Below are positions 1-64,000 of a DNA stretch of 64,000 nt, one piece after another. The notes beneath the pieces were generated by a model. The model searched no databases and had not been told where the DNA came from. It worked only from the letters and a program-made list of their open reading frames with translations. Every line of letters begins with the position of its first letter. Position 1 is the first letter of the stretch. This DNA comes from SAR324 cluster bacterium (GTDB lineage Bacteria; SAR324; NAC60-12): positions 1 to 64,000 of the forward strand of contig JADFZZ010000012.1 of NCBI GenBank assembly GCA_015232315.1, written 5' to 3'. The position numbers were made by a program, and so were the translations under genes.

Positions 1-1
1 A

Positions 2-100
2 TTTCCTGATTTGTTTTCCTGGTTGGTGGATCAGATGGGGGATTTGCCTTTATCTCGAAATTCTCAAAAAAGAATTTTTTCTAATCCATTGAATTTATAA
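2..100 (+). CDS. C-terminal fragment of an unidentified protein (cut by window start)
   Basis: An open frame runs from the window edge to a TAA at 98-100 and gives 32 residues ending in SRNSQKRIFSNPLNL. The end faintly recalls the C-terminus of amidohydrolase or TIM-barrel hydrolase proteins (pattern IF-x-N-P-x-x-L), but this is too short to assign. It lies outside the AT-rich element that begins near 174, so it is probably the chromosomal neighbour of the original tRNA-Leu locus. Only the reading frame and stop are directly visible. Confidence 0.4.
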   Translation, partial: FPDLFSWLVDQMGDLPLSRNSQKRIFSNPLNL

Positions 101-173
101 AGTGTATCGGCTTACGTTGATAGCCGTGCGTAATTAAAAAGATAATGAAATCAATTATATTACTTAAAGTTGG

Positions 174-187
174 TGCCGAGAAAGGGA
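174..187 (+). repeat. att direct repeat, distal copy
   Basis: TGCCGAGAAAGGGA repeats exactly the last 14 bp of the tRNA-Leu gene at 7010-7023. One mismatch later the match resumes for three bases (ATCG here, CTCG in the tRNA). It is the expected remnant of the original tRNA 3' end displaced by integration. Confidence 0.85.
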
Positions 188-202
188 ATCGTTGTTTCCG
201 AG

Positions 203-219
203 TAATTCTTACTGAAAAT
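203..219 (+). repeat. Left copy of 17-bp terminal inverted repeat of the element
   Basis: TAATTCTTACTGAAAAT is the exact reverse complement of 6948-6964. It sits 16 bp inside the distal att repeat. A perfect 17-bp inverted match placed just inside both att sites suggests an integrase arm-type or excision-factor binding site. Confidence 0.8.
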
Positions 220-358
220 ATTAACTAAATCCGAAAAGCAGAGTATGAAAATTGACTGAATTTTACTAAAAAATAGCATATATTCAAAGTTGAATTAACT
301 TCAAATATATTACAAAAATCATTTGTCACTTTCAATTCAAATAAATTGTTTAGAAAAT

Positions 359-389
359 GAATGTAATGAAATAACAAATCATTACATTC
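359..389. promoter_or_regulatory. Perfect inverted repeat and half-sites upstream of the short recombinase
   Basis: GAATGTAATGA (359-369) and its reverse complement TCATTACATTC (379-389) are separated by 9 bp. Two more copies of the half-site follow: GAATGTAAT at 448-456 and CATTACATT at 481-489, the last lying 24 bp before the recombinase start codon. The arrangement looks like a set of operator or recombination-accessory sites. Function is inferred from position only. Confidence 0.5.
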
Positions 390-512
390 GCTAAAATCTA
401 CTGTTAAACCAGTTACTTAAAAAAATATCCGGATTTATCTTGATGTTGAATGTAATATATTATATAGTTTTTTCATAAAACATTACATTGAAATTTAAAT
501 TTTGGGGGTCGT

Positions 513-1082
513 ATGAAAAAACGGGGTTTAACTGAAAATGAAATAAAAAAATTGGAGATCTATATTAGGGGAACCGGATCTCTAAGAGATTTGGTAATTT
601 TCCGATTATCATTAGATACGATGTTACGGGTCGGTGATGTTTTAACTTTAAAAGTTAAAGATGTGTTTTTTAGTGATGAAGTGAAAGAAACCTTTAAGGT
701 GAAGATGATGAAAACGGAAAATTCCGTCACGTGTTCATTATCAGAAAAAACCCGTGAAATTCTGAAAAAACACATTCTGGAAAATCATTTATCAAATGAT
801 GATTTTTTATTTCAAGGACGAAAGAAAACCGGAAAATCTATATCAAAGGTTCAATGGCACAGAATCCTGAAAAGTTTTGTTGATGCGGTTGGAATTGACG
901 AAAATGAAATTGCGACTCACTCTCTGAGAAAATCTCTACCGACAATAATATATAAAAAAACCGGAAATTTAAAAGTTTGTCAAAATCTACTCGGTCATAA
1001 GTCTATTTCAAACACGTCATTGTATATTGGAGTTGATGAAAAAGAGTCATTGGACATCAAAAAATCATTAAATATTATCTAA
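513..1082 (+). CDS. Short tyrosine recombinase (catalytic domain only)
   Basis: This 189-aa protein has the hallmarks of a phage-integrase-family catalytic domain: the first arginine in LRVGDVLTLKVKDV (about residue 40), the H-x-x-R box in THSLRKS, a following LGH box and the nucleophile tyrosine in NTSLYIG near the C-terminus. It lacks the N-terminal core-binding domain of standard 300-400-aa integrases, so it may act with the larger integrase, resolve multimers of the excised circle, or control directionality. It is preceded by a strong purine-rich ribosome site (GGGGG) and by AATGTAAT-type inverted repeats. It lies at the end of the element opposite to the main integrase. Its family is clear; its role in the element is not. 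Confidence 0.85.
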   Translation: MKKRGLTENEIKKLEIYIRGTGSLRDLVIFRLSLDTMLRVGDVLTLKVKDVFFSDEVKETFKVKMMKTENSVTCSLSEKTREILKKHILENHLSNDDFLFQGRKKTGKSISKVQWHRILKSFVDAVGIDENEIATHSLRKSLPTIIYKKTGNLKVCQNLLGHKSISNTSLYIGVDEKESLDIKKSLNII

Positions 1083-1086
1083 AGTG

Positions 1087-1098
1087 GTTATCGGCCCG
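1087..1098 (+). repeat. Left copy of 12-bp GC-rich inverted repeat flanking the next gene
   Basis: GTTATCGGCCCG here is the exact reverse complement of CGGGCCGATAAC at 2110-2121. Two GC-rich perfect 12-mers in an otherwise AT-rich element, one on each side of the gene at 1292-2056, are unlikely to be chance. They could mark a cassette or be shared regulator sites. Confidence 0.6.
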
Positions 1099-1107
1099 AC
1101 AAATGAC

Positions 1108-1130
1108 AATAAATTGTCTGACAATTTATT
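1108..1130. promoter_or_regulatory. Near-perfect dyad after the recombinase gene
   Basis: AATAAATTGTC (1108-1118) and GACAATTTATT (1120-1130) form an 11-bp arm dyad around a single T. A one-base centre is poor for an RNA hairpin loop, so an operator is more likely than a terminator. It lies between the recombinase stop and the promoter of the next gene. Confidence 0.5.
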
Positions 1131-1184
1131 TAAAATAATACATTGAAAAATATCATTATTCAACATTGATTTTTATCAAAATAT

Positions 1185-1213
1185 TATTAATCAAATCAAT
1201 GATTTGGTTAATA
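1185..1213. promoter_or_regulatory. Inverted repeat upstream of the promoter of the 1292 gene
   Basis: TATTAATCAAATC (1185-1197) and GATTTGGTTAATA (1201-1213) are reverse complements with one mismatch and a 3-bp spacer. The repeat ends 12 bp before the -35 box at 1225, a typical operator position. The ribbon-helix-helix proteins of the element are candidate binders (inference). Confidence 0.5.
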
Positions 1214-1224
1214 AAAACAATGAC

Positions 1225-1253
1225 TTGATTATTTTTTCAATTTTTGTTATAAT
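1225..1253 (+). promoter_or_regulatory. Sigma-70-type promoter
   Basis: TTGATT at 1225-1230 and TATAAT at 1248-1253 are separated by 17 bp, matching the consensus layout. It points to the gene starting at 1292, leaving a short leader of about 30 nt. Confidence 0.65.
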
Positions 1254-1291
1254 ACATATAAAGTTAATGAATTTTTTATATGGTGACTATT

Positions 1292-2056
1292 ATGACAAAA
1301 ATAATCAGGGATAATTTTTTCAATATTACAGAATTGAAAGAAAAAGGTTTTACTGACACGTCAATTAAAAAATTTTTAGGAAGTTGTGACGTTGAAAAAC
1401 ATAACCCCTATAATGTAAAATATAAAATAAAACTTTACGGAAAAGAACGAGTTTTATTAGTCGAAAAAAGTGAAAATTATAAAATATGGAAGGAAGATGC
1501 TGAAAAAAGAAAAGAGAAATTAAAACAAACAAAAATCAAAAATTCGTCATTAATCGTTAATGATCAAATGAAAGAACTGAAAGAACTTTATGAGTCCATC
1601 AAGGATGAAATTAAATCGATGAATATCGATAAGAAAGAACTGGATGAATTAAAAGCGATCTCAATCAGTGCATATAATGATTATCAAAGTGATAAATTTT
1701 ATCAAAGTGATAAATATGACCCTAACTTTTGTTCGGAATTTTCCGATGAATCTTTTTTAAAAAGGATAATGGTTAATTTTGTAAGACATCAACAAACTGA
1801 TTATGACACTTTTATGAATGTAATTAACATTAACCGACGAAATCTGACGGAAAGTCACTCGTCTAAATTAGACGAGTGGAAAAGTGTTATATACAAAAAA
1901 ATAAACGAAGGAGTTTATACAAAAATATCAGAAGTTTATCCGGAGTTAAATGATGAAATAGAAAATCAAATGACTCAAAAAGAAATAGATAAAAAAACCG
2001 AAAATTATTTTCCTGTTTTAATAGAATCTAAAACAAATTTAGAAAATTTTTTTTAG
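1292..2056 (+). CDS. Unknown element protein with predicted helical middle
   Basis: About 254 residues, rich in lysine, glutamate and asparagine. The first 60 residues (LKEKGFTDTSIKKFLG, then NPY and KLYGKERV) resemble a small N-terminal domain seen in assorted bacterial and phage proteins, where a 'G-W/F-T-x-x-x-I-x-x-x-L-G-x-P/C-D' stretch precedes a tyrosine-rich strand and 'x-L-Y-x-x-x-R-V'; this is recognition from memory, not a search. Residues about 80-125 look coiled-coil. Start ATG 1292 is preferred over ATG 1280 because GGTGA lies six bases upstream. It has its own consensus promoter and is followed by a strong hairpin, so it is probably monocistronic. Function unknown. Confidence 0.7.
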   Translation: MTKIIRDNFFNITELKEKGFTDTSIKKFLGSCDVEKHNPYNVKYKIKLYGKERVLLVEKSENYKIWKEDAEKRKEKLKQTKIKNSSLIVNDQMKELKELYESIKDEIKSMNIDKKELDELKAISISAYNDYQSDKFYQSDKYDPNFCSEFSDESFLKRIMVNFVRHQQTDYDTFMNVININRRNLTESHSSKLDEWKSVIYKKINEGVYTKISEVYPELNDEIENQMTQKEIDKKTENYFPVLIESKTNLENFF

Positions 2057-2078
2057 AAACGAAATCATCTCTATAAAT

Positions 2079-2107
2079 AACCGTGTATTGATTTTCAATA
2101 CACGGTT
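2079..2107 (+). terminator. 13-bp perfect hairpin after the 1292 gene
   Basis: AACCGTGTATTGA and TCAATACACGGTT pair perfectly around a TTT loop, 23 bp after the stop codon. The stem is strong for this AT-rich element. The following bases (TCCGGG) are not a U-tract, so termination may be Rho-assisted or bidirectional. Confidence 0.6.
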
Positions 2108-2109
2108 TC

Positions 2110-2121
2110 CGGGCCGATAAC
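2110..2121 (-). repeat. Right copy of 12-bp GC-rich inverted repeat
   Basis: CGGGCCGATAAC pairs with 1087-1098. It sits directly between the hairpin at 2079-2107 and the ribosome-binding site of the next gene. Confidence 0.6.
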
Positions 2122-2148
2122 GGAAAATTAAGTTTAAAGGAGATGAAT

Positions 2149-2655
2149 ATGAAAACTTTTAAGGAAATTCTAAAAGAAGAACTGGATGACTACCAACCAA
2201 TGGATTCTGAAGAAACAACTGATGATGATGAACCGGAAAATTCTGAGCTGGATGATTTCAGATTCCGTGAAATCGAATCGGATGAAGAAGATACGTCTAT
2301 CTACCTGATCATTAAAACATCTACCAGAGAGTGTTTTATCTACTCACCTGAAAAAAATTTATTAACACCGACGGGAACAGAACTTTTTAAAGATGTTTTT
2401 TTGGTGGAAGAAAAAATGAACCTTTTTAAACCGGTATCAGAAAACGGTCTGATTCAGATTTTAATAGAAACTCAATTTTTATCAAAATCTCAAAAGAAAA
2501 GGATTTTACTGAACGAACCGAAAAAGGTTAAAAGGAGTTTATACCTGGATAAAATACTCTACGAAAAGTTAGATAAAGTCTCACGTAAAACCGGAAAAAT
2601 GAAGTCAAGGATGATCCAGGAGTCACTAATAGATTATCTAAAGAAAATATCATAA
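2149..2655 (+). CDS. Acidic protein with C-terminal ribbon-helix-helix domain
   Basis: About 168 residues. Residues 10-45 are very acidic (runs such as TTDDDEPENSE), the middle is of unknown fold, and the last 45 residues read KRSLYLDKILYEKLDKVSRK followed by a second helix, which is the strand-helix-helix layout of a ribbon-helix-helix DNA-binding domain (Arc/CopG class). I start it at ATG 2149 because the AAAGGAG at 2136-2142 is six bases away, whereas the in-frame ATG at 2143 abuts it. It could be a transcriptional repressor, a partition or copy-control protein, or an excisionase-like accessory. The long acidic N-terminal part is unusual for a simple repressor. Confidence 0.75.
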   Translation: MKTFKEILKEELDDYQPMDSEETTDDDEPENSELDDFRFREIESDEEDTSIYLIIKTSTRECFIYSPEKNLLTPTGTELFKDVFLVEEKMNLFKPVSENGLIQILIETQFLSKSQKKRILLNEPKKVKRSLYLDKILYEKLDKVSRKTGKMKSRMIQESLIDYLKKIS

Positions 2656-2670
2656 AAAACACATCACCAC

Positions 2671-2688
2671 GGGGTTTTTATTAACCCC
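2671..2688 (+). terminator. Weak hairpin after the acidic RHH gene
   Basis: GGGGTT (2671-2676) can pair with AACCCC (2683-2688) around a TTTATT loop, 15 bp after the stop. No U-tract follows, so the call is tentative. Confidence 0.35.
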
Positions 2689-2810
2689 CCCCATCCATCT
2701 ACCCCCTACAATAAAAATTCATCATTTTCATCAATTTCATCATTTTTTATAATTTTTTATAAATAGTTATGAAACAAAAAATTTTATGAATATTTTAAAT
2801 AAGGGAAAAT

Positions 2811-3041
2811 ATGATTTTAAAGAAAAAAATTCTGTATGAAAATTTGACGGATTCGATGAACGAAGGTGTTAAAAGTGTTTTAGATGAACTCAATGATATA
2901 TTTTACAATCGACTGAATTTTCTAACCGGTTCATTTAAAGAAACCGACAAATATATTTTAGAATCGAGAAATTATTTGATGAAATCAATTAATTCTCTAC
3001 AAGAAGAATATTCTGAAATAATTGATGAAAACAATGAATAA
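2811..3041 (+). CDS. Small unknown helical protein
   Basis: A 76-aa, probably all-helical protein with no family I recognise. AAGGGA lies about 6-8 bases before the ATG. It ends 10 bp before the start of the ribbon-helix-helix gene at 3052, so the two are likely co-transcribed and could form a pair such as a regulator with its partner or antitoxin with toxin (inference). Base composition matches the rest of the element. Confidence 0.6.
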   Translation: MILKKKILYENLTDSMNEGVKSVLDELNDIFYNRLNFLTGSFKETDKYILESRNYLMKSINSLQEEYSEIIDENNE

Positions 3042-3051
3042 TAAGGATAGT

Positions 3052-3219
3052 ATGACAAGTTATAAAAGAAAAAAAGATGGTGAAGAAATTTCAAAAATTT
3101 CATTTACCGTTCATAAAGATGTTTTTATGAAGTTCAAGGAAGTCACAAATGAAAAAAATATTTCGATTCCGAGATTAATGGAAACGTTTATTTTAAACTA
3201 CCTGGAAAGTGTTAACTAA
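3052..3219 (+). CDS. Small ribbon-helix-helix DNA-binding protein
   Basis: A 55-aa protein whose core KISFTVHKDVFMKFKEVTNE plus the following helix PRLMETFILNYLES has the strand-helix-helix pattern of CopG/Arc-type repressors. I place the start at ATG 3052, preceded by AAGGAT at 3042-3047; earlier in-frame ATGs at 3022 and 3034 overlap the preceding gene. Proteins of this size commonly act as plasmid copy-number repressors or antitoxins. Its position a few hundred bases before the polymerase-like gene suggests a role in controlling replication (inference). Confidence 0.7.
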   Translation: MTSYKRKKDGEEISKISFTVHKDVFMKFKEVTNEKNISIPRLMETFILNYLESVN

Positions 3220-3226
3220 CAAAAAA

Positions 3227-3272
3227 CAACCCCTTTTTTATTTTGTTTGGAGACAGAGAAAAAAGGGGGTTG
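3227..3272 (+). terminator. Long stem-loop after the small RHH gene
   Basis: CAACCCCTTTTTT (3227-3239) pairs with AAAAAAGGGGGTTG (3259-3272), leaving one bulged G and a 19-nt loop. It begins 8 bp after the stop codon at 3219. The A/T half of the stem means it can act as a terminator in either direction; it could also be the 5' structure of a small RNA. Confidence 0.55.
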
Positions 3273-3285
3273 AAAGGAAAACAAA

Positions 3286-3444
3286 ATGGAAAAATATGAA
3301 ATTAAAATTTATACATCACTATTTATATTGTTCATTTCTCAGAAAAAAAAAGAACCACCCCCGAACGTTGAGCCACCCCCAGAAGTCAAAGAGTTGAAAT
3401 CATTTAAAAATTTTGATTTGATTCGTTCGATTTTCAGTGATTAG
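3286..3444 (+). CDS. Small membrane-anchored, proline-rich protein (52 aa)
   Basis: An ATG at 3286 preceded by AAAGGA (3273-3278) opens a 52-codon frame ending at TAG 3442-3444. The product has a short hydrophobic segment (IYTSLFILFIS, residues 8-18), then a basic KKK and a proline repeat (EPPPNVEPPPEVKE), then a polar tail. The segment is short for a full transmembrane helix. This frame has a better ribosome site than the competing frame at 3209-3397, which starts inside the upstream gene. Small one-helix proteins are common in plasmids and phages, but I cannot assign a function. Confidence 0.45.
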   Translation: MEKYEIKIYTSLFILFISQKKKEPPPNVEPPPEVKELKSFKNFDLIRSIFSD

Positions 3445-3622
3445 TCATACTCAAAAAACACTATCAAAAGTTTCATAATACACTATATTTCTTTTATTTT
3501 CTTCCTTGATTCTAATTAAATCAATAACTTATCCCTGTTTTCATCATACATTAAGGGGAAGGGAAGGGAAAGGAAGGGAAGGAAAGATAATGTAATATAA
3601 ATAGATAATGAAGAAGTAATGA
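3445..3622. other. AT-rich intergenic stretch before the polymerase gene; possible origin region
   Basis: This non-coding stretch has highly AT-rich DNA followed by a purine G/A tract at 3553-3585 and an AATGTAAT motif at 3588-3595 like the sites upstream of the short recombinase. An A/T-rich stretch beside a structured tract upstream of a replication gene is a common origin layout, but nothing here proves replication starts in this place. Confidence 0.35.
3555..3578 (+). other. G-quadruplex-forming tract
   Basis: Four G-runs (GGGG, GGG, GGG, GGG) separated by AA, AA and AAAGGAA fit the canonical G3+N1-7 quadruplex pattern on the plus strand. The tract continues as GAAGGAAAG and so is also a homopurine run able to form triplex DNA. 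It ends 44 bp before the start codon of the polymerase-like gene. Confidence 0.7.
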
Positions 3623-5077
3623 ATGAAAAAATTAAATTCTAATCACTTCTATATTTATAATGTGAATGGTTCAACTTATAACATTCAATTTCATCTGGAT
3701 ACAGAACCTTTTGTTGAAAAATATATTGATGACATTCTTAAAAAAACAAAATTGAAAATACCACAACAATATCTGGTTAGAACCTTATTCATCCATATAT
3801 TAAATTCCCAATTTAAAAACAGAAATATTGATGATTTTATTCCACTAAATTCAAATTTCTTAAATTCTTGGTTTGGTTCATCCAATAGAAAATTACACAG
3901 TGATTTTACAAAAAAGTTTTTAGAAAAAGATTCTTATTATCAAAAAGGAACTAAAGCATTTGGTTACAAAATCAAAAAAAGGATAATCCACATATTAAAT
4001 GAATTAAGAAACAAGGAACCTAAACCCAAACCAACAAAAACCCCGATATTAAAATCGGAATTTGTTTATGGTGAAAGTGAAAATCAATTTAAAGTTCCAA
4101 AACTGATTCAAAACGTCATAAACAGTTTTTCCAAATGTTACATCAATTTGGAAAGATTGGAAGAATTTGAAACGAACTTGAATGATGATGTTAAGAACTT
4201 GGAATATCTCCAATATTCCATAGGGGAATTCAAACGGCATATTTACCGACAATCATTTAAAAAAGGGTATTACAAACCGGCGTATATTCTTGGTGGAACT
4301 GGTTTAAGCGGAAGAATTTTTGAAAAAGGAACGTTGCCAGCACAGCGGATAAAGAAAATTATAAAAAAAGAAATTTTTTATGGGGATGAATATATCAATA
4401 TTGATATTGTCAGAAGTCAACCAACAATTCTGCTGTATTACTTCATTAAATATGAATTGAAGTCCGAATTCTTCAAACACTATGTAAATAATGATTCAAT
4501 CATAAATTCTTGGGTTTCTGAAGGGATTCCAAAACAAATCATTAAGAGTTTGATTTTTTACAAGTTGTTTTCCCTATACACGGGAAAAATGACACTGAAG
4601 AATCCTGTTGTTACTAAGGCCATATATGATGAAACTCAAGAATTGGATGTTGACATAAATCCACAATCTATCCTGGATGTATTAAACAAAAAGTTTGAAC
4701 CCCTAAATGAAGACATTAAAAGATGGAAATTTCATTTAAAACAGAATGTTACTTTTAACAACAATGTTTTTATCAATAGTTGTGGTTTTCCTGTAAATTT
4801 TGAAAATTATGAACAGAAGAAAAGAACATTGATTTATACAGCCTCATTATTACAGTCCAAAGAAGCAGAAATCATACATAAAATGATTATTGAATTCACG
4901 AAACAGGGCGTAAATGTTAACTCTCACGAGTTTGATGGTTGCGTCTTATATGTGCCTGAGGGGATGAATGATGAATCGCTGAAAAAACTAATCAATAAAA
5001 CATTGGAAAATATTGATTTTGAAGATAAGGATATGTTACTTCCGATGCTAAGAATTGAAAGGAAACCCTTTGTGTGA
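3623..5077 (+). CDS. Family-A-like DNA polymerase of TV-Pol type (putative)
   Basis: This 484-aa protein shows three ordered polymerase-like motifs in its C-terminal half. Motif A is NIDIVRSQPTILLYYF, with the likely metal-binding D261. A motif-B-like helix reads KKRTLIYTASLLQSKEAEII, comparable to the R/K...Q-G-x-A-A-D-I helix of Pol I. Motif C is HEFDGCVLYVP with D438. The 'D-x-x-x-x-Q-P-x-x-L' form of motif A and 'F/H-D-G' form of motif C match the TV-Pol group (described for phages, bacterial mobile elements and virophages) rather than cellular Pol I. No exonuclease, primase or helicase motif is visible in the first 250 residues. It probably replicates the excised element. Its 3' end overlaps the convergent integrase gene by 30 bp. 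Assignment is by motif reading only. Confidence 0.6.
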   Translation: MKKLNSNHFYIYNVNGSTYNIQFHLDTEPFVEKYIDDILKKTKLKIPQQYLVRTLFIHILNSQFKNRNIDDFIPLNSNFLNSWFGSSNRKLHSDFTKKFLEKDSYYQKGTKAFGYKIKKRIIHILNELRNKEPKPKPTKTPILKSEFVYGESENQFKVPKLIQNVINSFSKCYINLERLEEFETNLNDDVKNLEYLQYSIGEFKRHIYRQSFKKGYYKPAYILGGTGLSGRIFEKGTLPAQRIKKIIKKEIFYGDEYINIDIVRSQPTILLYYFIKYELKSEFFKHYVNNDSIINSWVSEGIPKQIIKSLIFYKLFSLYTGKMTLKNPVVTKAIYDETQELDVDINPQSILDVLNKKFEPLNEDIKRWKFHLKQNVTFNNNVFINSCGFPVNFENYEQKKRTLIYTASLLQSKEAEIIHKMIIEFTKQGVNVNSHEFDGCVLYVPEGMNDESLKKLINKTLENIDFEDKDMLLPMLRIERKPFV

Positions 5078-6895
5078 TTGTTTTTCAATTTCTTTCCACA
5101 CTTCTTTTAACCCGTTCCAATCAATTGAAAACTTCAACTTTGGAATCACAACATCATTAATTTTTTTCACAGCAAATTCGGAGGTGTAAACCGTTCTTGA
5201 AATTTTCCCTGATGTCCAACCGCAGTATCTTTCAATAAAAATTTCTTCTACTTCATTTTCATAAAGTTTGGTTGCGACATTTTTTCTAAAGGTATGAAAC
5301 ACTTTTTTTCCATTTTCAGTATTTTTGGAATTTTTGACATCAACTTTTTTTAGGTAATCATTAAACCACTTGGATAATTGTTTTCCGTAGGATTCCGCAA
5401 AATAGTTCAATCCCGGAAACAATCTTTTTTCTCCGTTTCCGTTAGGTGAATATCCTAAAATGTCTAAATATTCTTGAAACCCAATTTCAAAAAGTTGTGG
5501 ATGTATCGGAATATTCCTTTTTGACATTCTGTTTTTTAGTCTCTGTGTGAGTCGTTCATCTGATAGTTTAATATAAAAAATTCCATCTTCTGATTTATTG
5601 ATGTCGTCAAGAAAGATTTGGCAAATTTCGTTTTGCCTTGCGCCACTAAACAACCCAAAAATTGGAATCCAAAATTTGGCACACCTAATTTCAAAACTTT
5701 GAGAATTATTGATTGAGTCCAGATAATTTTGTTTATCAAAAATTTTCTTTAAGTCATCGTTGCTGAAAACAACAGGTAGTGAGTCCTTTGTATTGGTTAA
5801 CTTGCCAACAGTTACACTTACAACTGGAGATTTTTGGATATAATCATTTCGTTCTAACCAATTAAAAAATGTTTTGATATTTAATATCAAATTATTACAA
5901 GTTCTTAGGGTTCTTGGTTTTTCTCCCAATTCCAATATTTCTTGAATTGTTTTTTCTCTAAATTTGGGGTTTTTACTCAGGTTTGGTGGTAATCGTTTTA
6001 GAATATTTGTAAAATCGTTCAGTTTATCTTTGGAATACTCTGAAATGTCATTATCGCCAAGAACCCAGATAAAAAGTTTCAGAAGGGATTCATATTCATT
6101 GATTGTTTGTTGCTTTGTTCCTTTTTCTCTATGATAGTCCAAGTATTGAGGAATCATAGTTGAAAGTAACTTTGGATTTTGGATGGGATTTGTTGGACTG
6201 ATTTCAGTTGTTTGAATGATTTTTGGTGAAGGTAATTCTTGAATTTTTTTAAATTGATGAACTACTTCTGACGTGGGAATAATAGAACTTATATTTGATG
6301 CTTCATATTCCTGTTTTGCTTGTGAAAAAATATCCCATTCTGACTGTTTTTCTCCACTAACTAAAGCAATTTTCAGGTTCAAGATTTCTTCTTTTATCTT
6401 AATCAACCCTTGAAATAAACTATTGTATTCAAAAGTGTTTTGCTTTGGAATTTCAAATGCGGTTAGATTTAGAGTTTCTCTTATCTCCATATCAACTTTT
6501 TTTTTTAATGAGGGGAAATCCTCCTTGTTTTTCAAATCACTAAGATGTTGATTTAGATTTGAAATTCTTTTTTCGTTGGCATTTTCTGTCCAATCAGTAA
6601 TTCCCCAAAAGTAATGCTCGCTATGTCTTTTGCCAGAATGAAGTTTTGTTTTTAAAATCAATTTAATGTCTTCAATCGTTAATTCTTTTCCCATTTCCCC
6701 ATTCCTAATCGCAAAATAAAGACTTTGCGATTCAATATATAAATATTTGGAAAGATGTTTTGCCTGGCGTTTATCAACTGTGTGAAGGGACAACAAAAAT
6801 TGTCTCTTTTTCAGAGTTTCTATCAAATCCAAGGGGATTGTGGAAAGGAAAAAATAAGAATGGGAAGATTCTTTGTAGATATAGAAGTTACGCAT
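5048..6895 (-). CDS. Tyrosine-type site-specific integrase of the element
   Basis: A 615-aa integrase. The N-terminus (FYIYKESSHSYFFLSTIP, then DKRQAKHLSKYL) matches the DUF6538-type start of large integrases; a core-binding SAM-like domain precedes residue ~400; the catalytic domain has R in SGARQNEICQI, a basic K in the beta-hairpin region, H-x-x-R in FHTFRKN, W in CGWTSG and the nucleophile tyrosine in RTVYTSEF. It starts about 115 bp from the tRNA-Leu 3' end, so it is the obvious enzyme for insertion at that site. The ATG at 6895 is the only sensible start. It converges with the polymerase gene. Confidence 0.93.
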   Translation of the reverse strand: MRNFYIYKESSHSYFFLSTIPLDLIETLKKRQFLLSLHTVDKRQAKHLSKYLYIESQSLYFAIRNGEMGKELTIEDIKLILKTKLHSGKRHSEHYFWGITDWTENANEKRISNLNQHLSDLKNKEDFPSLKKKVDMEIRETLNLTAFEIPKQNTFEYNSLFQGLIKIKEEILNLKIALVSGEKQSEWDIFSQAKQEYEASNISSIIPTSEVVHQFKKIQELPSPKIIQTTEISPTNPIQNPKLLSTMIPQYLDYHREKGTKQQTINEYESLLKLFIWVLGDNDISEYSKDKLNDFTNILKRLPPNLSKNPKFREKTIQEILELGEKPRTLRTCNNLILNIKTFFNWLERNDYIQKSPVVSVTVGKLTNTKDSLPVVFSNDDLKKIFDKQNYLDSINNSQSFEIRCAKFWIPIFGLFSGARQNEICQIFLDDINKSEDGIFYIKLSDERLTQRLKNRMSKRNIPIHPQLFEIGFQEYLDILGYSPNGNGEKRLFPGLNYFAESYGKQLSKWFNDYLKKVDVKNSKNTENGKKVFHTFRKNVATKLYENEVEEIFIERYCGWTSGKISRTVYTSEFAVKKINDVVIPKLKFSIDWNGLKEVWKEIEKQSHKGFPFNS

Positions 6896-6947
6896 TTCTT
6901 ACCTGAAAAATTGACTACTAACATTGAGTAGATTTTGAAATAAATCA

Positions 6948-6964
6948 ATTTTCAGTAAGAATTA
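6948..6964 (-). repeat. Right copy of 17-bp terminal inverted repeat of the element
   Basis: ATTTTCAGTAAGAATTA is the exact reverse complement of 203-219. It lies 53 bp upstream of the integrase start and 46 bp inside the tRNA-proximal att repeat, so it could also act as an operator for the integrase promoter. Confidence 0.8.
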
Positions 6965-7009
6965 AGTCGGTAACCTATTGAAATAAAATGAATTTTAATC
7001 AATGGGGAA

Positions 7010-7023
7010 TGCCGAGAAAGGGA
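7010..7023 (+). repeat. att direct repeat, tRNA-proximal copy
   Basis: TGCCGAGAAAGGGA, identical to 174-187. It supplies the discriminator base, the 3' acceptor strand and part of the T-arm of tRNA-Leu, so the tRNA stays intact after insertion. Confidence 0.85.
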
Positions 7024-7092
7024 CTCGAACCCTTACAGGCGTTGCCCACTACCCCCTCAAGATAGCGTGTCTACCAATTTCACCACCTCGGC
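7010..7092 (-). tRNA. tRNA-Leu (anticodon GAG)
   Basis: Read on the minus strand, GCCGAGG pairs with TCTCGGC to form the acceptor stem (one G-U pair), followed by a D-arm with GGTAGAC, anticodon stem CTATC/GGTAG enclosing loop TTGAGGG (anticodon GAG), a long class II variable arm with GGGC, and a T-arm AAGGG/CCCTT with loop TTCGAGT. A73 follows and CCA is not encoded. The long variable arm fits leucine. It is the integration site of the element to its left. Confidence 0.95.
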
Positions 7093-7151
7093 ATATAAAA
7101 AAGATCCGGCATGAATATGTAATTCTCCTCTGAGACGCAAGTCTTTTTTCT

Positions 7152-8219
7152 TCAGTTTTCTCGCTTGATGGTCAGGAACGATACCAACTCTTCCATCAAA
7201 GATCGTGCCGGCGTGGCAGGCAGATGTTTCAGGCAGTCATACGCCTGTTCCGCATGCGATTCACAATAGTTTCTGACAGCATCAATCGATCCGGTTTTTA
7301 TGGCACGCTCAATGGCCCATTCAATTTCTTCAGGAGAATTTTTTTCTCTCGGTTTGAGTAGAATTTCATGCAGGGTCTCCGCTTCAGATGACGAAAGTCG
7401 TTCAAACATCTCAATGGTGATCAGGGTCCGTTTTCCTTCTTCAAAATCACCCCCCTGTTCTTTGCCATACCCTCCTGAATGAGCCGAAGGTGCCTGATGC
7501 TCACTGTCCGCGATCAGATTCAGGACATCATCCCGTGCCTGAAAACCAATGCCGATGCTTTCTCCGAAGCGGCCGATCCATGAAATGTCCTCGTCAGAGG
7601 CTCCGGCAAGAAGGGCGCCGCATTCACAGGGGCCACGTCCGGAATACCAGCCTGTTTTTCGGGTGATCATCTGCTGATATTCCTCCCGTGTCGGGAATTT
7701 ATCATGACTGACCCAGCCAATATCCATGGCTTGACCTTCAAAAGTATAGCGGATCACCTGATTGAAATGCCGGATCAAATTCATGGTTGTGGCGGTTCCC
7801 AGTCGGGATTCATTGTCCATGAGGGTTTCAAACACCAGGCCCAACATGCAGTCTCCCGCATTGAGCGCCAGGGGGATTCCATGCAATCGATGCAGAGTGG
7901 GTTTTCCTCTGCGTGTCATGGAATCGTCTTCAATGTCATCATGGATCAGCGCAAAATTTTGAAACAACTCAAACGCGGTGGCCGTCAACAACGCATCTTG
8001 GGGTTTTCCTCCAAAAAGTTCACAGGAAAGCAACACCAGCGCTGAACGGAATTTTTTTCCACCCCGCGATGGGTAATCGTGCATCAGGTCATACAAATAT
8101 TCACGGGGTTCCCGGAGTGGAATCCGGTTGCTGATTTCCTGCTGAATGAAAGATCCTGCCTGTTGCAGATAATCTTTTAAAAACCGGTATTGTGCGGCTG
8201 AAAACTGATCAAGGGACAT
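7152..8219 (-). CDS. Polyprenyl (geranylgeranyl/farnesyl-type) diphosphate synthase
   Basis: A 355-aa trans-isoprenyl diphosphate synthase, condensing isopentenyl diphosphate with allylic diphosphates in the cytoplasm. Visible motifs are GGKKFR (53-58), the first aspartate-rich motif DDIEDD (94-99) followed by RRGKPTLH, the second motif DDVLN (230-234) and GKRTL (262-266). The second motif has N in place of the usual final D. The form 'GDFEEGKRTL' resembles GGPP-synthase-like enzymes of actinobacteria and archaea more than E. coli IspA. It is the last gene of a minus-strand run starting with uppP, and begins 6 bp after the pseudoprotease stop. Product chain length cannot be read from sequence. 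Confidence 0.88.
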   Translation of the reverse strand: MSLDQFSAAQYRFLKDYLQQAGSFIQQEISNRIPLREPREYLYDLMHDYPSRGGKKFRSALVLLSCELFGGKPQDALLTATAFELFQNFALIHDDIEDDSMTRRGKPTLHRLHGIPLALNAGDCMLGLVFETLMDNESRLGTATTMNLIRHFNQVIRYTFEGQAMDIGWVSHDKFPTREEYQQMITRKTGWYSGRGPCECGALLAGASDEDISWIGRFGESIGIGFQARDDVLNLIADSEHQAPSAHSGGYGKEQGGDFEEGKRTLITIEMFERLSSSEAETLHEILLKPREKNSPEEIEWAIERAIKTGSIDAVRNYCESHAEQAYDCLKHLPATPARSLMEELVSFLTIKREN

Positions 8220-8225
8220 GAAAAC

Positions 8226-9767
8226 CTATGGTGTAGCATCGTTGGGAGGAATTTGTTGAGACTGTGGAATCTGGTATAATTGTAAAATTCTCTGGTCTGC
8301 CTGAGGCAAGTCGCTCACTGGTAACACAAGATTCATGCGCTCATCTCCGGGTAAAAACCGGATTTGATGAAATGCTCCTGAGGGCGAATCAAACGCGCTC
8401 ACAACATCCTGTATGGTTTGAATCGATTTTCCGTTGATTTCAGTGACTACCATGTTGGACAGATCCTGATAGCCAATATTGATGGGGTCCGGCAGGACAC
8501 GGGTGAGCAGGATGATGTGGCGATTTTTATTTTCTGATAGAAATTCATCCAGTTGAGCAAACAGCCTCAGGCGCAGGGGGGCTTTGGCATTCCAGTTATT
8601 TCCCCACAACGTGAGGTAATCCATGGTGAGCGGTTGGAACAGCAACCCGCCTCTCAACACATACGTTGGCGGTTGTTCCGCATTTTCCAGGGGAATGTAA
8701 TAATCCGCTTCTGAAAGTCTGGTGACTTTTCCCTGGAGGGTCATCGGTTTTCCCTGCCGGATGACATGGAAGGTTGCCTGAGTCTGTTGCGCCAATGAAT
8801 CTGTCAGCAGGTAATCAAACAACACATCGCCCCATTGAGGATGTGAGATATTGCCCTCATTGGAAATGTTCCATTCATTGATTCCTGTTAAAAAATCTTT
8901 AGGTTGAAGAACATCTGTTCCCACCCCTCCGTGCAGGACACGGTTGATCCACACCCCTTCCTGATCTTGCGGAATTTGATGATAGTCACGAATGCTGTCA
9001 TCCGCGATTTTCTGCCAGGTGAAGCCCCGGTTGGGAAAACCGGAATAGGGATGCTGTTGCGCCTTTTGAAGGAAGGTTTGCAGATAAAACGAAGGCAGGG
9101 CTTCAAGGCCGTTATTGGCAGACTGAACAGCCATCCCTGTCAGTGTCTGTCCTTCAAAAACACCATGTCCATCCGCATGATGAAAATTGCTTCCCTCAAT
9201 AAACATAATCGGCTGATGCAATCGGCTGTAAGGTCGGAAGCCCATGCTGAGCCTGGTGATAGTTCCCGGTATGGTCTTCAAATTTCTGACGGATTTGATT
9301 TGTGTCAGCATTACCGGGCCGGTATTGGCTTCCCCCCAGGAAACAGGTTCGAGGTTTTTCCAGAACTCTTCGTCCGCGACATCCAGCAATGCCAGATTGA
9401 TCGAGGCGTCGATCCGGGTCAAGAGGCCTTCCCATGTTTTAGCTTTGTCAGGGTGTCGTACTTGAATCAAGGTTCGGCTGTTCACCATCTGAGCCGTTGT
9501 CAGCAATTGATGTGGCCCCACAACGATGGCGGCACCCTGTCGCGCGCCCACGGATTTTTTATTCCACGGTAACAACCAGTCATATTCCTGAAAATATACT
9601 TTGAGGACAACGATATGCTTGTCATAAGAATATACTTCCTGAGTTTCTTCGGCATGAATCGTGGTCTGTCCCAGGGTGATCCCAAGCCATAGCAGACACA
9701 GGAATTGAAATGGCTGGATGCCTTTGCGGGCAACGGAACGGGTTGAAAATTGGAATATTGGATACAT
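8226..9767 (-). CDS. Catalytically dead Deg/HtrA-type paralog (pseudoprotease)
   Basis: A 513-aa secreted protein with N-terminal hydrophobic segment (FQFLCLLWLGITLGQ). It aligns along its length with the intact protease encoded immediately upstream, but all three catalytic positions are changed: the TNAHVV histidine is Q93 in TTAQMV, the SDLALL aspartate is N124 in INLALL, and the NPGNSGGP serine is missing (local segment HHADGHGVF). PDZ-like regions follow, including a 'GGLLFQPLTMDYL' segment typical of the C-terminal PDZ of Deg9-like proteins. It is 8 bp from the protease gene and is not disrupted by stops, so it is presumably kept for binding, chaperoning or regulating its partner. Confidence 0.8.
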   Translation of the reverse strand: MYPIFQFSTRSVARKGIQPFQFLCLLWLGITLGQTTIHAEETQEVYSYDKHIVVLKVYFQEYDWLLPWNKKSVGARQGAAIVVGPHQLLTTAQMVNSRTLIQVRHPDKAKTWEGLLTRIDASINLALLDVADEEFWKNLEPVSWGEANTGPVMLTQIKSVRNLKTIPGTITRLSMGFRPYSRLHQPIMFIEGSNFHHADGHGVFEGQTLTGMAVQSANNGLEALPSFYLQTFLQKAQQHPYSGFPNRGFTWQKIADDSIRDYHQIPQDQEGVWINRVLHGGVGTDVLQPKDFLTGINEWNISNEGNISHPQWGDVLFDYLLTDSLAQQTQATFHVIRQGKPMTLQGKVTRLSEADYYIPLENAEQPPTYVLRGGLLFQPLTMDYLTLWGNNWNAKAPLRLRLFAQLDEFLSENKNRHIILLTRVLPDPINIGYQDLSNMVVTEINGKSIQTIQDVVSAFDSPSGAFHQIRFLPGDERMNLVLPVSDLPQADQRILQLYQIPQSQQIPPNDATP

Positions 9768-9775
9768 GGAATTGT

Positions 9776-11245
9776 TTACTCCTGAATTCGTTCAGCCTGT
9801 GGGATGCCATATTGGCGCAGTATTTTTTCATTATTGTCATCTGCCAGTTTTCTGTTCATGATGATCGGCATCGATGTCCATTGGCTTTCAAAAACATAGT
9901 ATTGCTCGTCTTTCTGGCTTCGTAGAACTTCCTTGAGATGCCGGATCGACTGAATAATCACGCCGTTGACTTTATTCAGAACAAAATGATTCATGGCGGT
10001 GTAACCCGAGTTGAAGGAAGCAGGAAGAATCTGCGCCAGCACAACGACTTGCTCACGTCTTGTTTCAGCTTGTTCTGTGCCTCTGAATAACAGTTCATAA
10101 ACCAGTGTGGCGGAGGCACTGCCTACTGTTTGAAGATAATTGCGATTCAGCGGAGTGAAAACCAGTCCACCCACAATCAGATATTCAGGAAGAACATCGT
10201 AACTGTTGCGGATTTCCTGACTGTAGGGCGGGGGTTTTAATTGGAGGGTTATGGTCTGAACAGACTGGTTTCTGAGAACGGTCAGGTTCAGTGAATCACC
10301 AATCTGCCTGTTTTCTGCTTCAATAAAAAAAGAAATCCGGTGTCCTTCATAGTGGACCATGCCTGCCATATCAATCATGCTGGTTTCAATTTTCAGCAGG
10401 ACATCCCCCGGGAAAATCAGATTTTCCGCTGACGACATTGGCAGAACACGTTCAACCAGAACTCCGCCCATTGCTTCATCCAGTCCCAGAAATTTCCGTT
10501 GGGATGGATTGAGCAGGTCGCTGGTGATCACTCCGATTTCGGGAACACCGTCATAGACACCATCCTCAATGTCCTTGAGGAATCTGAGAATCAATGGAAC
10601 TGGAATGAAGTAGCCCACATCATTCAACCGGAGATTGGACTGAAACGCGACGCCCACCACCTGATCCTTCTGAATCACCGGTCCCCCGCTGTTTCCGGGA
10701 TTGATGGCAGAATCTGTCTGAACCAGCAGATGCGAATCAATGCCCGGATGGACATAGGTCCCGAATTCAATACGTGAAATCACACCTTCAGTTCGTGAAA
10801 TTTTCTGACCGCCCATGGGATAGCCATAGGTTCTGACATGGCTTTGTATTTCCGGCATTTCACCAAGGGGAATCGGAACAGTATCATTATAAAATCGGGG
10901 ATCACGGACTTTCAGCAGTGCCAGATCGGAATCATGTGCCACCGCGATCACATCCGCGATGAAGGGTTTGGAGGTGCTTTGTTTGTTCACAATGAGCAAC
11001 CGGGAATCGCTCACCACATGCGCGTTGGTGACAATCAGTTGTTTTCCGGTTAAAAAACCTGTTCCGCTGCTGGCTTCAGCCGGAGTTGTTTTCCAGGGCG
11101 ATTGCCAATCCACACTTTGCTGGTAATTGGTGATTCGGAATACAGAATTTTCAATGTCATTGGCCCTGGATTGCGCTTGTACAAAAAATGGGGCCAGCAG
11201 GAAACAAACCATTGAAATAACTGTAGCCGGATGTTTGTGTTTCAT
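9776..11245 (-). CDS. Secreted Deg/HtrA-family serine protease with PDZ domains
   Basis: A 489-aa protein with a cleavable signal peptide (ISMVCFLLAPFFVQAQS). The trypsin-like domain has H76 in TNAHVV, D107 in SDLALL and S186 in NPGNSGGP, a complete triad. PDZ-like regions follow from about residue 230; the second contains VGGLVFTPLNRNYL, a pattern of the Deg9/DegP7-like branch rather than classical DegP. It should act in the periplasm in protein quality control or regulated cleavage. It starts 2 bp after uppP stops and is followed 8 bp later by its pseudoprotease paralog, so the four genes form one operon. Confidence 0.88.
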   Translation of the reverse strand: MKHKHPATVISMVCFLLAPFFVQAQSRANDIENSVFRITNYQQSVDWQSPWKTTPAEASSGTGFLTGKQLIVTNAHVVSDSRLLIVNKQSTSKPFIADVIAVAHDSDLALLKVRDPRFYNDTVPIPLGEMPEIQSHVRTYGYPMGGQKISRTEGVISRIEFGTYVHPGIDSHLLVQTDSAINPGNSGGPVIQKDQVVGVAFQSNLRLNDVGYFIPVPLILRFLKDIEDGVYDGVPEIGVITSDLLNPSQRKFLGLDEAMGGVLVERVLPMSSAENLIFPGDVLLKIETSMIDMAGMVHYEGHRISFFIEAENRQIGDSLNLTVLRNQSVQTITLQLKPPPYSQEIRNSYDVLPEYLIVGGLVFTPLNRNYLQTVGSASATLVYELLFRGTEQAETRREQVVVLAQILPASFNSGYTAMNHFVLNKVNGVIIQSIRHLKEVLRSQKDEQYYVFESQWTSMPIIMNRKLADDNNEKILRQYGIPQAERIQE

Positions 11246-11247
11246 GG

Positions 11248-12063
11248 TCAGGTCCAGAGTGCGAGAATCAAACTGCCAAGAATGATGCGGTAAATCACAA
11301 AGGTGAGGGTGCCATAACGTTTAAGGAAACGTAGCAGGAATTCTATGGAAAGATAACCCACAAGGAACGAGGTGCCAATGCCAATCAACAAGGAGATCAC
11401 GCCGGTTTCGCCAAGACCGCTTTCCAGCAATTCTTTCAGTTCAAACAGACCGCTTCCCGCAATGGCTGGCAATCCCAGAAGAAACGAGAACCGTGCCGCG
11501 TCAGCTCGATTCAGTCCGGCAATGAGTCCACCCATAATGGTTGAGCCGGAACGAGAACAACCGGGAATCAATGCCAGTGCCTGAAACAGGCCGACCATCA
11601 CCATTTGAGGGATGCTCAATTGATTCAGGGGAAGATTTTGTCTGGAAAAATGTTCTGAGGCATAAAGTCCAATGGCCAGCACGATCAGCGCACTGCCAAT
11701 GATGGTCAGGCTCCGGGCGTCAGTTTCAATATAATGCTTGAACCCGAGTCCGAGAAAAACAATGGGGATACTGCCCACCGCAATGCCCCAGGCCATTCGT
11801 GATTCATCAGAATAGAGCAGATTTTTACGAACAATGCTTTGCAGAGTCGCTTGAAGCAGTTTCAGAATATCAGTGCGGAAATAGATCAGAACGGATAGCA
11901 GCGTCCCAAGCTGAATCACTGCTGAAAACGCGGCACCGGGATCATTCCAGCCAAGCAGATGAGGAACAATTCGCAAATGGGCGGTGCTGCTGATGGGGAG
12001 AAATTCGGTAAGCCCCTGGACGATACCCAGTACCAGTGCCTGAAACCATGTGGTCATAAACAT
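11248..12063 (-). CDS. uppP: Undecaprenyl-diphosphate phosphatase (BacA/UppP)
   Basis: A 271-aa polytopic membrane protein that recycles undecaprenyl pyrophosphate to the monophosphate carrier used for peptidoglycan and surface polysaccharides. The two family signatures are present: GLTEFLPISSTAH near the N-terminus and PGCSRSGSTIMGG in the middle, holding the catalytic glutamate and arginine. Length is typical (E. coli 273). Alternative start M3 (12057) is possible. It heads a minus-strand operon that ends in a polyprenyl diphosphate synthase, so both ends of the operon concern isoprenoid carriers. Confidence 0.95.
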   Translation of the reverse strand: MFMTTWFQALVLGIVQGLTEFLPISSTAHLRIVPHLLGWNDPGAAFSAVIQLGTLLSVLIYFRTDILKLLQATLQSIVRKNLLYSDESRMAWGIAVGSIPIVFLGLGFKHYIETDARSLTIIGSALIVLAIGLYASEHFSRQNLPLNQLSIPQMVMVGLFQALALIPGCSRSGSTIMGGLIAGLNRADAARFSFLLGLPAIAGSGLFELKELLESGLGETGVISLLIGIGTSFLVGYLSIEFLLRFLKRYGTLTFVIYRIILGSLILALWT

Positions 12064-12577
12064 CTCAATTTATATTGAACGCGGATCCAACGGTGACAAA
12101 ATTCGGATGAATTAAAAAAAGTGAACGTTACTGATGAATTATACAAGGTTCAAGACGTTCAAGGTCTGCAAAAAATAAATAGATAATGCGAATTAGGAGT
12201 TGAAATAGATAATATGGCTCCATTTGCAGGAGGGATGAAATCCCACAAACTTTAAGGAACGGCAAAAAATAAGTTGTAAAAGTTGGCTCGTGCCCTACGT
12301 CCGTGGGGCACGTTATCCCTCAGACGAAGCTCTGCTTCATTATTTTTTTGAACGTTCCTAAACAGGCACAATCCCTGTTTTCAGAGGATATGGCACTCAT
12401 TTTTCATGGTCGGCATCCAAGGGCGGAATTCCGGTGAAGATTGGGATGGTTCGAGCGTTCTGAACGAATAAATAACTTCCTCTAAAAATAACAGAATAGC
12501 TATTGTATCTTTCCACTGTTCATGAAATAGATGTTTATAAATTGATATGATTGACTTTGATAAGGCTTAGGAAATTT
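12064..12577. other. Divergent intergenic region between uppP and the Prc-like gene
   Basis: No credible gene. It holds the outward promoters of both neighbours and a 112-bp MITE-like palindromic element at 12251-12362. A weak TATTGT/AATAGC-rich stretch near 12490-12545 is probably the promoter zone of the gene at 12578. Confidence 0.5.
12251..12362. repeat. MITE-like element with imperfect terminal inverted repeats
   Basis: TTTAAGGAACGGCAAAAAAT begins the left end and ATTTTTTTGAACGTTCCTAA the right end; they are imperfect inverted repeats of about 22 bp with a perfect GGAACG/CGTTCC core. The interior has a second hairpin (CGTGCCC at 12289-12295, GGGCACG at 12306-12312) and no reading frame. 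The structure fits a non-autonomous miniature element or a REP-like unit. Confidence 0.6.
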
Positions 12578-14638
12578 ATGAAAAAAACGTTGTTGGTTCT
12601 TGGCGGATGGTTGTTCATCTCTGGATTCTGTTTCACTGCGTCAGCAAATGACGAACCACCGCTGAATGGCGCAATTGTTCGGCCAATCGCGCAAAGATTT
12701 GTGGAAATGCATTATTCGCAGCAACCGTTGGATGATGTGATTTCAGTCAGGATGTTTCAGATTTATATGAACTTGCTGGATCCGGGACATTATTACTTTA
12801 TGGAAGCAGACATCAATGAATTCCGCCGATATGAAAAATCACTCGATGACCTGATCCAGCAAGGAAATATTGAAATTGCCCTCCAGATTTTTACCCGCTT
12901 TAAAACCCGGTTGAATGAACGTTTGCAAATGACCGAAACGTTCATCAAGGAAGATTTTGATTTTAAAAAAGATGCCACATGGGAACTGGATCGCAAGGAT
13001 GTGCCTTATCCCAAAGACCAGAAAGATGCTCAGTCCATCTGGCGAACAAAGATGAAATTCGATTTGTTGCAACTCACCTTGGGTGGTAGCACCATGGAAG
13101 AAGCCAAAGAGCGTCTGCTCAAGAGAATTCGAAGTGCCTGGAAAGATTATTCACATTATAAAGATAATGATGTGGTGTCATTGTATATGAACGCCTTGAC
13201 ATCGGCTTATGATCCGCACTCTTCCTACCTGTCACCGCAAGAACTCAAAAATTTTGATATCACCATCAAATTGTCTTTGGAAGGCATCGGCGCGGTGTTG
13301 CGCTGGGAAGATGGCTACACGGTGGTCAATTCCATTGTGCCGGGCGGAGCCGCCTATCGGGATGGCCGACTCAAGGTCAATGACCGGATTATCGGGGTGG
13401 CCCAGGGGACAGAACCCTTTGAAAGCGTCATTGACATGCGGTTGAATGATGTGGTTCAGTTGATTCGGGGAGAGCGCGGAACGAAGGTCAGACTTCAAAT
13501 CATACGAAAAAATGAAACCGGCAACAGCACCGTGCTGATTGAAATTCTTCGTGATCAGATTGTGCTGAAAGATGGTGAAGCACAGGCTGAAGTTTTTACC
13601 CCGACGCTGGTGACTGAAACAGGAAAACCCGAAGCAACCTCAGTTCCAAAAAAGATCAAGGTGGGAGTGATCAATCTGCCTTCCTTCTATATTGATTTCA
13701 ATGGCCGCAGGGAAAATCCCGACAGTTACAAAAGTTCTTCACGAGATGTAGCAACGCATTTGGAAACCTTCAAAAAACAAAATGTCGATGGGGTGATTCT
13801 GGATCTCCGGAACAATGGTGGCGGTGGTTTGGATGAAGCCATTTCAATGGCAGGTCTGTTTGTCGGCGCGAATCCAGTGGTGATTGTCAATCAGTCCGGT
13901 GGCAGGCAATATATTCATCGGAGTCGTGAAAAAGCGGTTTATGAAGGCCCACTTCTGGTTTTGTTAAGTCGCTTCAGCGCCTCAGCATCCGAAATTCTGG
14001 CAGGAGCTCTACAGGACTATCATCGTGCGATTCTGGTTGGTGACAAAACCACCTTCGGAAAAGGAACCGTTCAAAACATCGCTCAGTTGCCTGAAGACTA
14101 TGGCGCACTGAAAATCACGATTGCCCAGTTCTACCGGGTTTCAGGCTGGTCGACTCAAAACCGTGGCGTGGAGTCGGATATTGTGTTGCCGTCCATCACC
14201 AATGAACGGGAAATCGGAGAATCAACCTTGCCAAACGCATTGCCCTGGAAATCCATTGACGCGGTCAATTACGCACCTGTCAGCAAGGTGGATAAATATC
14301 TGCCACAACTGCGGAAACACTCGCAGGAACGTACAAAAAACAGCGAATTTTTTCAGAAAATTCAAAAAAATATCCAGGAATACGTCACCCAGATCAAACC
14401 AAGAAAATACACCTCCATTCTTGAAATTCAGAAAGATTATGAAAAGCGCGATGAGCCAAAACCGGAAACTGAGACGATAGAAGGCGAGATTCCTGAACAC
14501 GCGGATTCACAAGAAACGAAATCAATCATTGTCAAAGATCAGTATCTGGAAGAATCCATCCAGATTCTGGAAGATTATATCCAGATGCTCCAGGTTGAGA
14601 GTTCCCGGAAAACACAAATTTTCGGTAAACGTTCCTGA
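12578..14638 (+). CDS. prc: Tail-specific (C-terminal processing) protease, S41 family
   Basis: A 686-aa periplasmic protease. I start at ATG 12578 (MKKTLLVLGGWLF), which gives a clean signal peptide ending SANDE and has AGGA about seven bases upstream; an earlier TTG is less likely. Order: N-terminal helical domain, PDZ (EGIGAVLRWEDGYTVVNSIV), then the S41 core with DLRNNGGGG and the Ser-Lys dyad in RFSASASEIL (about 464-473) and GDKTTFGKGTVQ (about 489-500). Length and layout match E. coli Prc/Tsp, which trims proteins such as PBP3 and lipid-associated hydrolases. Its stop overlaps the hpt start by one base (ATGA-like coupling). Confidence 0.92.
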   Translation: MKKTLLVLGGWLFISGFCFTASANDEPPLNGAIVRPIAQRFVEMHYSQQPLDDVISVRMFQIYMNLLDPGHYYFMEADINEFRRYEKSLDDLIQQGNIEIALQIFTRFKTRLNERLQMTETFIKEDFDFKKDATWELDRKDVPYPKDQKDAQSIWRTKMKFDLLQLTLGGSTMEEAKERLLKRIRSAWKDYSHYKDNDVVSLYMNALTSAYDPHSSYLSPQELKNFDITIKLSLEGIGAVLRWEDGYTVVNSIVPGGAAYRDGRLKVNDRIIGVAQGTEPFESVIDMRLNDVVQLIRGERGTKVRLQIIRKNETGNSTVLIEILRDQIVLKDGEAQAEVFTPTLVTETGKPEATSVPKKIKVGVINLPSFYIDFNGRRENPDSYKSSSRDVATHLETFKKQNVDGVILDLRNNGGGGLDEAISMAGLFVGANPVVIVNQSGGRQYIHRSREKAVYEGPLLVLLSRFSASASEILAGALQDYHRAILVGDKTTFGKGTVQNIAQLPEDYGALKITIAQFYRVSGWSTQNRGVESDIVLPSITNEREIGESTLPNALPWKSIDAVNYAPVSKVDKYLPQLRKHSQERTKNSEFFQKIQKNIQEYVTQIKPRKYTSILEIQKDYEKRDEPKPETETIEGEIPEHADSQETKSIIVKDQYLEESIQILEDYIQMLQVESSRKTQIFGKRS

Positions 14639-15168
14639 TGTCGCAAAAGTTGGAATCTCCGTCGCTGGATGTGCTGATCTCGGAATCAGCCATTCAACAG
14701 CGTGTTCGCGAATTAGGCCGTCAAGTTTCAGCAGATTACCACAACCGTGAGTTACATCTTGTCGGTGTGCTGACGGGTGCCTTTTTGTTCATGGCAGATC
14801 TGTCCCGTGCCCTTGAAATCTCTCCTGTTGTCCATTTTATCCAGGCCTCCAGTTATGGTGATTCGACCTCTTCTTCAGGGAATGTTCATTTGTCTCATGC
14901 TCTGAAACTGGCAGGCAAGCATGTGCTGGTTGTGGAAGATATCCTCGACACCGGACTCACGCTGGCAAAAATTCTTCAGGATTTTAGAAGTTACAACCCT
15001 GCCTCGCTCGAAATCTGCACGCTGTTGAACAAGAATCGTTCACGGACAGTTTCCATTATGCCCAAATACAATGGATTTATGATTGAAGATGAGTTTGTCG
15101 TAGGCTATGGACTGGATCTGGCCGGACGGTATCGGACATTGCCGCATATTGCTGTTATCCAACCCTGA
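14638..15168 (+). CDS. hpt: Hypoxanthine(-guanine) phosphoribosyltransferase
   Basis: A 176-aa cytosolic purine-salvage enzyme converting hypoxanthine (and often guanine) plus PRPP to the nucleotide. The PRPP-binding loop VVEDILDTGLTL (about residues 98-109) and the N-terminal GVLTGAFLFMADL region are diagnostic, and length is normal. The ATG overlaps the stop of the protease gene by one base, implying translational coupling; the pairing has no obvious metabolic logic. Confidence 0.93.
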   Translation: MSQKLESPSLDVLISESAIQQRVRELGRQVSADYHNRELHLVGVLTGAFLFMADLSRALEISPVVHFIQASSYGDSTSSSGNVHLSHALKLAGKHVLVVEDILDTGLTLAKILQDFRSYNPASLEICTLLNKNRSRTVSIMPKYNGFMIEDEFVVGYGLDLAGRYRTLPHIAVIQP

Positions 15169-15182
15169 CGATTGAAACAGCT

Positions 15183-16040
15183 ATGCCTCTCGTCAGTGTC
15201 ATTCTGCCAACATGGAACCGTGCGTCATGGTTGTCTGCGTCCATTGATTCTGTGTTGACTCAGACTTTCAGGGATTTTGAACTCATAGTGGTGAACGACG
15301 GTTCCACCGATGACACCTCCCGATTGCTTGAACAATATGGTGCTGAAATCAAAGTGATTGATCTTCCTGAAAACAGGGGGGTGAGCTATGCCCGCAACCG
15401 GGGACTGGATCAGGCAACAGGCGAATGGCTGGCGTTTCTTGATTCTGATGACCAGTGGTTGCCTCAAAAACTGGAAAAACAACTCCGCAGATACCGGGAA
15501 CAGCCACAGGTCAAAATTCATTTTACCGATGAAATCTGGATCAGGAACGGGATCAGAGTGAACCCCATGAAAAAACATCAAAAGCATGAAGGCTGGATAT
15601 TTATTCCCGGTTTGTCGCTGTGCCTGATGGCACCTTCCGCAATTATGATCCATCGGGATATTTTTGAAGCCTGCGGTAATTTTGATGAACAACTCCCGGT
15701 TTGTGAGGATTATGATTTATGGTTGAGAATTACAGCCCGATATCCCGTGGCGTTGCTCAATGAAAAACTGATGATTCGTTATGGCGGACATGAAGATCAA
15801 CTATCCTGTCGCAGTTGGGGCAATGACAGGTACCGTGTGCAATCTTTGAAAAAAATTCTGGAGACGGTGCCTTTAAGCGCTGAATATCGTCAGGCGGCCA
15901 TTGAAAAACTGATTGAAAAATCCAGGATACTGGCACAAGGATTTGGTCGTCACGGAGACCCTGAATTGTCAAAATATTATGCGGAGCTTGCGACAACTTT
16001 CCAGAATTCCGGTTGGCGGTCAGATTCTTTTGAACAATGA
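15183..16040 (+). CDS. Glycosyltransferase family 2
   Basis: A 285-aa GT-A fold glycosyltransferase. The N-terminus VSVILPTWNRASWLSASIDS, the VNDGSTDDTS box, and the metal-binding DxD-type box LDSDDQWLP (about residues 95-103) are textbook GT2 features; a CEDYDLWLR segment at about 180 provides the ED acceptor-side motif. No transmembrane segment. It begins 14 bp after hpt and is probably co-transcribed. Donor and acceptor sugars cannot be predicted; cell-surface polysaccharide assembly is likely. Confidence 0.9.
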   Translation: MPLVSVILPTWNRASWLSASIDSVLTQTFRDFELIVVNDGSTDDTSRLLEQYGAEIKVIDLPENRGVSYARNRGLDQATGEWLAFLDSDDQWLPQKLEKQLRRYREQPQVKIHFTDEIWIRNGIRVNPMKKHQKHEGWIFIPGLSLCLMAPSAIMIHRDIFEACGNFDEQLPVCEDYDLWLRITARYPVALLNEKLMIRYGGHEDQLSCRSWGNDRYRVQSLKKILETVPLSAEYRQAAIEKLIEKSRILAQGFGRHGDPELSKYYAELATTFQNSGWRSDSFEQ

Positions 16041-16277
16041 GTCCCTGAGGATTCGCGAATTATCAGAATTGTGGTTGCGTGTATTGACCTGTTCCTGAAT
16101 TTGTATCAGTATTAAATCAAGTTGTAACCTGACGTGTCATTTCGACAGAATCGCGAAATTTTGACGCAAAACGTGCTCAAGAGCCCACGCTTGAGATAGG
16201 TAAATGAATATTGAACAAAGTTGTTTTTTCCTTGCTGACACTGGAACCGTAAATCTTTCAAACAGGGGTTTGTGGCA
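16041..16277. other. Short intergenic region
   Basis: No gene visible. The segment around 16130-16165 (TGTCATTTCGACAGAATCGC) resembles the common dispersed bacterial repeat beginning GTCATTTCGAC, but I see no second copy in the window. Confidence 0.3.
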
Positions 16278-16988
16278 ATGTCCCTTTTTAAACTAGGATA
16301 CCTCATCAAGGACGCGATTCACATTATCCGTCTGAAAAAAACAACGTATGATGATGTGGATTATTCGAATACTACAAGGTTGCAGGGGGTTCCTGTCGCG
16401 AGTCTCGGGTCTCTTGAGATGAGAGAGGCCATGATCCAGGGGGTGATACAGGAGCATGGCGATCTGGATTATCATTTTCATACGCTCATTGAAAATGTCG
16501 GGGAAATGCTGAAAGCAGTGGGGAAACATATTTCCACTGATATTTATCTGGAGCGAAGTATCCTTCAAGGGGCCAGGGAACGTGACGCTCATCGTTATTT
16601 TCTGGTTCAGCGCAGAGAAGTGGACACAACTTTGCTTTTGAGTATGCTGGATCGAGACAAAATTCAGAAATTACAGAAGGAGTGGTCAATGCCTGCGTTC
16701 GCGCATCCGTTGATTCGCTCAAAATGGAATGGAACCGGCAGTGTGTTTGACGAGTCCTACACCCCGAAAGTTGTGCGCCAGACAGAACATTATTTTAATT
16801 TGTTATTTGAAGAAAGTTCCATTATCCACATTTTGGATAGATTTCATCATATTATCCGTGTTTTATGTTTACCCTATGAACTGCCTGAAACAGTGTACCA
16901 ACGAAAACCGTTTCCCTGTCAGAAAACATTCAGTCTGACAGAATGGCTACTCAGCTCAGCTCAGGAAAACGCTAAATTTCAGGAATAA
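16278..16988 (+). CDS. Unrecognised soluble protein upstream of lon
   Basis: A 236-aa protein (ATG 16278; a GTG at 16272 is also possible). It has no signal peptide or membrane segment, and looks mostly helical, with conserved-looking stretches DVDYSNTTRLQGVP, ISTDIYLERSI and HPLIRSKWNGTGSVFDESY. I recognise no family. It ends 22 bp before the lon start and is probably in the same transcript, so a role linked to Lon or stress is possible but unsupported. Codon use resembles neighbouring chromosomal genes. Confidence 0.75.
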   Translation: MSLFKLGYLIKDAIHIIRLKKTTYDDVDYSNTTRLQGVPVASLGSLEMREAMIQGVIQEHGDLDYHFHTLIENVGEMLKAVGKHISTDIYLERSILQGARERDAHRYFLVQRREVDTTLLLSMLDRDKIQKLQKEWSMPAFAHPLIRSKWNGTGSVFDESYTPKVVRQTEHYFNLLFEESSIIHILDRFHHIIRVLCLPYELPETVYQRKPFPCQKTFSLTEWLLSSAQENAKFQE

Positions 16989-17010
16989 CTTTTTGCATCG
17001 TAAAGGAAAA

Positions 17011-19422
17011 ATGTCGCCATTATCCCGTCTGCTTGTTCCTGTCATACCAATGAGGGAAGAAATTGTTTTTCCTCAAACCACCAAATCCTTTTTTGTCGGC
17101 CGGCCCGGGTCTATGGAAGCCCTGGACAAGGCCATTGCTTCTGATAAACTTATTTTTGTGGTCGCACAGAAAAATACAGGTATCGAAAATCCCGCTGCCA
17201 GTGATTTGTTTTCAGTAGGCGTTCTGGTCAAAGTGCTTCAAATCATGCGTCTGCCCAATGGGTCAGTAAAAGCTCTGTTTGAAGCAACCCGGCGTGCCAG
17301 GCTGATCAGCGCCGAAATGCGACAGGATTTGTTGATTGCGGAAATAGAACTCATCCAGGACTCTGATTTGGAAACCAGGGAGATATTTGAGTTGGCAGAA
17401 AAGGCAAAAGCCGCCTTTTATCAACACGCGCAACACAATGATCTCAAAATCAAGGATGATGTCTATAAACAGATCAAATTGGCATCTCCCTTGATTCTGC
17501 CGGATATCATTGCGCCTCACATGGCTGTCAGTCGAACACATAAACAAAGCATTCTGGAACCAACACTGCTTGAAGAGCGACTGGAATTGATCATTCAATT
17601 CATGAGTGAAGAACAGGAAATCAAAAAACTGGAAGAACAACTCCGCAAGAAAGTTCAGGAAAATATTCATTCAACCCATAAGGAAGGTTATCTTCAGGAT
17701 CAGTTGCGGTCGATCCAGAAAGAACTGGGGCAGACAGAGGACAGCAGGTCTGATTCTGATGATTTCCTCAAAAAAATAAAAGAAGCGGGAATGCCGAAAG
17801 AGGTGGAAGACGTCGCCATCAAAGAGTTTAAGAAAATCAAAATGATGTCGCCAATGTCATCAGAATCCAATGTGGTACGAAATTATCTGGAGTGGCTGAT
17901 TGCCATGCCCTGGAAAGCGGAAACGGAAGACAATTTTGATCTGGAAAAAGCGCAGACCATTCTGGATGAAGACCATTATGGTCTGGAAAAAGTCAAGGAA
18001 CGGATTATTGAATATCTGGCGGTCGCCCAGTTGAAAGGAACCCTGAAAGGGCCGATCATCTGTCTGGTTGGACCTCCGGGAGTGGGGAAAACCTCACTTG
18101 CAAAATCTATCGCGCGATCCCTCAACCGTAACTTTGTGAGAATGAGCCTTGGTGGTGTGAGGGATGAAGCCGAGATCCGCGGTCATCGCCGCACGTATAT
18201 TGGCGCAATGCCCGGAAAAATTATTCAATCCATCCGCAAGGCAAAAAGCCGCAATCCGGTGTTGCTGATGGATGAAGTGGATAAACTGTATCAAAGCGTG
18301 GTCACAGACCCTTCGGCCGCACTGCTGGAAGTGCTGGATCCGGAACAAAACAATACGTTCATGGATCATTATCTGGAAGTTGAATATGATTTATCGCATG
18401 TGCTGTTTCTCTGCACCGCAAATTCCATTCAAAATATCGCGGCACCGTTATTGGATCGGATGGAGGTGATTCATCTGTCAGGCTATACTGAACTTGAAAA
18501 ATATCACATTGCCAAAAACTTTCTGGTTCAACGACAGTGTAAGGCTCATGGCATGGAGCCAGAGAAAATGGTGTTTCAGAAAGAAAGTCTGTTCAAAATT
18601 ATCAGAGACTATACCCGGGAGGCCGGGGTTAGAAGTCTTGAGCGTGAAATTGGTAAAGTATGTCGTAAGACGGTCACACAGTTGGTCAGACAGAATGAAG
18701 ATAAAAAAACCATAGTGACACCAAAACTGGTCGAAAAACTTTTGGGAACAGCGCATTTCAATCGGGATAAAAAAGGAGAAGCCAATGAAATCGGTGTGGC
18801 GATGGGCTTGGGGGTGACGACGCTCGGGGGGGAATTGATGATGGTTGAAGCCGGGTTGATGCCGGGTTCAGGTAAAGTGTCTTTGACGGGCAAATTGGGT
18901 GAAGTGATGCAGGAATCGGCTCAGGCGGCCTATTCCTATGTCAAGGCAAATGCGCTCTTTCTCGGGATTGATGCGGATATTTTTGAAAAACTGGATCTGC
19001 ATATCCATTTGCCTGAAGGCGCAACTCCTAAAGATGGTCCTTCAGCCGGGTTGCCGCTCATGATGTCCATCATCAGTGTCTGTACTAAAATTCCCATTCA
19101 GCATGATGTTGCGATGACCGGAGAAATTACACTTCGAGGCCATGTGACAGAGATTGGCGGTTTGAAAGAAAAATTACTGGCAGCCAAACGCGGCGGTTTG
19201 AGAATGGTGCTGATTCCCAAGGACAATGCCAAAGATCTGGAAGATGTGCCGCATGAAGTTCTGGAGGGCTTAACAATTCAGCAGGTTGACCGAGTGGATC
19301 AGGCAGTTCCATATGTTCTGGAACATCTGCCACCAACATCATTTTCTGTTTCAGGATTGGAGCGTTCCCTGAACAGCGAGAGCCTTCAGGCTATTTCCCA
19401 TAGCCCGATTCACTGTGGGTGA
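17011..19422 (+). CDS. lon: ATP-dependent protease La (Lon)
   Basis: An 803-aa cytosolic AAA+ protease. I use ATG 17011, preceded by AAAGGA; the upstream in-frame TTG at 16993 is weaker. N-terminal substrate-binding domain (VPVIPMREEIVFP), coiled region, Walker A GPPGVGKTS (about 354), Walker B LLMDEVDK, sensor arginine region, then the Lon protease domain with catalytic S678 in PKDGPSAGLPL and K721 in LKEKLLAAK. Length is close to E. coli Lon (784). Not in the usual clpX-lon neighbourhood. Confidence 0.97.
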   Translation: MSPLSRLLVPVIPMREEIVFPQTTKSFFVGRPGSMEALDKAIASDKLIFVVAQKNTGIENPAASDLFSVGVLVKVLQIMRLPNGSVKALFEATRRARLISAEMRQDLLIAEIELIQDSDLETREIFELAEKAKAAFYQHAQHNDLKIKDDVYKQIKLASPLILPDIIAPHMAVSRTHKQSILEPTLLEERLELIIQFMSEEQEIKKLEEQLRKKVQENIHSTHKEGYLQDQLRSIQKELGQTEDSRSDSDDFLKKIKEAGMPKEVEDVAIKEFKKIKMMSPMSSESNVVRNYLEWLIAMPWKAETEDNFDLEKAQTILDEDHYGLEKVKERIIEYLAVAQLKGTLKGPIICLVGPPGVGKTSLAKSIARSLNRNFVRMSLGGVRDEAEIRGHRRTYIGAMPGKIIQSIRKAKSRNPVLLMDEVDKLYQSVVTDPSAALLEVLDPEQNNTFMDHYLEVEYDLSHVLFLCTANSIQNIAAPLLDRMEVIHLSGYTELEKYHIAKNFLVQRQCKAHGMEPEKMVFQKESLFKIIRDYTREAGVRSLEREIGKVCRKTVTQLVRQNEDKKTIVTPKLVEKLLGTAHFNRDKKGEANEIGVAMGLGVTTLGGELMMVEAGLMPGSGKVSLTGKLGEVMQESAQAAYSYVKANALFLGIDADIFEKLDLHIHLPEGATPKDGPSAGLPLMMSIISVCTKIPIQHDVAMTGEITLRGHVTEIGGLKEKLLAAKRGGLRMVLIPKDNAKDLEDVPHEVLEGLTIQQVDRVDQAVPYVLEHLPPTSFSVSGLERSLNSESLQAISHSPIHCG

Positions 19423-19495
19423 GAATTATAGGATCTGGTAGTTACCACTGACAATTCATACCAGTTGAAAAGCTGGTCCATGACACGGAGTTTTC

Positions 19496-21277
19496 ATGAA
19501 AAAAATGGATACGGATTCACATCTTTATAAAATAAGACATTCGCTGGCTCATGTGTTGGCACAGGCCGTTCTCAGCATTCGTCCAACGGCCAAACTGGGT
19601 TTTGGTCCACCAACCAGCACGGGATTTTTTTATGATTTTGATCTCACGGAACCGCTGACGCCGGAGGATTTAAAATCTGTTGAAAAAAAAATGCGTCAGA
19701 TTATCAAATCCCGTCAAACCTTTGTCAGGGAAGATCTTAACGATAAAGACATGATTCTGAAACTTCAGGAGGCTCAACAGGGTTACAAGATTGAGCATGT
19801 TCAGGATCTGGTCAGTAAAGGGGAACACGTTTTGAGTCTGTATCAGAATGGCCCGTTCTGGGATATGTGTGAAGGACCACACGTCGAGTCCACAGAGGAA
19901 ATTCCGCTCAATTGTTTTCAGTTGGATTCTCTGGCTGGTGCGTATTGGAAAGGCTCAGAGCAGAATCCGATGATGCAGCGAGTTTATGGTCTGGCCTTTG
20001 AGAACGAAGAAACCCTCAAGGAATTTGTTGCTCTGCGTAAACTGGCGATGGAACGGGATCATCGAAAACTGAATATCCAGAATCACTACTTCCTGATCAG
20101 TGAAGAGGTTGGCAAAGGATTACCGTTATGGCTTCCAAATGGGACAATAATCCGGGATGAACTGGAAAAACTCGCCAAGGAAAAAGAATTCCTGGCTGGT
20201 TATCAGCGTGTTGCGACACCTCATATCACTCGTGAAAATCTGTATCACACTTCAGGGCATCTTCCTCATTATGCGGACAGTATGTTTCCGCCCATGGACG
20301 TGGATGGTGAAAAAATGTATCTGAAACCAATGAACTGCCCGCACCATCACATGATTTTCAAGGCAATTCCACGCAGTTATCGGGATCTCCCTTTGCGTCT
20401 GGCAGAATATGGAACATGCTATCGATATGAACAGTCAGGTGAACTCGCGGGCTTGTTGAGGGTTCGAGGCTTGACCATGAATGACGCTCATATCTATTGC
20501 CAGCCTGAAAAGACCAGGGAGGAGTTTATCAAGGTCATTCAGATGCATATCGATTATTATAAAATGTTTGATCTGAAAAATTTCTGGATGCGTCTGTCAC
20601 TCCCTGAGCAGGGCAGTGATAAATATGTGGATAATCCTGAAAAATGGCAGACAGCCGAAGACCTGGTGGTGGAAGCCATGAAGGAAATTGGTATTCATTA
20701 TGAAGCGGTTCGTGGTGAAGCCGCGTTTTATGGCCCAAAAATTGATTTTCAGGTCAGCAATGTCGTAGGGCGCGAAGAAACGGCCTCCACCAATCAGTTG
20801 GATCTGGTGATGGGCGACCGGTTTAATTTGACCTACAAGGGTGCGGACAATCAGGATCATGTCCCTTACATTATCCATCGCGCTCCGTTGGGAACGCATG
20901 AACGTTTTTGCGCGTTTCTGATTGAACACTATGGTGGCGCTTTTCCAACATGGTTGGCACCCGGTCAGGTGTTGATCATCCCGATTGCGGCTCCATTTTT
21001 TGACTATGCGCATCAGGTGGCACAAATGCTCAGAACCGCGTTTATCCGGGTTTCTGTGGATGACTCGTCAGATTCATTCAGTAAAAAAATCCGTAACGGC
21101 GCAACTTCAAAAACACCCAATGTGCTGATTATCGGTGATCAGGAAATGCAGGATGGAACTGTCAGTTGGCAACGTTATCAGAGCAAGGAAAAGCAAACGC
21201 TCCATCCCGATCAGTTTAAAACCCTGATTCTGGAAGAAATCCAGGCACGCAGGGACTGGCGAAGAACAGACAACTAA
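19496..21277 (+). CDS. thrS: Threonyl-tRNA synthetase lacking the N-terminal TGS domain
   Basis: A 593-aa class II synthetase. The protein opens directly with the editing-domain motif HSLAH (HxxxH) at about residue 14, so the roughly 60-residue TGS domain found in E. coli ThrS (642 aa) is absent. No ATG or frame upstream encodes one. The catalytic domain has the zinc cysteine and histidines (MNCPHHH, DAHIY), motif 2 (RYEQSGELAGLLRVRG), motif 3 (APLGTHERF) and a C-terminal anticodon-binding domain. The editing centre looks intact (CEGPHV). Not followed by infC-rpmI-rplT. Confidence 0.96.
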   Translation: MKKMDTDSHLYKIRHSLAHVLAQAVLSIRPTAKLGFGPPTSTGFFYDFDLTEPLTPEDLKSVEKKMRQIIKSRQTFVREDLNDKDMILKLQEAQQGYKIEHVQDLVSKGEHVLSLYQNGPFWDMCEGPHVESTEEIPLNCFQLDSLAGAYWKGSEQNPMMQRVYGLAFENEETLKEFVALRKLAMERDHRKLNIQNHYFLISEEVGKGLPLWLPNGTIIRDELEKLAKEKEFLAGYQRVATPHITRENLYHTSGHLPHYADSMFPPMDVDGEKMYLKPMNCPHHHMIFKAIPRSYRDLPLRLAEYGTCYRYEQSGELAGLLRVRGLTMNDAHIYCQPEKTREEFIKVIQMHIDYYKMFDLKNFWMRLSLPEQGSDKYVDNPEKWQTAEDLVVEAMKEIGIHYEAVRGEAAFYGPKIDFQVSNVVGREETASTNQLDLVMGDRFNLTYKGADNQDHVPYIIHRAPLGTHERFCAFLIEHYGGAFPTWLAPGQVLIIPIAAPFFDYAHQVAQMLRTAFIRVSVDDSSDSFSKKIRNGATSKTPNVLIIGDQEMQDGTVSWQRYQSKEKQTLHPDQFKTLILEEIQARRDWRRTDN

Positions 21278-21289
21278 CAAGGATTGGTC

Positions 21290-22621
21290 ATGGCAGTGCA
21301 AGCCCAAAAGGTAGAATCTTCACAGGAAATTGATGACTCAGTTCCCGAGGGCTTTGCCAATCAGTTAGCCCGGCAACTGATTATTTTACATGAAAAGGAT
21401 ATGGATCCGGTGATCAGTAGCCGGAATGCCGCCACGTTTATTGTGGATCAGACAAACAAACCCGGGCGCTATAAATACTATCTGGATGCTTGTGAATTAC
21501 TGCTGGAAGATGAACGTTCTGAAAAATTCGCGGCGTTGACCTGGGCCGCCTTGATCATTCACAGTGATGAAAATGAGGAATATAATCGTTTTGTGTCTGC
21601 GGTGGTACAGTTTGCGATTGAAGAATATTATGATTTGTCACGCCCCCAGGTTCAATTCAACAAAAAGAAATATTCAGGCCAGGGATTCATTTTCGGGGCC
21701 AGTTTTATCAAAATGCTGCACATCAACGGAACCCTGTTTGATGCCGCTCAGGAAATCTACACGGATATCATCCGTAAAGAAATGGCTCTGGAAGCCAAAG
21801 ATGCTGAGAATAAAGAAGAAAAATCTTCGTTAGCCTTTAGAAAAACCAAGAAAAAACGGGATTTCGGTAAAAAATTATATGACGACATCATCGATTATAT
21901 TTTTGCCAAGGGTTCCTTTAAATCCACCTCACTGAACCAGGAAAACCCAAACGAATTTATGCTGTTACTGGCTGATCGTCTGCGTGGAACGCGCCGCTAT
22001 GTCATCCAGGACATCATGAACAAACGTGCCCTGGAACGTAAAAAACGCCTGGAAAAAGAACTCAGCGAACGCCTGGCTTCCGCTGAGGAAATGATCATGG
22101 CCAATGATCCGTTTTGCGATGGCTTGAACCTGTTCTGGAAAGAAAAACGTTATAACTACAAATTTCTTGCGGTTGAAAAAATACGCATGGCATTGCAGAT
22201 TATTGGTGTGATCACCGGCGTTTTATATCTGATGGCCAGTTATCAGGGCATGTGGGGCCTGCACTGGATGGATGGAATTTTTGTCTGCTTCGGTATGTAT
22301 GTTTTTTCGAAATTCGCGGCTTCCAGAAAACGGTTTAAATCGTTTTATCCGTATGATGTGAGTAAGGAACTGGAAAATTGTTCGACCAACTTTATTAACA
22401 TCTTGCGGCGAATGTCCAAAGAACAACTGGATCATTTCCTGACGCGTCAGATTAAAAACAAGCGCAACGAAAAAGTGATTCAAATTATTCCCGAATTTGT
22501 GAAATATCTTTACGCCATTATGCCGGACCGGAAGAACATGATCCTGACTGTTGATGAATTGTCAGAAGTCATGGAAAACATTGAAATTGATATCGCCAAA
22601 CAATTACGTGGACGTCTTTAA
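21290..22621 (+). CDS. Unrecognised membrane-associated protein
   Basis: A 443-aa protein (ATG 21290, AAGGA about eight bases upstream). Residues about 1-270 are soluble, highly charged and helical; two close hydrophobic stretches (IIGVITGVLYLMAS and GIFVCFGMYVFSKFAA) near residues 305-345 form a probable membrane hairpin; a soluble tail of about 100 residues follows. I do not recognise a family. It lies 12 bp after thrS and 17 bp before an ABC ATPase gene, so it may belong to the transporter operon. Confidence 0.75.
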   Translation: MAVQAQKVESSQEIDDSVPEGFANQLARQLIILHEKDMDPVISSRNAATFIVDQTNKPGRYKYYLDACELLLEDERSEKFAALTWAALIIHSDENEEYNRFVSAVVQFAIEEYYDLSRPQVQFNKKKYSGQGFIFGASFIKMLHINGTLFDAAQEIYTDIIRKEMALEAKDAENKEEKSSLAFRKTKKKRDFGKKLYDDIIDYIFAKGSFKSTSLNQENPNEFMLLLADRLRGTRRYVIQDIMNKRALERKKRLEKELSERLASAEEMIMANDPFCDGLNLFWKEKRYNYKFLAVEKIRMALQIIGVITGVLYLMASYQGMWGLHWMDGIFVCFGMYVFSKFAASRKRFKSFYPYDVSKELENCSTNFINILRRMSKEQLDHFLTRQIKNKRNEKVIQIIPEFVKYLYAIMPDRKNMILTVDELSEVMENIEIDIAKQLRGRL

Positions 22622-22638
22622 CCTCTATTTTTCTTTCT

Positions 22639-23547
22639 ATGGCAACAGCAATTGAAATTGGACAGTTGAATAAGTGGTATTATACCAACCGGTTACGCAG
22701 GGTTCCTATTGTGGAAAATCTTTCGCTGGAGGTGAACACCGGTGAAATTTTCGGTTTTCTCGGGGCAAACGGCGCTGGAAAGACTACCACGATCAAAATG
22801 ATCATGGGGTTGAGTCGGCCCTCCAGTGGAACCATCACACTTCTGGGACTCCCGGCCCAGGAACCGTTGGCCAGAAAACAGGTTGGATTCCTGCCGGAAC
22901 ATCCGCAATTTCCCAGAAACCTGACGGCCTTTGAATTCATGAAACTGAGCGCATCGCTGTCAACAGGAACCTCAAGCGATCTGGATTCTCTCCTGGAAAA
23001 AGTTGGTTTGAAGGATGCCAGGCACAAGAAAATTGAAACTTTTTCCAAGGGAATGCAACAGCGGTTGGGAATTGCTCAGGCACTTATCGGAAACCCTCAT
23101 CTGCTCATTTTTGATGAACCCATGTCCGGACTGGACCCCATCGGTCGGAATGATGTTTCCAATCTGATCATGGATCTGGCCCGTGAAGGACGCACAGTTT
23201 TCTTTTCCACACATATTCTCAGTGATGCGCAATTGCTCTGTGACAGAATCGCGTTTCTGAAAAAAGGAAAACTCCTCAAGGTTTATGGCAAGCATGGATT
23301 CGAGCAGGATGAACCCTCAAGAACGTTACATGTGACCGGAATTTCACAAGACTCCATTCAACGACTCAAAGAAAAATTTCCGATTGAATTTCAGCACAGT
23401 GCCGCAGACACATGGCGGATTGATGTGCCAAACAATCCGGTGTTTTGGGCCGTAATGGACATGGTCAGACAAGAGAATGGTTACCTTCTTTCAACTTCAA
23501 TCAACGTCAAGGCTCTCCAGAAATACTGGGGACACTCCATGGAATAA
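22639..23547 (+). CDS. ABC transporter ATP-binding protein (ABC-2 exporter type)
   Basis: A 302-aa nucleotide-binding subunit. Walker A GANGAGKTTT (about residues 44-53), Q-loop region, signature FSKGMQQRLGIAQAL, Walker B LLIFDEPMSGLDP and H-loop STHILSD are all complete. The C-terminal extension of about 80 residues is typical of CcmA/NatA-type exporters. It precedes a six-helix permease and a TPR-repeat protein, forming an exporter unit at the inner membrane. Substrate unknown. Confidence 0.93.
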   Translation: MATAIEIGQLNKWYYTNRLRRVPIVENLSLEVNTGEIFGFLGANGAGKTTTIKMIMGLSRPSSGTITLLGLPAQEPLARKQVGFLPEHPQFPRNLTAFEFMKLSASLSTGTSSDLDSLLEKVGLKDARHKKIETFSKGMQQRLGIAQALIGNPHLLIFDEPMSGLDPIGRNDVSNLIMDLAREGRTVFFSTHILSDAQLLCDRIAFLKKGKLLKVYGKHGFEQDEPSRTLHVTGISQDSIQRLKEKFPIEFQHSAADTWRIDVPNNPVFWAVMDMVRQENGYLLSTSINVKALQKYWGHSME

Positions 23548-23583
23548 CAACTGATCGGCTGATGTCATAGGGGCGTTTCAATT

Positions 23584-24342
23584 ATGATAAAATCAATGGT
23601 AGCTATTGCCTCCACCACCTTGCTTTCATGGATACGGGACAAAACTTTTTATGCGATTGTTCTGATCGGCGGGCTTGTTGTCTTGTGTTCGTTGTTTCTG
23701 AACGAAATGATTGTTGGTGAAAAAGTTAAAGTCATCAATGATCTGGGATTGTCGGTCACGTTGTTGTTTGGTGTGTTCATGACATTGTTCACGACCATTC
23801 CCGCAAATCAGGACAAAACGCTTTATATGGTGCTTTCCCGCCCGATTGCCCGGTATTACTGGATTTTGGGAAATTATCTGGGCAACAGCCTGATTCTGCT
23901 GATCAACACTCTCACACTGTCATTGTTGATGCTGACGCTGGTGAAAATCTCCGGATTTGACTGGAATCCTGACATGAATTGGGCACTGCTGTTGATTTAT
24001 ATGGAAACCCTCATCATTTTAGCGGTTTCAACCTGTTTTTCCACATTGATGACCTCTGTTACCCTGAGCCGGTTTTGTACGCTGAGTGTGTTTGTGGTGG
24101 GTCATCTGCTGGAGACAGTAAAAATTCTCATGGAAGCCAATAATAATGTTTTTCTGAAAAATCTGTTTCAGGGCATGTATTACCTCTTTCCCAATTTTGC
24201 GGCGTTTGATATTAAAACGGAAGCGGTCCATCACTTGCCGGTTGATTCCGGACACCTGTTTTATGCGGTAGCCTATGGTATCGCATATATTATTATTCTG
24301 CTGATTGTCAGTGCATGGCGCTTTTCCAGAACCGATGTATGA
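23584..24342 (+). CDS. ABC-2 type permease
   Basis: A 252-aa integral membrane protein with about six hydrophobic segments (for example FYAIVLIGGLVVLCSLFL, SLILLINTLTLSLLMLTL, AYGIAYIIILLIVSAW). The LYMVLSRPIARYYWILG segment between helices 2 and 3 resembles NosY/ABC-2 permeases of the 'ABC transporter permease subunit' type, where 'L-S-R-P-I' or 'L-A-R-P-V' is common. It is 36 bp after the ATPase gene and its stop overlaps the start of the TPR gene (ATGA), so all three are coupled. Confidence 0.85.
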   Translation: MIKSMVAIASTTLLSWIRDKTFYAIVLIGGLVVLCSLFLNEMIVGEKVKVINDLGLSVTLLFGVFMTLFTTIPANQDKTLYMVLSRPIARYYWILGNYLGNSLILLINTLTLSLLMLTLVKISGFDWNPDMNWALLLIYMETLIILAVSTCFSTLMTSVTLSRFCTLSVFVVGHLLETVKILMEANNNVFLKNLFQGMYYLFPNFAAFDIKTEAVHHLPVDSGHLFYAVAYGIAYIIILLIVSAWRFSRTDV

Positions 24343-25253
24343 GTCCAGTTTTTTCCAGAACGATTTGTGTGGGTCTTGTTCTATTTTCTCTGGGAATTTT
24401 GAGGGTTAGTGTCCCTAAACTGGAAAATCGGTATTCGCTCCAGCATCGTTTTGAATCCTTTTTATATCTTCCGAAAAGCAATTTTTTCAAACCCATGACC
24501 TTGGGAAATGAAGAGCTTGCGGCGGATTTTATGTTCATTCAGGCGGCTGTCTATTTTGGTGAACATTATCGGGAATATGCCAGGGGGAATTATCAATATA
24601 TCTGGTTGCGCCAGATGATGGATTTGGTGACGGATCTTGATCCTTATTATTATGATGCTTATGTTGCGGCGGGTAACCTGTTGGATGATCCAAAGGAAAG
24701 TATCGCCATGTATGAAAAAGGTATCAAATATTTCCCCAAAGACTGGAAACTGTATGAACTGGTAGGTTTCCAGTATTTTTATGAATTGAACGACAAGGAA
24801 AAAGCCGCGGAATATTATGAAAAAGCAGGACTGCTTGGGAGTCCGCCTTATGTACCAAGTCTGGCTGGGAAGTTTTATCAGGAAGCGGGGTATTATGATT
24901 CAGCGATCAGGATTCTGCTGGACGCGGCTGAAAAAACGGACCGGGATGCGGTGAAACATTCCTTTCTGGAACGGGCACACCTGCTGACTCGCATCCGTGA
25001 TATTCAAGCGGTGGTGGAGATTTTCCGCAAGCGGCAGGGGCGTCTTCCCTCAAGTCTGTTCGAACTTGAATTACTTGAACCACAATTTATCCTTCCGGAG
25101 GTTCCTCGTCCCTGGAGTTTGATGCTTCACATGGACAATGGAAAAGTGATCTATTATGTCGATCAAGAAAAACTGGCACAACTTCAGCGAGAAGTTTATG
25201 AAGCTTCAGAGAAGGCACTGGAAGATCAAGAGTCATCATCAACCAAGGAATGA
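24339..25253 (+). CDS. Membrane-anchored TPR-like protein, partner of the ABC exporter
   Basis: A 304-aa protein starting at ATG 24339, which overlaps the permease stop; an earlier ATG at 24315 lies inside the permease. A single N-terminal hydrophobic segment ([17 protein letters not shown]) anchors it, followed by TPR-like helical repeats ([60 protein letters not shown]). Likely periplasmic, assisting the exporter. Its stop overlaps asnS by four bases. Confidence 0.75.
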
Positions 25254-26644
25254 GTGATATGCGATATCGAATCATAGACCTGTTTTCAGAGGAATATCTC
25301 AATCAGAATGTGTGCATTCAGGGTTGGACCAGAACCCGGAGAGATTCAAAAGGATTTTCATTTTTCAATATCAATGACGGCAGTAACCAACAGGGAATTC
25401 AGGTGGTGGTTGATCATTCGCTGCCAAATTACGCCGATTTGCTGCATGCCACGACGGGGTCCTCGCTCGAAATTCGGGGCAAGCTGGTTCAGTCACAGGG
25501 CAAAGGCCAGAACCATGAAATCCAGGCCAGTCATGTGTTGATCGTGGGGCAGGCATCCGCAGAAGAGTATCCTTTGCAGAAAAAAGGACACACTCTTGAA
25601 TTTTTAAGAGAAATTGCGCATTTGCGGCCAAGAACCAATACCTTCGGGTGTGTGTTCCGGATCAGGAATACCTTATCCTTTGCCATTCATCGTTTTTTTC
25701 AGGAACAGGGGTTTCTTCATGTTCATACCCCCATTGTCACAGGTTCCGATTGCGAAGGCGCCGGTGAAATGTTTCGGGTGACAACCTTGGATCTGGACCA
25801 CCTGCCACGTACAGATCAAGGGGGGGTGGATTATTCCCGTGATTTTTTTGGGAAAGAAGTCAATCTGACGGTTTCTGGCCAGTTGGAAGGAGAAATTTTC
25901 GCGACGGCTTTCAGTAAAATCTACACATTTGGTCCAACGTTCCGGGCTGAAAATTCCAATACACCCAGGCATTTGGCGGAGTTCTGGATGGTGGAACCGG
26001 AAATGGCCTTTTATGATTTGCAGGACAATATAGGCCTGGCCTCAGAGTTTCTGAAATTTCTGGCAAAAACCTGTTTGGACAAGCACCAGGATGATCTGGC
26101 GTTTCTTCAGAAAATGTATGAACCCGACCTGATTTCAACACTGGAGCATGTCGCTAATTCAAAAGTGGAAAGCATTGAATACACCGAAGCGATCTCTATT
26201 CTGGAAAAATCAGGTAAAGCCTTCACTTATCCTGTGCAATGGGGTATAGATCTTCAAACAGAACATGAGCGTTATCTCAGCGAAGAACATTTCAAATCCC
26301 CGGTAGCCGTGTTCAATTACCCTAAAGCCATCAAAGCCTTTTATATGAGGCAGAATGAAGATGGCAAGACCGTCGGAGCGATGGATATCCTGTTTCCACG
26401 TATCGGAGAAATTATCGGAGGTTCCCAGCGTGAAGAACGACTGGACCTGATTCTGCAGAGAATGACGGATGCAGGATTGAAAGAACAGGATTACTGGTGG
26501 TATCTTGATCTGAGGAAATTTGGAACTGTGCCTCATTCTGGTTTTGGCCTTGGTTTTGAAAGATTTGTACAATTCGCGACGGGTATGAAAAATATTCGTG
26601 ATGTGATTCCGTTTCCCAGAGTGCCTGGAAACGCATCGTTTTAA
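25250..26644 (+). CDS. asnS: Asparaginyl-tRNA synthetase
   Basis: A 464-aa class IIb synthetase charging tRNA-Asn. The N-terminal OB-fold anticodon domain ([19 protein letters not shown]) precedes the catalytic core; motif 2 [20 protein letters not shown] with the asparagine-specific EFWM, and motif 3 [12 protein letters not shown] are clear and separate it from aspartyl- and lysyl- enzymes. Start ATG 25250 overlaps the upstream stop (ATGA), so translation is coupled to the TPR gene. Confidence 0.97.
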
Positions 26645-26676
26645 TGTGGTTGATTTATCATCGATAAGGAGAATTC

Positions 26677-27819
26677 ATGGGATCCCAACACACTGGTGTC
26701 ATCCAAACCCTGTATGAATCCCGGGAGAAAAAGGGCATCAAACTTCAGTTTAATCCGGAAACAGCCGCTGAAATTGAAAGTTATATCACCGGCTTGAACG
26801 ATATGGCTGAGGCTTATAAAAAAGTTCCTGAAATTGTTCAGGGGTTGAATGAACTCAAAAGTAAAGCAAATGCTTTGCTGATTTCCCATGCGTCAGAAGA
26901 TGAAATCATCAGTGGCATCCGAAAGCTCACCACCGTCCAGGGACCAGACGGACAAAAAATCAATGTGTCCTCGTTTGGTAAGGGAAAAAGCCAGAAGGTG
27001 AAAGATGCCGATGAATTCAAGGAAAGAACCCTCAAACGTATTGATCAAACGATACAGAACACGGTGGCATTGATGCAGTGGAAAAGTGACCCGACACTGG
27101 GCGCGTTTCTCCAGCAGGCACGAGCCATTGATCGCGGATTATCAGGGCATGAAATGGATAAGCTGGTGAAAGAGTTGATTCGAAGTGATAGCTTTCAGGC
27201 CTATCAATCTTCCAAAGAAGCCTATATCAAGGAATGGCTCAAACCATTTCAGGCTGAACTGGGACGTCCTATTGAATCGCTCACGGAAGAAGAATTGCAA
27301 GAGGCTATGAAGAGGATGAAAGTCGTCATGAAACAACGCATGACTGAAGGCAATCTGATTGTTCATCCAAATCCTGATCAGTTCAAGGATTTCAACATGA
27401 AAAATCATGATATGATCAATGGCTACGACAAAACATTCTGGAATAACGATCTGTTGATTGATGAATTTATAGCGTTCACTCAAGGGGTGCTTTCACGGTT
27501 TACATTTTTGCTGGATAAACAATTTCTGGTGTTTCAGTTCAGACAGGAACCTTATCTGTATCTGATTGGTTTTTCTCATGAGGCTTTTGTTAATGCGGAA
27601 CAACTTGAAGATGGAAATCTGCTTATTGCTCCACACATTAAAGCCATTATTCCCGGGAAGGAAAATACATACCGTGAATTGAATAAAACAGGATTCACTT
27701 CAGTTGGACTGTATATGGACATGCTTCGGGAAACGTTGAAACCATTTTTCAGCGCGTTGGCGGAAAAAATTAATTTTCCTCTGTCCAAAGAATTCAAGCA
27801 GCATTTCCGGATCTCCTAA
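26677..27819 (+). CDS. Unrecognised cytosolic protein after asnS
   Basis: A 380-aa protein with AAGGAG at the right distance before ATG 26677. It is hydrophilic and mainly helical in residues 1-220 (repeated heptad-like stretches around EIESYITGLNDMAEAYKKVP), with a more globular C-terminal part containing LDKQFLVFQFRQEPYLYLIG. No family recognised, no signal peptide or membrane segment. Lies 32 bp after asnS in the same direction. Confidence 0.75.
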   Translation: MGSQHTGVIQTLYESREKKGIKLQFNPETAAEIESYITGLNDMAEAYKKVPEIVQGLNELKSKANALLISHASEDEIISGIRKLTTVQGPDGQKINVSSFGKGKSQKVKDADEFKERTLKRIDQTIQNTVALMQWKSDPTLGAFLQQARAIDRGLSGHEMDKLVKELIRSDSFQAYQSSKEAYIKEWLKPFQAELGRPIESLTEEELQEAMKRMKVVMKQRMTEGNLIVHPNPDQFKDFNMKNHDMINGYDKTFWNNDLLIDEFIAFTQGVLSRFTFLLDKQFLVFQFRQEPYLYLIGFSHEAFVNAEQLEDGNLLIAPHIKAIIPGKENTYRELNKTGFTSVGLYMDMLRETLKPFFSALAEKINFPLSKEFKQHFRIS

Positions 27820-27848
27820 AACTCACAAATCCGCTCAAAACGGCTTTC

Positions 27849-28955
27849 ATGAACATCCTGATTGGCAGTAACGTCCATTGGTGGAACGCAGAAGCCGCTT
27901 ATGCGGCTGTTACCGCAGAACTGCTTCAACAACATGGCCATCGTGTCTGGATTCTCACACGCCCCAATACGGCCAATGCCATTGAACTGAAAAAGAGAAA
28001 TCTGTCAATTCTGACCCATATTGAATTGAACACCATTAACCCCTTCCGACTTATCCAAAGTTATTATCAGTTGAAATATTTTATTCAGGATCACGACATT
28101 GATGTGGTCAATCCCCATCGTTCAGAGGGCTTGTTTTTATATGTTCTACTGCTATGGAGGCTCAGATCATTCCGTCTGATCCGTACCAGAGGAACCACTC
28201 GACGCGTGCGTGCCAACTGGCTCAACAACAAGCTTCATCAGGAATGGATTCATGCTCATGTTGTGGCCGGACAGGTGATTGCACAAAGACTCCTGGACTC
28301 AGTGCCTGTTTCTCCTGAAAAAGTGCATGTCATTTATTATCCTTCCCGACAACCACGATTGCCTGTTTGTTCAACGCCATCCCAATATAATCATGAATTC
28401 GGGATTAGTTCTGAAGCGATTATCTTGGGAATTGTGGGGCGACTCAGTCCACTCAAGGGGCATAGCCTGCTATTTCAAGCTTTGAAATTTCTTCTAAGCC
28501 GCTATCCGAAATTGATTCTGGCAGTGATCTATAAGCACCCCGATAATCATCCACGTCTTGTTGCCTTGAAACTGGAAGCCAAAGCTTCCGGTGTCAGCGA
28601 TGCGATTCGCTGGATAGGTCTCAGAGATGACATTCTTGCGCTTATGGAATGGGTCAATCTTGGTATTGTCAGTTCAATTGATTCGGAAGTCATTTGCCGG
28701 GTGGCAGTGGAATTTTTTTCGGTGGGAACTCCGGTGGTGGCATTTCCTACAGGCTGTCTGCCAGAATTGATCCAGCATGGAACAACAGGCTATCTTGCAA
28801 AAAATCATACCCCTGAAGCCTTGGCGGATGTGATTGAGGAAGCAATATCGGGTGCTGTCCCTCTGGCAACCCTGGGTCGCAATGCCAGAAATGTTGCAGA
28901 AACAAACTTGCATCCCAATATCTTTTTGAAAAAAACTCTGACTGTGTTTGAGTGA
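27849..28955 (+). CDS. Glycosyltransferase family 4 (GT-B fold)
   Basis: A 368-aa GT-B glycosyltransferase. The N-terminal Rossmann domain opens with MNILIGSNVHWWNAEAAYAA; the C-terminal nucleotide-sugar domain has LGIVGRLSPLKGHSLLFQAL and the E-x7-E-type region IDSEVICRVAVEFFSVGTPVV, where 'SIDSE...AVEF...GTPVVA' fits GT4 closely. Likely involved in lipopolysaccharide or exopolysaccharide assembly. It converges with the lipoprotein gene, 2 bp apart. Confidence 0.9.
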   Translation: MNILIGSNVHWWNAEAAYAAVTAELLQQHGHRVWILTRPNTANAIELKKRNLSILTHIELNTINPFRLIQSYYQLKYFIQDHDIDVVNPHRSEGLFLYVLLLWRLRSFRLIRTRGTTRRVRANWLNNKLHQEWIHAHVVAGQVIAQRLLDSVPVSPEKVHVIYYPSRQPRLPVCSTPSQYNHEFGISSEAIILGIVGRLSPLKGHSLLFQALKFLLSRYPKLILAVIYKHPDNHPRLVALKLEAKASGVSDAIRWIGLRDDILALMEWVNLGIVSSIDSEVICRVAVEFFSVGTPVVAFPTGCLPELIQHGTTGYLAKNHTPEALADVIEEAISGAVPLATLGRNARNVAETNLHPNIFLKKTLTVFE

Positions 28956-28957
28956 AA

Positions 28958-29467
28958 TCAATCACACCCTCCGGGCGTAAAAAACTCCTGAAGAGGAACG
29001 CATACATTGCTATCTTTTTTCTGACTTTTGCATTCCCCAAGTTCAGTCCAGTCCAGTGCTTTCAATTCAATACCTTCTACGACTCCATATACTTTAATCG
29101 AAAAGGTTTTCTGAAGGGTCTCACCTCTCTTGATTTTACCGATTTCCTGAGTATCCACCTGATTGCATGACTCACTTTCCGTGCTCTCTGTCTGACGTGA
29201 ATAAGTAATATCTTCAGTGATAAGTTCATCTGGTGCTTTATTAATACATGGTAAAATTTTAGTTTGAACTGTAACATCCAGGATATCGCATCTTTTAATC
29301 ACTTCCTGTAGCTCAATAGTGTAGGTAAAAGTTTCATAAATTTCTCCCGTTCCTCCCGGATCACTTCCAATGATAGATCCCTGAATTTCAGCATCAGGGG
29401 CCACCTCGCTGTCTGAGCAGGATATCAATAGAGAAAGAAAGATAAGCCATACAATTTTTTTCAACAT
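28958..29467 (-). CDS. Putative lipoprotein of unknown function
   Basis: A 169-aa protein with a lipoprotein signal: KK at the N-terminus, hydrophobic IVWLIFLSLLI and a lipobox LLISC with Cys17. The mature part has several cysteines (six or more), suggesting disulfides outside the cytoplasm, and beta-rich patterns. GGAGAAGTTC before the ATG is a reasonable ribosome site. I recognise no family. Its upstream neighbour is the IS630 remnant. Confidence 0.7.
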   Translation of the reverse strand: MLKKIVWLIFLSLLISCSDSEVAPDAEIQGSIIGSDPGGTGEIYETFTYTIELQEVIKRCDILDVTVQTKILPCINKAPDELITEDITYSRQTESTESESCNQVDTQEIGKIKRGETLQKTFSIKVYGVVEGIELKALDWTELGECKSQKKDSNVCVPLQEFFTPGGCD

Positions 29468-29715
29468 GAACTTCTCCAGTCATATACACTTTTTTAGTTC
29501 CAGGGAGATATGTCGATTTGAGGGACTCACCTAAAGGTGTGTTTAAAACTAGCAGACCATGTTCATTATTAAATTTCAATGCGAGACACCAGAAGAATTT
29601 AATATAGTCCTCCAGAAAAGTTTTTTCCGGTGGAATGATTCTTGCCGAAAGGAGCCATTTTGTTATAGGAATGATCTAAACCGGAATGATTTTTTTCAAA
29701 TTCAAGGAGGCCCCC

Positions 29716-30758
29716 ATGATAGACAAACAGAAGTTAGATCAACTCAGAAATCGTCGTCGACATTTAAAGAAACAGTTCAAGAAGTCTCATTCGACCCGTT
29801 TATCCCGTGAGATTCAGCGTTTGAACGCACTGATTGCTTATTATAAAGGACTGCCCTCGGAGATGGTGGCGGAATGCTATGACATCAGTGAAAGAAGCCT
29901 TCAGAATTGGATTCAAGCCTTTGAGCGCTATGGGCTTGAGGAATTGAAGGATGAGGAACGTTCGGGTCGTCCACCCAAATTGTCTGAGAACCAGCAAGCT
30001 GAATTGAAAAAAATGATGGATAGCCAAAACCAACGGATCTGGGTCGCTCGTCATGTCTATGGAGCCATCAACACGATGTGCAGCGTGGTTTATTCAGTCA
30101 AGTATCTGCCTGAATTTCTCCGCAAACTGGGCCTGAGCTTTCATAAAGCGGTTCTCAATCTGGTGAAAAAAGATTCGGAAAAAAGACGAGCCTGGATTCA
30201 GGAGAAACTGCCGGAGATTTACCAAAAAAAGATAGCGGAGGGCTGGCGCGTTTTTTATCAGGACGAAGTCGGTTTCGCGGCCGAAGGCACGCTGGGATAT
30301 ACGTGGGGGATCAAAGGGAAAAAGACAGAGCCACGCGCTTTCGACGTTTCCTCTGTCATCTGAAGAGAGAAATGCGGACTGACAAAATATTGCTCATTTG
30401 CGATAATGCCACCTTCCACAAGGCGCAATGGCTCACCGACTGGGTCAAACAACAACAATCCTGGCTCCAATTAGAGTTCTTGCCGCCCTATTCTCCGGAC
30501 TTCAATCCGATCGAGCGTCTGTGGCGTTGGATGAAAACAGAGTTTATTCATAACCAATGCTGGAAAACCGCCAAGGATTTAAAACAATCCATGGAAAACC
30601 TCATCAGGGAAATGCAAACCGGACTCTGGAACCTCACTTCACTCATGAAGAAAGAAAACGAACGGTTCACGTCCATCGTGGAATACTACCAGGTCGCTGA
30701 ATTCCAACTGTTTAACTGCGCCGATGACAGCCATTACACTCAAAAACAACTCGCTTGA
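29716..30758 (+). pseudogene. IS630-family transposase remnant, internally deleted and frameshifted
   Basis: The first frame (29716-30363) gives an N-terminal helix-turn-helix (AECYDISERSLQNWIQAFER), the homeodomain-like linker RSGRPPKLS and the first catalytic Asp in FYQDEVGF. The second frame (to 30758) carries the second Asp in ICDNATFHKA and the Glu in DFNPIERLW, giving the DDE triad of IS630/Tc1. The frames break near 30340. About 30-40 residues normally lying between the first Asp region and the FLCHLKRE segment (the 'G-A-x-N-x-x-T-G' strand region) are missing, so the break is a deletion, not a programmed shift. AAGGAGG precedes the ATG. Terminal inverted repeats were not convincing. 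Confidence 0.85.
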
Positions 30759-31021
30759 GCCGCAACCTCAAGCCTTCAGAAATTGGCCGGTGAAATGAAT
30801 CGCTCCTCGAATCCTTAAGCAACTCACAGGGGAGAATTGCGACTTCATTTCGGTCATAATTCAAAAATCAAAAACATCTTAAAGCATAAATTGTGCCTTT
30901 GGAACAAACTTTTCTGGGCAACTATACTAAAAGTAAAAATACGAGCATGTCGTCGAACGGATTTCTCAGAGTTCTGTTTTGTCACGTTGCCCAAAAAAAC
31001 CGCCAAATTCATGAACAGCAC
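30759..31021. other. Non-coding tail of the IS remnant
   Basis: No supported gene. An open frame at 30837-31043 has no ribosome site and runs into the antisense of the sensor kinase. The right end of the insertion sequence probably lies here but I could not fix it. Confidence 0.3.
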
Positions 31022-34000
31022 TCATGTTTCTGAATCCTCCTGATTGATGAAATCACGGTTTTTTTTGCAGCGTTTCAGATAAACCTGAAACAATGGATCT
31101 TCAGGAAAATGTGCGGCACCCTGTTCAAAAAGTTTCGTCGCGTCCGGCATCTGCTGTTGATAGAAAAAGCTCAATCCCTGTTCGATGATGACAGCCGCCG
31201 CGATTTTTTGTTCAATCACCGTTTCAGGTTGTCCGGTCAGCACTTCATAAAGTTTGACAGGATTGTTTTTTCCCTTCACCCGTACTTCATCAATCCAGCG
31301 GAACTGGTATTTGTCTGCATGAACCATTGTGGCTAGAGTGTATTCGGAAATCAGGAATGGCGTTTTGTATAATTTGGTCAGACCTTCAACCCGTGAGGCC
31401 AGATTCACAGCGTCACTGATCACGGTTCCTTCCATGCGGGATTTTCCGCCGATCGTTCCGAGCATGGTGCGTCCTGTATTGACACCAATTCCAATCTGAA
31501 TCGGGATATAGCCTGTTTTTTGTCGAAAGTGGTTGTACTCAGCCAATTGTGCCAGCATCTCAATTCCTGCCGCAACAGCGTCATCCGCCTGATGCGTGAA
31601 TAACGCCATGATCGCGTCACCAATGTATTTGTCAATGAATCCCCGATTTTTTTCAATGACAGGTTCCATCTGAATCAGATACGAATTCAGAAAGCGGAAA
31701 TTTTCTGACGGCGACATGGTTTCAGACATGCTGGTGAAAGAACGGATATCTGAGAAAAGAATGGAGGCGTTTTGTTCCACGCAATCCCCCAGATTCACAT
31801 CAATGATGGTTTCACGGCCCAGAATATCCAGAAATTCCCGTGGAACAAACCGTTCATACGCACGATTGGTTTGGGAAAGATTCAGGTGCGCCTTGACCCG
31901 CACCATCAGTTCTTCTTTATTGAAGGGTTTAACCAGATAATCATTGGCACCGCTGTTGAGTCCCTGCACCAGATCATCTACCTGATTTTTGGCGGTCAAC
32001 AAAATGATGGGCAAAATGGATGGAGCATAACGCTGACGGATTTTCTGGCAGACTTCATAGCCGCTCATGCGGGGCATCATCAGATCAAGGATGAGCAAAT
32101 CCACGGGTTGAGTTTCAAGAATAGCCAGTCCCTGGATGCCATCCTGCGCTGTCAGAACTTCATAATTGTGCAGTCGGAGCTGGTTTTTCAACACCTGAAT
32201 ATTGACCGGCTCATCGTCAACCACCAGAACCACTTTGCCTTTCAGGTCGTTGAGCATGATTTTATGCGCACCCTCTGAAACGGGTGAGGATTCAGTTTTG
32301 CCTGTTTCAAGAAATGGCGCGCTCATTGTTGAAACAGTAGGGCTATTTTGTTGATAGCGATTGAATCCTGATTTTTCCTGATTATAGGCGGGATTCACTT
32401 CATCCGCAACACGCAGGGTGAACGAGAAAACAGATCCTTTTCCGGGGGTGCTTTGCATGCCAAGAACTCCATCATGGAGTTCGACAAGCTGTTTTGATAT
32501 GGTGAGTCCGAGGCCTGTTCCTCCATAAAGTCTGGCAGTGGAACCATCGCCCTGTTCAAAAGCCTCAAAAATGGTTTGTTGCTTGTCTTCCGGAATCCCG
32601 ATGCCGGTATCCGTGATTGAAATCCGGAGGAACTGCTCTTCACGGGCCGCACTGATCCTGACAGAACCTTTTTCGGTAAATTTGATAGCATTGCCCAGTA
32701 AATTATACATGATCTGCTGAAACCGGTTTTCATCGGCCAGAACCAGGGGCAATTGCGCTGGAATTTCATTGATCAGATCCAGATCTTTAGAACCGATCAT
32801 GGGTTTGCAAAAGGCGAGGACCACCTCAGTGGTACTGTGGATGTCAAGAGGTCTGAGTTGCAGAATCAATTCATGATTTTTCAGACGAGAGAAATCCAGA
32901 ATATCATTCACCAGATTGGATAAGCGCCTGCCGCTTTGCACAATCATGCCCAGATTTTCAGCCTGAGTGGAACTGACATCTCCCGCGGCGCCATCCAATA
33001 GCGAATCGGCAATACCAATGATTCCGTTGATCGGCGTTCTCAATTCATGGGAGGTGTTTGCCAGAAATTCATCTTTGAGACGATCAAGCTGGAGCTGTTT
33101 TTCATACAGGGCATTGAGGCGTTTCCGCTCTTTTTCACTGCGATACAAAAATATTTTTACAATAATAGTGACCAGCAATGCCGCACCGATGATTTCCAGC
33201 AGAATGAACCACCATGTCAGCCAGAAAGGCGGAAGGATCCTGAAAGTCCAGACAATCGGCTCACTGCTTTTACCATCTTCAGCCAGGGCCTGTAGATGAA
33301 AGGTCCAGTCTCCAGGCGGGATATTGGTATAAACCGCTTGATAGAGTTCAGAGGGTTCATGCCAGTCCTCATCCATACCTTCCAGGTAATAACGGAATTT
33401 CACCTGATTCGGCATATACATGTAGGGTGCGTTGAAATGAAATTCGAGATCATTGCTGGACCATGGAAGCGGTTCTTTCACCTGCTCGGGATGGACATTC
33501 CGGTTGCCGATGGTGATTTCATATAAATCGATTTTCGGAGTCACATTTTTGTCTTTGGTGATTCCTTGTTCTATCCGGCTGACCCCATCATAAGTCCCGA
33601 AAAATACATGCGGGGGATGAGTCATACGGCTGTGTCCCCACACGGAATTGCTGGCCAGCCCCCGTTCCTTATTCAGAAACAGATCTATTTTTTCCAGATT
33701 ATTGACACGGAACACCCCTGTTGTGGTTCCAACCCACAGCGTATCGCCCTGTTCCACCAGGGAGTAAATGGTTTTATCCTTGAGGATGGGCAAGGTTTCC
33801 ATTTTGGTGCCATCCCAGCGGGTGATGCCACGTTGGGTCGCGATGAGTATTCCACCATTTGCGGATTGAACCAGGTCCCAGATGCTGTTGTCTGAAAGCC
33901 CGTCTTTTGTGGAAAAATGAGTCCATGTTTCATGAAACAAGTGTGATAAACCGTTTTCTGTACCCACCCAGATTCCGCCCTTCTGATCTTCCAGCAAGGC

Positions 34001-35344
34001 CCAGATGGCGTTGCTGGCCAGTCCGTTTTTGGTGTTGAGAACATTATCCAACTGATCCCCATTCAGTCGGTAAACCCCTTTTTCAGTGGTTCCCAGCCAG
34101 TATTGCTGTTGCCTGTCCCTGATAATGGATACAAACCGTTGGTCCTCTTCCCACAACCCCAGAGATTCTCCCTGGAGTGAAAAGGATTTAAATCCGCTGT
34201 AGGTGGAGGCGGAGAGTTTATCTGATTCCAAAATAAAGCCTTCTGTGGTGTCTGAAGGGATACTGAGTCTGGTATGATAATCCCCTGAAATGTGATGCAC
34301 TCCATCACAGCTCATCCAGAATCCATCCTTGTCCAGCGCTTGCTCAAGGCCATAGACAATACCGGAACAGGGGCCATGAAAGTTGACAATCCGTTCATCC
34401 ACCAGCATCGCTAACCGGCCTTCCAGCGTCAGCCAGACGTTTCCTTCACGGTCCTCAAAAACACGGTAGATGGGAAAACCACCAAACAGGGATTTGGGAT
34501 ACACCCGGTCTTCTACACCGGGCGCAATGGATTTCCGCCAGATAGAATCTTCGGTGTTGATCCACAGTACTCCGCGACTGCTGACAAACAAATTGGAGAT
34601 TTCTTCGTCTACAGGAATGTCGGCAATTTTTGAGAATTGATCGTTAAGCTGGAAGACACTGTGTTTGTCGATGAGGAAAAAAGATTGATGGGCCGCATCA
34701 TATTTGATGCCTTCCACATGAGTGGTTACCAGAGGCGATAGCTCAAATTTCCGGGTTTGCGGAGTCCATTCCTGAAGGCCATTTTCTGTTGCGACCACCA
34801 CTTTTCCGGAATCATCCACAGCGATGGATTGTGAAAATGAGTTAACAATGCCCTCCATGGGGAATTCCTGGAACTGGTCATGTTGAAACCGTCCCACGGC
34901 CTGGTCTGTGACAACCCAGATGGCACCGGCGGCATCCGGTAAAATCTGCCAGATTTCGCCATGAAGTTTATCACTCAGCACATGATTTTCAAATTGGCCA
35001 TCCTGCAGGCGGGCAATGCCGTCAGGGTAGGCAATCCAGATATCGCCGTGTGAATCCTGAACCACAGAATAAATGATATCTTTGAGGAGATTGGAGTTGT
35101 TGCGGGTAAAGTTATGAAAACGTTTGCCGTCAAATCGGCTCAAACCACCATAGGTTCCGATCCAGAGATAGCCTTTTTCATCCTGAAAAATGCCATTCAC
35201 ATCATTCTGTACCAGTCCTTCATCCGCAGTATAAACGCGAAGGGGAAACTGCTGTCCATAGGCCTGGAAGCCCAAGAGCAGAAACAACAGAACCCCGCAA
35301 AACAGTTTCGTCAGTCTTTTGAAAAGATACCCGGAATGGTACAT
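31022..35344 (-). CDS. Hybrid sensor: propeller, Y_Y_Y, histidine kinase, receiver, class III cyclase
   Basis: A 1440-aa inner-membrane protein. Signal segment (FCGVLLFLLLGFQAYG), then many two-component-propeller repeats (GTYGGLSRFDGKRF, GTENGLSHL, WDLVQSANGGILIAT) filling about 40-610, a Y_Y_Y domain (about 630-690, YYLEGMDEDW), one transmembrane helix (about 705-730), HisKA with H-box NTSHELRTPINGI (about 766), HATPase with NAIKFTEKG, DTGIGIPED and GGTGLGLTI, a receiver domain (about 1035-1150; phospho-Asp in LILDLMMPRMSG), and a class III nucleotidyl cyclase domain with metal aspartates in FSDIRSFT (about 1196) and YIGDAIMALF (about 1240), K in IDKYIGD and R in NLASRVEG. A periplasmic ligand may thus drive phosphorelay and cAMP synthesis in one chain. 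It starts 9 bp after pseudopilin gene 35354-35995. Confidence 0.9.
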   Translation of the reverse strand: MYHSGYLFKRLTKLFCGVLLFLLLGFQAYGQQFPLRVYTADEGLVQNDVNGIFQDEKGYLWIGTYGGLSRFDGKRFHNFTRNNSNLLKDIIYSVVQDSHGDIWIAYPDGIARLQDGQFENHVLSDKLHGEIWQILPDAAGAIWVVTDQAVGRFQHDQFQEFPMEGIVNSFSQSIAVDDSGKVVVATENGLQEWTPQTRKFELSPLVTTHVEGIKYDAAHQSFFLIDKHSVFQLNDQFSKIADIPVDEEISNLFVSSRGVLWINTEDSIWRKSIAPGVEDRVYPKSLFGGFPIYRVFEDREGNVWLTLEGRLAMLVDERIVNFHGPCSGIVYGLEQALDKDGFWMSCDGVHHISGDYHTRLSIPSDTTEGFILESDKLSASTYSGFKSFSLQGESLGLWEEDQRFVSIIRDRQQQYWLGTTEKGVYRLNGDQLDNVLNTKNGLASNAIWALLEDQKGGIWVGTENGLSHLFHETWTHFSTKDGLSDNSIWDLVQSANGGILIATQRGITRWDGTKMETLPILKDKTIYSLVEQGDTLWVGTTTGVFRVNNLEKIDLFLNKERGLASNSVWGHSRMTHPPHVFFGTYDGVSRIEQGITKDKNVTPKIDLYEITIGNRNVHPEQVKEPLPWSSNDLEFHFNAPYMYMPNQVKFRYYLEGMDEDWHEPSELYQAVYTNIPPGDWTFHLQALAEDGKSSEPIVWTFRILPPFWLTWWFILLEIIGAALLVTIIVKIFLYRSEKERKRLNALYEKQLQLDRLKDEFLANTSHELRTPINGIIGIADSLLDGAAGDVSSTQAENLGMIVQSGRRLSNLVNDILDFSRLKNHELILQLRPLDIHSTTEVVLAFCKPMIGSKDLDLINEIPAQLPLVLADENRFQQIMYNLLGNAIKFTEKGSVRISAAREEQFLRISITDTGIGIPEDKQQTIFEAFEQGDGSTARLYGGTGLGLTISKQLVELHDGVLGMQSTPGKGSVFSFTLRVADEVNPAYNQEKSGFNRYQQNSPTVSTMSAPFLETGKTESSPVSEGAHKIMLNDLKGKVVLVVDDEPVNIQVLKNQLRLHNYEVLTAQDGIQGLAILETQPVDLLILDLMMPRMSGYEVCQKIRQRYAPSILPIILLTAKNQVDDLVQGLNSGANDYLVKPFNKEELMVRVKAHLNLSQTNRAYERFVPREFLDILGRETIIDVNLGDCVEQNASILFSDIRSFTSMSETMSPSENFRFLNSYLIQMEPVIEKNRGFIDKYIGDAIMALFTHQADDAVAAGIEMLAQLAEYNHFRQKTGYIPIQIGIGVNTGRTMLGTIGGKSRMEGTVISDAVNLASRVEGLTKLYKTPFLISEYTLATMVHADKYQFRWIDEVRVKGKNNPVKLYEVLTGQPETVIEQKIAAAVIIEQGLSFFYQQQMPDATKLFEQGAAHFPEDPLFQVYLKRCKKNRDFINQEDSET

Positions 35345-35353
35345 GTTTGTATC

Positions 35354-35995
35354 TCAACGGGAAATCATGCGCACAGCGATATCACCGGCATCTTTTTCAA
35401 GAACGGTTGAAACAGGATTCATCCCTTCCTGCACATTCGTTTCAAAAGACTGATTTTTCCCAGCAGACAGAACCCATACAGAAATCTGGGGAGTCCAGCG
35501 CACAAAGCCCTGCACATAGGCCCGATATTTCCCACCCCATGGGTCTACAGGATCTCTCAATAGATAAGGGCCAGCCCAACCTTGTTCTCCGGTCATGGGT
35601 GGAACGGCATAAAGTGCGGCGCCCGCGTTATTTCGATTGAAGGTGAGGTGGCGGGTGAAATTTTCTATTTTGGCAGCGCCCACATTCCATGAGTTGGTGG
35701 AGTCTCCCGGTGCGATTCCACCCTCACTTTGCAAAACTTCAATACCGGTGTTTACGCCGGCATCCGTTCTGGTTGGAAATAGTGGCGAGTTGTCCTCATT
35801 AAAGTTACGGATAGCCTGAACAATGGCATTCACATCACTGCGTGCGGCCACAACCTTGGCTTTATCGAGTTGTTCCATAGCGACAGGCGCGAGTGTCGCG
35901 CCAATGATACTCATGATGCCAATACCAATGACCATTTCCATGAGGGTCACGCCTGCTGGTTTGCCTCTGCCTCTAAAAACGTTGCTGTATCTCAT
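35354..35995 (-). CDS. GspG-like pseudopilin 1
   Basis: A 213-aa protein with a type IV prepilin-like N-terminus: after a short basic leader, PAG|VTLMEMVIGIGIMSIIG has the cleavage glycine, conserved Glu5 and hydrophobic helix. The C-terminal part contains GPYLLRDPVDPWGGKYRAYV and VWVLSAGKNQ...DIAV, matching the DPWG and 'S-x-G-x-D...D-I' calcium-loop region of GspG major pseudopilins. Valine replaces the usual Phe at +1. Its leader DNA is a four-copy 60-bp tandem array. AAGGGGA precedes the ATG. It is immediately upstream of the hybrid sensor. The window holds no other type II secretion gene. Confidence 0.8.
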   Translation of the reverse strand: MRYSNVFRGRGKPAGVTLMEMVIGIGIMSIIGATLAPVAMEQLDKAKVVAARSDVNAIVQAIRNFNEDNSPLFPTRTDAGVNTGIEVLQSEGGIAPGDSTNSWNVGAAKIENFTRHLTFNRNNAGAALYAVPPMTGEQGWAGPYLLRDPVDPWGGKYRAYVQGFVRWTPQISVWVLSAGKNQSFETNVQEGMNPVSTVLEKDAGDIAVRMISR

Positions 35996-36005
35996 ATTCC
36001 CCTTT

Positions 36006-36247
36006 TGATGTTTAATTTTGTTTGACGCGAATCACTGGGGCAATTCCCGAATTGCCCCTACCATTTTTTATGGTTGATTTTGATTGATGCGAATTCAGGG
36101 CAATTCCCGAATTGCCCCTACCATTTTTTATGGTTGATTTTGATTGATGCGAATTCAGGGCAATTCCCGAATTGCCCCTACCATTTTTTATGGTTGATTT
36201 TGATTGATGTGAATTCAGGGCAATTCCCGAATTGCTCCTACCATTTA
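36006..36247. repeat. Four-copy 60-bp tandem array with internal palindrome
   Basis: Exact 60-bp periodicity: two identical central copies (36061-36120, 36121-36180), one copy with two substitutions (36181-36240) and one diverged copy at the pilin-proximal end (36008-36060). Each unit holds GGGCAATTCCCGAATTGCCC, a perfect 18-20 bp palindrome followed by CTAC, joined by an AT-rich spacer. The array forms the whole 5' leader of the pseudopilin gene 35354-35995. Confidence 0.95.
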
Positions 36248-36284
36248 TCACTAATTTCAACGAGTTGAGCGTCAATCCAGATTT

Positions 36285-36506
36285 TCATGCCGCTAACACA
36301 GGATGGTTCAAACGCTGCGACGCAAAATAGAGACAAGCTTTCAAATCGTCAGCATCCAAATCAGGCATTTCCTGGAGAATTTGTTCAGTACTTAACCCCG
36401 CGGCAAAAAGATCAAGAATATCACTGACTCGAATCCTCATACCCCGAATGCAAGGACGTCCACCACACTGTTCAGAATTTGTAGTAATTCTTTGCATTAA
36501 CTCCAT
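36285..36506 (-). CDS. DUF433-family antitoxin-like protein
   Basis: A 73-aa protein. The string GGRPCIRGMRIRVSDILDLF and the helix-turn-helix-like LSTEQILQEMPDLDADDLKA are the core of DUF433, a small DNA-binding domain often found as the antitoxin half of toxin-antitoxin pairs, usually beside a DUF5615 PIN-like toxin. No such toxin is next to it; instead a Uma2-family nuclease gene lies 9 bp upstream. GAGAGAGA precedes the ATG. A second in-frame Met (36497) is also possible. Confidence 0.85.
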   Translation of the reverse strand: MELMQRITTNSEQCGGRPCIRGMRIRVSDILDLFAAGLSTEQILQEMPDLDADDLKACLYFASQRLNHPVLAA

Positions 36507-36515
36507 TTTCTCTCT

Positions 36516-37088
36516 CTACAAATGAACTTTATGATAAATATCCGCAATCCGGCCAGTGAACTGGATTGCCGGAAGCTGAAATTCGTTGCTGTCCCAGGTC
36601 GTCAATAACCAGGAATTGAGTTGGTCCGGTACTTTCTGAAAAACTTCAAGCAACCGTTGGTATTGATCCACCAGAATATAATTTTCCAGCGAATGGACAT
36701 GTTTATAAAACTGAAATTTATCAGTGCGATCATACAACGCGGTTGATTTTGAAAGAACTTCCACAATCACTTTGGGCTGTTCCATGAAAGTTCTGTTGTT
36801 CTGGTCATTGACATGACAGGTTACAGACACATCAGGATAAAGTATTTTTTCAAATGATCGGGTCTTGATGTGTAATTTCATATTGGAATCATGCACCAGA
36901 CATGGACTCTCATGCAGAAAAACATTCAGCATGGTGCTGATATTCACACAAATTCGCGAATGATTGGCGGTTTCACCCGCCATGGCAAACAGTTCACCAT
37001 CATGGTATTCGTGCCGAACTGCGGAGCGTTCCTCAAACTTTTGATATTCATCCAGCGTGTAGTGTTTTTTTAGAGGTCCGGCTCGCAT
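36516..37088 (-). CDS. Uma2 (DUF820) family putative nuclease
   Basis: About 190 residues starting at MRAGPLKKHYTLDEYQKFEE; the longer open frame (to 37220) overlaps the upstream pilin gene by 125 bp, so ATG 37088, 7 bp after the pilin stop, is preferred. HEYHDGELFAMAGET near the start and PKVIVEVLSKSTALYDRTDK in the middle are signatures of the Uma2 fold, a PD-(D/E)XK restriction-endonuclease-like family with (E)VLS and D-R...K residues. Numerous in cyanobacteria and other bacteria; real function is uncertain. Probably co-transcribed with the DUF433 gene. Confidence 0.85.
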   Translation of the reverse strand: MRAGPLKKHYTLDEYQKFEERSAVRHEYHDGELFAMAGETANHSRICVNISTMLNVFLHESPCLVHDSNMKLHIKTRSFEKILYPDVSVTCHVNDQNNRTFMEQPKVIVEVLSKSTALYDRTDKFQFYKHVHSLENYILVDQYQRLLEVFQKVPDQLNSWLLTTWDSNEFQLPAIQFTGRIADIYHKVHL

Positions 37089-37095
37089 GTTTCCG

Positions 37096-37677
37096 TTACT
37101 TGCATCCGCCATCAAGGTTACGATACACAATAACGCCGATGTCATCCGCCTGAACGGCCGTATGTGTGATGTCCGTCGCATAAGTGCCGTCACGACCTGC
37201 GGAAAACGCCCAGACAACACGGCTTACCGCCACATTCGGACAAAACGCTTTGGTCAGCACTTTGTAGGTATTGCCCCAGGGATCCACCATGGTGTTTGAC
37301 ATATATGGCCCTCTCCAGTTGCGATAACGGGTGCTTTCATTCTCAATGAGATGAAACTGGATGTTCTGAAAGGTGGTTCCAGTTTTCTGGGTACCGTCAA
37401 TGGTTCTCAGTTCCATGATCACATTTCCGGTATTCTGATACGACACGGCTCCCGGAATATAGGGATACCAGCCAGTATCCTGATAAAAAGAGGTCAGGGA
37501 ACTGTTGAGTCCCTGCAATTCACCCTGCGCCCGTGCATTCTGGGCTTCCTCAATATTTTTTCCGGCCAATGGAACCAGTGCCGCGGATAATAACCCCATG
37601 ATTCCCAGAACAGTGAGTATTTCCACCATGGAAAACCCTGTTCGTTTGTGCTTTTTTTCAAAAATTGTCGGTTTCAT
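37096..37677 (-). CDS. GspG-like pseudopilin 2
   Basis: A 193-aa protein with prepilin signature RTG|FSMVEILTVLGIMGLLS (Gly-1, Phe+1, Glu+5). The mature part shares GPYMSNTMVDPWGNTYKVL and VWAFSAGRDGTYATDI...DDIGV with pseudopilins 1 and 3, a GspG-type layout. AAGGGGAAG precedes the ATG; the leader is a three-copy 64-bp tandem array. A Uma2 gene follows 7 bp later. Confidence 0.82.
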   Translation of the reverse strand: MKPTIFEKKHKRTGFSMVEILTVLGIMGLLSAALVPLAGKNIEEAQNARAQGELQGLNSSLTSFYQDTGWYPYIPGAVSYQNTGNVIMELRTIDGTQKTGTTFQNIQFHLIENESTRYRNWRGPYMSNTMVDPWGNTYKVLTKAFCPNVAVSRVVWAFSAGRDGTYATDITHTAVQADDIGVIVYRNLDGGCK

Positions 37678-37690
37678 AATCTTCCCCTTT

Positions 37691-37872
37691 TATGACATTT
37701 TTTGTATTTTCCAATGTGCCGGGCGACCAGCGGGTCGCCCCTACATCTTCCTTTTATGACATTTTTTGTATTTTCCAATGTGCCGGGCGACCAGCGGGTC
37801 GCCCCTACATCTTCCTTTTATGACATTTTTTGTATTTTCCAATGTGCCGGGCGACCAGCGGGTCGCCCCTAC
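37691..37872. repeat. Three-copy 64-bp tandem array with internal palindrome
   Basis: Three copies begin at 37691, 37755 and 37819 with exact 64-bp period and no differences seen. Each holds GGGCGACCAGCGGGTCGCCC, a GGGCGACC/GGTCGCCC hairpin followed by CTAC, plus a spacer that includes a copy of the ribosome-binding stretch (AAAAGGAAG on the minus strand). The array separates pseudopilin genes 3 and 2 and is the leader of gene 2. Confidence 0.95.
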
Positions 37873-37907
37873 GGTTCCGTTGAATGATGGCGGGTTGAAC
37901 CAACGCC

Positions 37908-38510
37908 TTAATCGCATTTGGTTCGAAAACTTATAACCCCGATGTCTTCATCACTTCCATCCACAAAATGGAGCGTACTATCCGCCGGAGAGGTATCAAT
38001 ATCCCCATCTTTACCGGCTGATAAAACCCAGGCATAAACAGGGGTTCCGGAGGCAATTGCAAAAGATGCGCATCCCGCGCCATGGATACCAGTCGTATAA
38101 ATAATATAACTGTGTCCCCATGGATCGGTCCGGTCTTCACTCAGATAGGGGCCACGCCAGTTCTGATAACTGGCTCCCGGATCATTATACAGATAATTTG
38201 CCATTGAAACGCCAACAGCCGCTGATGCGGCGACGCCCTTGTATGTGGGACGTCTGTCGATTGTGGAGGAGTGCATATAATTTTTTGTGGTCTCTTTTTC
38301 ACCGGGATAAAAGGTCACATTGGCATGGAATGATTCAATGGCACGAAATATCGCCCGTGTATCTTCCCTGGCAGTGGCAACCCTGCCTTTTTCAATGTTT
38401 TGAACAACCAGCCCCACACCTGTTGCGCTCATCACCCCGACAACGCCCAATGCGATCATGATTTCCACCATGGAAAAACCTTGATGCTCCCCTGTTCTGC
38501 GATGTGTCAT
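37908..38510 (-). CDS. GspG-like pseudopilin 3
   Basis: A 200-aa protein with prepilin signature HQG|FSMVEIMIALGVVGVMS. As in its two paralogs, GPYLSEDRTDPWGHSY and AWVLSAGKDGDIDT...DEDIGV mark the GspG-like C-terminal loop; several cysteines late in the chain are distinct. It starts 8 bp after the GH20 gene stop, so it is part of that operon. The three pilins are diverged paralogs, likely assembling or decorating a fibre made with machinery encoded elsewhere. Confidence 0.82.
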   Translation of the reverse strand: MTHRRTGEHQGFSMVEIMIALGVVGVMSATGVGLVVQNIEKGRVATAREDTRAIFRAIESFHANVTFYPGEKETTKNYMHSSTIDRRPTYKGVAASAAVGVSMANYLYNDPGASYQNWRGPYLSEDRTDPWGHSYIIYTTGIHGAGCASFAIASGTPVYAWVLSAGKDGDIDTSPADSTLHFVDGSDEDIGVISFRTKCD

Positions 38511-38518
38511 AAAGACTC

Positions 38519-40387
38519 CTAAAAAATTCGGGACCCCTGCGTCGCATAAGGCGCATATTCCCCTAAACGCTGTTTAAGAATTTTGGTACTGTCATGCAAT
38601 CCGCCTTCACGGTTTCTCCCCAGCCACACCTGATGAAACATCCCCAGAATTTCCCGCATATCCTGATAAAGAAAGTTTTTCTGCAGGCTGTCTGATTCGT
38701 TCTGTAGCACATACAAGGCCCTCTGGCAACCATGAAGTGCCATCCTCAACGCACAGGTCAATTCCTGCTGAATCAGTGTTTTGTCTTTCCGGTTCATGCG
38801 TGTCTGTGTGATTTGATGAAGATACGATTCCAGATACTGAATAGTGGACTGAATGTGTTCCCTGGTGGTTTTTTGAAACACACCATGCTTCGAATCACGG
38901 AACAACCACTGGAATATGGCACTGTTGTTGGCCAGAATATGCCCTGTGTGGAGATAGGCATTGCCGAGGTCATGGCAGATTTGTCCCATGCGGCCTTCTT
39001 TGTCATAAAAGGCATGCAGATCCAGCGCCTGGCAAATATCAACAGCTTCATTGGACTCGAAATGCCATGAAAGCGCGGCACCCATCAGGTATCCCGCATA
39101 ACTGACAGGCAAGGGTTGCCAGTGCCCCCGATCGCCCCAGTCCGTGATCAGTACGCCGTTCGCTCCGTGCTTCAAGCCATTTCGCACCGCGTTTTTCAGG
39201 TTTTCCATGCAGTTTTGTGTTCTACCGAGAATACTGTTCCAACTGGAGGTTCCAGGGCAAACATAAAAGGGAATACCGCTTTCATTGAATTTCTGGCCAT
39301 GTTCCGCAAAGGGATGATCGGCTTCATAGCCCCATTCCAGCACAATCACATCTTTGGGAAGTTCTGCGACCAGTTCCGGATACTCCAGAATGATATCGCC
39401 CCAAAACATCATGGTTCGCCCCATACTGGTGATTTTCTGATGAATCGCCTGCAGGAATTCCAGATAAACCCGTCCTTTTCCCCGTTGTTCGCAGGCGGTT
39501 TTGCTGCGTCCCTGACCGAGATCAAACGTTTCATCACAACCCACATTGAACAGGGAACTGGTAAAATGCGGAAGAAGTTCCCCATACAATTCCGCCAGAA
39601 AATCCATGCTGGCGGGATCTTCCGGACATAAACTGAAAGGTGCCGGATTGAATTCCCCCCAGGGCCATTGAAAGCCCTCAGGACATTCGGCAAGGTGTCT
39701 GTATTCGGGTAGTTCCAGCCAGCGATGCAAATGCCCGAAGGAATTCTGGCAGGGGACCAGTTCCACAAAATGCTCCCGGCAGAACTGATCCAGTTTCAGG
39801 ATATCTTCCCCGGTGTATGGACTGGCCTGACACCAGACCCTGCGATGTCCGGAATAGGCAAAAACATGTTCAAAATAAAGTTGAAGCTGGTTGATTTTCC
39901 ACTCAGCAAGTTGTTCCACCAGTTCAAAAAGTGTGGACAGCGAGGGAACTTTGTCCCGTGTCACATCGAGCATCACTCCACGAACAGGAAAATCTGGAAA
40001 ATCCTCAATTTCAAGACAGGGAAGCTGATGTTCAAACTGACGAAGAAGTTGACGCAGAGTCATGATGCCATAAAAAATTCCCCGGGCGGTTGGTGCTTCA
40101 AGAAAGACTTCATGGCTCCGGATTCTTAAGTGATAAGATTCGGAGGGTCTGAAAATATTGGTCTTGCGAAGACGAAACAGGAACGGGGCATGGTGGGGAA
40201 TGGCGGCGCATAAAGGCCAATACTGCCCCTGGAAATGTTCCAGATCCTTCTGGAGCAGTTGCGCGCTGTACAACATTTCCGGTGAAGCGTCATGAATCAC
40301 AATCTGCCCTGAGGACAAACAGGCATGCCCCTCTCGCATCACGAGACGACGCGGATGTGGGGTCAGCAACATATCAACCAACCTCAC
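38519..40387 (-). CDS. Glycoside hydrolase family 20 (beta-N-acetylhexosaminidase-like)
   Basis: A 622-aa protein. An N-terminal alpha/beta GH20b-like domain (residues about 1-130) precedes the TIM barrel, which opens with FPVRGVMLDVTRDKVPSLST. The catalytic Asp-Glu pair is in FNVGCDETFDLGQG (about residue 287). No signal peptide is visible, so it is likely cytosolic and acts on imported or recycled GlcNAc-containing material. The DVTR in place of the common D-x-S-R-H loop indicates a divergent subfamily. It overlaps the LpxA-like gene by 14 bp, linking amino-sugar hydrolysis to amino-sugar acylation in one operon. Confidence 0.85.
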   Translation of the reverse strand: MRLVDMLLTPHPRRLVMREGHACLSSGQIVIHDASPEMLYSAQLLQKDLEHFQGQYWPLCAAIPHHAPFLFRLRKTNIFRPSESYHLRIRSHEVFLEAPTARGIFYGIMTLRQLLRQFEHQLPCLEIEDFPDFPVRGVMLDVTRDKVPSLSTLFELVEQLAEWKINQLQLYFEHVFAYSGHRRVWCQASPYTGEDILKLDQFCREHFVELVPCQNSFGHLHRWLELPEYRHLAECPEGFQWPWGEFNPAPFSLCPEDPASMDFLAELYGELLPHFTSSLFNVGCDETFDLGQGRSKTACEQRGKGRVYLEFLQAIHQKITSMGRTMMFWGDIILEYPELVAELPKDVIVLEWGYEADHPFAEHGQKFNESGIPFYVCPGTSSWNSILGRTQNCMENLKNAVRNGLKHGANGVLITDWGDRGHWQPLPVSYAGYLMGAALSWHFESNEAVDICQALDLHAFYDKEGRMGQICHDLGNAYLHTGHILANNSAIFQWLFRDSKHGVFQKTTREHIQSTIQYLESYLHQITQTRMNRKDKTLIQQELTCALRMALHGCQRALYVLQNESDSLQKNFLYQDMREILGMFHQVWLGRNREGGLHDSTKILKQRLGEYAPYATQGSRIF

Positions 40388-41321
40388 GGGTCACCAGACC
40401 TCGCCTGGATTTTTCGATAAATTCCACAAACCGCCTCAGGACAGGGCCATCCGGGACTTTATTCTGGACTTCTCTCCTGGCAATAACGGGTGCCAGATTG
40501 GACTGGAAGAAGATGTTATAAATCTGCTGAGCCTGCTGGATCTCCTCGGAGGTAAAACCATTCCGTTGTAAGCCCACCAGGTTGATGCCATAGAGTGAAG
40601 CACGGTGTCCTGTCGCCAGCATATAAGGCGCAAGATCCTGATAGACACCGCTCATGCCTCCGGCCATGGCGTAATCGCCCACACGGGTGTATTGATGAAA
40701 ACAGGCAAAACCACCTGTGACCACATAAGAGCCAAATTCGACGTGTCCGGCGAGGTTGGTAGAATTGGACAACGCGCAATAATCGCCAATTTTTGTATCG
40801 TGAGCCAGATGAGCATACACCATGATCAGATTGTAATTGCCAATGATCGTATGTCCTGAACCATCAACGGTCCCGCTTTGAATGGAGACGTATTCCCGAA
40901 GCTGGTTGTGATTTCCGATCTCCACGTAGGTTGGCTTAGTGCTGCCGCGTTTGGCTTGGGGTGGAAAACCGATCGTTGTGTAAGAACCGATCAGGTTGCC
41001 TTCACCCATAGTGGTGAAGCCTTTGATCATGACGTTGCTCTCAAGCACTGATCCGTTGCCGATACGGACCTGGCCCTCCATCAAATCAATTTTACCTTCC
41101 TGAAAATCAAGGATACGGCACGGATCACCAATCACACTGTAAGCGCCGATTTCCACCTTTTCACCAAGGGTTGTATTTCCATTCAGGGTCACATTGTGAT
41201 GAATGAAACAACCATCACCAATCTGAACACGAGGTCCAATCATGGCATAGGGACCAATTTCAACATTTTTTCCGATAATCGCATCAGGACTGATCGTCGC
41301 TGTTGGATGAATCTGACTCAT
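40374..41321 (-). CDS. lpxA: LpxA-like acyl-ACP:UDP-GlcNAc O-acyltransferase, extended form
   Basis: A 315-aa left-handed beta-helix acyltransferase, first step of lipid A synthesis if a true LpxA. Hexapeptide repeats run from residue 4 (IHPTATISPDAIIGKNVEIG); the catalytic-His segment LIMVYAHLAHDTKIGDYC, the GGMSG turn, and the C-terminal LYGINLVGLQRNGFTSEEI match LpxA. It is about 50 residues longer than E. coli LpxA (262), mainly from an extra coil around GKIDLMEGQVRIGNGSVLES. No lpxD, fabZ or lpxB lies nearby, so it may be a paralog acting on another amino sugar. Confidence 0.8.
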   Translation of the reverse strand: MSQIHPTATISPDAIIGKNVEIGPYAMIGPRVQIGDGCFIHHNVTLNGNTTLGEKVEIGAYSVIGDPCRILDFQEGKIDLMEGQVRIGNGSVLESNVMIKGFTTMGEGNLIGSYTTIGFPPQAKRGSTKPTYVEIGNHNQLREYVSIQSGTVDGSGHTIIGNYNLIMVYAHLAHDTKIGDYCALSNSTNLAGHVEFGSYVVTGGFACFHQYTRVGDYAMAGGMSGVYQDLAPYMLATGHRASLYGINLVGLQRNGFTSEEIQQAQQIYNIFFQSNLAPVIARREVQNKVPDGPVLRRFVEFIEKSRRGLVTREVG

Positions 41322-41410
41322 AGAAACTCCTTGAGGATGATAAAACAGTATCTTTGATAATTAACTCAGTTGATCACGAAGGAAATGACTCTTGCCGAAA
41401 AGATGAACTT

Positions 41411-42877
41411 TTATGGAACCTGGATGTCCTCCCATTCGAGGGGTTCCATCTGAAGTTCCGCAATCTGATGTTTCAGCGTCATACATCGGGAATGTTCCTG
41501 TCCAAGATTTTTTTCCAGAATCTGAACGACAATCGAATAATATTCAACAGCCTTTTCATGGGATCCATGCTGAACATGCCAGGCAGCAAGATTTTCAAGA
41601 TGGGACGCATATTGAGGGTGATCGGGGCCAAGTCGTTTACGATCAATTTCCAACGCCTGCTGATACAACTCCAGCGATTTTCCTGAATTGTCCAGCACTT
41701 CATAGAGTGATGCCATATTGTTCAGATGAATGGCATAGTTGGGATGGTCTTCGCCCAAAGATTTTCGATCGAGAGACAAGGCCTGCTCAAACAGCGCCAG
41801 AGCCTCCTGAGGTTCGCCCATTGCCGTATGCAGCATGGCCAGATTGTTGAGATAACAGGCAATATCAGGATGTGTGGTTCCCAGAGCATTGCAGGCGATC
41901 ACAAAGGCTTTCTGTGCCAGAGGCAGCGCTTCCTCGTAATTTTCCATGGATTCATACAGTGTTGCCATATTGCTCAGATGGACCGCGTAGGTTGGATGGG
42001 TATCCCCGATGGTCTGTTCATCAATAGCCAGCGTTTGTTCATACAAAACATGAGCTTCCTCATAACAACCAATGGATTCATACAGATTTCCCAGATTGTT
42101 CAGGCACACCGCGTAATTTGGATGCGTTTCTCCATATCTGGCCGCAATCTCCAGGGCATGCTCATACATGACCAGGGCTTCCTGATAATTTCCGGTTGCT
42201 TCATAGGCATTGGCCAGATTGTTCATATGCGCCGAGTAATGCGGATGATCCGGATCCAGAGTCCAGCGGTCAATTTCCAGAACGCGTTCATAGAGGACAA
42301 TCGCCCGTTGAAGTTCGCCAAGCTCCCGAAATAAATTGGCCTTGTGCGTGAGTGCTTCCGCATAGGGCTGATTTTGCTGGCCTTCGGCGCTGTCGATTGT
42401 TTCAATGATTTTATTATAGAGATCCATGGCCTGATCATAATCTCCCAGAGACTCATGAACCTCCGCGAGGTTTTGCAGATGCATGATGAAATAGGGGCTG
42501 TCCGCCTCAAGTGTTTGGCCTTCTGCGGTTCGAATCTGCTGATACAGGGGTTCTGCCTGAGCATGATGGCCATGGCTGTCATGGAGAAATGCCAGATGCG
42601 CCAGATGCAGGGTGTATTGTGGATGCAGGTTTCCCAACGCCTGTTCATCAATCATCAAGGCTCGCTCAAAATAGTTTCGGGCTTCCGTATAGTCCCCCAT
42701 TCCCTGATAGAGCAGTCCCAGTTTATCCAGAATGACCGAGACTTCAGGATGGTGATTGCCCATCTGATGGCTGATTTCCTCCAGAACCTGCTGATAAAGC
42801 TGAAGTGCGTCCTGATACAATCCACGAGTTTCGCAGGTTCGTGCCTGATCGAGTCGTTCCTGATTTTTAGGGGTCAT
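41411..42877 (-). CDS. TPR-repeat protein of kinesin-light-chain type
   Basis: About 488 residues made almost wholly of roughly ten 42-residue TPR units, each with LNNLAxLYExxGxYEEAxxLYEQAL and a linker containing G-x-x-HPxYA (for example LNNLGNLYESIGCYEEAHVL). I start at ATG 42877, which has AGGAGG just upstream; the frame extends 45 bp further without a ribosome site. A soluble scaffold for protein-protein contacts; partner unknown. 89 bp upstream of the LpxA-like gene in the same direction. Confidence 0.9.
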   Translation of the reverse strand: MTPKNQERLDQARTCETRGLYQDALQLYQQVLEEISHQMGNHHPEVSVILDKLGLLYQGMGDYTEARNYFERALMIDEQALGNLHPQYTLHLAHLAFLHDSHGHHAQAEPLYQQIRTAEGQTLEADSPYFIMHLQNLAEVHESLGDYDQAMDLYNKIIETIDSAEGQQNQPYAEALTHKANLFRELGELQRAIVLYERVLEIDRWTLDPDHPHYSAHMNNLANAYEATGNYQEALVMYEHALEIAARYGETHPNYAVCLNNLGNLYESIGCYEEAHVLYEQTLAIDEQTIGDTHPTYAVHLSNMATLYESMENYEEALPLAQKAFVIACNALGTTHPDIACYLNNLAMLHTAMGEPQEALALFEQALSLDRKSLGEDHPNYAIHLNNMASLYEVLDNSGKSLELYQQALEIDRKRLGPDHPQYASHLENLAAWHVQHGSHEKAVEYYSIVVQILEKNLGQEHSRCMTLKHQIAELQMEPLEWEDIQVP

Positions 42878-42983
42878 GTTCCTCCTGTTATGAGACAATA
42901 ATTTTAGATAATCTATGCCCAAATCATTCTGTTAACGCAAGAAAATACTGTTTGCGTGCGCCAACTTTCATTCCCGTGAATCC

Positions 42984-43688
42984 TCAGAAACTCCGTTCAG
43001 CAAGATATTGTTGATAAAGGCAACGTGCTGATTCAGGCACAGAATCTATCAGTGTCTGCTCACGGATATCGGTTGCGGAAATATCTGGAACCACCGTATC
43101 CAGGAACTGAACCAGACAATGTTGATTGGTCTTGAAGGTCTTGTCCTCTGGATTCCATTCACCCTCAGGCCAATGGCTTCTAAAATAATTCATGGTTTCT
43201 GTCTGTTCTATGTCCGTTGGCTTCAAAGCAAACCCGGTTCTGGGAAAAACCAGGAGGGATGCCATATCCATAATTTGTCGTGCCCGATACCATTTATAAA
43301 AAGAAAGGAATGCATCCATGCCCAGTATGAGGTACCATGAATCATTTGGTGTATGTTGGCATAATTCCTGAAGGGTATTCCAGGTATAACTGGCACCTGG
43401 TTGTTGGATTTCCAGACTGGAAACAGTCACCTGAGTCCACCCGTCAAAGGCCGCTTGAGTCATTTTCAGGCGGAGAGCATCTGGCAGAAGCAAGGATTTG
43501 TCTTTGAACGGAGAGCACCCTGCCGGCATCACATACACATACTCAACCCAATTTTCCAAAAGATACCGGACAATTTCCACATGTCCCTGATGGATCGGAT
43601 TGAAACTTCCGCCAAACAAGGCATACCGGCGGGAGACACTAATTTTTTCAGATTTGACTGGCGGAAAAGTATGCGAAAACGAATTCAT
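42984..43688 (-). CDS. nadD: Nicotinate-nucleotide adenylyltransferase
   Basis: A 234-aa enzyme adenylating nicotinate mononucleotide in NAD synthesis. The nucleotidyltransferase motif YALFGGSFNPIHQGHVEI (about residues 23-40) and the C-terminal ISATDIREQ (family ISxTxIR) are diagnostic. Its ATG region overlaps, on the opposite strand, the first codons of the PilZ gene (43671-43688), so the two divergent genes share start DNA and must have promoters inside each other. Confidence 0.93.
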   Translation of the reverse strand: MNSFSHTFPPVKSEKISVSRRYALFGGSFNPIHQGHVEIVRYLLENWVEYVYVMPAGCSPFKDKSLLLPDALRLKMTQAAFDGWTQVTVSSLEIQQPGASYTWNTLQELCQHTPNDSWYLILGMDAFLSFYKWYRARQIMDMASLLVFPRTGFALKPTDIEQTETMNYFRSHWPEGEWNPEDKTFKTNQHCLVQFLDTVVPDISATDIREQTLIDSVPESARCLYQQYLAERSF

Positions 43689-45182
43689 GCAAATTTAACA
43701 CGAGTGAAAGTGATCCTGTCTGGCCTTATCTGGTTCTGCTGTACAGCACAGATTGGCTCCAAACGGGTGGAACCGGGCGTGACACTGGACGCGTTCAAGT
43801 TTGACAGTGGTGTACCCATTGCGATTCCTCCCAGTTTTTTTGTATTTCTGATTTTTGTGATCGCGGGAATCATTGCCTTGTTTGTGCTGGTGAATCGTCT
43901 GACCAAACAACGCTATGAACAGAAAATTGATAAAATCACTGATGACAAAGCCAACCTGAGACTTGAGGTCACACTCAATACCAGACGGATTGAAGAAAAT
44001 GCCCAGTCATTTATCAATGAAATTGCCCAGAAGGTTCTTGGCGCAAGTGAATCCAAAGATATTTTGCCGCTGGTCGAGTCCAATGAATTCTTTGAAAAAA
44101 CTGTGGCCGAATTCAAGGGGTTGGAACCGACTCCGGAGATTCTCAAAAAAATATTTTTATTGCGTCAGGAACTTGGTTTTGAATTTTCCAATAAAGCTGT
44201 ACCGTTTATCTGCACTCAGATGCTTTCCACCGCGGCCAAACTGGAATGCCATCTTCCGCATCCCTCCAGACAGGTGATTTTCATGACACCAATCCTGGAT
44301 ATCAATGAATCCCGGTTTATGATCAAACCACCCACCGTCAAAGGACAGCCTGCCAATCTTAAAAAGTTCAAACAATTGCATTTCAGAATCCGGAGAGACG
44401 GGGATGCTGAATATGAATTAATCGCTCCGGTTATCAATCAGGTTGGCGGCAAGATCAATGCGGTTGTGATGGGGCACACCACCCGCATTAAAAAGATGTT
44501 TATCCGTGAATCAGAACGGATTCCTACGAATATTGCGGCGACTTTCTATCTTTTCACTGAAACCCCCGGAGAAACGCAGGATCTGGAACATTTCGAAAAT
44601 CCGGAGGTGTCGTTTGAAGCGATGATCAGGGATATGAGTCTGGGAGGATTGAAACTGGATGCCAAGACCATTCCTGAAAGCCTGCGGAATGATGATTTGC
44701 TGGTGTTTCATTTAAAAGGGGCAAATCTGAGAGAAGGCATCATGGTTCGTGTGATCAGTGTGGGAACCAATGAGCAGGAAGGCTATACCCTGCATCTTCA
44801 GTACAATCAGATGCGTGATTTGACCCGGATGAAAGTCAACAAATTTTTATACCGCATGAAAAAACAGAACGCGCTCAGACAACAACGGCGCACTCAGCAG
44901 AAACAACCTGTTGCGCCATCCCCGTCACCAAACCTTTCCACACCACCATTGCCACCATCCTCATTTGATTCAATGATGCCTTCCGCGTTTGCTCAAACAA
45001 AACCGTCTGAGCAGGCAACAGCGACAGAAACAGCCTCCGACCGTTTTAAGCGTACACTCAAACTACAGACTGACGCTTCAAACAGCGCAAAGGCCTCCGC
45101 TCCCCGCAAGGAAGGGGGCCAGGTCCCTAAAAAAGACAAACCGGTCACTCGTGATGAACGAAACGCTCTCCTGGGACCTTGA
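43671..45182 (+). CDS. Membrane-anchored PilZ-domain protein (c-di-GMP receptor)
   Basis: A 503-aa protein. I use ATG 43671 (MRKRIHANLTRVKVILSGLI) since the upstream part of the frame is antisense to nadD. A signal-like segment with CC is followed by a transmembrane helix (SFFVFLIFVIAGIIALFVLV), a coiled region, and a PilZ domain with the c-di-GMP motifs R-x3-R in RESERIPTN (about 280) and D-x-S-x-x-G in RDMSLGGLKL (about 322). The region before PilZ looks like a YcgR-N-like barrel. The tail is glutamine/proline-rich and basic. Likely links c-di-GMP to motility or secretion. Confidence 0.85.
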   Translation: MRKRIHANLTRVKVILSGLIWFCCTAQIGSKRVEPGVTLDAFKFDSGVPIAIPPSFFVFLIFVIAGIIALFVLVNRLTKQRYEQKIDKITDDKANLRLEVTLNTRRIEENAQSFINEIAQKVLGASESKDILPLVESNEFFEKTVAEFKGLEPTPEILKKIFLLRQELGFEFSNKAVPFICTQMLSTAAKLECHLPHPSRQVIFMTPILDINESRFMIKPPTVKGQPANLKKFKQLHFRIRRDGDAEYELIAPVINQVGGKINAVVMGHTTRIKKMFIRESERIPTNIAATFYLFTETPGETQDLEHFENPEVSFEAMIRDMSLGGLKLDAKTIPESLRNDDLLVFHLKGANLREGIMVRVISVGTNEQEGYTLHLQYNQMRDLTRMKVNKFLYRMKKQNALRQQRRTQQKQPVAPSPSPNLSTPPLPPSSFDSMMPSAFAQTKPSEQATATETASDRFKRTLKLQTDASNSAKASAPRKEGGQVPKKDKPVTRDERNALLGP

Positions 45183-45195
45183 GTTGAAGTCTGGT

Positions 45196-46488
45196 TCAGG
45201 CGTATTCAACGTTCTGAAATCGGGCACGCAACTGTAGTACCTGATCTTTAACCTGCTTGCCGGTCAACACACCCTTGATCAGTGTTGCCACTTCACCCAT
45301 TTCATTTTCTTTCAGGCCGAAGCGTGTCAATTCCTGAACACCGATCCTCAGTCCGGATGGATTTCGGGGGTCCTGATCTCCGGGAAGCATGTTATAATTC
45401 ACAATAATGTTATTGTCCGCCAGTTTTTGCGCAATCTCGATCGCCGCACCATATTTGGTCACATTGAGCGCGATCTGATGACTTTGTGTGAAGCCAAATT
45501 CTTTTGCTTCCACATGCACCCCTTCCAGATCCAGTGCCGCACCGAGAGCCTTTGCGTTTTTAACAATCTGTGAGGCATAGGCTTTTCCATGCTGTTTCAT
45601 TTCACGGATCGTTACCAGCAGGCCCGGAAGCGTATGCAGATGGTGGTTACTGGAAGAACCGGGCATGATGCCTCGATCAATGTTTGTCCACCATTTGAGT
45701 TCCTGCTCGGTATACAAATTCCCCAGAATCACCCCACGCTGAGGCCCGGGGAAGGTTTTGTGGGTACTCGCTGTCACAAAATGAGCGCCTTCCTTGAAGG
45801 GATTCTGGAATTGTCCACCGATAATCAAACCCAGAACATGAGCCGCATCATAGAGAACAGGAATGTTTTTAGTCCTGCAAACTTCCGCAATCTGAGCCAC
45901 AGGTTCAGGAAACAGAAACAGACTTTTGCCCAGAATGACCAGATCCGGAGAAGTCTTGTCAATCAACACCATGCTTTTTTCAGCGTCAATGTGATAGCCA
46001 TCAGGCGTTGTTGGCCAGAAATGCAGATTGACTGAGTTTTCCTTGCCGGTTGCCAGCACCTGTCCACGAACCTGGATTCTGCGCCCGAACACACCGATGG
46101 GGTTGTGACTGATGTGCCCGCCGGCATCAATGGAATTGGCAATCACGGTATCACCTCCCCGCAACATGGCCAGTGCGACCGCGGTATTGGCCTGGTTGCC
46201 ACTGATGGGGCGGACATCCGCCTGTTTGCAACCTGCCAGTTCAATAAATTCACGGGTAGCCATGCTTTCTACCTGATCAATATACAATGTCCCCTCATAA
46301 TAACGATTTCTGGCATCAACTGTGTTCGGATGCCCTTCGGCATAGCGTCCCATGAAATCGTTGCATTCAATTTGACGGACTGCTGGAGACTGCATGTTTT
46401 CGCTTGCGATCATGTTCAGGGTTTCTTTTCCCCTCCATTGATTTTGTTTGTCGACAATCTCCAGAACATCATTAATATCCACAGGCAT
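45196..46488 (-). CDS. glyA: Serine hydroxymethyltransferase-like PLP enzyme
   Basis: A 430-aa fold-type I PLP enzyme. The SHMT features MIASENMQSPAVRQ, YAEGHPN, YDAAHVLGLIIGGQFQNP and the PLP-lysine motif STHKTFPGPQRG (about 232) are present, but spacing and many residues differ from E. coli GlyA (for example NDFMGRYAEG for the usual T-N-K-Y-A-E-G). This resembles the divergent archaeal-type SHMT or SHMT-like group, so the folate or pterin cofactor and even the amino acid substrate are uncertain. Convergent with the PilZ gene, 13 bp apart. Confidence 0.8.
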   Translation of the reverse strand: MPVDINDVLEIVDKQNQWRGKETLNMIASENMQSPAVRQIECNDFMGRYAEGHPNTVDARNRYYEGTLYIDQVESMATREFIELAGCKQADVRPISGNQANTAVALAMLRGGDTVIANSIDAGGHISHNPIGVFGRRIQVRGQVLATGKENSVNLHFWPTTPDGYHIDAEKSMVLIDKTSPDLVILGKSLFLFPEPVAQIAEVCRTKNIPVLYDAAHVLGLIIGGQFQNPFKEGAHFVTASTHKTFPGPQRGVILGNLYTEQELKWWTNIDRGIMPGSSSNHHLHTLPGLLVTIREMKQHGKAYASQIVKNAKALGAALDLEGVHVEAKEFGFTQSHQIALNVTKYGAAIEIAQKLADNNIIVNYNMLPGDQDPRNPSGLRIGVQELTRFGLKENEMGEVATLIKGVLTGKQVKDQVLQLRARFQNVEYA

Positions 46489-46851
46489 AGTGACTCCGTT
46501 TAAGGTATCAGAATTCAGCGGAGAAGGATCTCTCCGTTTTGAGAAAGTTCAGGTTTTACCCTCTTCAGGTATCACCAGAGAGGGGCAGTTTTTTCACAAG
46601 ATGAAATAAAACACAAGTAACAGCACTGTTTAAAAATCAGCGACATTGAGGGGGGGATCCTGTTTTCGGCCACAAATTGTAGGGGCAAACCTGTGTGTTC
46701 GCTCTGGAAGGCAAAAAAAAATACACAAACGGGTGAGAATCTGTTAGAAAACCATGAATGTCATGGTGTGACAACTATGAACTTCTTATAGTCCGGGATT
46801 ATCCGGTCTGTTATTTGCCAGAATCTTGTTTTCTTTCAAACGCAGGAGAAA
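46489..46851. other. Divergent intergenic region with repeat remnant
   Basis: No gene seen. The glyA-proximal half holds duplicated leader-like sequence: on the minus strand TGATACCT and AAACGGAG each occur twice, the second pair forming the ribosome-binding region. A single GTAGGGGC-type repeat lies at 46679-46702. AGGAG near 46843 serves the plus-strand gene. Confidence 0.45.
46679..46702 (+). repeat. Solitary GTAGGGGC-type repeat
   Basis: GTAGGGGCAAACCTGTGTGT followed by TCGC has the same GTAGGGGC start as the reverse complement of the palindromes at 36.0-36.2 and 37.7-37.9 kb (which end GCCCCTAC). It is degenerate at its right end. This is a member of a dispersed short palindromic family. 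Confidence 0.5.
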
Positions 46852-47343
46852 ATGATGAAACACTTTAATATGTTGCTGTCAGGTTTATTGCTATGGCTGT
46901 GTACCGGATTTACCGTTTTTGGAGCCTCGGCGCCCGGGTTTTTCATCAGTAATCTGGATGGAACCCAGTTTATTTCAAGAAAACAGACAGCGCCCTATGT
47001 GATCAGTTTTTTCTTTGTGGGATGTGTGCCCTGCATAAAAGAAATTCCTGTGCTTTATGCAAAACTGAGCCAGGATTTTCCTGATGTTCCGCTGTTATTC
47101 ATTGATCCTATGAAAGATGATTCACCTGAAAGCATCAGGAGTTTTGCCGATAAACTCGGGGTGCCTCAGGAGTTGTTCTATCATGATTCACAGGGCAATC
47201 TGGCCCGCAAGTTTTTTACTGGAGAATTCAGGTTTCCCACGCTCTATGGCATCAAACAAAAACAAGTTTTATTTGAATATCCGGGCCTTGAGGAAAAAAC
47301 CATGAAAGAAATTGAGGATGCTCTCACGCAGAATATGAAGTAA
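46852..47343 (+). CDS. Exported thioredoxin-like (TlpA/ResA-type) protein
   Basis: A 163-aa protein with a cleavable signal peptide (MLLSGLLLWLCTGFTVFGAS) and a thioredoxin fold. The active-site CxxC is in FFFVGCVPCIKEIPVL and the cis-proline strand in FRFPTLYGI. It is likely a periplasmic thiol-disulfide reductant for cytochrome or secreted-protein maturation. ATG 46852 and ATG 46855 are both possible, with AGGAG just upstream. A DUF4160 gene follows directly after its stop. Confidence 0.88.
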   Translation: MMKHFNMLLSGLLLWLCTGFTVFGASAPGFFISNLDGTQFISRKQTAPYVISFFFVGCVPCIKEIPVLYAKLSQDFPDVPLLFIDPMKDDSPESIRSFADKLGVPQELFYHDSQGNLARKFFTGEFRFPTLYGIKQKQVLFEYPGLEEKTMKEIEDALTQNMK

Positions 47344-47595
47344 ATGGGGACACTTCTTACAAAATTTGGGTTTAAATTTTTTGTTTACAAAAATGATCAT
47401 GAACCCAAGCATGTCCATGTTATGATTGGCGATGATGAATTTGCTAAAATTGAGATTCGATCAATCAAAGTGATTTATTCTTACCTCAAAGCAAATGATT
47501 TGAAACGTGCTAAAAAAATTATCAAAGAGAACCAGAATTTACTTGAAAGGGCGTGGGATGCATTCTTTAGTCAAAGGGAAGACAGTAAAGATTAA
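47344..47595 (+). CDS. DUF4160-family protein
   Basis: An 83-aa protein. FVYKNDHEPKHVHVMIGDDEFAK has the 'H-x-P-x-H-V-H-V' box of DUF4160, small proteins usually encoded next to DUF2442 partners and suspected toxin-antitoxin or regulatory pairs. Its ATG follows the preceding TAA at once, and it overlaps the DUF2442 gene by 38 bp. Composition is AT-richer than the chromosome average, which suggests transfer. Confidence 0.88.
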   Translation: MGTLLTKFGFKFFVYKNDHEPKHVHVMIGDDEFAKIEIRSIKVIYSYLKANDLKRAKKIIKENQNLLERAWDAFFSQREDSKD

Positions 47596-47803
47596 TGATG
47601 ATTACCTTCATGTGGAACTGGAAGATGGGAGAATTATTTCTACTCCGATTGAATGGTACCCGGAATTAGTATCCGCAACGATTGCTCAGCGTCTCAATTA
47701 TAAATTTATATGCAAACAATCAGGATTAGAGTGGCCTGATCTGGATTTTCATTTAAGTATTGGGCATATGTTGATTGAACACATAAATCAGGATGTTGCT
47801 TGA
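47558..47803 (+). CDS. DUF2442-family protein
   Basis: An 81-aa protein from ATG 47558 (MHSLVKGKTVKINDDYLHVE). ELEDGRIISTPIEWYPEL and GLEWPDLDFHLSIGHML match DUF2442 closely ('D-G-R-x-I-x-V-P-L-x-W-F/Y-P-x-L' then 'W-P-x-x-D-x-D-L-S'). It overlaps the DUF4160 gene by 38 bp in another frame, the standard arrangement of this pair. Which partner, if either, is toxic is not shown by sequence. Confidence 0.88.
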   Translation: MHSLVKGKTVKINDDYLHVELEDGRIISTPIEWYPELVSATIAQRLNYKFICKQSGLEWPDLDFHLSIGHMLIEHINQDVA

Positions 47804-47873
47804 TGATCAGTGCTAGATGTTCACTTGTACGAAAGTTGTCAAAACGGTTTTTTTCCTATGAACCGGAGATATC

Positions 47874-48488
47874 ATGACACCAAAACGTCAAAAACTGGTG
47901 AGTGATTATTATTCCAACAAAATCCCGGGAGTGGAACTGCTGATGGATAACGTCTGGGATCCTCACAACATTGCGGCCGTCTTCCGAACCGCCGATGGTT
48001 TGGGAATCAAAACCGTCAACATGTATTACACTTACAATCGTCCCGGTGTTTCCAGATTTGAAGAATCAAAAAAGCTGGGACGTAAATCCAGCGCCAGTGC
48101 CCGCAAATGGATTCATTATCAGGATGTGCTGGATATCAAAGCTTTTGCTGACGAGAAAAAACGGGAAGGCTTTGTCCTGGTAGGCAGTCATTTGACACCG
48201 AATGCCACCAAGCTGACAGATTTCAAATTTCCTGAAAAATGTGTGATCGCGTTTGGCTCGGAAAGTCTGGGAATGTCTCCAGAAGTTCAGGCTGTTTGTG
48301 ACCAGATGGTTTATATCCCCATGGTCGGAATGGTCGAAAGTTATAACATTTCAGTGGCGGCGGGAATCATGATGTATGAACTGTACCTTCAGCGAGGGCA
48401 ACATCTCATGGATTCCAGCGCCTATACAGACCGGGAACCAAACCGGAATGCCGATCCAAAATTGCTCAATACTCCCCATGCTACCTGA
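47874..48488 (+). CDS. trmH: SpoU/TrmH-type tRNA 2'-O-methyltransferase
   Basis: A 204-aa SPOUT methyltransferase, probably methylating the ribose of G18 in tRNA. The three SpoU motifs are visible: NVWDPHNIAAVFRTADGLGI (motif 1 with N and R), CVIAFGSESLGMS (motif 2) and IPMVGMVESYNISVAAGIMM (motif 3). The N-terminus RQKLVSDYYSNKIPGVELLM resembles TrmH rather than the longer TrmL or RlmB. It overlaps the lnt start by 11 bp. Confidence 0.88.
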   Translation: MTPKRQKLVSDYYSNKIPGVELLMDNVWDPHNIAAVFRTADGLGIKTVNMYYTYNRPGVSRFEESKKLGRKSSASARKWIHYQDVLDIKAFADEKKREGFVLVGSHLTPNATKLTDFKFPEKCVIAFGSESLGMSPEVQAVCDQMVYIPMVGMVESYNISVAAGIMMYELYLQRGQHLMDSSAYTDREPNRNADPKLLNTPHAT

Positions 48489-50133
48489 TTTTTCACGAAG
48501 TCTTTCGCGTATTCTACACGCCCCCTGGTGGATGCTGGCGATTGTTGCCGGAGTTCTGACAGGTCTTGCCGTTCCCGGGTATCATTTGCAGTTATTGGGA
48601 CTCATTTCACTGCTTCCTCTGCTGGTGTTGCTGGATCAGGATCATGAACACTCCTGGAAAAAAAGGTGGCTTCGCTCAGTAATGGCATGCTGGATCGTGG
48701 GCACGCTGGTTTCCTTGGTCGGGTGTCCCTGGATCATTCACAGTTCCAGTGTATTCGGTCATCTCCCGATCCCTCTGGCCCTGCTGGTTGGTGCTGGTTA
48801 TGGACTCGAAATCACCCTCATTCTCTGGCTGGAACTGGCGCTTCCCGTTCTGTTGATTCGCAAAAAAGGGACCTCAGAATTATTGCTTCGGCTGTTCTGG
48901 TTTTTGATGCTGGAACCCGCACACCCCGGCTTGTTCCACTGGAGTTATGGCGGCTTAACCTTTGACGGAATTCCATGGATCAGCCAACTTGCGGATTTGA
49001 TCGGCGCGCCCGGGCTTGGTTTGTATGTCATGGGAGGGCATTTATGGTTGATCGGATGGTTTCGCCAAGCGCAGTCCCCCACAAAATTGTATCCGTTAAA
49101 GCAGGCCTTCGGAATTTTACTGGTGCTATGGTTTGGCGGATTGACCTATGGCGTCCTCAGGGAACAGCAACTTGCGTCGATTTTTCCTGAATCAGGAAAA
49201 TCAGTGCGGATGATCTCCCTTCAGCCTAATTTCACACTTCAGCAATTGGCATCCAATCCGGCGCTGGCCTATTCAACGCGCAACAGGAATCTCAGTGATT
49301 TGTTCAGTGATTCCATCAGGGCCCTCGATTCTCTTGATGAACGGCGATCCGAGGTGCCGGTACTGCTGGTCTGGCCTGAATCGACATATCCGGCGGCGTT
49401 TCTTAAAAATGAATCCATGCGTGACAAGGTTGAGCAATTTGCGAGACTGCACCATGTATTCATTCTCTTGACGTCTGTGGATTGGGAACAGGATGAAACG
49501 GATCAACTGCGCTTCTGGGGTTCCGCGTTTCTGATCAATCCGGATGGAACATTGAACGGGCGGTACGATAAAATATTTCTGATCCCGTTCGGAGAGTATC
49601 TGCCCCTGGCGGACTGGTTTCCATTTTATGCCCGTTGGCTCAGGGAAAATGTGGAAAACATGTCTGAATTTGAGGCGGGGCATGAACCCAAAGTGTTTGA
49701 ATTGTCAGAATCCATGCGAATTTCCGCACCGATCTGTTTTGATGTGTTTTTCCCCGAGATTCTGAGGGACATGGTACGCAACGGCGCTGACGGTGCCGTT
49801 GTTTTGAGCAATCTCGCCTGGTTTGGCAAAACCAACGCATCCCGGTTGATGGAAATGGCAGTCCGCTGGAATGCCATTGAAAACCGGGTTCCCCTGACAC
49901 TTTCATCCAACAATGGACCAAGTTTTGTGATTGGCGCGGAGGGCAAGTTCCAGACTTCCCGCACAGAGTGGTTCACACAGGATTATCTCATCCATACACT
50001 GTCCCTCCAGCGACATGATTCATTTTACAGGGATCATGCTTTGCTGGTGCGAGGTCTGTGGGTGTGTCTGTGGATTGGTGTGTTGCTGTTCAGAAGGTTT
50101 GAACCGCACCCTTCGGAGGCCTCATCATTCTGA
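48478..50133 (+). CDS. lnt: Apolipoprotein N-acyltransferase
   Basis: A 551-aa inner-membrane enzyme adding the third acyl chain to lipoproteins. ATG 48478 (MLPDFSRSL) is chosen because the longer frame runs well into trmH. About six to seven hydrophobic helices fill the first 210 residues; the nitrilase-like periplasmic domain has the catalytic triad Glu in VWPESTYPAAF, Lys in GRYDKIFLIPFGEY and Cys in ISAPICFDVFFPEI. A final helix precedes the C-terminus. It converges with and overlaps the nuclease gene by 9 bp. Confidence 0.93.
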   Translation: MLPDFSRSLSRILHAPWWMLAIVAGVLTGLAVPGYHLQLLGLISLLPLLVLLDQDHEHSWKKRWLRSVMACWIVGTLVSLVGCPWIIHSSSVFGHLPIPLALLVGAGYGLEITLILWLELALPVLLIRKKGTSELLLRLFWFLMLEPAHPGLFHWSYGGLTFDGIPWISQLADLIGAPGLGLYVMGGHLWLIGWFRQAQSPTKLYPLKQAFGILLVLWFGGLTYGVLREQQLASIFPESGKSVRMISLQPNFTLQQLASNPALAYSTRNRNLSDLFSDSIRALDSLDERRSEVPVLLVWPESTYPAAFLKNESMRDKVEQFARLHHVFILLTSVDWEQDETDQLRFWGSAFLINPDGTLNGRYDKIFLIPFGEYLPLADWFPFYARWLRENVENMSEFEAGHEPKVFELSESMRISAPICFDVFFPEILRDMVRNGADGAVVLSNLAWFGKTNASRLMEMAVRWNAIENRVPLTLSSNNGPSFVIGAEGKFQTSRTEWFTQDYLIHTLSLQRHDSFYRDHALLVRGLWVCLWIGVLLFRRFEPHPSEASSF

Positions 50134-50850
50134 CTTTGACCGGAACACATTCCATGCCTCGGCCACGTCCTGTTCTCCCTGCTGAATATCGCTATCAGTG
50201 AGTTGATACAAACTGATGAGATGCGGCGGATGTTTCTGAATAAAAATAAGGTGATAGGCAAAGACTTCTCCGGTCAGCGCCTTGATGCCTGAAAGATACC
50301 AGACGGCCTGTAGCAGACAGGACCTTGAGGTAACAGCTTTCCTCACACTTTCAGCGTCCACCCGTGAGGCCAGTTTGAGGTCAACCAGATATTTCTGCTG
50401 TGGGTTCATCCAGTCCGGTCGTCCTTTCAACATCAGTGATGTTTCGGGTAACTTCCAGAACAACGACACTTCGGGCATTCCTTCTGCCATGAATTGTCGC
50501 ACACCGGGATGCACGGCATACGCTTTTTGCAACCGCATGAGGCCATCCCAGCGATTGGATTTGATTAATTGTTTTCCCTGTTCCTGTTCCAGCCTGTTCC
50601 AACGGTTTTTTGAGGCATCGCTCCTTCGGTTCAGGCCTTCCGGTGCCCGTTGAAAGGTTTGGTGGAAAACATCAGGTTCCAGCAGTAGCATGTGTGCTTC
50701 TATCCCGAAAACGAGCGGACTTTCCGGGCCTGAAGGAAAAAATTGCTGTGGGGATAATCCTTTTTTCAAGGTGGTTTGATTGAGGCCTTCTGATTGCTGA
50801 TAGGTTTCAAAATCCATATCAGGATAGATTCCCGGTTGTTGGCGATGCAT
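50125..50850 (-). CDS. RecE-like PD-(D/E)XK nuclease (exodeoxyribonuclease VIII type)
   Basis: About 241 residues from ATG 50850 (MHRQQPGIYPDMDFETYQQ). Features of the PDDEXK-like exonuclease VIII family: FGIEAHMLLLEPDVFHQTF (the 'G-x-x-x-H-x-x-L-L-E-P' helix), LKGRPDWM (catalytic Asp), YLVDLKLASRVDAESV (D-x-K) and LQAVWYL (Q...Y motif). Such nucleases normally come with a RecT single-strand annealing protein in prophages; none is nearby, so this may be a stranded phage remnant or a domesticated nuclease. The ribosome site is weak. Confidence 0.75.
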   Translation of the reverse strand: MHRQQPGIYPDMDFETYQQSEGLNQTTLKKGLSPQQFFPSGPESPLVFGIEAHMLLLEPDVFHQTFQRAPEGLNRRSDASKNRWNRLEQEQGKQLIKSNRWDGLMRLQKAYAVHPGVRQFMAEGMPEVSLFWKLPETSLMLKGRPDWMNPQQKYLVDLKLASRVDAESVRKAVTSRSCLLQAVWYLSGIKALTGEVFAYHLIFIQKHPPHLISLYQLTDSDIQQGEQDVAEAWNVFRSKSE

Positions 50851-50991
50851 AGAAATAGCAGAAGCGATCAAATAAAAAGAAGAACAACGAAAACAAAAAG
50901 AACACATGCTTGAAGTGCCTAAAAAAGCTGGCATTGCTTCCACCAAGAAATGGCTGGTGGAGCCTTGGTGGTTAGGACGACCGGGTGCCTC

Positions 50992-51234
50992 TCAACCAGA
51001 TAAAATCACGCCGGATTCGCTTTTGAGACGTTCAGCAATCCATATTTTAATAACATCTTGCCTGCTAACTCCCATTTGACTTGCCTGCAGATCGACCGAG
51101 TGAATCATCCATTCAGGAAAAGTAATTTTCACACTTCTCTGTTTATGCGAAGGTCGTTGTGCTGTTGATAGGTCTAAATAGGGAGTGATATCATCGCCCT
51201 TGTCAAACAGTTCATCCAATTCTTCAGCTTTCAT
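50992..51234 (-). CDS. brnA: BrnA/CopG-type antitoxin
   Basis: About 80 residues from ATG 51234 (MKAEELDELFDKGDDITPYL), preceded by AAGGAG. The C-terminal half RSVKITFPEWMIHSVDLQAS followed by GVSRQDVIKIWIAERL is a ribbon-helix-helix DNA-binding domain. The acidic N-terminus is typical of BrnA antitoxins that wrap the toxin. It overlaps the BrnT stop by 11 bp. Expected to autorepress the pair's promoter. Confidence 0.85.
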   Translation of the reverse strand: MKAEELDELFDKGDDITPYLDLSTAQRPSHKQRSVKITFPEWMIHSVDLQASQMGVSRQDVIKIWIAERLKSESGVILSG

Positions 51235-51487
51235 AATACAGTCTCCTTTCTTCTTCACGTGATCTTCTGACAGAAATGATCCGAATCACATCCGTCCTGA
51301 TAGTGTAAAATGCAGTCCAAAGTCTTTTCTTATATGAAGCAATCATTGCAACCCTTGGTTCCGTATCACTTCGGGCCTGAAAGAGAATCCTGTTGTTATC
51401 TTTCCATAGATTCTTGGCCGTTTCAAAATCAATTCCATGTTTTTCTTGATTCGCAAGGCTCTTTTGAGGATCGTACTCAAAGTTCAT
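51224..51487 (-). CDS. brnT: BrnT-family toxin
   Basis: An 87-aa RelE-like RNase toxin. FEYDPQKSLANQEKHGIDFE ('D-P-x-K-x-x-x-N-x-x-K-H-G-I-x-F') and IRIISVRRSREEERRLYYES ('I-R-I-I-S-A-R-x-A-x-x-x-E-R') are the family's two hallmarks. It is followed by its antitoxin gene in the usual toxin-first order. Complete, with no broken residues seen. Confidence 0.93.
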   Translation of the reverse strand: MNFEYDPQKSLANQEKHGIDFETAKNLWKDNNRILFQARSDTEPRVAMIASYKKRLWTAFYTIRTDVIRIISVRRSREEERRLYYES

Positions 51488-51931
51488 AGTATCCTGTTCG
51501 GGTATTATTAGATTAATGATTATACCTTACAGCGTATCATCACAAGAACGAAGTTTCATTCATATCTTAAAATTTATTGCGCGTTGTTACCCTGATGATC
51601 CCCGGTAGCGTCATATCTCAGTGGTGTTTTAAGGAAATACATTTTTAAGTGTGAATTAAGCTATAGGGACCAGTTACACCTTTCTTGCTGTAGAGTCTGT
51701 TAGTGTGTGTTTGCATCAGAGCCAAAATGCCTGAATACAGTTTCGAAAATCCCCTTTATAAAATGTGACCCATCGCATATTCCAAGCCGCATTTTTCAGT
51801 AGTTGAGATCAAACTTGCAAATTCAGTTTGATCAGGCACGATACCCCCCTTTCTTCCATAAACTCGTTCCTGAGACCATGATTATTCCGGCTCAAGAGCG
51901 TCTTCCCAACACCTCAAGAACAGGTTGCCAT
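51488..51931. other. Divergent intergenic region between brnT and fadB
   Basis: No supported gene. It should hold the brnTA promoter at the left and the fadBA promoter at the right. The open frame upstream of 51932 in the fadB frame (from 51803) is not like FadB. A 9-bp-arm inverted repeat lies at 51807-51833. Confidence 0.5.
51807..51833. promoter_or_regulatory. Candidate operator upstream of fadB
   Basis: GATCAAACT (51807-51815) and AGTTTGATC (51825-51833) form a perfect inverted repeat with a 9-bp spacer, about 100 bp before the fadB start. CAAAC/GTTTG half-sites recall PsrA/FadR-type (TetR) fatty-acid regulator sites, though the spacing is longer than usual. Confidence 0.45.
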
Positions 51932-54088
51932 ATGATATTTGAGGGTCAGGCCATTAAATGTAAGAAAATTGACGGCGATATCATTGAGCTGACTTTTGAC
52001 TTAAAAGACGAGTCGGTGAACAAGTTCAATAAACTCACCCTTCAGGAATTGTCAGAAGCCGTTGATAAAATCAGCCAGGACAGTTCTGCCAAAGGATTGC
52101 TGGTTACCAGCGCAAAAAGTGTATTCATTGTCGGTGCGGATATTACAGAATTTATTGATTTCTTTAAAAAACCCGCCGCTGAGATCGCTGAAGGTATCAA
52201 AGCTGGAAGCCGGGTGTTTTCTAAGCTTGAAGATTTGAACATTCCAAGTGTTGTCGCCATCAATGGTTTTGCGCTTGGTGGGGGATTTGAATTCTGTTTG
52301 TCCTGCACCTATCGGGTCATGTCAACAGACGCAAAAGTCGGTCTGCCTGAAGTCAAACTGGGAATTCTTCCCGGATGGGGTGGAACCGTGAGACTGCCAC
52401 GAGTGATTGGTGCAGACAATGCGATTGAATGGATCTGCATGGGGAAAGAAAACAAAGCGGAAGAGGCTTTAAAAACAGGTGCTGTGGACGCTGTGGTTGC
52501 TCCTGATAAAACCCGCGAATCGGCCCTGCAATTGCTCAATCATGCAATCAGTGGAAAACTGGACTGGAAAGCCAGGAGACAGGAAAAACTCGAGCCGCTC
52601 AAACTGGGCGAAATTGAAAGCACCATGGTGTTTGAAGGCACACGGGGATTTATCGCCGCTCAGGCCGGACCTCACTATCCATCACCACTGACCATTGTTG
52701 GTGTCATGCAGGCTGGTTCCAAGCTGGGACGAGATGACGCTCTGGAAATTGAAGCAGAAGGTTTCAGCGAAGTGGCAACCACCAGTGTGGCTCAATCCTT
52801 GATCTCCCTGTTCATGGGCGACCAACTACTGAAGAAAAAAGCAAAATCCGCTCAGAAAGCAGCCAATCCTGTTAAATCCGCCGCTGTGCTTGGTGCTGGA
52901 ATCATGGGTGGCGGGATTGCGTATCAGTCCGCTTTCAAAGGCACACCGATCCATATGAAAGATATCAATGATGCGGCCATTCAACTGGGCTTGAACGAAG
53001 CCACCAAACTGCTTGATGGACAAGTCAGCAAAGGTCGTCTGACCACCAAAAAAATGGCCGATACGCTGAATTCGATTTATCCCACCCTGTCTTACGACGG
53101 TTTGAAAAACGTGGATATCGTGGTTGAAGCGGTTGTGGAAAATCCCAAAATCAAAAAAATGGTCTTGGCGGAAACAGAAGGTTATGTGAGAGCGGACACA
53201 GTTCTCTCATCCAACACTTCAACCATCTCCATTTCCTATCTGGCAGAAGGACTCAAGCGTCCTGAAATGTTCTGCGGAATGCACTTCTTCAATCCTGTAC
53301 ACAAAATGCCATTGGTTGAAGTGATTCGTGGTAAAAAATCCAGTGAGAAAGCCATCGCAACCACCGTTGCGTATGCCACTGCCATGGGCAAAACCGCAAT
53401 TGTGGTGAATGACTGTCCCGGATTCCTGGTCAACCGGATCCTGTTCCCTTATTTTGCGGGATTTCAGAAACTGGTCAGTGATGGCGTCGATTTCAAACGA
53501 GTCGATAAAATCATGGAGAAAAAATTCGGATGGCCAATGGGACCGGCTTATCTGCTGGATGTGGTTGGAATTGATACCGCTCATCATGCTGGTGAAGTGA
53601 TGGCAGAAGGTTTTCCCGACAGAATGAAACCTGAAGGCAGAAACGCCTTGGATGTGATGTATGAAAACAAGCGCTTCGGCCAGAAGAACAATCAGGGGTT
53701 TTATCTGTATTCCCTTGATAAAAAAGGAAAACCCAAAAAGAGTGATGCTCCGGAAGTGGCAGATCTCCTGAAGCCTGTGATCCATGGTGATCTCGCAGGT
53801 ATTTCTGATGACGAAATCATTGACCGGATGATGATTCCCATGATCATTGAAAGTTCACGATGTCTGGAAGACAATATTGTCAGTTCAGCCGCGGAACTGG
53901 ATATGGGACTCATTTTCGGAATTGGTTTTCCTCCCTTCAGAGGCGGTGCCCTGAATTACGCTGACACCGTGGGAATTGCCAAAATTTGTGAAAAAGCTGA
54001 CAAATACGCATCTCTCGGCAAAGTCTATGAACCGACTGAGCAGATGCGGCAATTGGCAAAATCAGGAAAAACCTTCTATCAATCTTAA
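51932..54088 (+). CDS. fadB: Fatty-acid oxidation complex alpha subunit (FadB-like)
   Basis: A 718-aa multifunctional enzyme. ATG 51932 ([18 protein letters not shown]) matches the usual FadB start 'M-x-x-x-G'. The enoyl-CoA hydratase half has the oxyanion glycines and catalytic acidic residues in [15 protein letters not shown] and [19 protein letters not shown]; the 3-hydroxyacyl-CoA dehydrogenase half starts with the NAD loop [18 protein letters not shown] and carries the [16 protein letters not shown] catalytic histidine segment. Length is near E. coli FadB (729). Forms the alpha2beta2 complex with FadA, encoded 22 bp downstream. An inverted repeat upstream may bind a fatty-acid regulator. 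Confidence 0.93.
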
Positions 54089-55270
<1,182 letters not shown>

Positions 55271-55281
55271 CTTCTAGCACA

Positions 55282-55305
55282 ACAGGGCCGGATCACTGGT
55301 CCTGT
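55282..55305 (+). terminator. Hairpin after fadA
   Basis: ACAGGGCC (55282-55289) pairs with GGTCCTGT (55298-55305), one G-U pair and an 8-nt loop, 11 bp after the fadA stop. It is followed by TTCCC and a pyrimidine-rich stretch ending TCTTTT, so a transcription end for fadBA is plausible. Confidence 0.55.
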
Positions 55306-55412
55306 TTCCCACCCCCTCTTTTCCTTCCCTGAACAAAACCAATGGCCATAGTCATCGTTTCATCGATTTTCAGGCGATAGTCTATAAATCAAGTATCGGA
55401 ATCGTTTTTTCT

Positions 55413-56072
55413 TTAACGACACGGCACCTTAAACCAGTTTTTTCTGAGTTTATTGGTAGGATGCAGGATGCGAAACCGTTGGTTTGTGTCAATTTTTTGT
55501 GCGAATAAACCAAACACTTCATCCAGGGTGATCAGGGTGAGTCCCCAGATCCGGTAAGATTGAAAATCATAGCAGGGGAGCGTCCAGGTTTTTCCCATGA
55601 ATTTCCAGGTCATTTGTTTCCGATTGTTCTGATCAAGAAAAAAAGACAATGGAATCCAGACAACCTGATCTACTTCATGATTGAGTTGCAGTTCAGGGGT
55701 GTTTGTAAGGCGGAATACAAACGGAGTGATGATCATGAGTCTGGAGCGTCGGTGAGCCAGGGTGAATACATCAGAAAGTCTTCCCAGCGGTTCAATACAT
55801 TGTGCGTCCATTCCAATTTCTTCTTTCAGCTCCCGCAAGGCTCCTGAAAAAGAATCAGGATCATTCTCACTCAACCGCCCCCCCGGGAATGCCATGTGCC
55901 CTGACCAAGGATCACCTTTTTTCCGGGCACGTTGAATCAGCAATACTTTCCAGCCTTCATCCGGTGATTCATCCAGAATCACTGTTGTGCAGGAGCGTCG
56001 CAGTTGTTTTCTTCCGGGAATTTTGCGGGGGGTGTAGCGGAACAATGCTTTGATATCTGTCGCGGATGTCAT
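55413..56072 (-). CDS. Nudix hydrolase, CoA pyrophosphatase type
   Basis: A 219-aa enzyme. The complete Nudix box spans FPGGRLSENDPDSFSGALRE to LKEEIG (G-x5-E-x7-R-E-x2-E-E-x-G), and the upstream LLIQRARKKGDPWSGHMAFP is the extra CoA-hydrolase signature. It probably hydrolyses CoA or acyl-CoA to phosphopantetheine species, fitting its place beside fadBA though it is on the opposite strand. Confidence 0.88.
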   Translation of the reverse strand: MTSATDIKALFRYTPRKIPGRKQLRRSCTTVILDESPDEGWKVLLIQRARKKGDPWSGHMAFPGGRLSENDPDSFSGALRELKEEIGMDAQCIEPLGRLSDVFTLAHRRSRLMIITPFVFRLTNTPELQLNHEVDQVVWIPLSFFLDQNNRKQMTWKFMGKTWTLPCYDFQSYRIWGLTLITLDEVFGLFAQKIDTNQRFRILHPTNKLRKNWFKVPCR

Positions 56073-56454
56073 AGGTTTGCCCCGTATCTGGAAAGTTAAT
56101 CATTGTTTGTGTTCCATCTCTATAACAAACACAAACGACCATGTCAGTTAAATAATCAGACAATCTTTGTCCATTTATTTTGCATCAACGTATGAACATG
56201 GTCGTTTCTTTGATTGTGCGGGGTTTCCAGAAAATTATATCTTGCCATCTGTTTTTTTTGTGGCTATATACTCAGTTTTTCATTTCCCCATGGCCCCGCC
56301 GTGTCAAGCCCACTGATGAATTGCCAGAGTGAATCTCATTGAAACAATTCATGGTATCCGGGGAATAACTGCCGAGATGTGCATGACCGGAGTTACTGAA
56401 AAATCAGTAGTGTATGCCGGATCAATTTAAAAACAATTATTATTAAAGGTTGCC
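56073..56454. other. Divergent intergenic region before rplC
   Basis: No supported gene. It contains a long inverted repeat (56133-56207) and, near 56435-56454, an AT-rich stretch ending in AAAGG before the rplC ATG. Some of it must serve as the rplC promoter and leader. Confidence 0.5.
56133..56207. repeat. 75-bp inverted repeat with 12-bp perfect arms
   Basis: AAACGACCATGT (56133-56144) is the exact reverse complement of ACATGGTCGTTT (56196-56207), separated by 51 bp of AT-rich DNA. It could be a small mobile-element remnant, a cruciform, or part of the rplC leader where an L3 or other autoregulatory structure might form. Confidence 0.55.
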
Positions 56455-57075
56455 ATGCTGGATGGAATGCTAGCACGAAAAGTCGGGATGACTCAGATTT
56501 TTGATGAAACCGGAAACGCAATTCCTGTTACTGTTCTGCGTGTTGGTCCGATCACTGTGATTCAGAAAAAAACTGAAGAAAAAGAAGGTTACAACAGCGT
56601 ACAGGTTGGATTTGAGCCAATCTCTGAAAAAAAAGTGAATCGTCCTGAAAAAGGTCATTTCAAAGGAATAGCCCCCTTACGCTACCTGAAAGAATTCCGA
56701 CCTGACAATATCAACGAGATTCAGATAGGTCAAACAATTGACATGAGTATCTTCAAAGAAGGTGAATCTGTCGCAATCACAGGAATTTCCAAAGGTAAAG
56801 GCTTCACGGGTGTTATGAAACGCTATAATTTTGGCGGATTTCCTGCTTCTCATGGACACCGTGGTCCTCGGGCCGGCGGTAGTCTCGGGCAGCGAACCAC
56901 ACCTGGAAAAGTGCAGAAAGGCAAGAAAATGAACGGTCGTCATGGAAATAAAACCGTGACCATCACTGGATTGAACATTGTCCGGATCATGCCTGAAGAC
57001 CATCTGGTTCTGATCAATGGACCTATTCCAGGAAAAAATGGCGGTCTTGTAAGCCTCTACAAAAGCAATCGCTAA
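56455..57075 (+). CDS. rplC: 50S ribosomal protein L3
   Basis: A 206-aa ribosomal protein. The start MLDGMLARKVGMTQIFDE, the internal GISKGKGFTGVMKRYNF and GGFPASHGHRGPRAGGSLGQ methylation-loop region, and the C-terminal LVLINGPIPGKNGG are classical L3. It begins rRNA folding at the 3' end of 23S rRNA. It stands alone here, convergent with rlmL and divergent from the Nudix gene, without rpsJ, rplD or other S10-operon genes. A strong hairpin terminator follows at once. Confidence 0.97.
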   Translation: MLDGMLARKVGMTQIFDETGNAIPVTVLRVGPITVIQKKTEEKEGYNSVQVGFEPISEKKVNRPEKGHFKGIAPLRYLKEFRPDNINEIQIGQTIDMSIFKEGESVAITGISKGKGFTGVMKRYNFGGFPASHGHRGPRAGGSLGQRTTPGKVQKGKKMNGRHGNKTVTITGLNIVRIMPEDHLVLINGPIPGKNGGLVSLYKSNR

Positions 57076-57089
57076 ATCCTCAGTTTGTT

Positions 57090-57122
57090 CAATGCCGCTA
57101 TTTTCTGGCGGCATTGTCTTTT
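57090..57122 (+). terminator. Rho-independent terminator of rplC
   Basis: CAATGCCGC (57090-57098) pairs perfectly with GCGGCATTG (57108-57116) around a 9-nt loop and is followed by TCTTTT. It starts 14 bp after the rplC stop and may also serve the convergent rlmL gene. Confidence 0.85.
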
Positions 57123-57135
57123 CGATACCTTCCAA

Positions 57136-59262
57136 TCAATTTCTTTTTTCAGTCAATTTGTAGCATTGATGTATTCTGGGCGTCCGGGCAAAATCCTGGG
57201 GAATGGTTTGCGCTGTCCAGTCTTCGATTTGGTAATCGGTCAGTCCTTCTCTATCCAGTTTGAAGTTATGCTTGTTGCAGCAGAAAATTAACAGGCCCTC
57301 TGGTGATAGCGATTTCATGGTTTGTTGAATCAGCAGGACATGATCACGTTGAATATCGAGGGAGGTTTTCATCCGCGCTGAGTTGGAAAAAGTCGGTGGA
57401 TCGAGATAGATCAGACCATATTTCTGATGACAGGCTTCCAGCCATTGCAGGCAGTCTGCCTGAATAAACTGATGTTTTTTCCCCGTCTGACCATTGAGAA
57501 GCATGTTCTCTTTGGCCCAGTCCAGATAGGTTTGCGACATATCGACCGTTGTGGTTGACGCGGCTCCGCTTGCGGCCGCATATACCGTCGCGGTCCCGGT
57601 GTAGGCAAACAAATTCAAAAAATGTTTCCCTTTGGCCAATTCTCCCAGTTTTTGTCGGGTCAACCGTTGATCGAGAAAAAGTCCGGTATCGAGATAATCC
57701 ACCAGATTGACTTGAAACCGGAAATTGTTTTCTCGCACTTTGAAGGAAGCTCCATGACTGGACATTTTCTGGTATTGTTGATTTCCCTTCTGCCGTTTCC
57801 TTTCTTTCAGGAACACATGGTCCGGCGGAACACCAAACAATTCAGGCAGAACTTCTACAATTCCCTGCAATCTCATGGAGGCCTTATGGGCATCCACGGT
57901 GAACGGTGGCGCATATTCCTGAACATGAATTTTATCTTCGTAGCAATCTATGCATACAGCATATTCAGGAAGATCGGCATCGTATGCCCTGAAACACTGA
58001 ATCCCTGCCTGATCACGCCATTTTTTCAGTTTTTTAAGATTCTTTTTGACCCGGTTGGTGAACATATCCAGCCCTGAAGAAGAATATGATTCTTTGGCAT
58101 CCATAGTCATCGGAATTGTGTATTGAAGCACTTCACAGGCAAGTGGACCATTCTGCACAGGAAGTAAATCGTCATGGCGCAATCCGATGGTTTCCCGGAG
58201 CAACGGGTTTCCACTCAAAATCACGCTTTTCCATCCGGGAAAACCGGTTTGCAACATATTGCCCAGGCGGGTATACAGAAAACGGAGTCCTTCTGCGGAC
58301 TGGATCCGCTCGCCATAGGGGGGGTTGGTGACAATCAGGCCTGTGTTTTTTGTCAATGCCGGAGGAAGTGCTAATTGGGAAAGATCCTGTTTTTCTACGT
58401 GGATGTGTCGTTGCAGTTCCGCATTGTGGATGTTGCTCCAGCAGGCTTTGATGGCGTCAGACGAGGTATCATAGCCGATGATCGGCGGAATAAGTTTCAG
58501 TCCATCCCTGGCTCGTTGATGAGCTTCTTCCACTAATTTTTTCCAGATTTCAGGCTGATGGTGTTTCCAGTTCAGAAAGCCAAAATAGGGACGACGCAAT
58601 CCGGGAGCGATGTCTCCGGCCATCATGGCACCTTCAATCAGGAACGTTCCCGATCCGCACATGGGGTCCAGCAATCCTCCCTGTCGTGCGATTGAAGGCC
58701 AGTTTGCATACCACAGAATAGCCGCGGCAAGGTGTTCTTTCAGTGGAGCTTCTGTGCCTTCCTTGCGGTAATGACGACGGTGCAGGCTTTCTCCGGAAAG
58801 ATCCAGACTCACACGGGCCTGTTTTTTAAAAAGATAAAGATTGATCCTGAGATCCGGAGTTTGTGTATCGACACTGGGGCGTATTCCAAATTTATCCCTG
58901 AATTGGTCCACTATGGCGTCTTTGGCTTTTTGCGCGGCATACTGGGAATGGGTGATCGGCGATTCATAAATATTGACATTGATTGCCAGCGTTCCCTGTG
59001 GCTCCAGATGCTCACTCCAGTCCAACGTTTGAAATCCCGCATAGAGTTCTTCAGGGGTTCGAGCTGTGAACGATGTCAGGCTCAGCAACACCCGACCGGC
59101 AAGCCGGGACCATAGGCAGATGCGATACGCGTCTTCAAGGGTTCCTGAAAGTGAAACTCCGGCATTGGCTTGTTTGACGCCGGACAGTCCCATCGAAGTC
59201 AATTCTTCAGACAAAAGAGATTCCAGACCTTTGGCGATGGTCACAAACAGAGAATATTTCAT
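57136..59262 (-). CDS. rlmL: 23S rRNA m2G2445/m7G2069 methyltransferase (RlmKL type)
   Basis: A 708-aa two-domain methyltransferase, close to the 702 aa of E. coli RlmKL. An N-terminal THUMP domain (VTIAKGLESLLSEELTSMGL) leads into the first Rossmann fold with GLLDPMCGSGTFLIEGAMMA and the m2G catalytic motif IVTNPPYGERI; the second fold has LNLFAYTGTATVYAAASGA and LIYLDPPTFSNS. Both domains are complete. It is immediately downstream of and convergent with rplC, so two ribosome genes are adjacent. Confidence 0.94.
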   Translation of the reverse strand: MKYSLFVTIAKGLESLLSEELTSMGLSGVKQANAGVSLSGTLEDAYRICLWSRLAGRVLLSLTSFTARTPEELYAGFQTLDWSEHLEPQGTLAINVNIYESPITHSQYAAQKAKDAIVDQFRDKFGIRPSVDTQTPDLRINLYLFKKQARVSLDLSGESLHRRHYRKEGTEAPLKEHLAAAILWYANWPSIARQGGLLDPMCGSGTFLIEGAMMAGDIAPGLRRPYFGFLNWKHHQPEIWKKLVEEAHQRARDGLKLIPPIIGYDTSSDAIKACWSNIHNAELQRHIHVEKQDLSQLALPPALTKNTGLIVTNPPYGERIQSAEGLRFLYTRLGNMLQTGFPGWKSVILSGNPLLRETIGLRHDDLLPVQNGPLACEVLQYTIPMTMDAKESYSSSGLDMFTNRVKKNLKKLKKWRDQAGIQCFRAYDADLPEYAVCIDCYEDKIHVQEYAPPFTVDAHKASMRLQGIVEVLPELFGVPPDHVFLKERKRQKGNQQYQKMSSHGASFKVRENNFRFQVNLVDYLDTGLFLDQRLTRQKLGELAKGKHFLNLFAYTGTATVYAAASGAASTTTVDMSQTYLDWAKENMLLNGQTGKKHQFIQADCLQWLEACHQKYGLIYLDPPTFSNSARMKTSLDIQRDHVLLIQQTMKSLSPEGLLIFCCNKHNFKLDREGLTDYQIEDWTAQTIPQDFARTPRIHQCYKLTEKRN

Positions 59263-59293
59263 GGGAAATGACCTGTAGAGAAAATAAGAAAAT

Positions 59294-59653
59294 TCAGAGG
59301 GAGGCCTGATGTTGTTTCAGTTCCTTCAGCGTGAGCACAAAAGTATGCTCCATCTGGATCAGTAGGGGGAGAAATTCAGGAACAGATTCCATACATTGGT
59401 TTTGTGCCTGTTTGCAAAGGTCTGTCATTCTGGACGCTCCAATCGCCAGACAACTGCCTTTGAGATTATGCGTCAGTTTCCCGGCCAATTGAATCTGCCC
59501 TGATTCCCACGCATTCCGGATCTGTTGGACCATATCCGGGACACTTTCTTCAAACAGTATCAATAAACGGTTGAACAAAGAAGGTTTGATGTGCTGGAGT
59601 GTATTGAAGTCCAGTAGTGATTCAGTCAGAGATGATTCAGGGATTTTAGTCAT
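59294..59653 (-). CDS. Histidine phosphotransfer (HPt) domain protein
   Basis: A 119-aa single-domain phosphotransfer protein from ATG 59653. The phospho-accepting His lies in AGKLTHNLKGSCLAIGA (H-x-L-K-G-S core), flanked by helices typical of the four-helix HPt bundle. The upstream ORF part reaches into the small gene before it. It is the last gene of a cheZ-like / small gene / HPt operon, suggesting a phosphorelay in which a CheY-like receiver passes phosphate to or from this protein. Confidence 0.85.
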   Translation of the reverse strand: MTKIPESSLTESLLDFNTLQHIKPSLFNRLLILFEESVPDMVQQIRNAWESGQIQLAGKLTHNLKGSCLAIGASRMTDLCKQAQNQCMESVPEFLPLLIQMEHTFVLTLKELKQHQASL

Positions 59654-59666
59654 GGAAAATAATTTT

Positions 59667-59849
59667 TTAACAGGCAAAGCGGATTCCTTTGCGTTTAGCC
59701 TGTGCGTTATTGTGGTACAGATTCTGAAATAATTGCTGGATTCCAATGAAAAATAACATTCCCTCATGGGTAAACTGGCTGACATAGACTACGATGGCAT
59801 CAGCGGCAGTATGAGGAATAAAGGCAAGCAATTCTGTTGAAATATTCAT
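59667..59849 (-). CDS. Small unknown protein between cheZ-like and HPt genes
   Basis: A 60-aa frame whose ATG overlaps the CheZ-like stop codon (ATGA) and ends 13 bp before the HPt start. The product mixes hydrophobic and polar residues (ADAIVVYVSQFTHEGMLFFI) without a clear transmembrane helix and finishes KRKGIRFAC. The tight coupling argues for a real gene, but it matches nothing I know. Confidence 0.5.
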   Translation of the reverse strand: MNISTELLAFIPHTAADAIVVYVSQFTHEGMLFFIGIQQLFQNLYHNNAQAKRKGIRFAC

Positions 59850-60796
59850 AACCCGAGTTCTGCCAGCAAATCATCCACGGCATTTTGATTGGATTGCTGT
59901 TCCGGTCCCTGTATCAAGCTTGCAGAAACAACATTCTCACTCGAGTTTGCAATGTTGGTTGGTTGATACAGCGATTCCAGATATTTTCGGGAGGTGCTGT
60001 CAAGGCTGTCTTTGAGACGGATAAACAGGAGTTCCAGATTATGCAGGGACGCAAAAATTTTCTGATTGGTCAAATCACCAATCTGGGTTTCGTTCATTGC
60101 GGCATACGCGATATCCTGAATCTGTCCTGCCCGTTTCACATTGTTCCGGATGTCGCCACTGATATCAATGACTTCCTGAAGAAGGTCACTGATGACGACA
60201 ATCGAATTGTTGGAATGATGCCGGATGTCATGCAGGCTGTTTTCGAGTTTGCCCTTCAAATCCATAATTTCACGGATTGCCTGGAATGTTTTCACAATCA
60301 CCAGTCGATCCTTGAGATTGTTGAGTGCCCGAAGCATGTGCTTGAAATACAGGGACGCGATATACGCCGCGTCATATTTGGATGTGGGGACTGAAACCAC
60401 TTCCATCACATGGTTTCCATCATGGAAAAAATCGTATTGATCAATGGTTTGACGGAATTTTTCGTTGTCCATCACCTGCATCACACGATCCATGATCAGA
60501 TCCATGTCTTGTGGATTCTCAGGTTGAATAGCTTCCTGCCCCATCTGGACAGGCATCATGTCCTTGATCGTCCAGACCCTTAACTCGCCCTGACAGCTTT
60601 TCCGGAAGGAGATCACTACCAGATCCACAATTTCATCAGGATCAAACAGTTCCAGAAGCTGAAGGGAACAATGGAGTACATCCGCCAGCAAGGCGCTTTC
60701 ATTGACCAGTGAAACCACCAGGTCGGACATATTCATACTGTTAGAATCCTTATCCGCGTCACGCGGAGTGTTATCAGCGGGGGTGTCTTGTGTCAT
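59846..60796 (-). CDS. CheZ-like CheY-P phosphatase with extra N-terminal domain
   Basis: About 316 residues from ATG 60796 (MTQDTPADNTPRD), with an alternative start 48 bp upstream. The C-terminal half is a long helical hairpin containing NETQIGDLTNQKIFASL, which keeps the D-L-T-x-Q catalytic Asp/Gln of CheZ (E. coli D143, Q147). The final residues AVDDLLAELGL match the C-terminal CheY-docking peptide of CheZ (V-D-D-L-L-x-x-L-G). The first 150 residues form an extra, possibly GAF-like sensory, domain not found in standard CheZ (214 aa). It is co-transcribed with a small protein and an HPt protein. No other chemotaxis genes lie here. Confidence 0.75.
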   Translation of the reverse strand: MTQDTPADNTPRDADKDSNSMNMSDLVVSLVNESALLADVLHCSLQLLELFDPDEIVDLVVISFRKSCQGELRVWTIKDMMPVQMGQEAIQPENPQDMDLIMDRVMQVMDNEKFRQTIDQYDFFHDGNHVMEVVSVPTSKYDAAYIASLYFKHMLRALNNLKDRLVIVKTFQAIREIMDLKGKLENSLHDIRHHSNNSIVVISDLLQEVIDISGDIRNNVKRAGQIQDIAYAAMNETQIGDLTNQKIFASLHNLELLFIRLKDSLDSTSRKYLESLYQPTNIANSSENVVSASLIQGPEQQSNQNAVDDLLAELGL

Positions 60797-60836
60797 AATA
60801 GAACCTGTTTGGTGTGAAATTGAAAACTGGTGTATG

Positions 60837-62207
60837 TTAAACAATTCCTTTCAATTCTGCCAGCGATTCTTCCAGAAACTGTCCGATTTTGTCCAGATCC
60901 CTGATGTGGGATCCATTGGCAATCAGTCCAAAATTGAGCGTATCCATATAGCTGGTCAAGGTAATATTGAGCGCGTGTCCGCCAAACAGAAATGAAATGG
61001 GATGTATTGTTTCCAGCAGGGCACCATTCAGATATAAAGCCTGTTTGGGACCTGGATAATTGGAAATCAGCAGATTGGCAGAGGGCTTGAATTTATCGGG
61101 TACATCCAGAACTTGCAAAATGATTGCCGGAGTTTGCGATAAAATGGTGTATGACTGTGCCGCATCCACCGAAAGTTGTTTCAGATGCGATTTACCCGCA
61201 TTGGCTGAAGCCTGAATCAGTTTTAAGCGTTCCCTGGGATCAGAAAGGTTTGTGCCGAGATTACAGATCATATTTGATACGAAATTCCCCCCGTCTTTAC
61301 CATCCTTAGGCCTTATTGACACAGGAATAAAGGCCGTAAGTGGTTTTTCAGGCAAGCACTGTTTGGACTCCAGATATTTTCGCAATGCGCCTGAACAGAC
61401 ACTCAGGACCACATCGTTGACGGTACCATTCAGGGAACGGCTCAGTTCCTTGAATTCCGGCAGGGAAAAAGTTTTGGCCACAAAGGCACGTTTACCATCA
61501 ATGGCGACATTGAAGGGAGTTTGTGGTGACGTGAAGGGCAATGGCATCAGCGCCTGGGCCGGGTCAAGGGGTTGTTTCTTCAGATCCCAGACCGCTTTGA
61601 ACGCTTGTTTCATGCTTTGAAAATAATCATCTTTTTTACGCAGAACCTCCACAATCTGTTCTTTAAGCGGCTCTGATTCCTTTTCTCTGGAGGCCTGACG
61701 TTTCTCCTGCCAGGGTGCTGTAATGGTACGATCTTCAGGCGTTTTATTCAGTGCGGCCTGCACCACCCGCATACGGCCCATGCCATCCATGCATGCATGA
61801 TGCACCTTGAAATAGATCGCAAATCTGTTGTCTTCCAGTCCTTCAATCAAATAACATTCCCACAATGGTTTGGATCGTCCCAGCATGTTGCTGTGATATT
61901 TTGAAACCAGCTTTAACAATTCTTCATAAGTGCCTGGTTGTGGCAGTTTTATATGCTGAACATGATAATCCAGATTCACTTTTTCCGCTTTTTTCCAATA
62001 AGGTTGCCCCCATGAATTCATCACAGCGACCTCATTGAAGGGTTCAATGAATTGTGTTACCGTCCGGAATCCTTTGATCACATCGGCAAAATAATCTCCT
62101 TCATAATTTTCAGGCAGTTTGAAAACCAGCAAACTTGCCACATGCATCAACCGTTCAGGGGTTTCAAGTTTAATAAATAAGGAATCAATCAATGATAATT
62201 TTTTCAT
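60837..62207 (-). CDS. Wax ester synthase / diacylglycerol acyltransferase (WS/DGAT)
   Basis: A 456-aa acyltransferase making wax esters or triacylglycerols from acyl-CoA. The catalytic motif HHxxxDG is KVHHACMDGMG (about residue 135), and NDVVLSVCSGALRKYL and GGNFVSNMICNLGTNLSDP are further family motifs. N-terminal LSLIDSLFIKLETPERLMHV is the usual WS/DGAT start. Membrane-associated at the inner leaflet. Together with fadBA and the acyl-ligase at 63177 it points to neutral-lipid storage. The CheZ-like gene begins about 40 bp downstream on the same strand. Confidence 0.93.
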   Translation of the reverse strand: MKKLSLIDSLFIKLETPERLMHVASLLVFKLPENYEGDYFADVIKGFRTVTQFIEPFNEVAVMNSWGQPYWKKAEKVNLDYHVQHIKLPQPGTYEELLKLVSKYHSNMLGRSKPLWECYLIEGLEDNRFAIYFKVHHACMDGMGRMRVVQAALNKTPEDRTITAPWQEKRQASREKESEPLKEQIVEVLRKKDDYFQSMKQAFKAVWDLKKQPLDPAQALMPLPFTSPQTPFNVAIDGKRAFVAKTFSLPEFKELSRSLNGTVNDVVLSVCSGALRKYLESKQCLPEKPLTAFIPVSIRPKDGKDGGNFVSNMICNLGTNLSDPRERLKLIQASANAGKSHLKQLSVDAAQSYTILSQTPAIILQVLDVPDKFKPSANLLISNYPGPKQALYLNGALLETIHPISFLFGGHALNITLTSYMDTLNFGLIANGSHIRDLDKIGQFLEESLAELKGIV

Positions 62208-62531
62208 AAATATTGCCTCACGGACAAGGTTATTGAATCAAATGTGCTCCTGAAATGTTTAGTAACAAAAGAAAACCCTAATTTCCAATAAAAAACTTCG
62301 AACATTTATACTTCAGTTCCGGAATGATGATTTTGGCATTATTGTTAATCTACTGGCTGGGTGAGTTCAATGAGCTTGCCAGTCAAAGGTTATCTCTTCA
62401 GAGTTTGCTTGCCATTCGTCTGTCCTTTTGCCATAGGTCCATTCAGGGAGTGTTTTTTCCATTCATGGATTTCTGGATAGAATGAGCGCAACAACTCGAT
62501 CTTTAAGCATTATTTAACTTCAGGGAGAACA
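62208..62531. other. Divergent intergenic region
   Basis: No gene, hairpin or repeat of note. It contains the outward promoters of the WS/DGAT gene and the small membrane-protein gene; AGGGAGA near 62522 is the ribosome site of the latter. Confidence 0.5.
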
Positions 62532-62951
62532 ATGAAATTACCAGGAAATTTTCAGTTGTCGGCCTTCCACGGGTTAGCGTTTATCGCTGTCAGTTTTGGA
62601 TTACTGACACTCAAATCCGGCGGGAGTGTTCTTTTTATTGATGGTTCGGCACGGCAAGCCGCCGGGGCTTATGTGCCATGGATTGTCTGGTTTAATTTTT
62701 TGATGGGGTTTGTTTATATTGTAGCTGGCATTGGCTTCTGGATGCGTAAAACTTGGAGCCATCGGCTGGCTTTGATGATTTTTTTTGCAACTATTGTAGT
62801 CTTCGCAGGTCTGGAAATCCATGTTCTGCTGGGTGGCGCTTATGAACAACGCACGGTGGGTGCCATGATTTTCAGGGCGGCAGTGTGGTTTTTTCTGTTC
62901 TGGCGTTCAGGTTTGAAATTGCGGGATCAGCAGAATAACTCAACCGCATGA
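62532..62951 (+). CDS. Small four-helix membrane protein, unknown
   Basis: A 139-aa protein with about four hydrophobic helices (LAFIAVSFGLLTL, WIVWFNFLMGFVYIVAGIGF, LALMIFFATIVVFAGLEIHV, GAMIFRAAVWFFLFWRSG). AGGGAGA precedes the ATG. The layout 'FxGxxYxxAGxG...R..W...' recalls DoxX-like or other short membrane proteins but I cannot place it in a family. Divergent from WS/DGAT and followed by a MITE-like element. Confidence 0.75.
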   Translation: MKLPGNFQLSAFHGLAFIAVSFGLLTLKSGGSVLFIDGSARQAAGAYVPWIVWFNFLMGFVYIVAGIGFWMRKTWSHRLALMIFFATIVVFAGLEIHVLLGGAYEQRTVGAMIFRAAVWFFLFWRSGLKLRDQQNNSTA

Positions 62952-62977
62952 GCATGCATAGAACATCACAATTTACG

Positions 62978-63113
62978 TAAGCGTTCAGCTTTTAGTATTC
63001 AGCTTTCAGTGTTTATGCGCCTCAGAAGCATTATGACTCAATAGCAGAAAATATCGTTTGGCTTCCAGGCCTTGAGACTTTCTGAAAACTGATAGCTGAC
63101 GGCTGAACGCTTA
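62978..63113. repeat. MITE-like element with 12-bp perfect terminal inverted repeats
   Basis: TAAGCGTTCAGC (62978-62989) is the reverse complement of GCTGAACGCTTA (63102-63113). The interior has further AGCTTTCAGT / ACTGATAGCT near-palindromes and no reading frame. AATTTAC lies just outside both ends (62971-62977 region and about 63116-63122), as a target-site duplication would. A non-autonomous miniature element is the best reading. Confidence 0.65.
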
Positions 63114-63176
63114 CCAATTTACATGGTATTCAATCCAATCACAAAGAAACAATCATTGCTTGAGGAGGAGACAATT

Positions 63177-64000
63177 GTGGAACAGGTAACTCTTGGGGAT
63201 GTGACCAATGTTTGCGAATTTATTCTCAATCATGGCCGACTTCAGCCTGAAAAAATCGCATTAGCGGTTCCAAAAGAATGGGACACAACCAAAGTGCATC
63301 GCTATGAAACCGTCACGTTTGGCGAAATGTACCGCAAGGTCGGAAATTACCAGGAAGGCTTCCGCAAATTGGGGCTGAAGGACAAGGATCGGGTCATCAT
63401 TCTGTTTAGGCCCGGTGTGGATTTTTATGCCATTGTGCTGGCCTTGCTTTCTGGAGGTCAGGTTCCGTTGTTCATTGAAGCGGGAATGGGATTCAAACGG
63501 ATTTATCAGGCGCTGGAAGATTCGAAAGCGGTGGCTGTGATCAGCATGGAAGAGATTCTTAAATACCGGTTTTTGTTGCCTGTTCTGCTCAAAATGAAAT
63601 TGTTTTCAATCGACTCAACAGGGTTCCTGGTGCGTTCAGTGAACCATCTTTATGTGGAAAATGCTCCGCCGTTGACCATTGTTCCCAGAAAGCCGGCCGA
63701 TTATGCCATCATCACTTTCACGTCAGGCAGTACTGGACGACCCAAGGCGGCTGACCGCAATCACGGAAGTCTGCTGGAACAGCACCATGCCATCAAGGCC
63801 AATTGGACCAGCGACGCGGATGATGTGGATATGACTTGTTTCCCAGTGTTTGTGTTGCATAACATGAGTTGTGGCATCACTTCGGTTCTGCCCGCGATTG
63901 ATCTGACCAAACCCGCTGAAGTCTCTCCGCCAGTGGTGATTTCACAGACCCGGGAATGGGGCGTGACCCGTATGAGTGGCGCCCCGGCCTATGTCAGCAA
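63177..64000 (+). CDS. AMP-dependent acyl-CoA synthetase/ligase, 3' end beyond window
   Basis: The visible 274 residues are the start of an ANL-family adenylating enzyme. The phosphate-binding P-loop is ITFTSGSTGRPKAADRNHGS, with A in place of the usual final G; VTFGEMYRKVGNYQEGFRKL is the standard N-terminal region. Overall look is near OleC-like or long-chain acyl-CoA ligases. GTG 63177 has a strong AGGAGG eight bases upstream; an in-frame ATG at 63123 lacks one. It is probably part of the lipid theme with WS/DGAT. The C-terminal lid domain lies outside the window. Confidence 0.85.
   Translation, partial: MEQVTLGDVTNVCEFILNHGRLQPEKIALAVPKEWDTTKVHRYETVTFGEMYRKVGNYQEGFRKLGLKDKDRVIILFRPGVDFYAIVLALLSGGQVPLFIEAGMGFKRIYQALEDSKAVAVISMEEILKYRFLLPVLLKMKLFSIDSTGFLVRSVNHLYVENAPPLTIVPRKPADYAIITFTSGSTGRPKAADRNHGSLLEQHHAIKANWTSDADDVDMTCFPVFVLHNMSCGITSVLPAIDLTKPAEVSPPVVISQTREWGVTRMSGAPAYVS

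Follow-up and report, generated by a model that had tools for sequence, protein, structure and literature searches.

A compact element integrated at tRNA-Leu and carrying a divergent TV-Pol in a SAR324-group bacterium

In a SAR324-group bacterium, a 6,836-bp element is located at positions 174-7009, within a leucine tRNA gene (positions are those of the window, i.e. the whole stretch of 64,000 nucleotides analyzed, from contig JADFZZ010000012.1). We regard it as probably a complete and still functional integrative element, whose cycle would be driven by a tyrosine integrase and whose excised circle would be copied by its own family-A-like polymerase (TV-Pol), with the helicase and replisome borrowed from the host. 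A preliminary description of this DNA had proposed a compact TV-Pol element that integrates itself and is bounded exactly by 174 and 7023, and sequence, profile and fold evidence agree with this proposal. It had also presented the element as a type not widely described. As mobile elements combining a TV-Pol with an integrase were described by Iyer, Abhiman and Aravind in 2008 (PMC2579912), we consider it instead a divergent new case of a known kind, although such elements have rarely been delimited so cleanly.

Boundaries, target site and gene content

The element is AT-rich (29.0% G+C at 174-7009, versus 46.2% in the flank at 7094-64000), 81% of it is coding, and all seven ORFs are open (Table 1). 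The 14-bp att repeat is exact (17 of 18 bases match when the following bases are included) and has only two copies in the window; when the left 3 kb were shuffled 500 times under a Markov model, the longest tRNA match never exceeded 12. The AT-rich island with exact repeats at tRNA-Leu reported previously was thus recovered.

Table 1. Features of the element and its surroundings
Feature	Position	Strand	Evidence or remark
IS tail outside the element (transposase C-terminus ...FPDLFSWLVDQMGDLPLSRNSQKRIFSNPLNL*)	1-125	+	Reading frame and shared contig ends
Chromosomal flank	126-173	.	171-173 TGG = minus-strand CCA of original tRNA-Leu 3' end; comparison with the phylum's CCA-encoding tRNA-Leu(GAG) genes
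Distal att copy, TGCCGAGAAAGGGA repeat	174-187	-	Exact 14-bp repeat; displaced original tRNA 3' end
Candidate arm site, left, 17 bp (TAATTCTTACTGAAAAT)	203-219	+	Perfect inverted repeat with 6948-6964
Tyrosine recombinase of 189 aa, FimB/E-sized, consisting of the catalytic domain	513-1082	+	Pfam PF00589 1.1e-26
258-aa orphan protein	1280-2056	+	No significant family
170-aa protein, C-terminal ribbon-helix-helix domain, probable regulator	2143-2655	+	RHH_3 7.4e-7
76-aa orphan ORF	2811-3041	+	ORF only
55-aa Arc-like ribbon-helix-helix protein, probable regulator	3052-3219	+	phrog_3180 2.6e-6, scanned from in-frame start 3022
GGGAA purine tract just 5' of polymerase gene	3556-3586	+	Tandem repeat
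484-aa family-A-like polymerase (TV-Pol), including the TV-Pol N-terminal domain	3623-5077	+	Leave-one-out HMM, motif residues, fold match
615-aa tyrosine integrase, DUF6538 N-terminus	5048-6895	-	Pfam Phage_integrase 1.5e-9, DUF6538 1.5e-6
Candidate arm site, right, 17 bp	6948-6964	-	Perfect inverted repeat with 203-219
tRNA-Leu(GAG), target gene, 3' end from the element	7009-7093	-	ARAGORN; Rfam RF00005
tRNA-proximal att copy, TGCCGAGAAAGGGA repeat	7010-7023	-	Present tRNA 3' end, without CCA

The right att copy is the 3' end of the present tRNA-Leu(GAG) gene. This gene does not encode CCA, whereas 21 of the 27 tRNA-Leu(GAG) genes in the phylum do. On the minus strand, the distal copy reads TCCCTTTCTCGGCA and is followed by CCA. 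As the phylum-typical CCA-encoding end is kept there and is missing from the present gene, the left copy represents the original tRNA end. The att core therefore duplicates the tRNA 3' end, next to an integrase gene and with the original end displaced, as is typical of tRNA targeting. In addition, the orthologous locus (tRNA-Leu(GAG) and polyprenyl synthase) of a SAR324-phylum genome (G003:C185), whose contig stops 112 bp beyond, carries the intact, CCA-encoding tRNA that had been named beforehand as the expected state.

The window begins at the contig start, inside the tail of an insertion sequence that ends at about base 125 and caused the contig break, and only about 48 bp of left chromosomal flank are visible. 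A continuation of the island past the contig end was rejected, since the displaced CCA end lies at base 174 and bases 1-125 are the insertion sequence tail; there is no sign of more island sequence to the left of 174. The two candidate arm sites form an inverted repeat of a length (at least 17) reached in one of 20,000 shuffles and would lie on either side of the att core once the 6,836-bp circle is excised.

The large integrase announced at the tRNA side is encoded 115 bp from the tRNA, by a gene convergent with the polymerase gene and overlapping it by 30 bp. Its clade is present in 20 of the 52 SAR324-phylum genomes sampled, with relatives that follow, in the same direction, immediately on tRNA-Pro in two cases and on tmRNA in one; the element itself is present in only one of the 52. 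The smaller recombinase matches XerA (7.5e-26) and the tyrosine-type DNA invertase family NF007370 (3.4e-8), and carries R39 and an HxxR box at 136. Recombinase active-site boxes, found by pattern, are intact.

Among the remaining genes, the 258-aa protein has no relative in the 52 SAR324-phylum genomes and none was found in the phylum for the 170-aa ribbon-helix-helix protein. The GGGAA tract could, speculatively, be an origin or control region; a search of the element for iterons or a clear origin returned nothing else. In line with the preliminary description, Pfam, PHROGs, NCBIfam and PADLOC revealed no gene for virions, for conjugation, for a relaxase or for a helicase, and no OB-fold partner was recognized in the element.

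A very divergent TV-Pol

The largest non-recombinase gene had been described as polymerase-like, and its 484-aa product is identified as a TV-Pol, albeit a very divergent one, by profile match, motif residues and modeled fold. No Pfam or NCBIfam family matches it. An HMM of TV-Pols built without this protein matches residues 53-471 (E = 1.7e-12), an alignment that starts inside the N-terminal TV-Pol domain, and the integrase gene is adjacent. Motif residues are R231, Q241, D261, K308 and D438-G439. The beta-hairpin Arg that contacts the template (R231) is invariant in alignments A1 and A4, as are, in the alignments, the catalytic Asp pair of the RRM-like palm (D261 and D438) and K308 of the fingers RxxxK motif, in which the Arg position, variable among aligned relatives, is a Lys here (KQIIK). 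The motif-C His, nearly invariant in TV-Pols, is replaced by Phe437, and the C-terminal end (...KPF) is common to several other TV-Pols. For pattern search, alignment A2, consisting of relatives only, worked, the diversity of A1 being too great.

The protein model has a mean pLDDT of 66, rising to 80-92 in parts of the palm and the C-terminal region (single-sequence AlphaFold, at pLDDT 36, was unusable). Its best PDB match with Foldseek has an E-value of 4.8e-8, and all of the 50 PDB matches listed are family-A DNA polymerases; viral fold matches include virophage replication proteins (Zamilon, Qinghai Lake). Identity to the TV-Pols of Ma-LMM01, Calothrix plasmid6, pH8NP1 and pW9NP1 is 14-23% (alignment A1), and the protein has the longest branch of the TV-Pol tree (3.65 changes per column), which, given a long-branch warning, provided no placement for it. 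Single-sequence searches of phages, plasmids, viral contigs, GTDB contigs, 116 relatives and the phylum were empty, matches at E up to 10 being noise. A PDB sequence search yielded only chance matches (ulilysin), and phrog_18374 (E = 0.0018) was set aside, as catalytic motifs were not covered. Polymerase activity is not assured, because the protein is very divergent and has Phe437 at the motif-C His position.

Proposed life cycle and rival explanations

Under the reading that we favor, the 615-aa integrase would bind the core and the candidate arm sites and recombine the att core with the tRNA-Leu(GAG) 3' end, swapping in the element-borne copy; the sequence displays the outcome of this step. 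The reverse reaction would excise the circle, joining 7009 to 174 (...AATGGGGAATGCCGAGAAAGGGAATCGTTG...) and restoring ...AGTTGGTGCCGAGAAAGGGACTCGAACCC.... The polymerase probably copies the element: as predicted from its family, it would act as a primase-polymerase that both initiates and extends DNA strands on the circle, with a borrowed host helicase and replisome. The two ribbon-helix-helix proteins may keep expression and copy number down or set their timing; the small recombinase may resolve multimers or assist excision. As transfer genes are absent, cell-to-cell spread would require a helper or passive uptake.

Both labels used previously ("integrative plasmid" and "phage satellite") are presumptive. 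A satellite would be silent in tRNA-Leu until helper infection, then be excised, copied by the TV-Pol and packaged in helper capsids. TV-Pols do occur in phages and prophage-like contigs, and PICMI115, a 6,110-bp element with int, alpA, prim, three unknown genes and no capsid-remodeling genes (PMC10803314), resembles ours in size and in its set of genes (for ours, an integrase, small regulators, a priming enzyme and a few orphans). PICMIs are likewise islands of about 6 kb with an integrase, a regulator, a priming enzyme and no capsid genes, but they are sited next to fis and encode AlpA and a DUF3987/DUF5906 primase (PMC10803314), whereas our element is in tRNA-Leu, Pfam scans detected no such domains, and helper dependence is only putative. 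Moreover, packaging, capsid-remodeling and AlpA-type genes are absent, PADLOC detected no defense gene, and neither the circle junction nor an integrase relative was found in IMG/VR viral contigs by a scan reaching close relatives only. We therefore consider a satellite unlikely.

It seems still more improbable that the island is decaying, as what is left of a former prophage or plasmid, with a drifting polymerase that has ceased to act. The long branch and the loss of the motif-C His would fit such decay, as would the rarity of the element, its two orphan ORFs and the insertion sequence that landed beside it. However, this insertion sequence lies outside the element, none of the seven ORFs is interrupted, the catalytic Asp pair and the recombinase boxes are preserved, the att copies are exact and the arm repeats are perfect.

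Defense systems do include polymerase-like domains, and no helicase gene is adjacent here, as might be expected if the polymerase worked for the host or for defense, in repair or template copying, and not for replication of the element. This is nevertheless very hard to credit, as there is no PADLOC match, most located TV-Pol relatives are on phages, plasmids or viral contigs (a few are in unresolved contigs), and the family has been described as mobile-element replication enzymes (PMC2579912).

Comparison with known systems

The closest precedents for an integrative TV-Pol element are those of 2008, in which N-domain TV-Pols lacking a D5 helicase fusion occur together with lambda-type integrases or resolvases, and for which primase-polymerase activity was predicted (PMC2579912). 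Our element similarly carries an unfused N-domain TV-Pol and a tyrosine integrase on one small element. It differs in that its ends are set by att copies, a CCA remnant and arm repeats, in having two tyrosine recombinases and two ribbon-helix-helix proteins, in its SAR324 host, and in a polymerase far more divergent than the aligned relatives.

Pipolins also carry att direct repeats, one overlapping a tRNA on the opposite strand (tRNA-Leu in E. coli pipolins), at least one tyrosine recombinase and their own DNA polymerase, thought to replicate the element (PMC7385651). As their polymerase is a family-B piPolB, the present element is not a pipolin, but by analogy it would work much like one. 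A stricter version, in which a single, highly divergent TV-Pol primes and copies the circle as a family-A counterpart of pipolins, without its own helicase or SSB-type partner, is put forward only tentatively.

CCPol-MP of SCCmec, whose family-A polymerase is classed with TV-Pols and likewise lies on an integrative element, is a demonstrated DNA primase-polymerase (PMC7581432), in which CCPol requires its partner MP for priming (PMC7581432, PMC10061031). There, however, the polymerase is in an operon with the OB-fold protein MP and the helicase Cch2, and the recombinases are large serine ones. Neither of these two partners was recognized in our element. In 2020, the authors of the work on CCPol were aware of no other biochemically characterized TV-Pol. 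A small element with base-exact bounds and a single polymerase makes the 2008 prediction testable with very few parts, and its tRNA-targeting integrase clade is spread across a phylum whose mobile DNA is little studied. Finally, homologous full-length TV-Pols occur in differing contexts: a Microcystis phage (Ma-LMM01, MAP_030), a serine-recombinase plasmid (Calothrix plasmid6) and RepA plasmids (Polaromonas pH8NP1 and pW9NP1).

Integration at tRNA-Leu(GAG)

The 3' terminal 14 bases of the target tRNA gene have one further copy, at the opposite end of the island, and 17 of 18 positions are identical when the repeat is extended into the next bases (in the left 3 kb, Markov-shuffled 500 times, the longest match never exceeded 12). 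Between the two copies G+C is 29.0%, versus 46.2% in the other 57 kb of the window, which bears out the preliminary description of an AT-rich island bounded by exact 14-bp att repeats. On the minus strand, the left att copy reads TCCCTTTCTCGGCACCA and has kept the CCA, which is encoded in 21 of the 27 tRNA-Leu(GAG) genes of the phylum, that of genome G003 included, whereas the present tRNA gene of the window lacks it. The simplest reading is that the tRNA gene now carries a 3' end brought in by the element, its original one having been moved across to the opposite border. The orthologous locus of G003 carries an intact, CCA-encoding tRNA-Leu(GAG), adjoining the same polyprenyl synthase gene. 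As the G003 contig stops 112 bp beyond its tRNA, the site there can be called intact, but not a completely visible empty one. No tRNA was found near the polyprenyl synthase gene in the stretches fetched from the other relatives checked. Two further genomes have contigs (G006:C36:8-55 and G027:C44:8-55) that break off within a tRNA-Leu(GAG)-like gene, of which only the 5' half is present (98% over 48 bases), possibly through insertions or assembly breaks at this gene; G006 has a second, intact copy elsewhere.

A perfect 17-bp inverted repeat provides evidence for the element ends independent of the att repeat (shuffling the end regions 20,000 times gave 17 bp or more once). In the predicted excised circle, its copies would flank the att core at 15 and 45 bp, and may represent integrase arm sites.

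To the left, about 48 bp of ordinary flank separates the att site from the terminal part of an insertion sequence. The window starts where its contig starts, and its opening 127 bases recur at another contig end, hence an assembly break. About 50 bp of the insertion-sequence end (77-125) ending ...GGCTTACGTTGATAGCC recur, complete or partial, at ~13 other genome places, often with a second conserved block in front, which suggests a family of related MITE-like copies.

Features of the element and its borders
Feature	Position	Strand	Remark
Insertion sequence, terminal part	1-125		transposase C-terminus in frame
Left att copy	174-187		
Inverted repeat, 17 bp	203-219 / 6948-6964		
Tyrosine recombinase, 189 aa	513-1082	+	catalytic domain only
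Orphan, 258 aa	1280-2056	+	
RHH protein, 170 aa	2143-2655	+	
Orphan, 76 aa	2811-3041	+	
Arc-like RHH protein, 55 aa	3052-3219	+	
TV-Pol polymerase, 484 aa	3623-5077	+	last of the plus-strand genes
Integrase, 615 aa	5048-6895	-	DUF6538 N-terminus; convergent with plus-strand genes
tRNA-Leu(GAG)	7009-7093	-	target gene

Identity of the polymerase

Direct searches with the 484-aa polymerase among phages, plasmids, viral contigs, GTDB contigs and the phylum returned no relative. Phage Ma-LMM01 has been named as a TV-Pol carrier (Iyer et al. 2008, PMC2579912), and motifs allowed us to pick out its gene, MAP_030. From MAP_030 we reached Calothrix plasmid6, two Polaromonas plasmids, viral contigs and JADGAT01, a SAR324 MAG of the same family as the window's genome. 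An HMM built from these relatives without the window protein matches its residues 53-471 with an E-value of 1.7e-12 (lowest value in 2,000 shuffles: about 0.8). R231, Q241, D261, K308 and D438-G439 are invariant in the 11-row alignment; the motif-C His, nearly invariant across the family, is replaced by Phe437, and a Lys occupies the Arg position of the RxxxK motif. An AlphaFold model using this alignment (mean pLDDT 66) retrieved family-A DNA polymerases as all 50 PDB matches listed (best E 4.8e-8), with modest query TM-scores (0.32-0.46), as expected for a partial model; viral structure matches include virophage replication proteins. The protein could not be placed in the tree, where its branch is the longest, but its TV-Pol homology, proposed in the preliminary description, is shown by the HMM, the motifs and the structural matches.

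Among the other TV-Pols, that of Polaromonas pH8NP1 (6095-7600) is annotated "Clp protease N-terminal domain-containing protein", and its pW9NP1 relative "hypothetical protein". In Calothrix plasmid6 the gene spans the start of the circular record (12314-13693 + 1-483) and lies near a serine recombinase gene; the PLSDB gene table lists no full-length version of it. In one viral contig (locus L068), a DNA polymerase III delta-prime/clamp-loader type gene (7477-10035) near a TV-Pol is interrupted by an intein that contains a LAGLIDADG domain.

Comparison with known elements and proposed cycle

Pfam, PHROGs, NCBIfam and PADLOC scans of the element detected neither helicase nor capsid, relaxase or defence families, in line with the earlier claim that no virion, conjugation or helicase gene is visible. 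The 258-aa and 170-aa proteins have no relatives among the 52 phylum genomes. Elements that combine a TV-Pol bearing the N-terminal domain with an integrase, a resolvase or a transposase are already known (Iyer et al. 2008, PMC2579912); since this description fits the window element, it is not a new kind, and the initial suggestion of a type not widely described is only partly supported. CCPol-MP, a TV-Pol-class enzyme, is able to prime DNA synthesis, but needs a partner and has a helicase gene alongside (PMC7581432), while no helicase family was found here. Pipolins (PMC7385651) are like our element in their use of tRNA-Leu, their att repeats and their tyrosine recombinases, but carry a family-B instead of a family-A-like polymerase. 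PICMI satellites (PMC10803314) resemble it in size and plan, although their defining genes are absent from it.

Site, displaced tRNA end, two recombinases and TV-Pol homology being shown, a cycle can be proposed: the element would be excised as a 6,836-bp circle, on which TV-Pol would prime and extend DNA with a host helicase, under the presumed control of the RHH proteins. The small recombinase may resolve multimers or aid excision, and spread could occur through a helper or uptake.

Relatives of the 615-aa integrase (23-38% identity) occur in 20 of the 52 SAR324-phylum genomes, the window's own counted; among four loci inspected, two have it codirectional just past tRNA-Pro and one past tmRNA. 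No TV-Pol was found beside same-clade integrases in the other phylum genomes. Besides the window's genome, TV-Pols exist only in G004 and G012, on different contigs from the integrase matches (one contig being just 5.2 kb), so that the window's pairing is the only one found among the 52 genomes. Same-clade integrases lie directly past tRNA-Pro(CGG) (L129, G017:C95), tRNA-Pro(GGG) (L131, G017:C18) and tmRNA (L132, G048:C30), and G017 alone has seven matches. The TV-Pol of G004, a second one from SAR324, lies within a 726-aa open frame (891-3068) in which about 195 residues precede the polymerase domains; its 5.2-kb contig (G004:C75) bears an HTH_17 gene at the opposite end.
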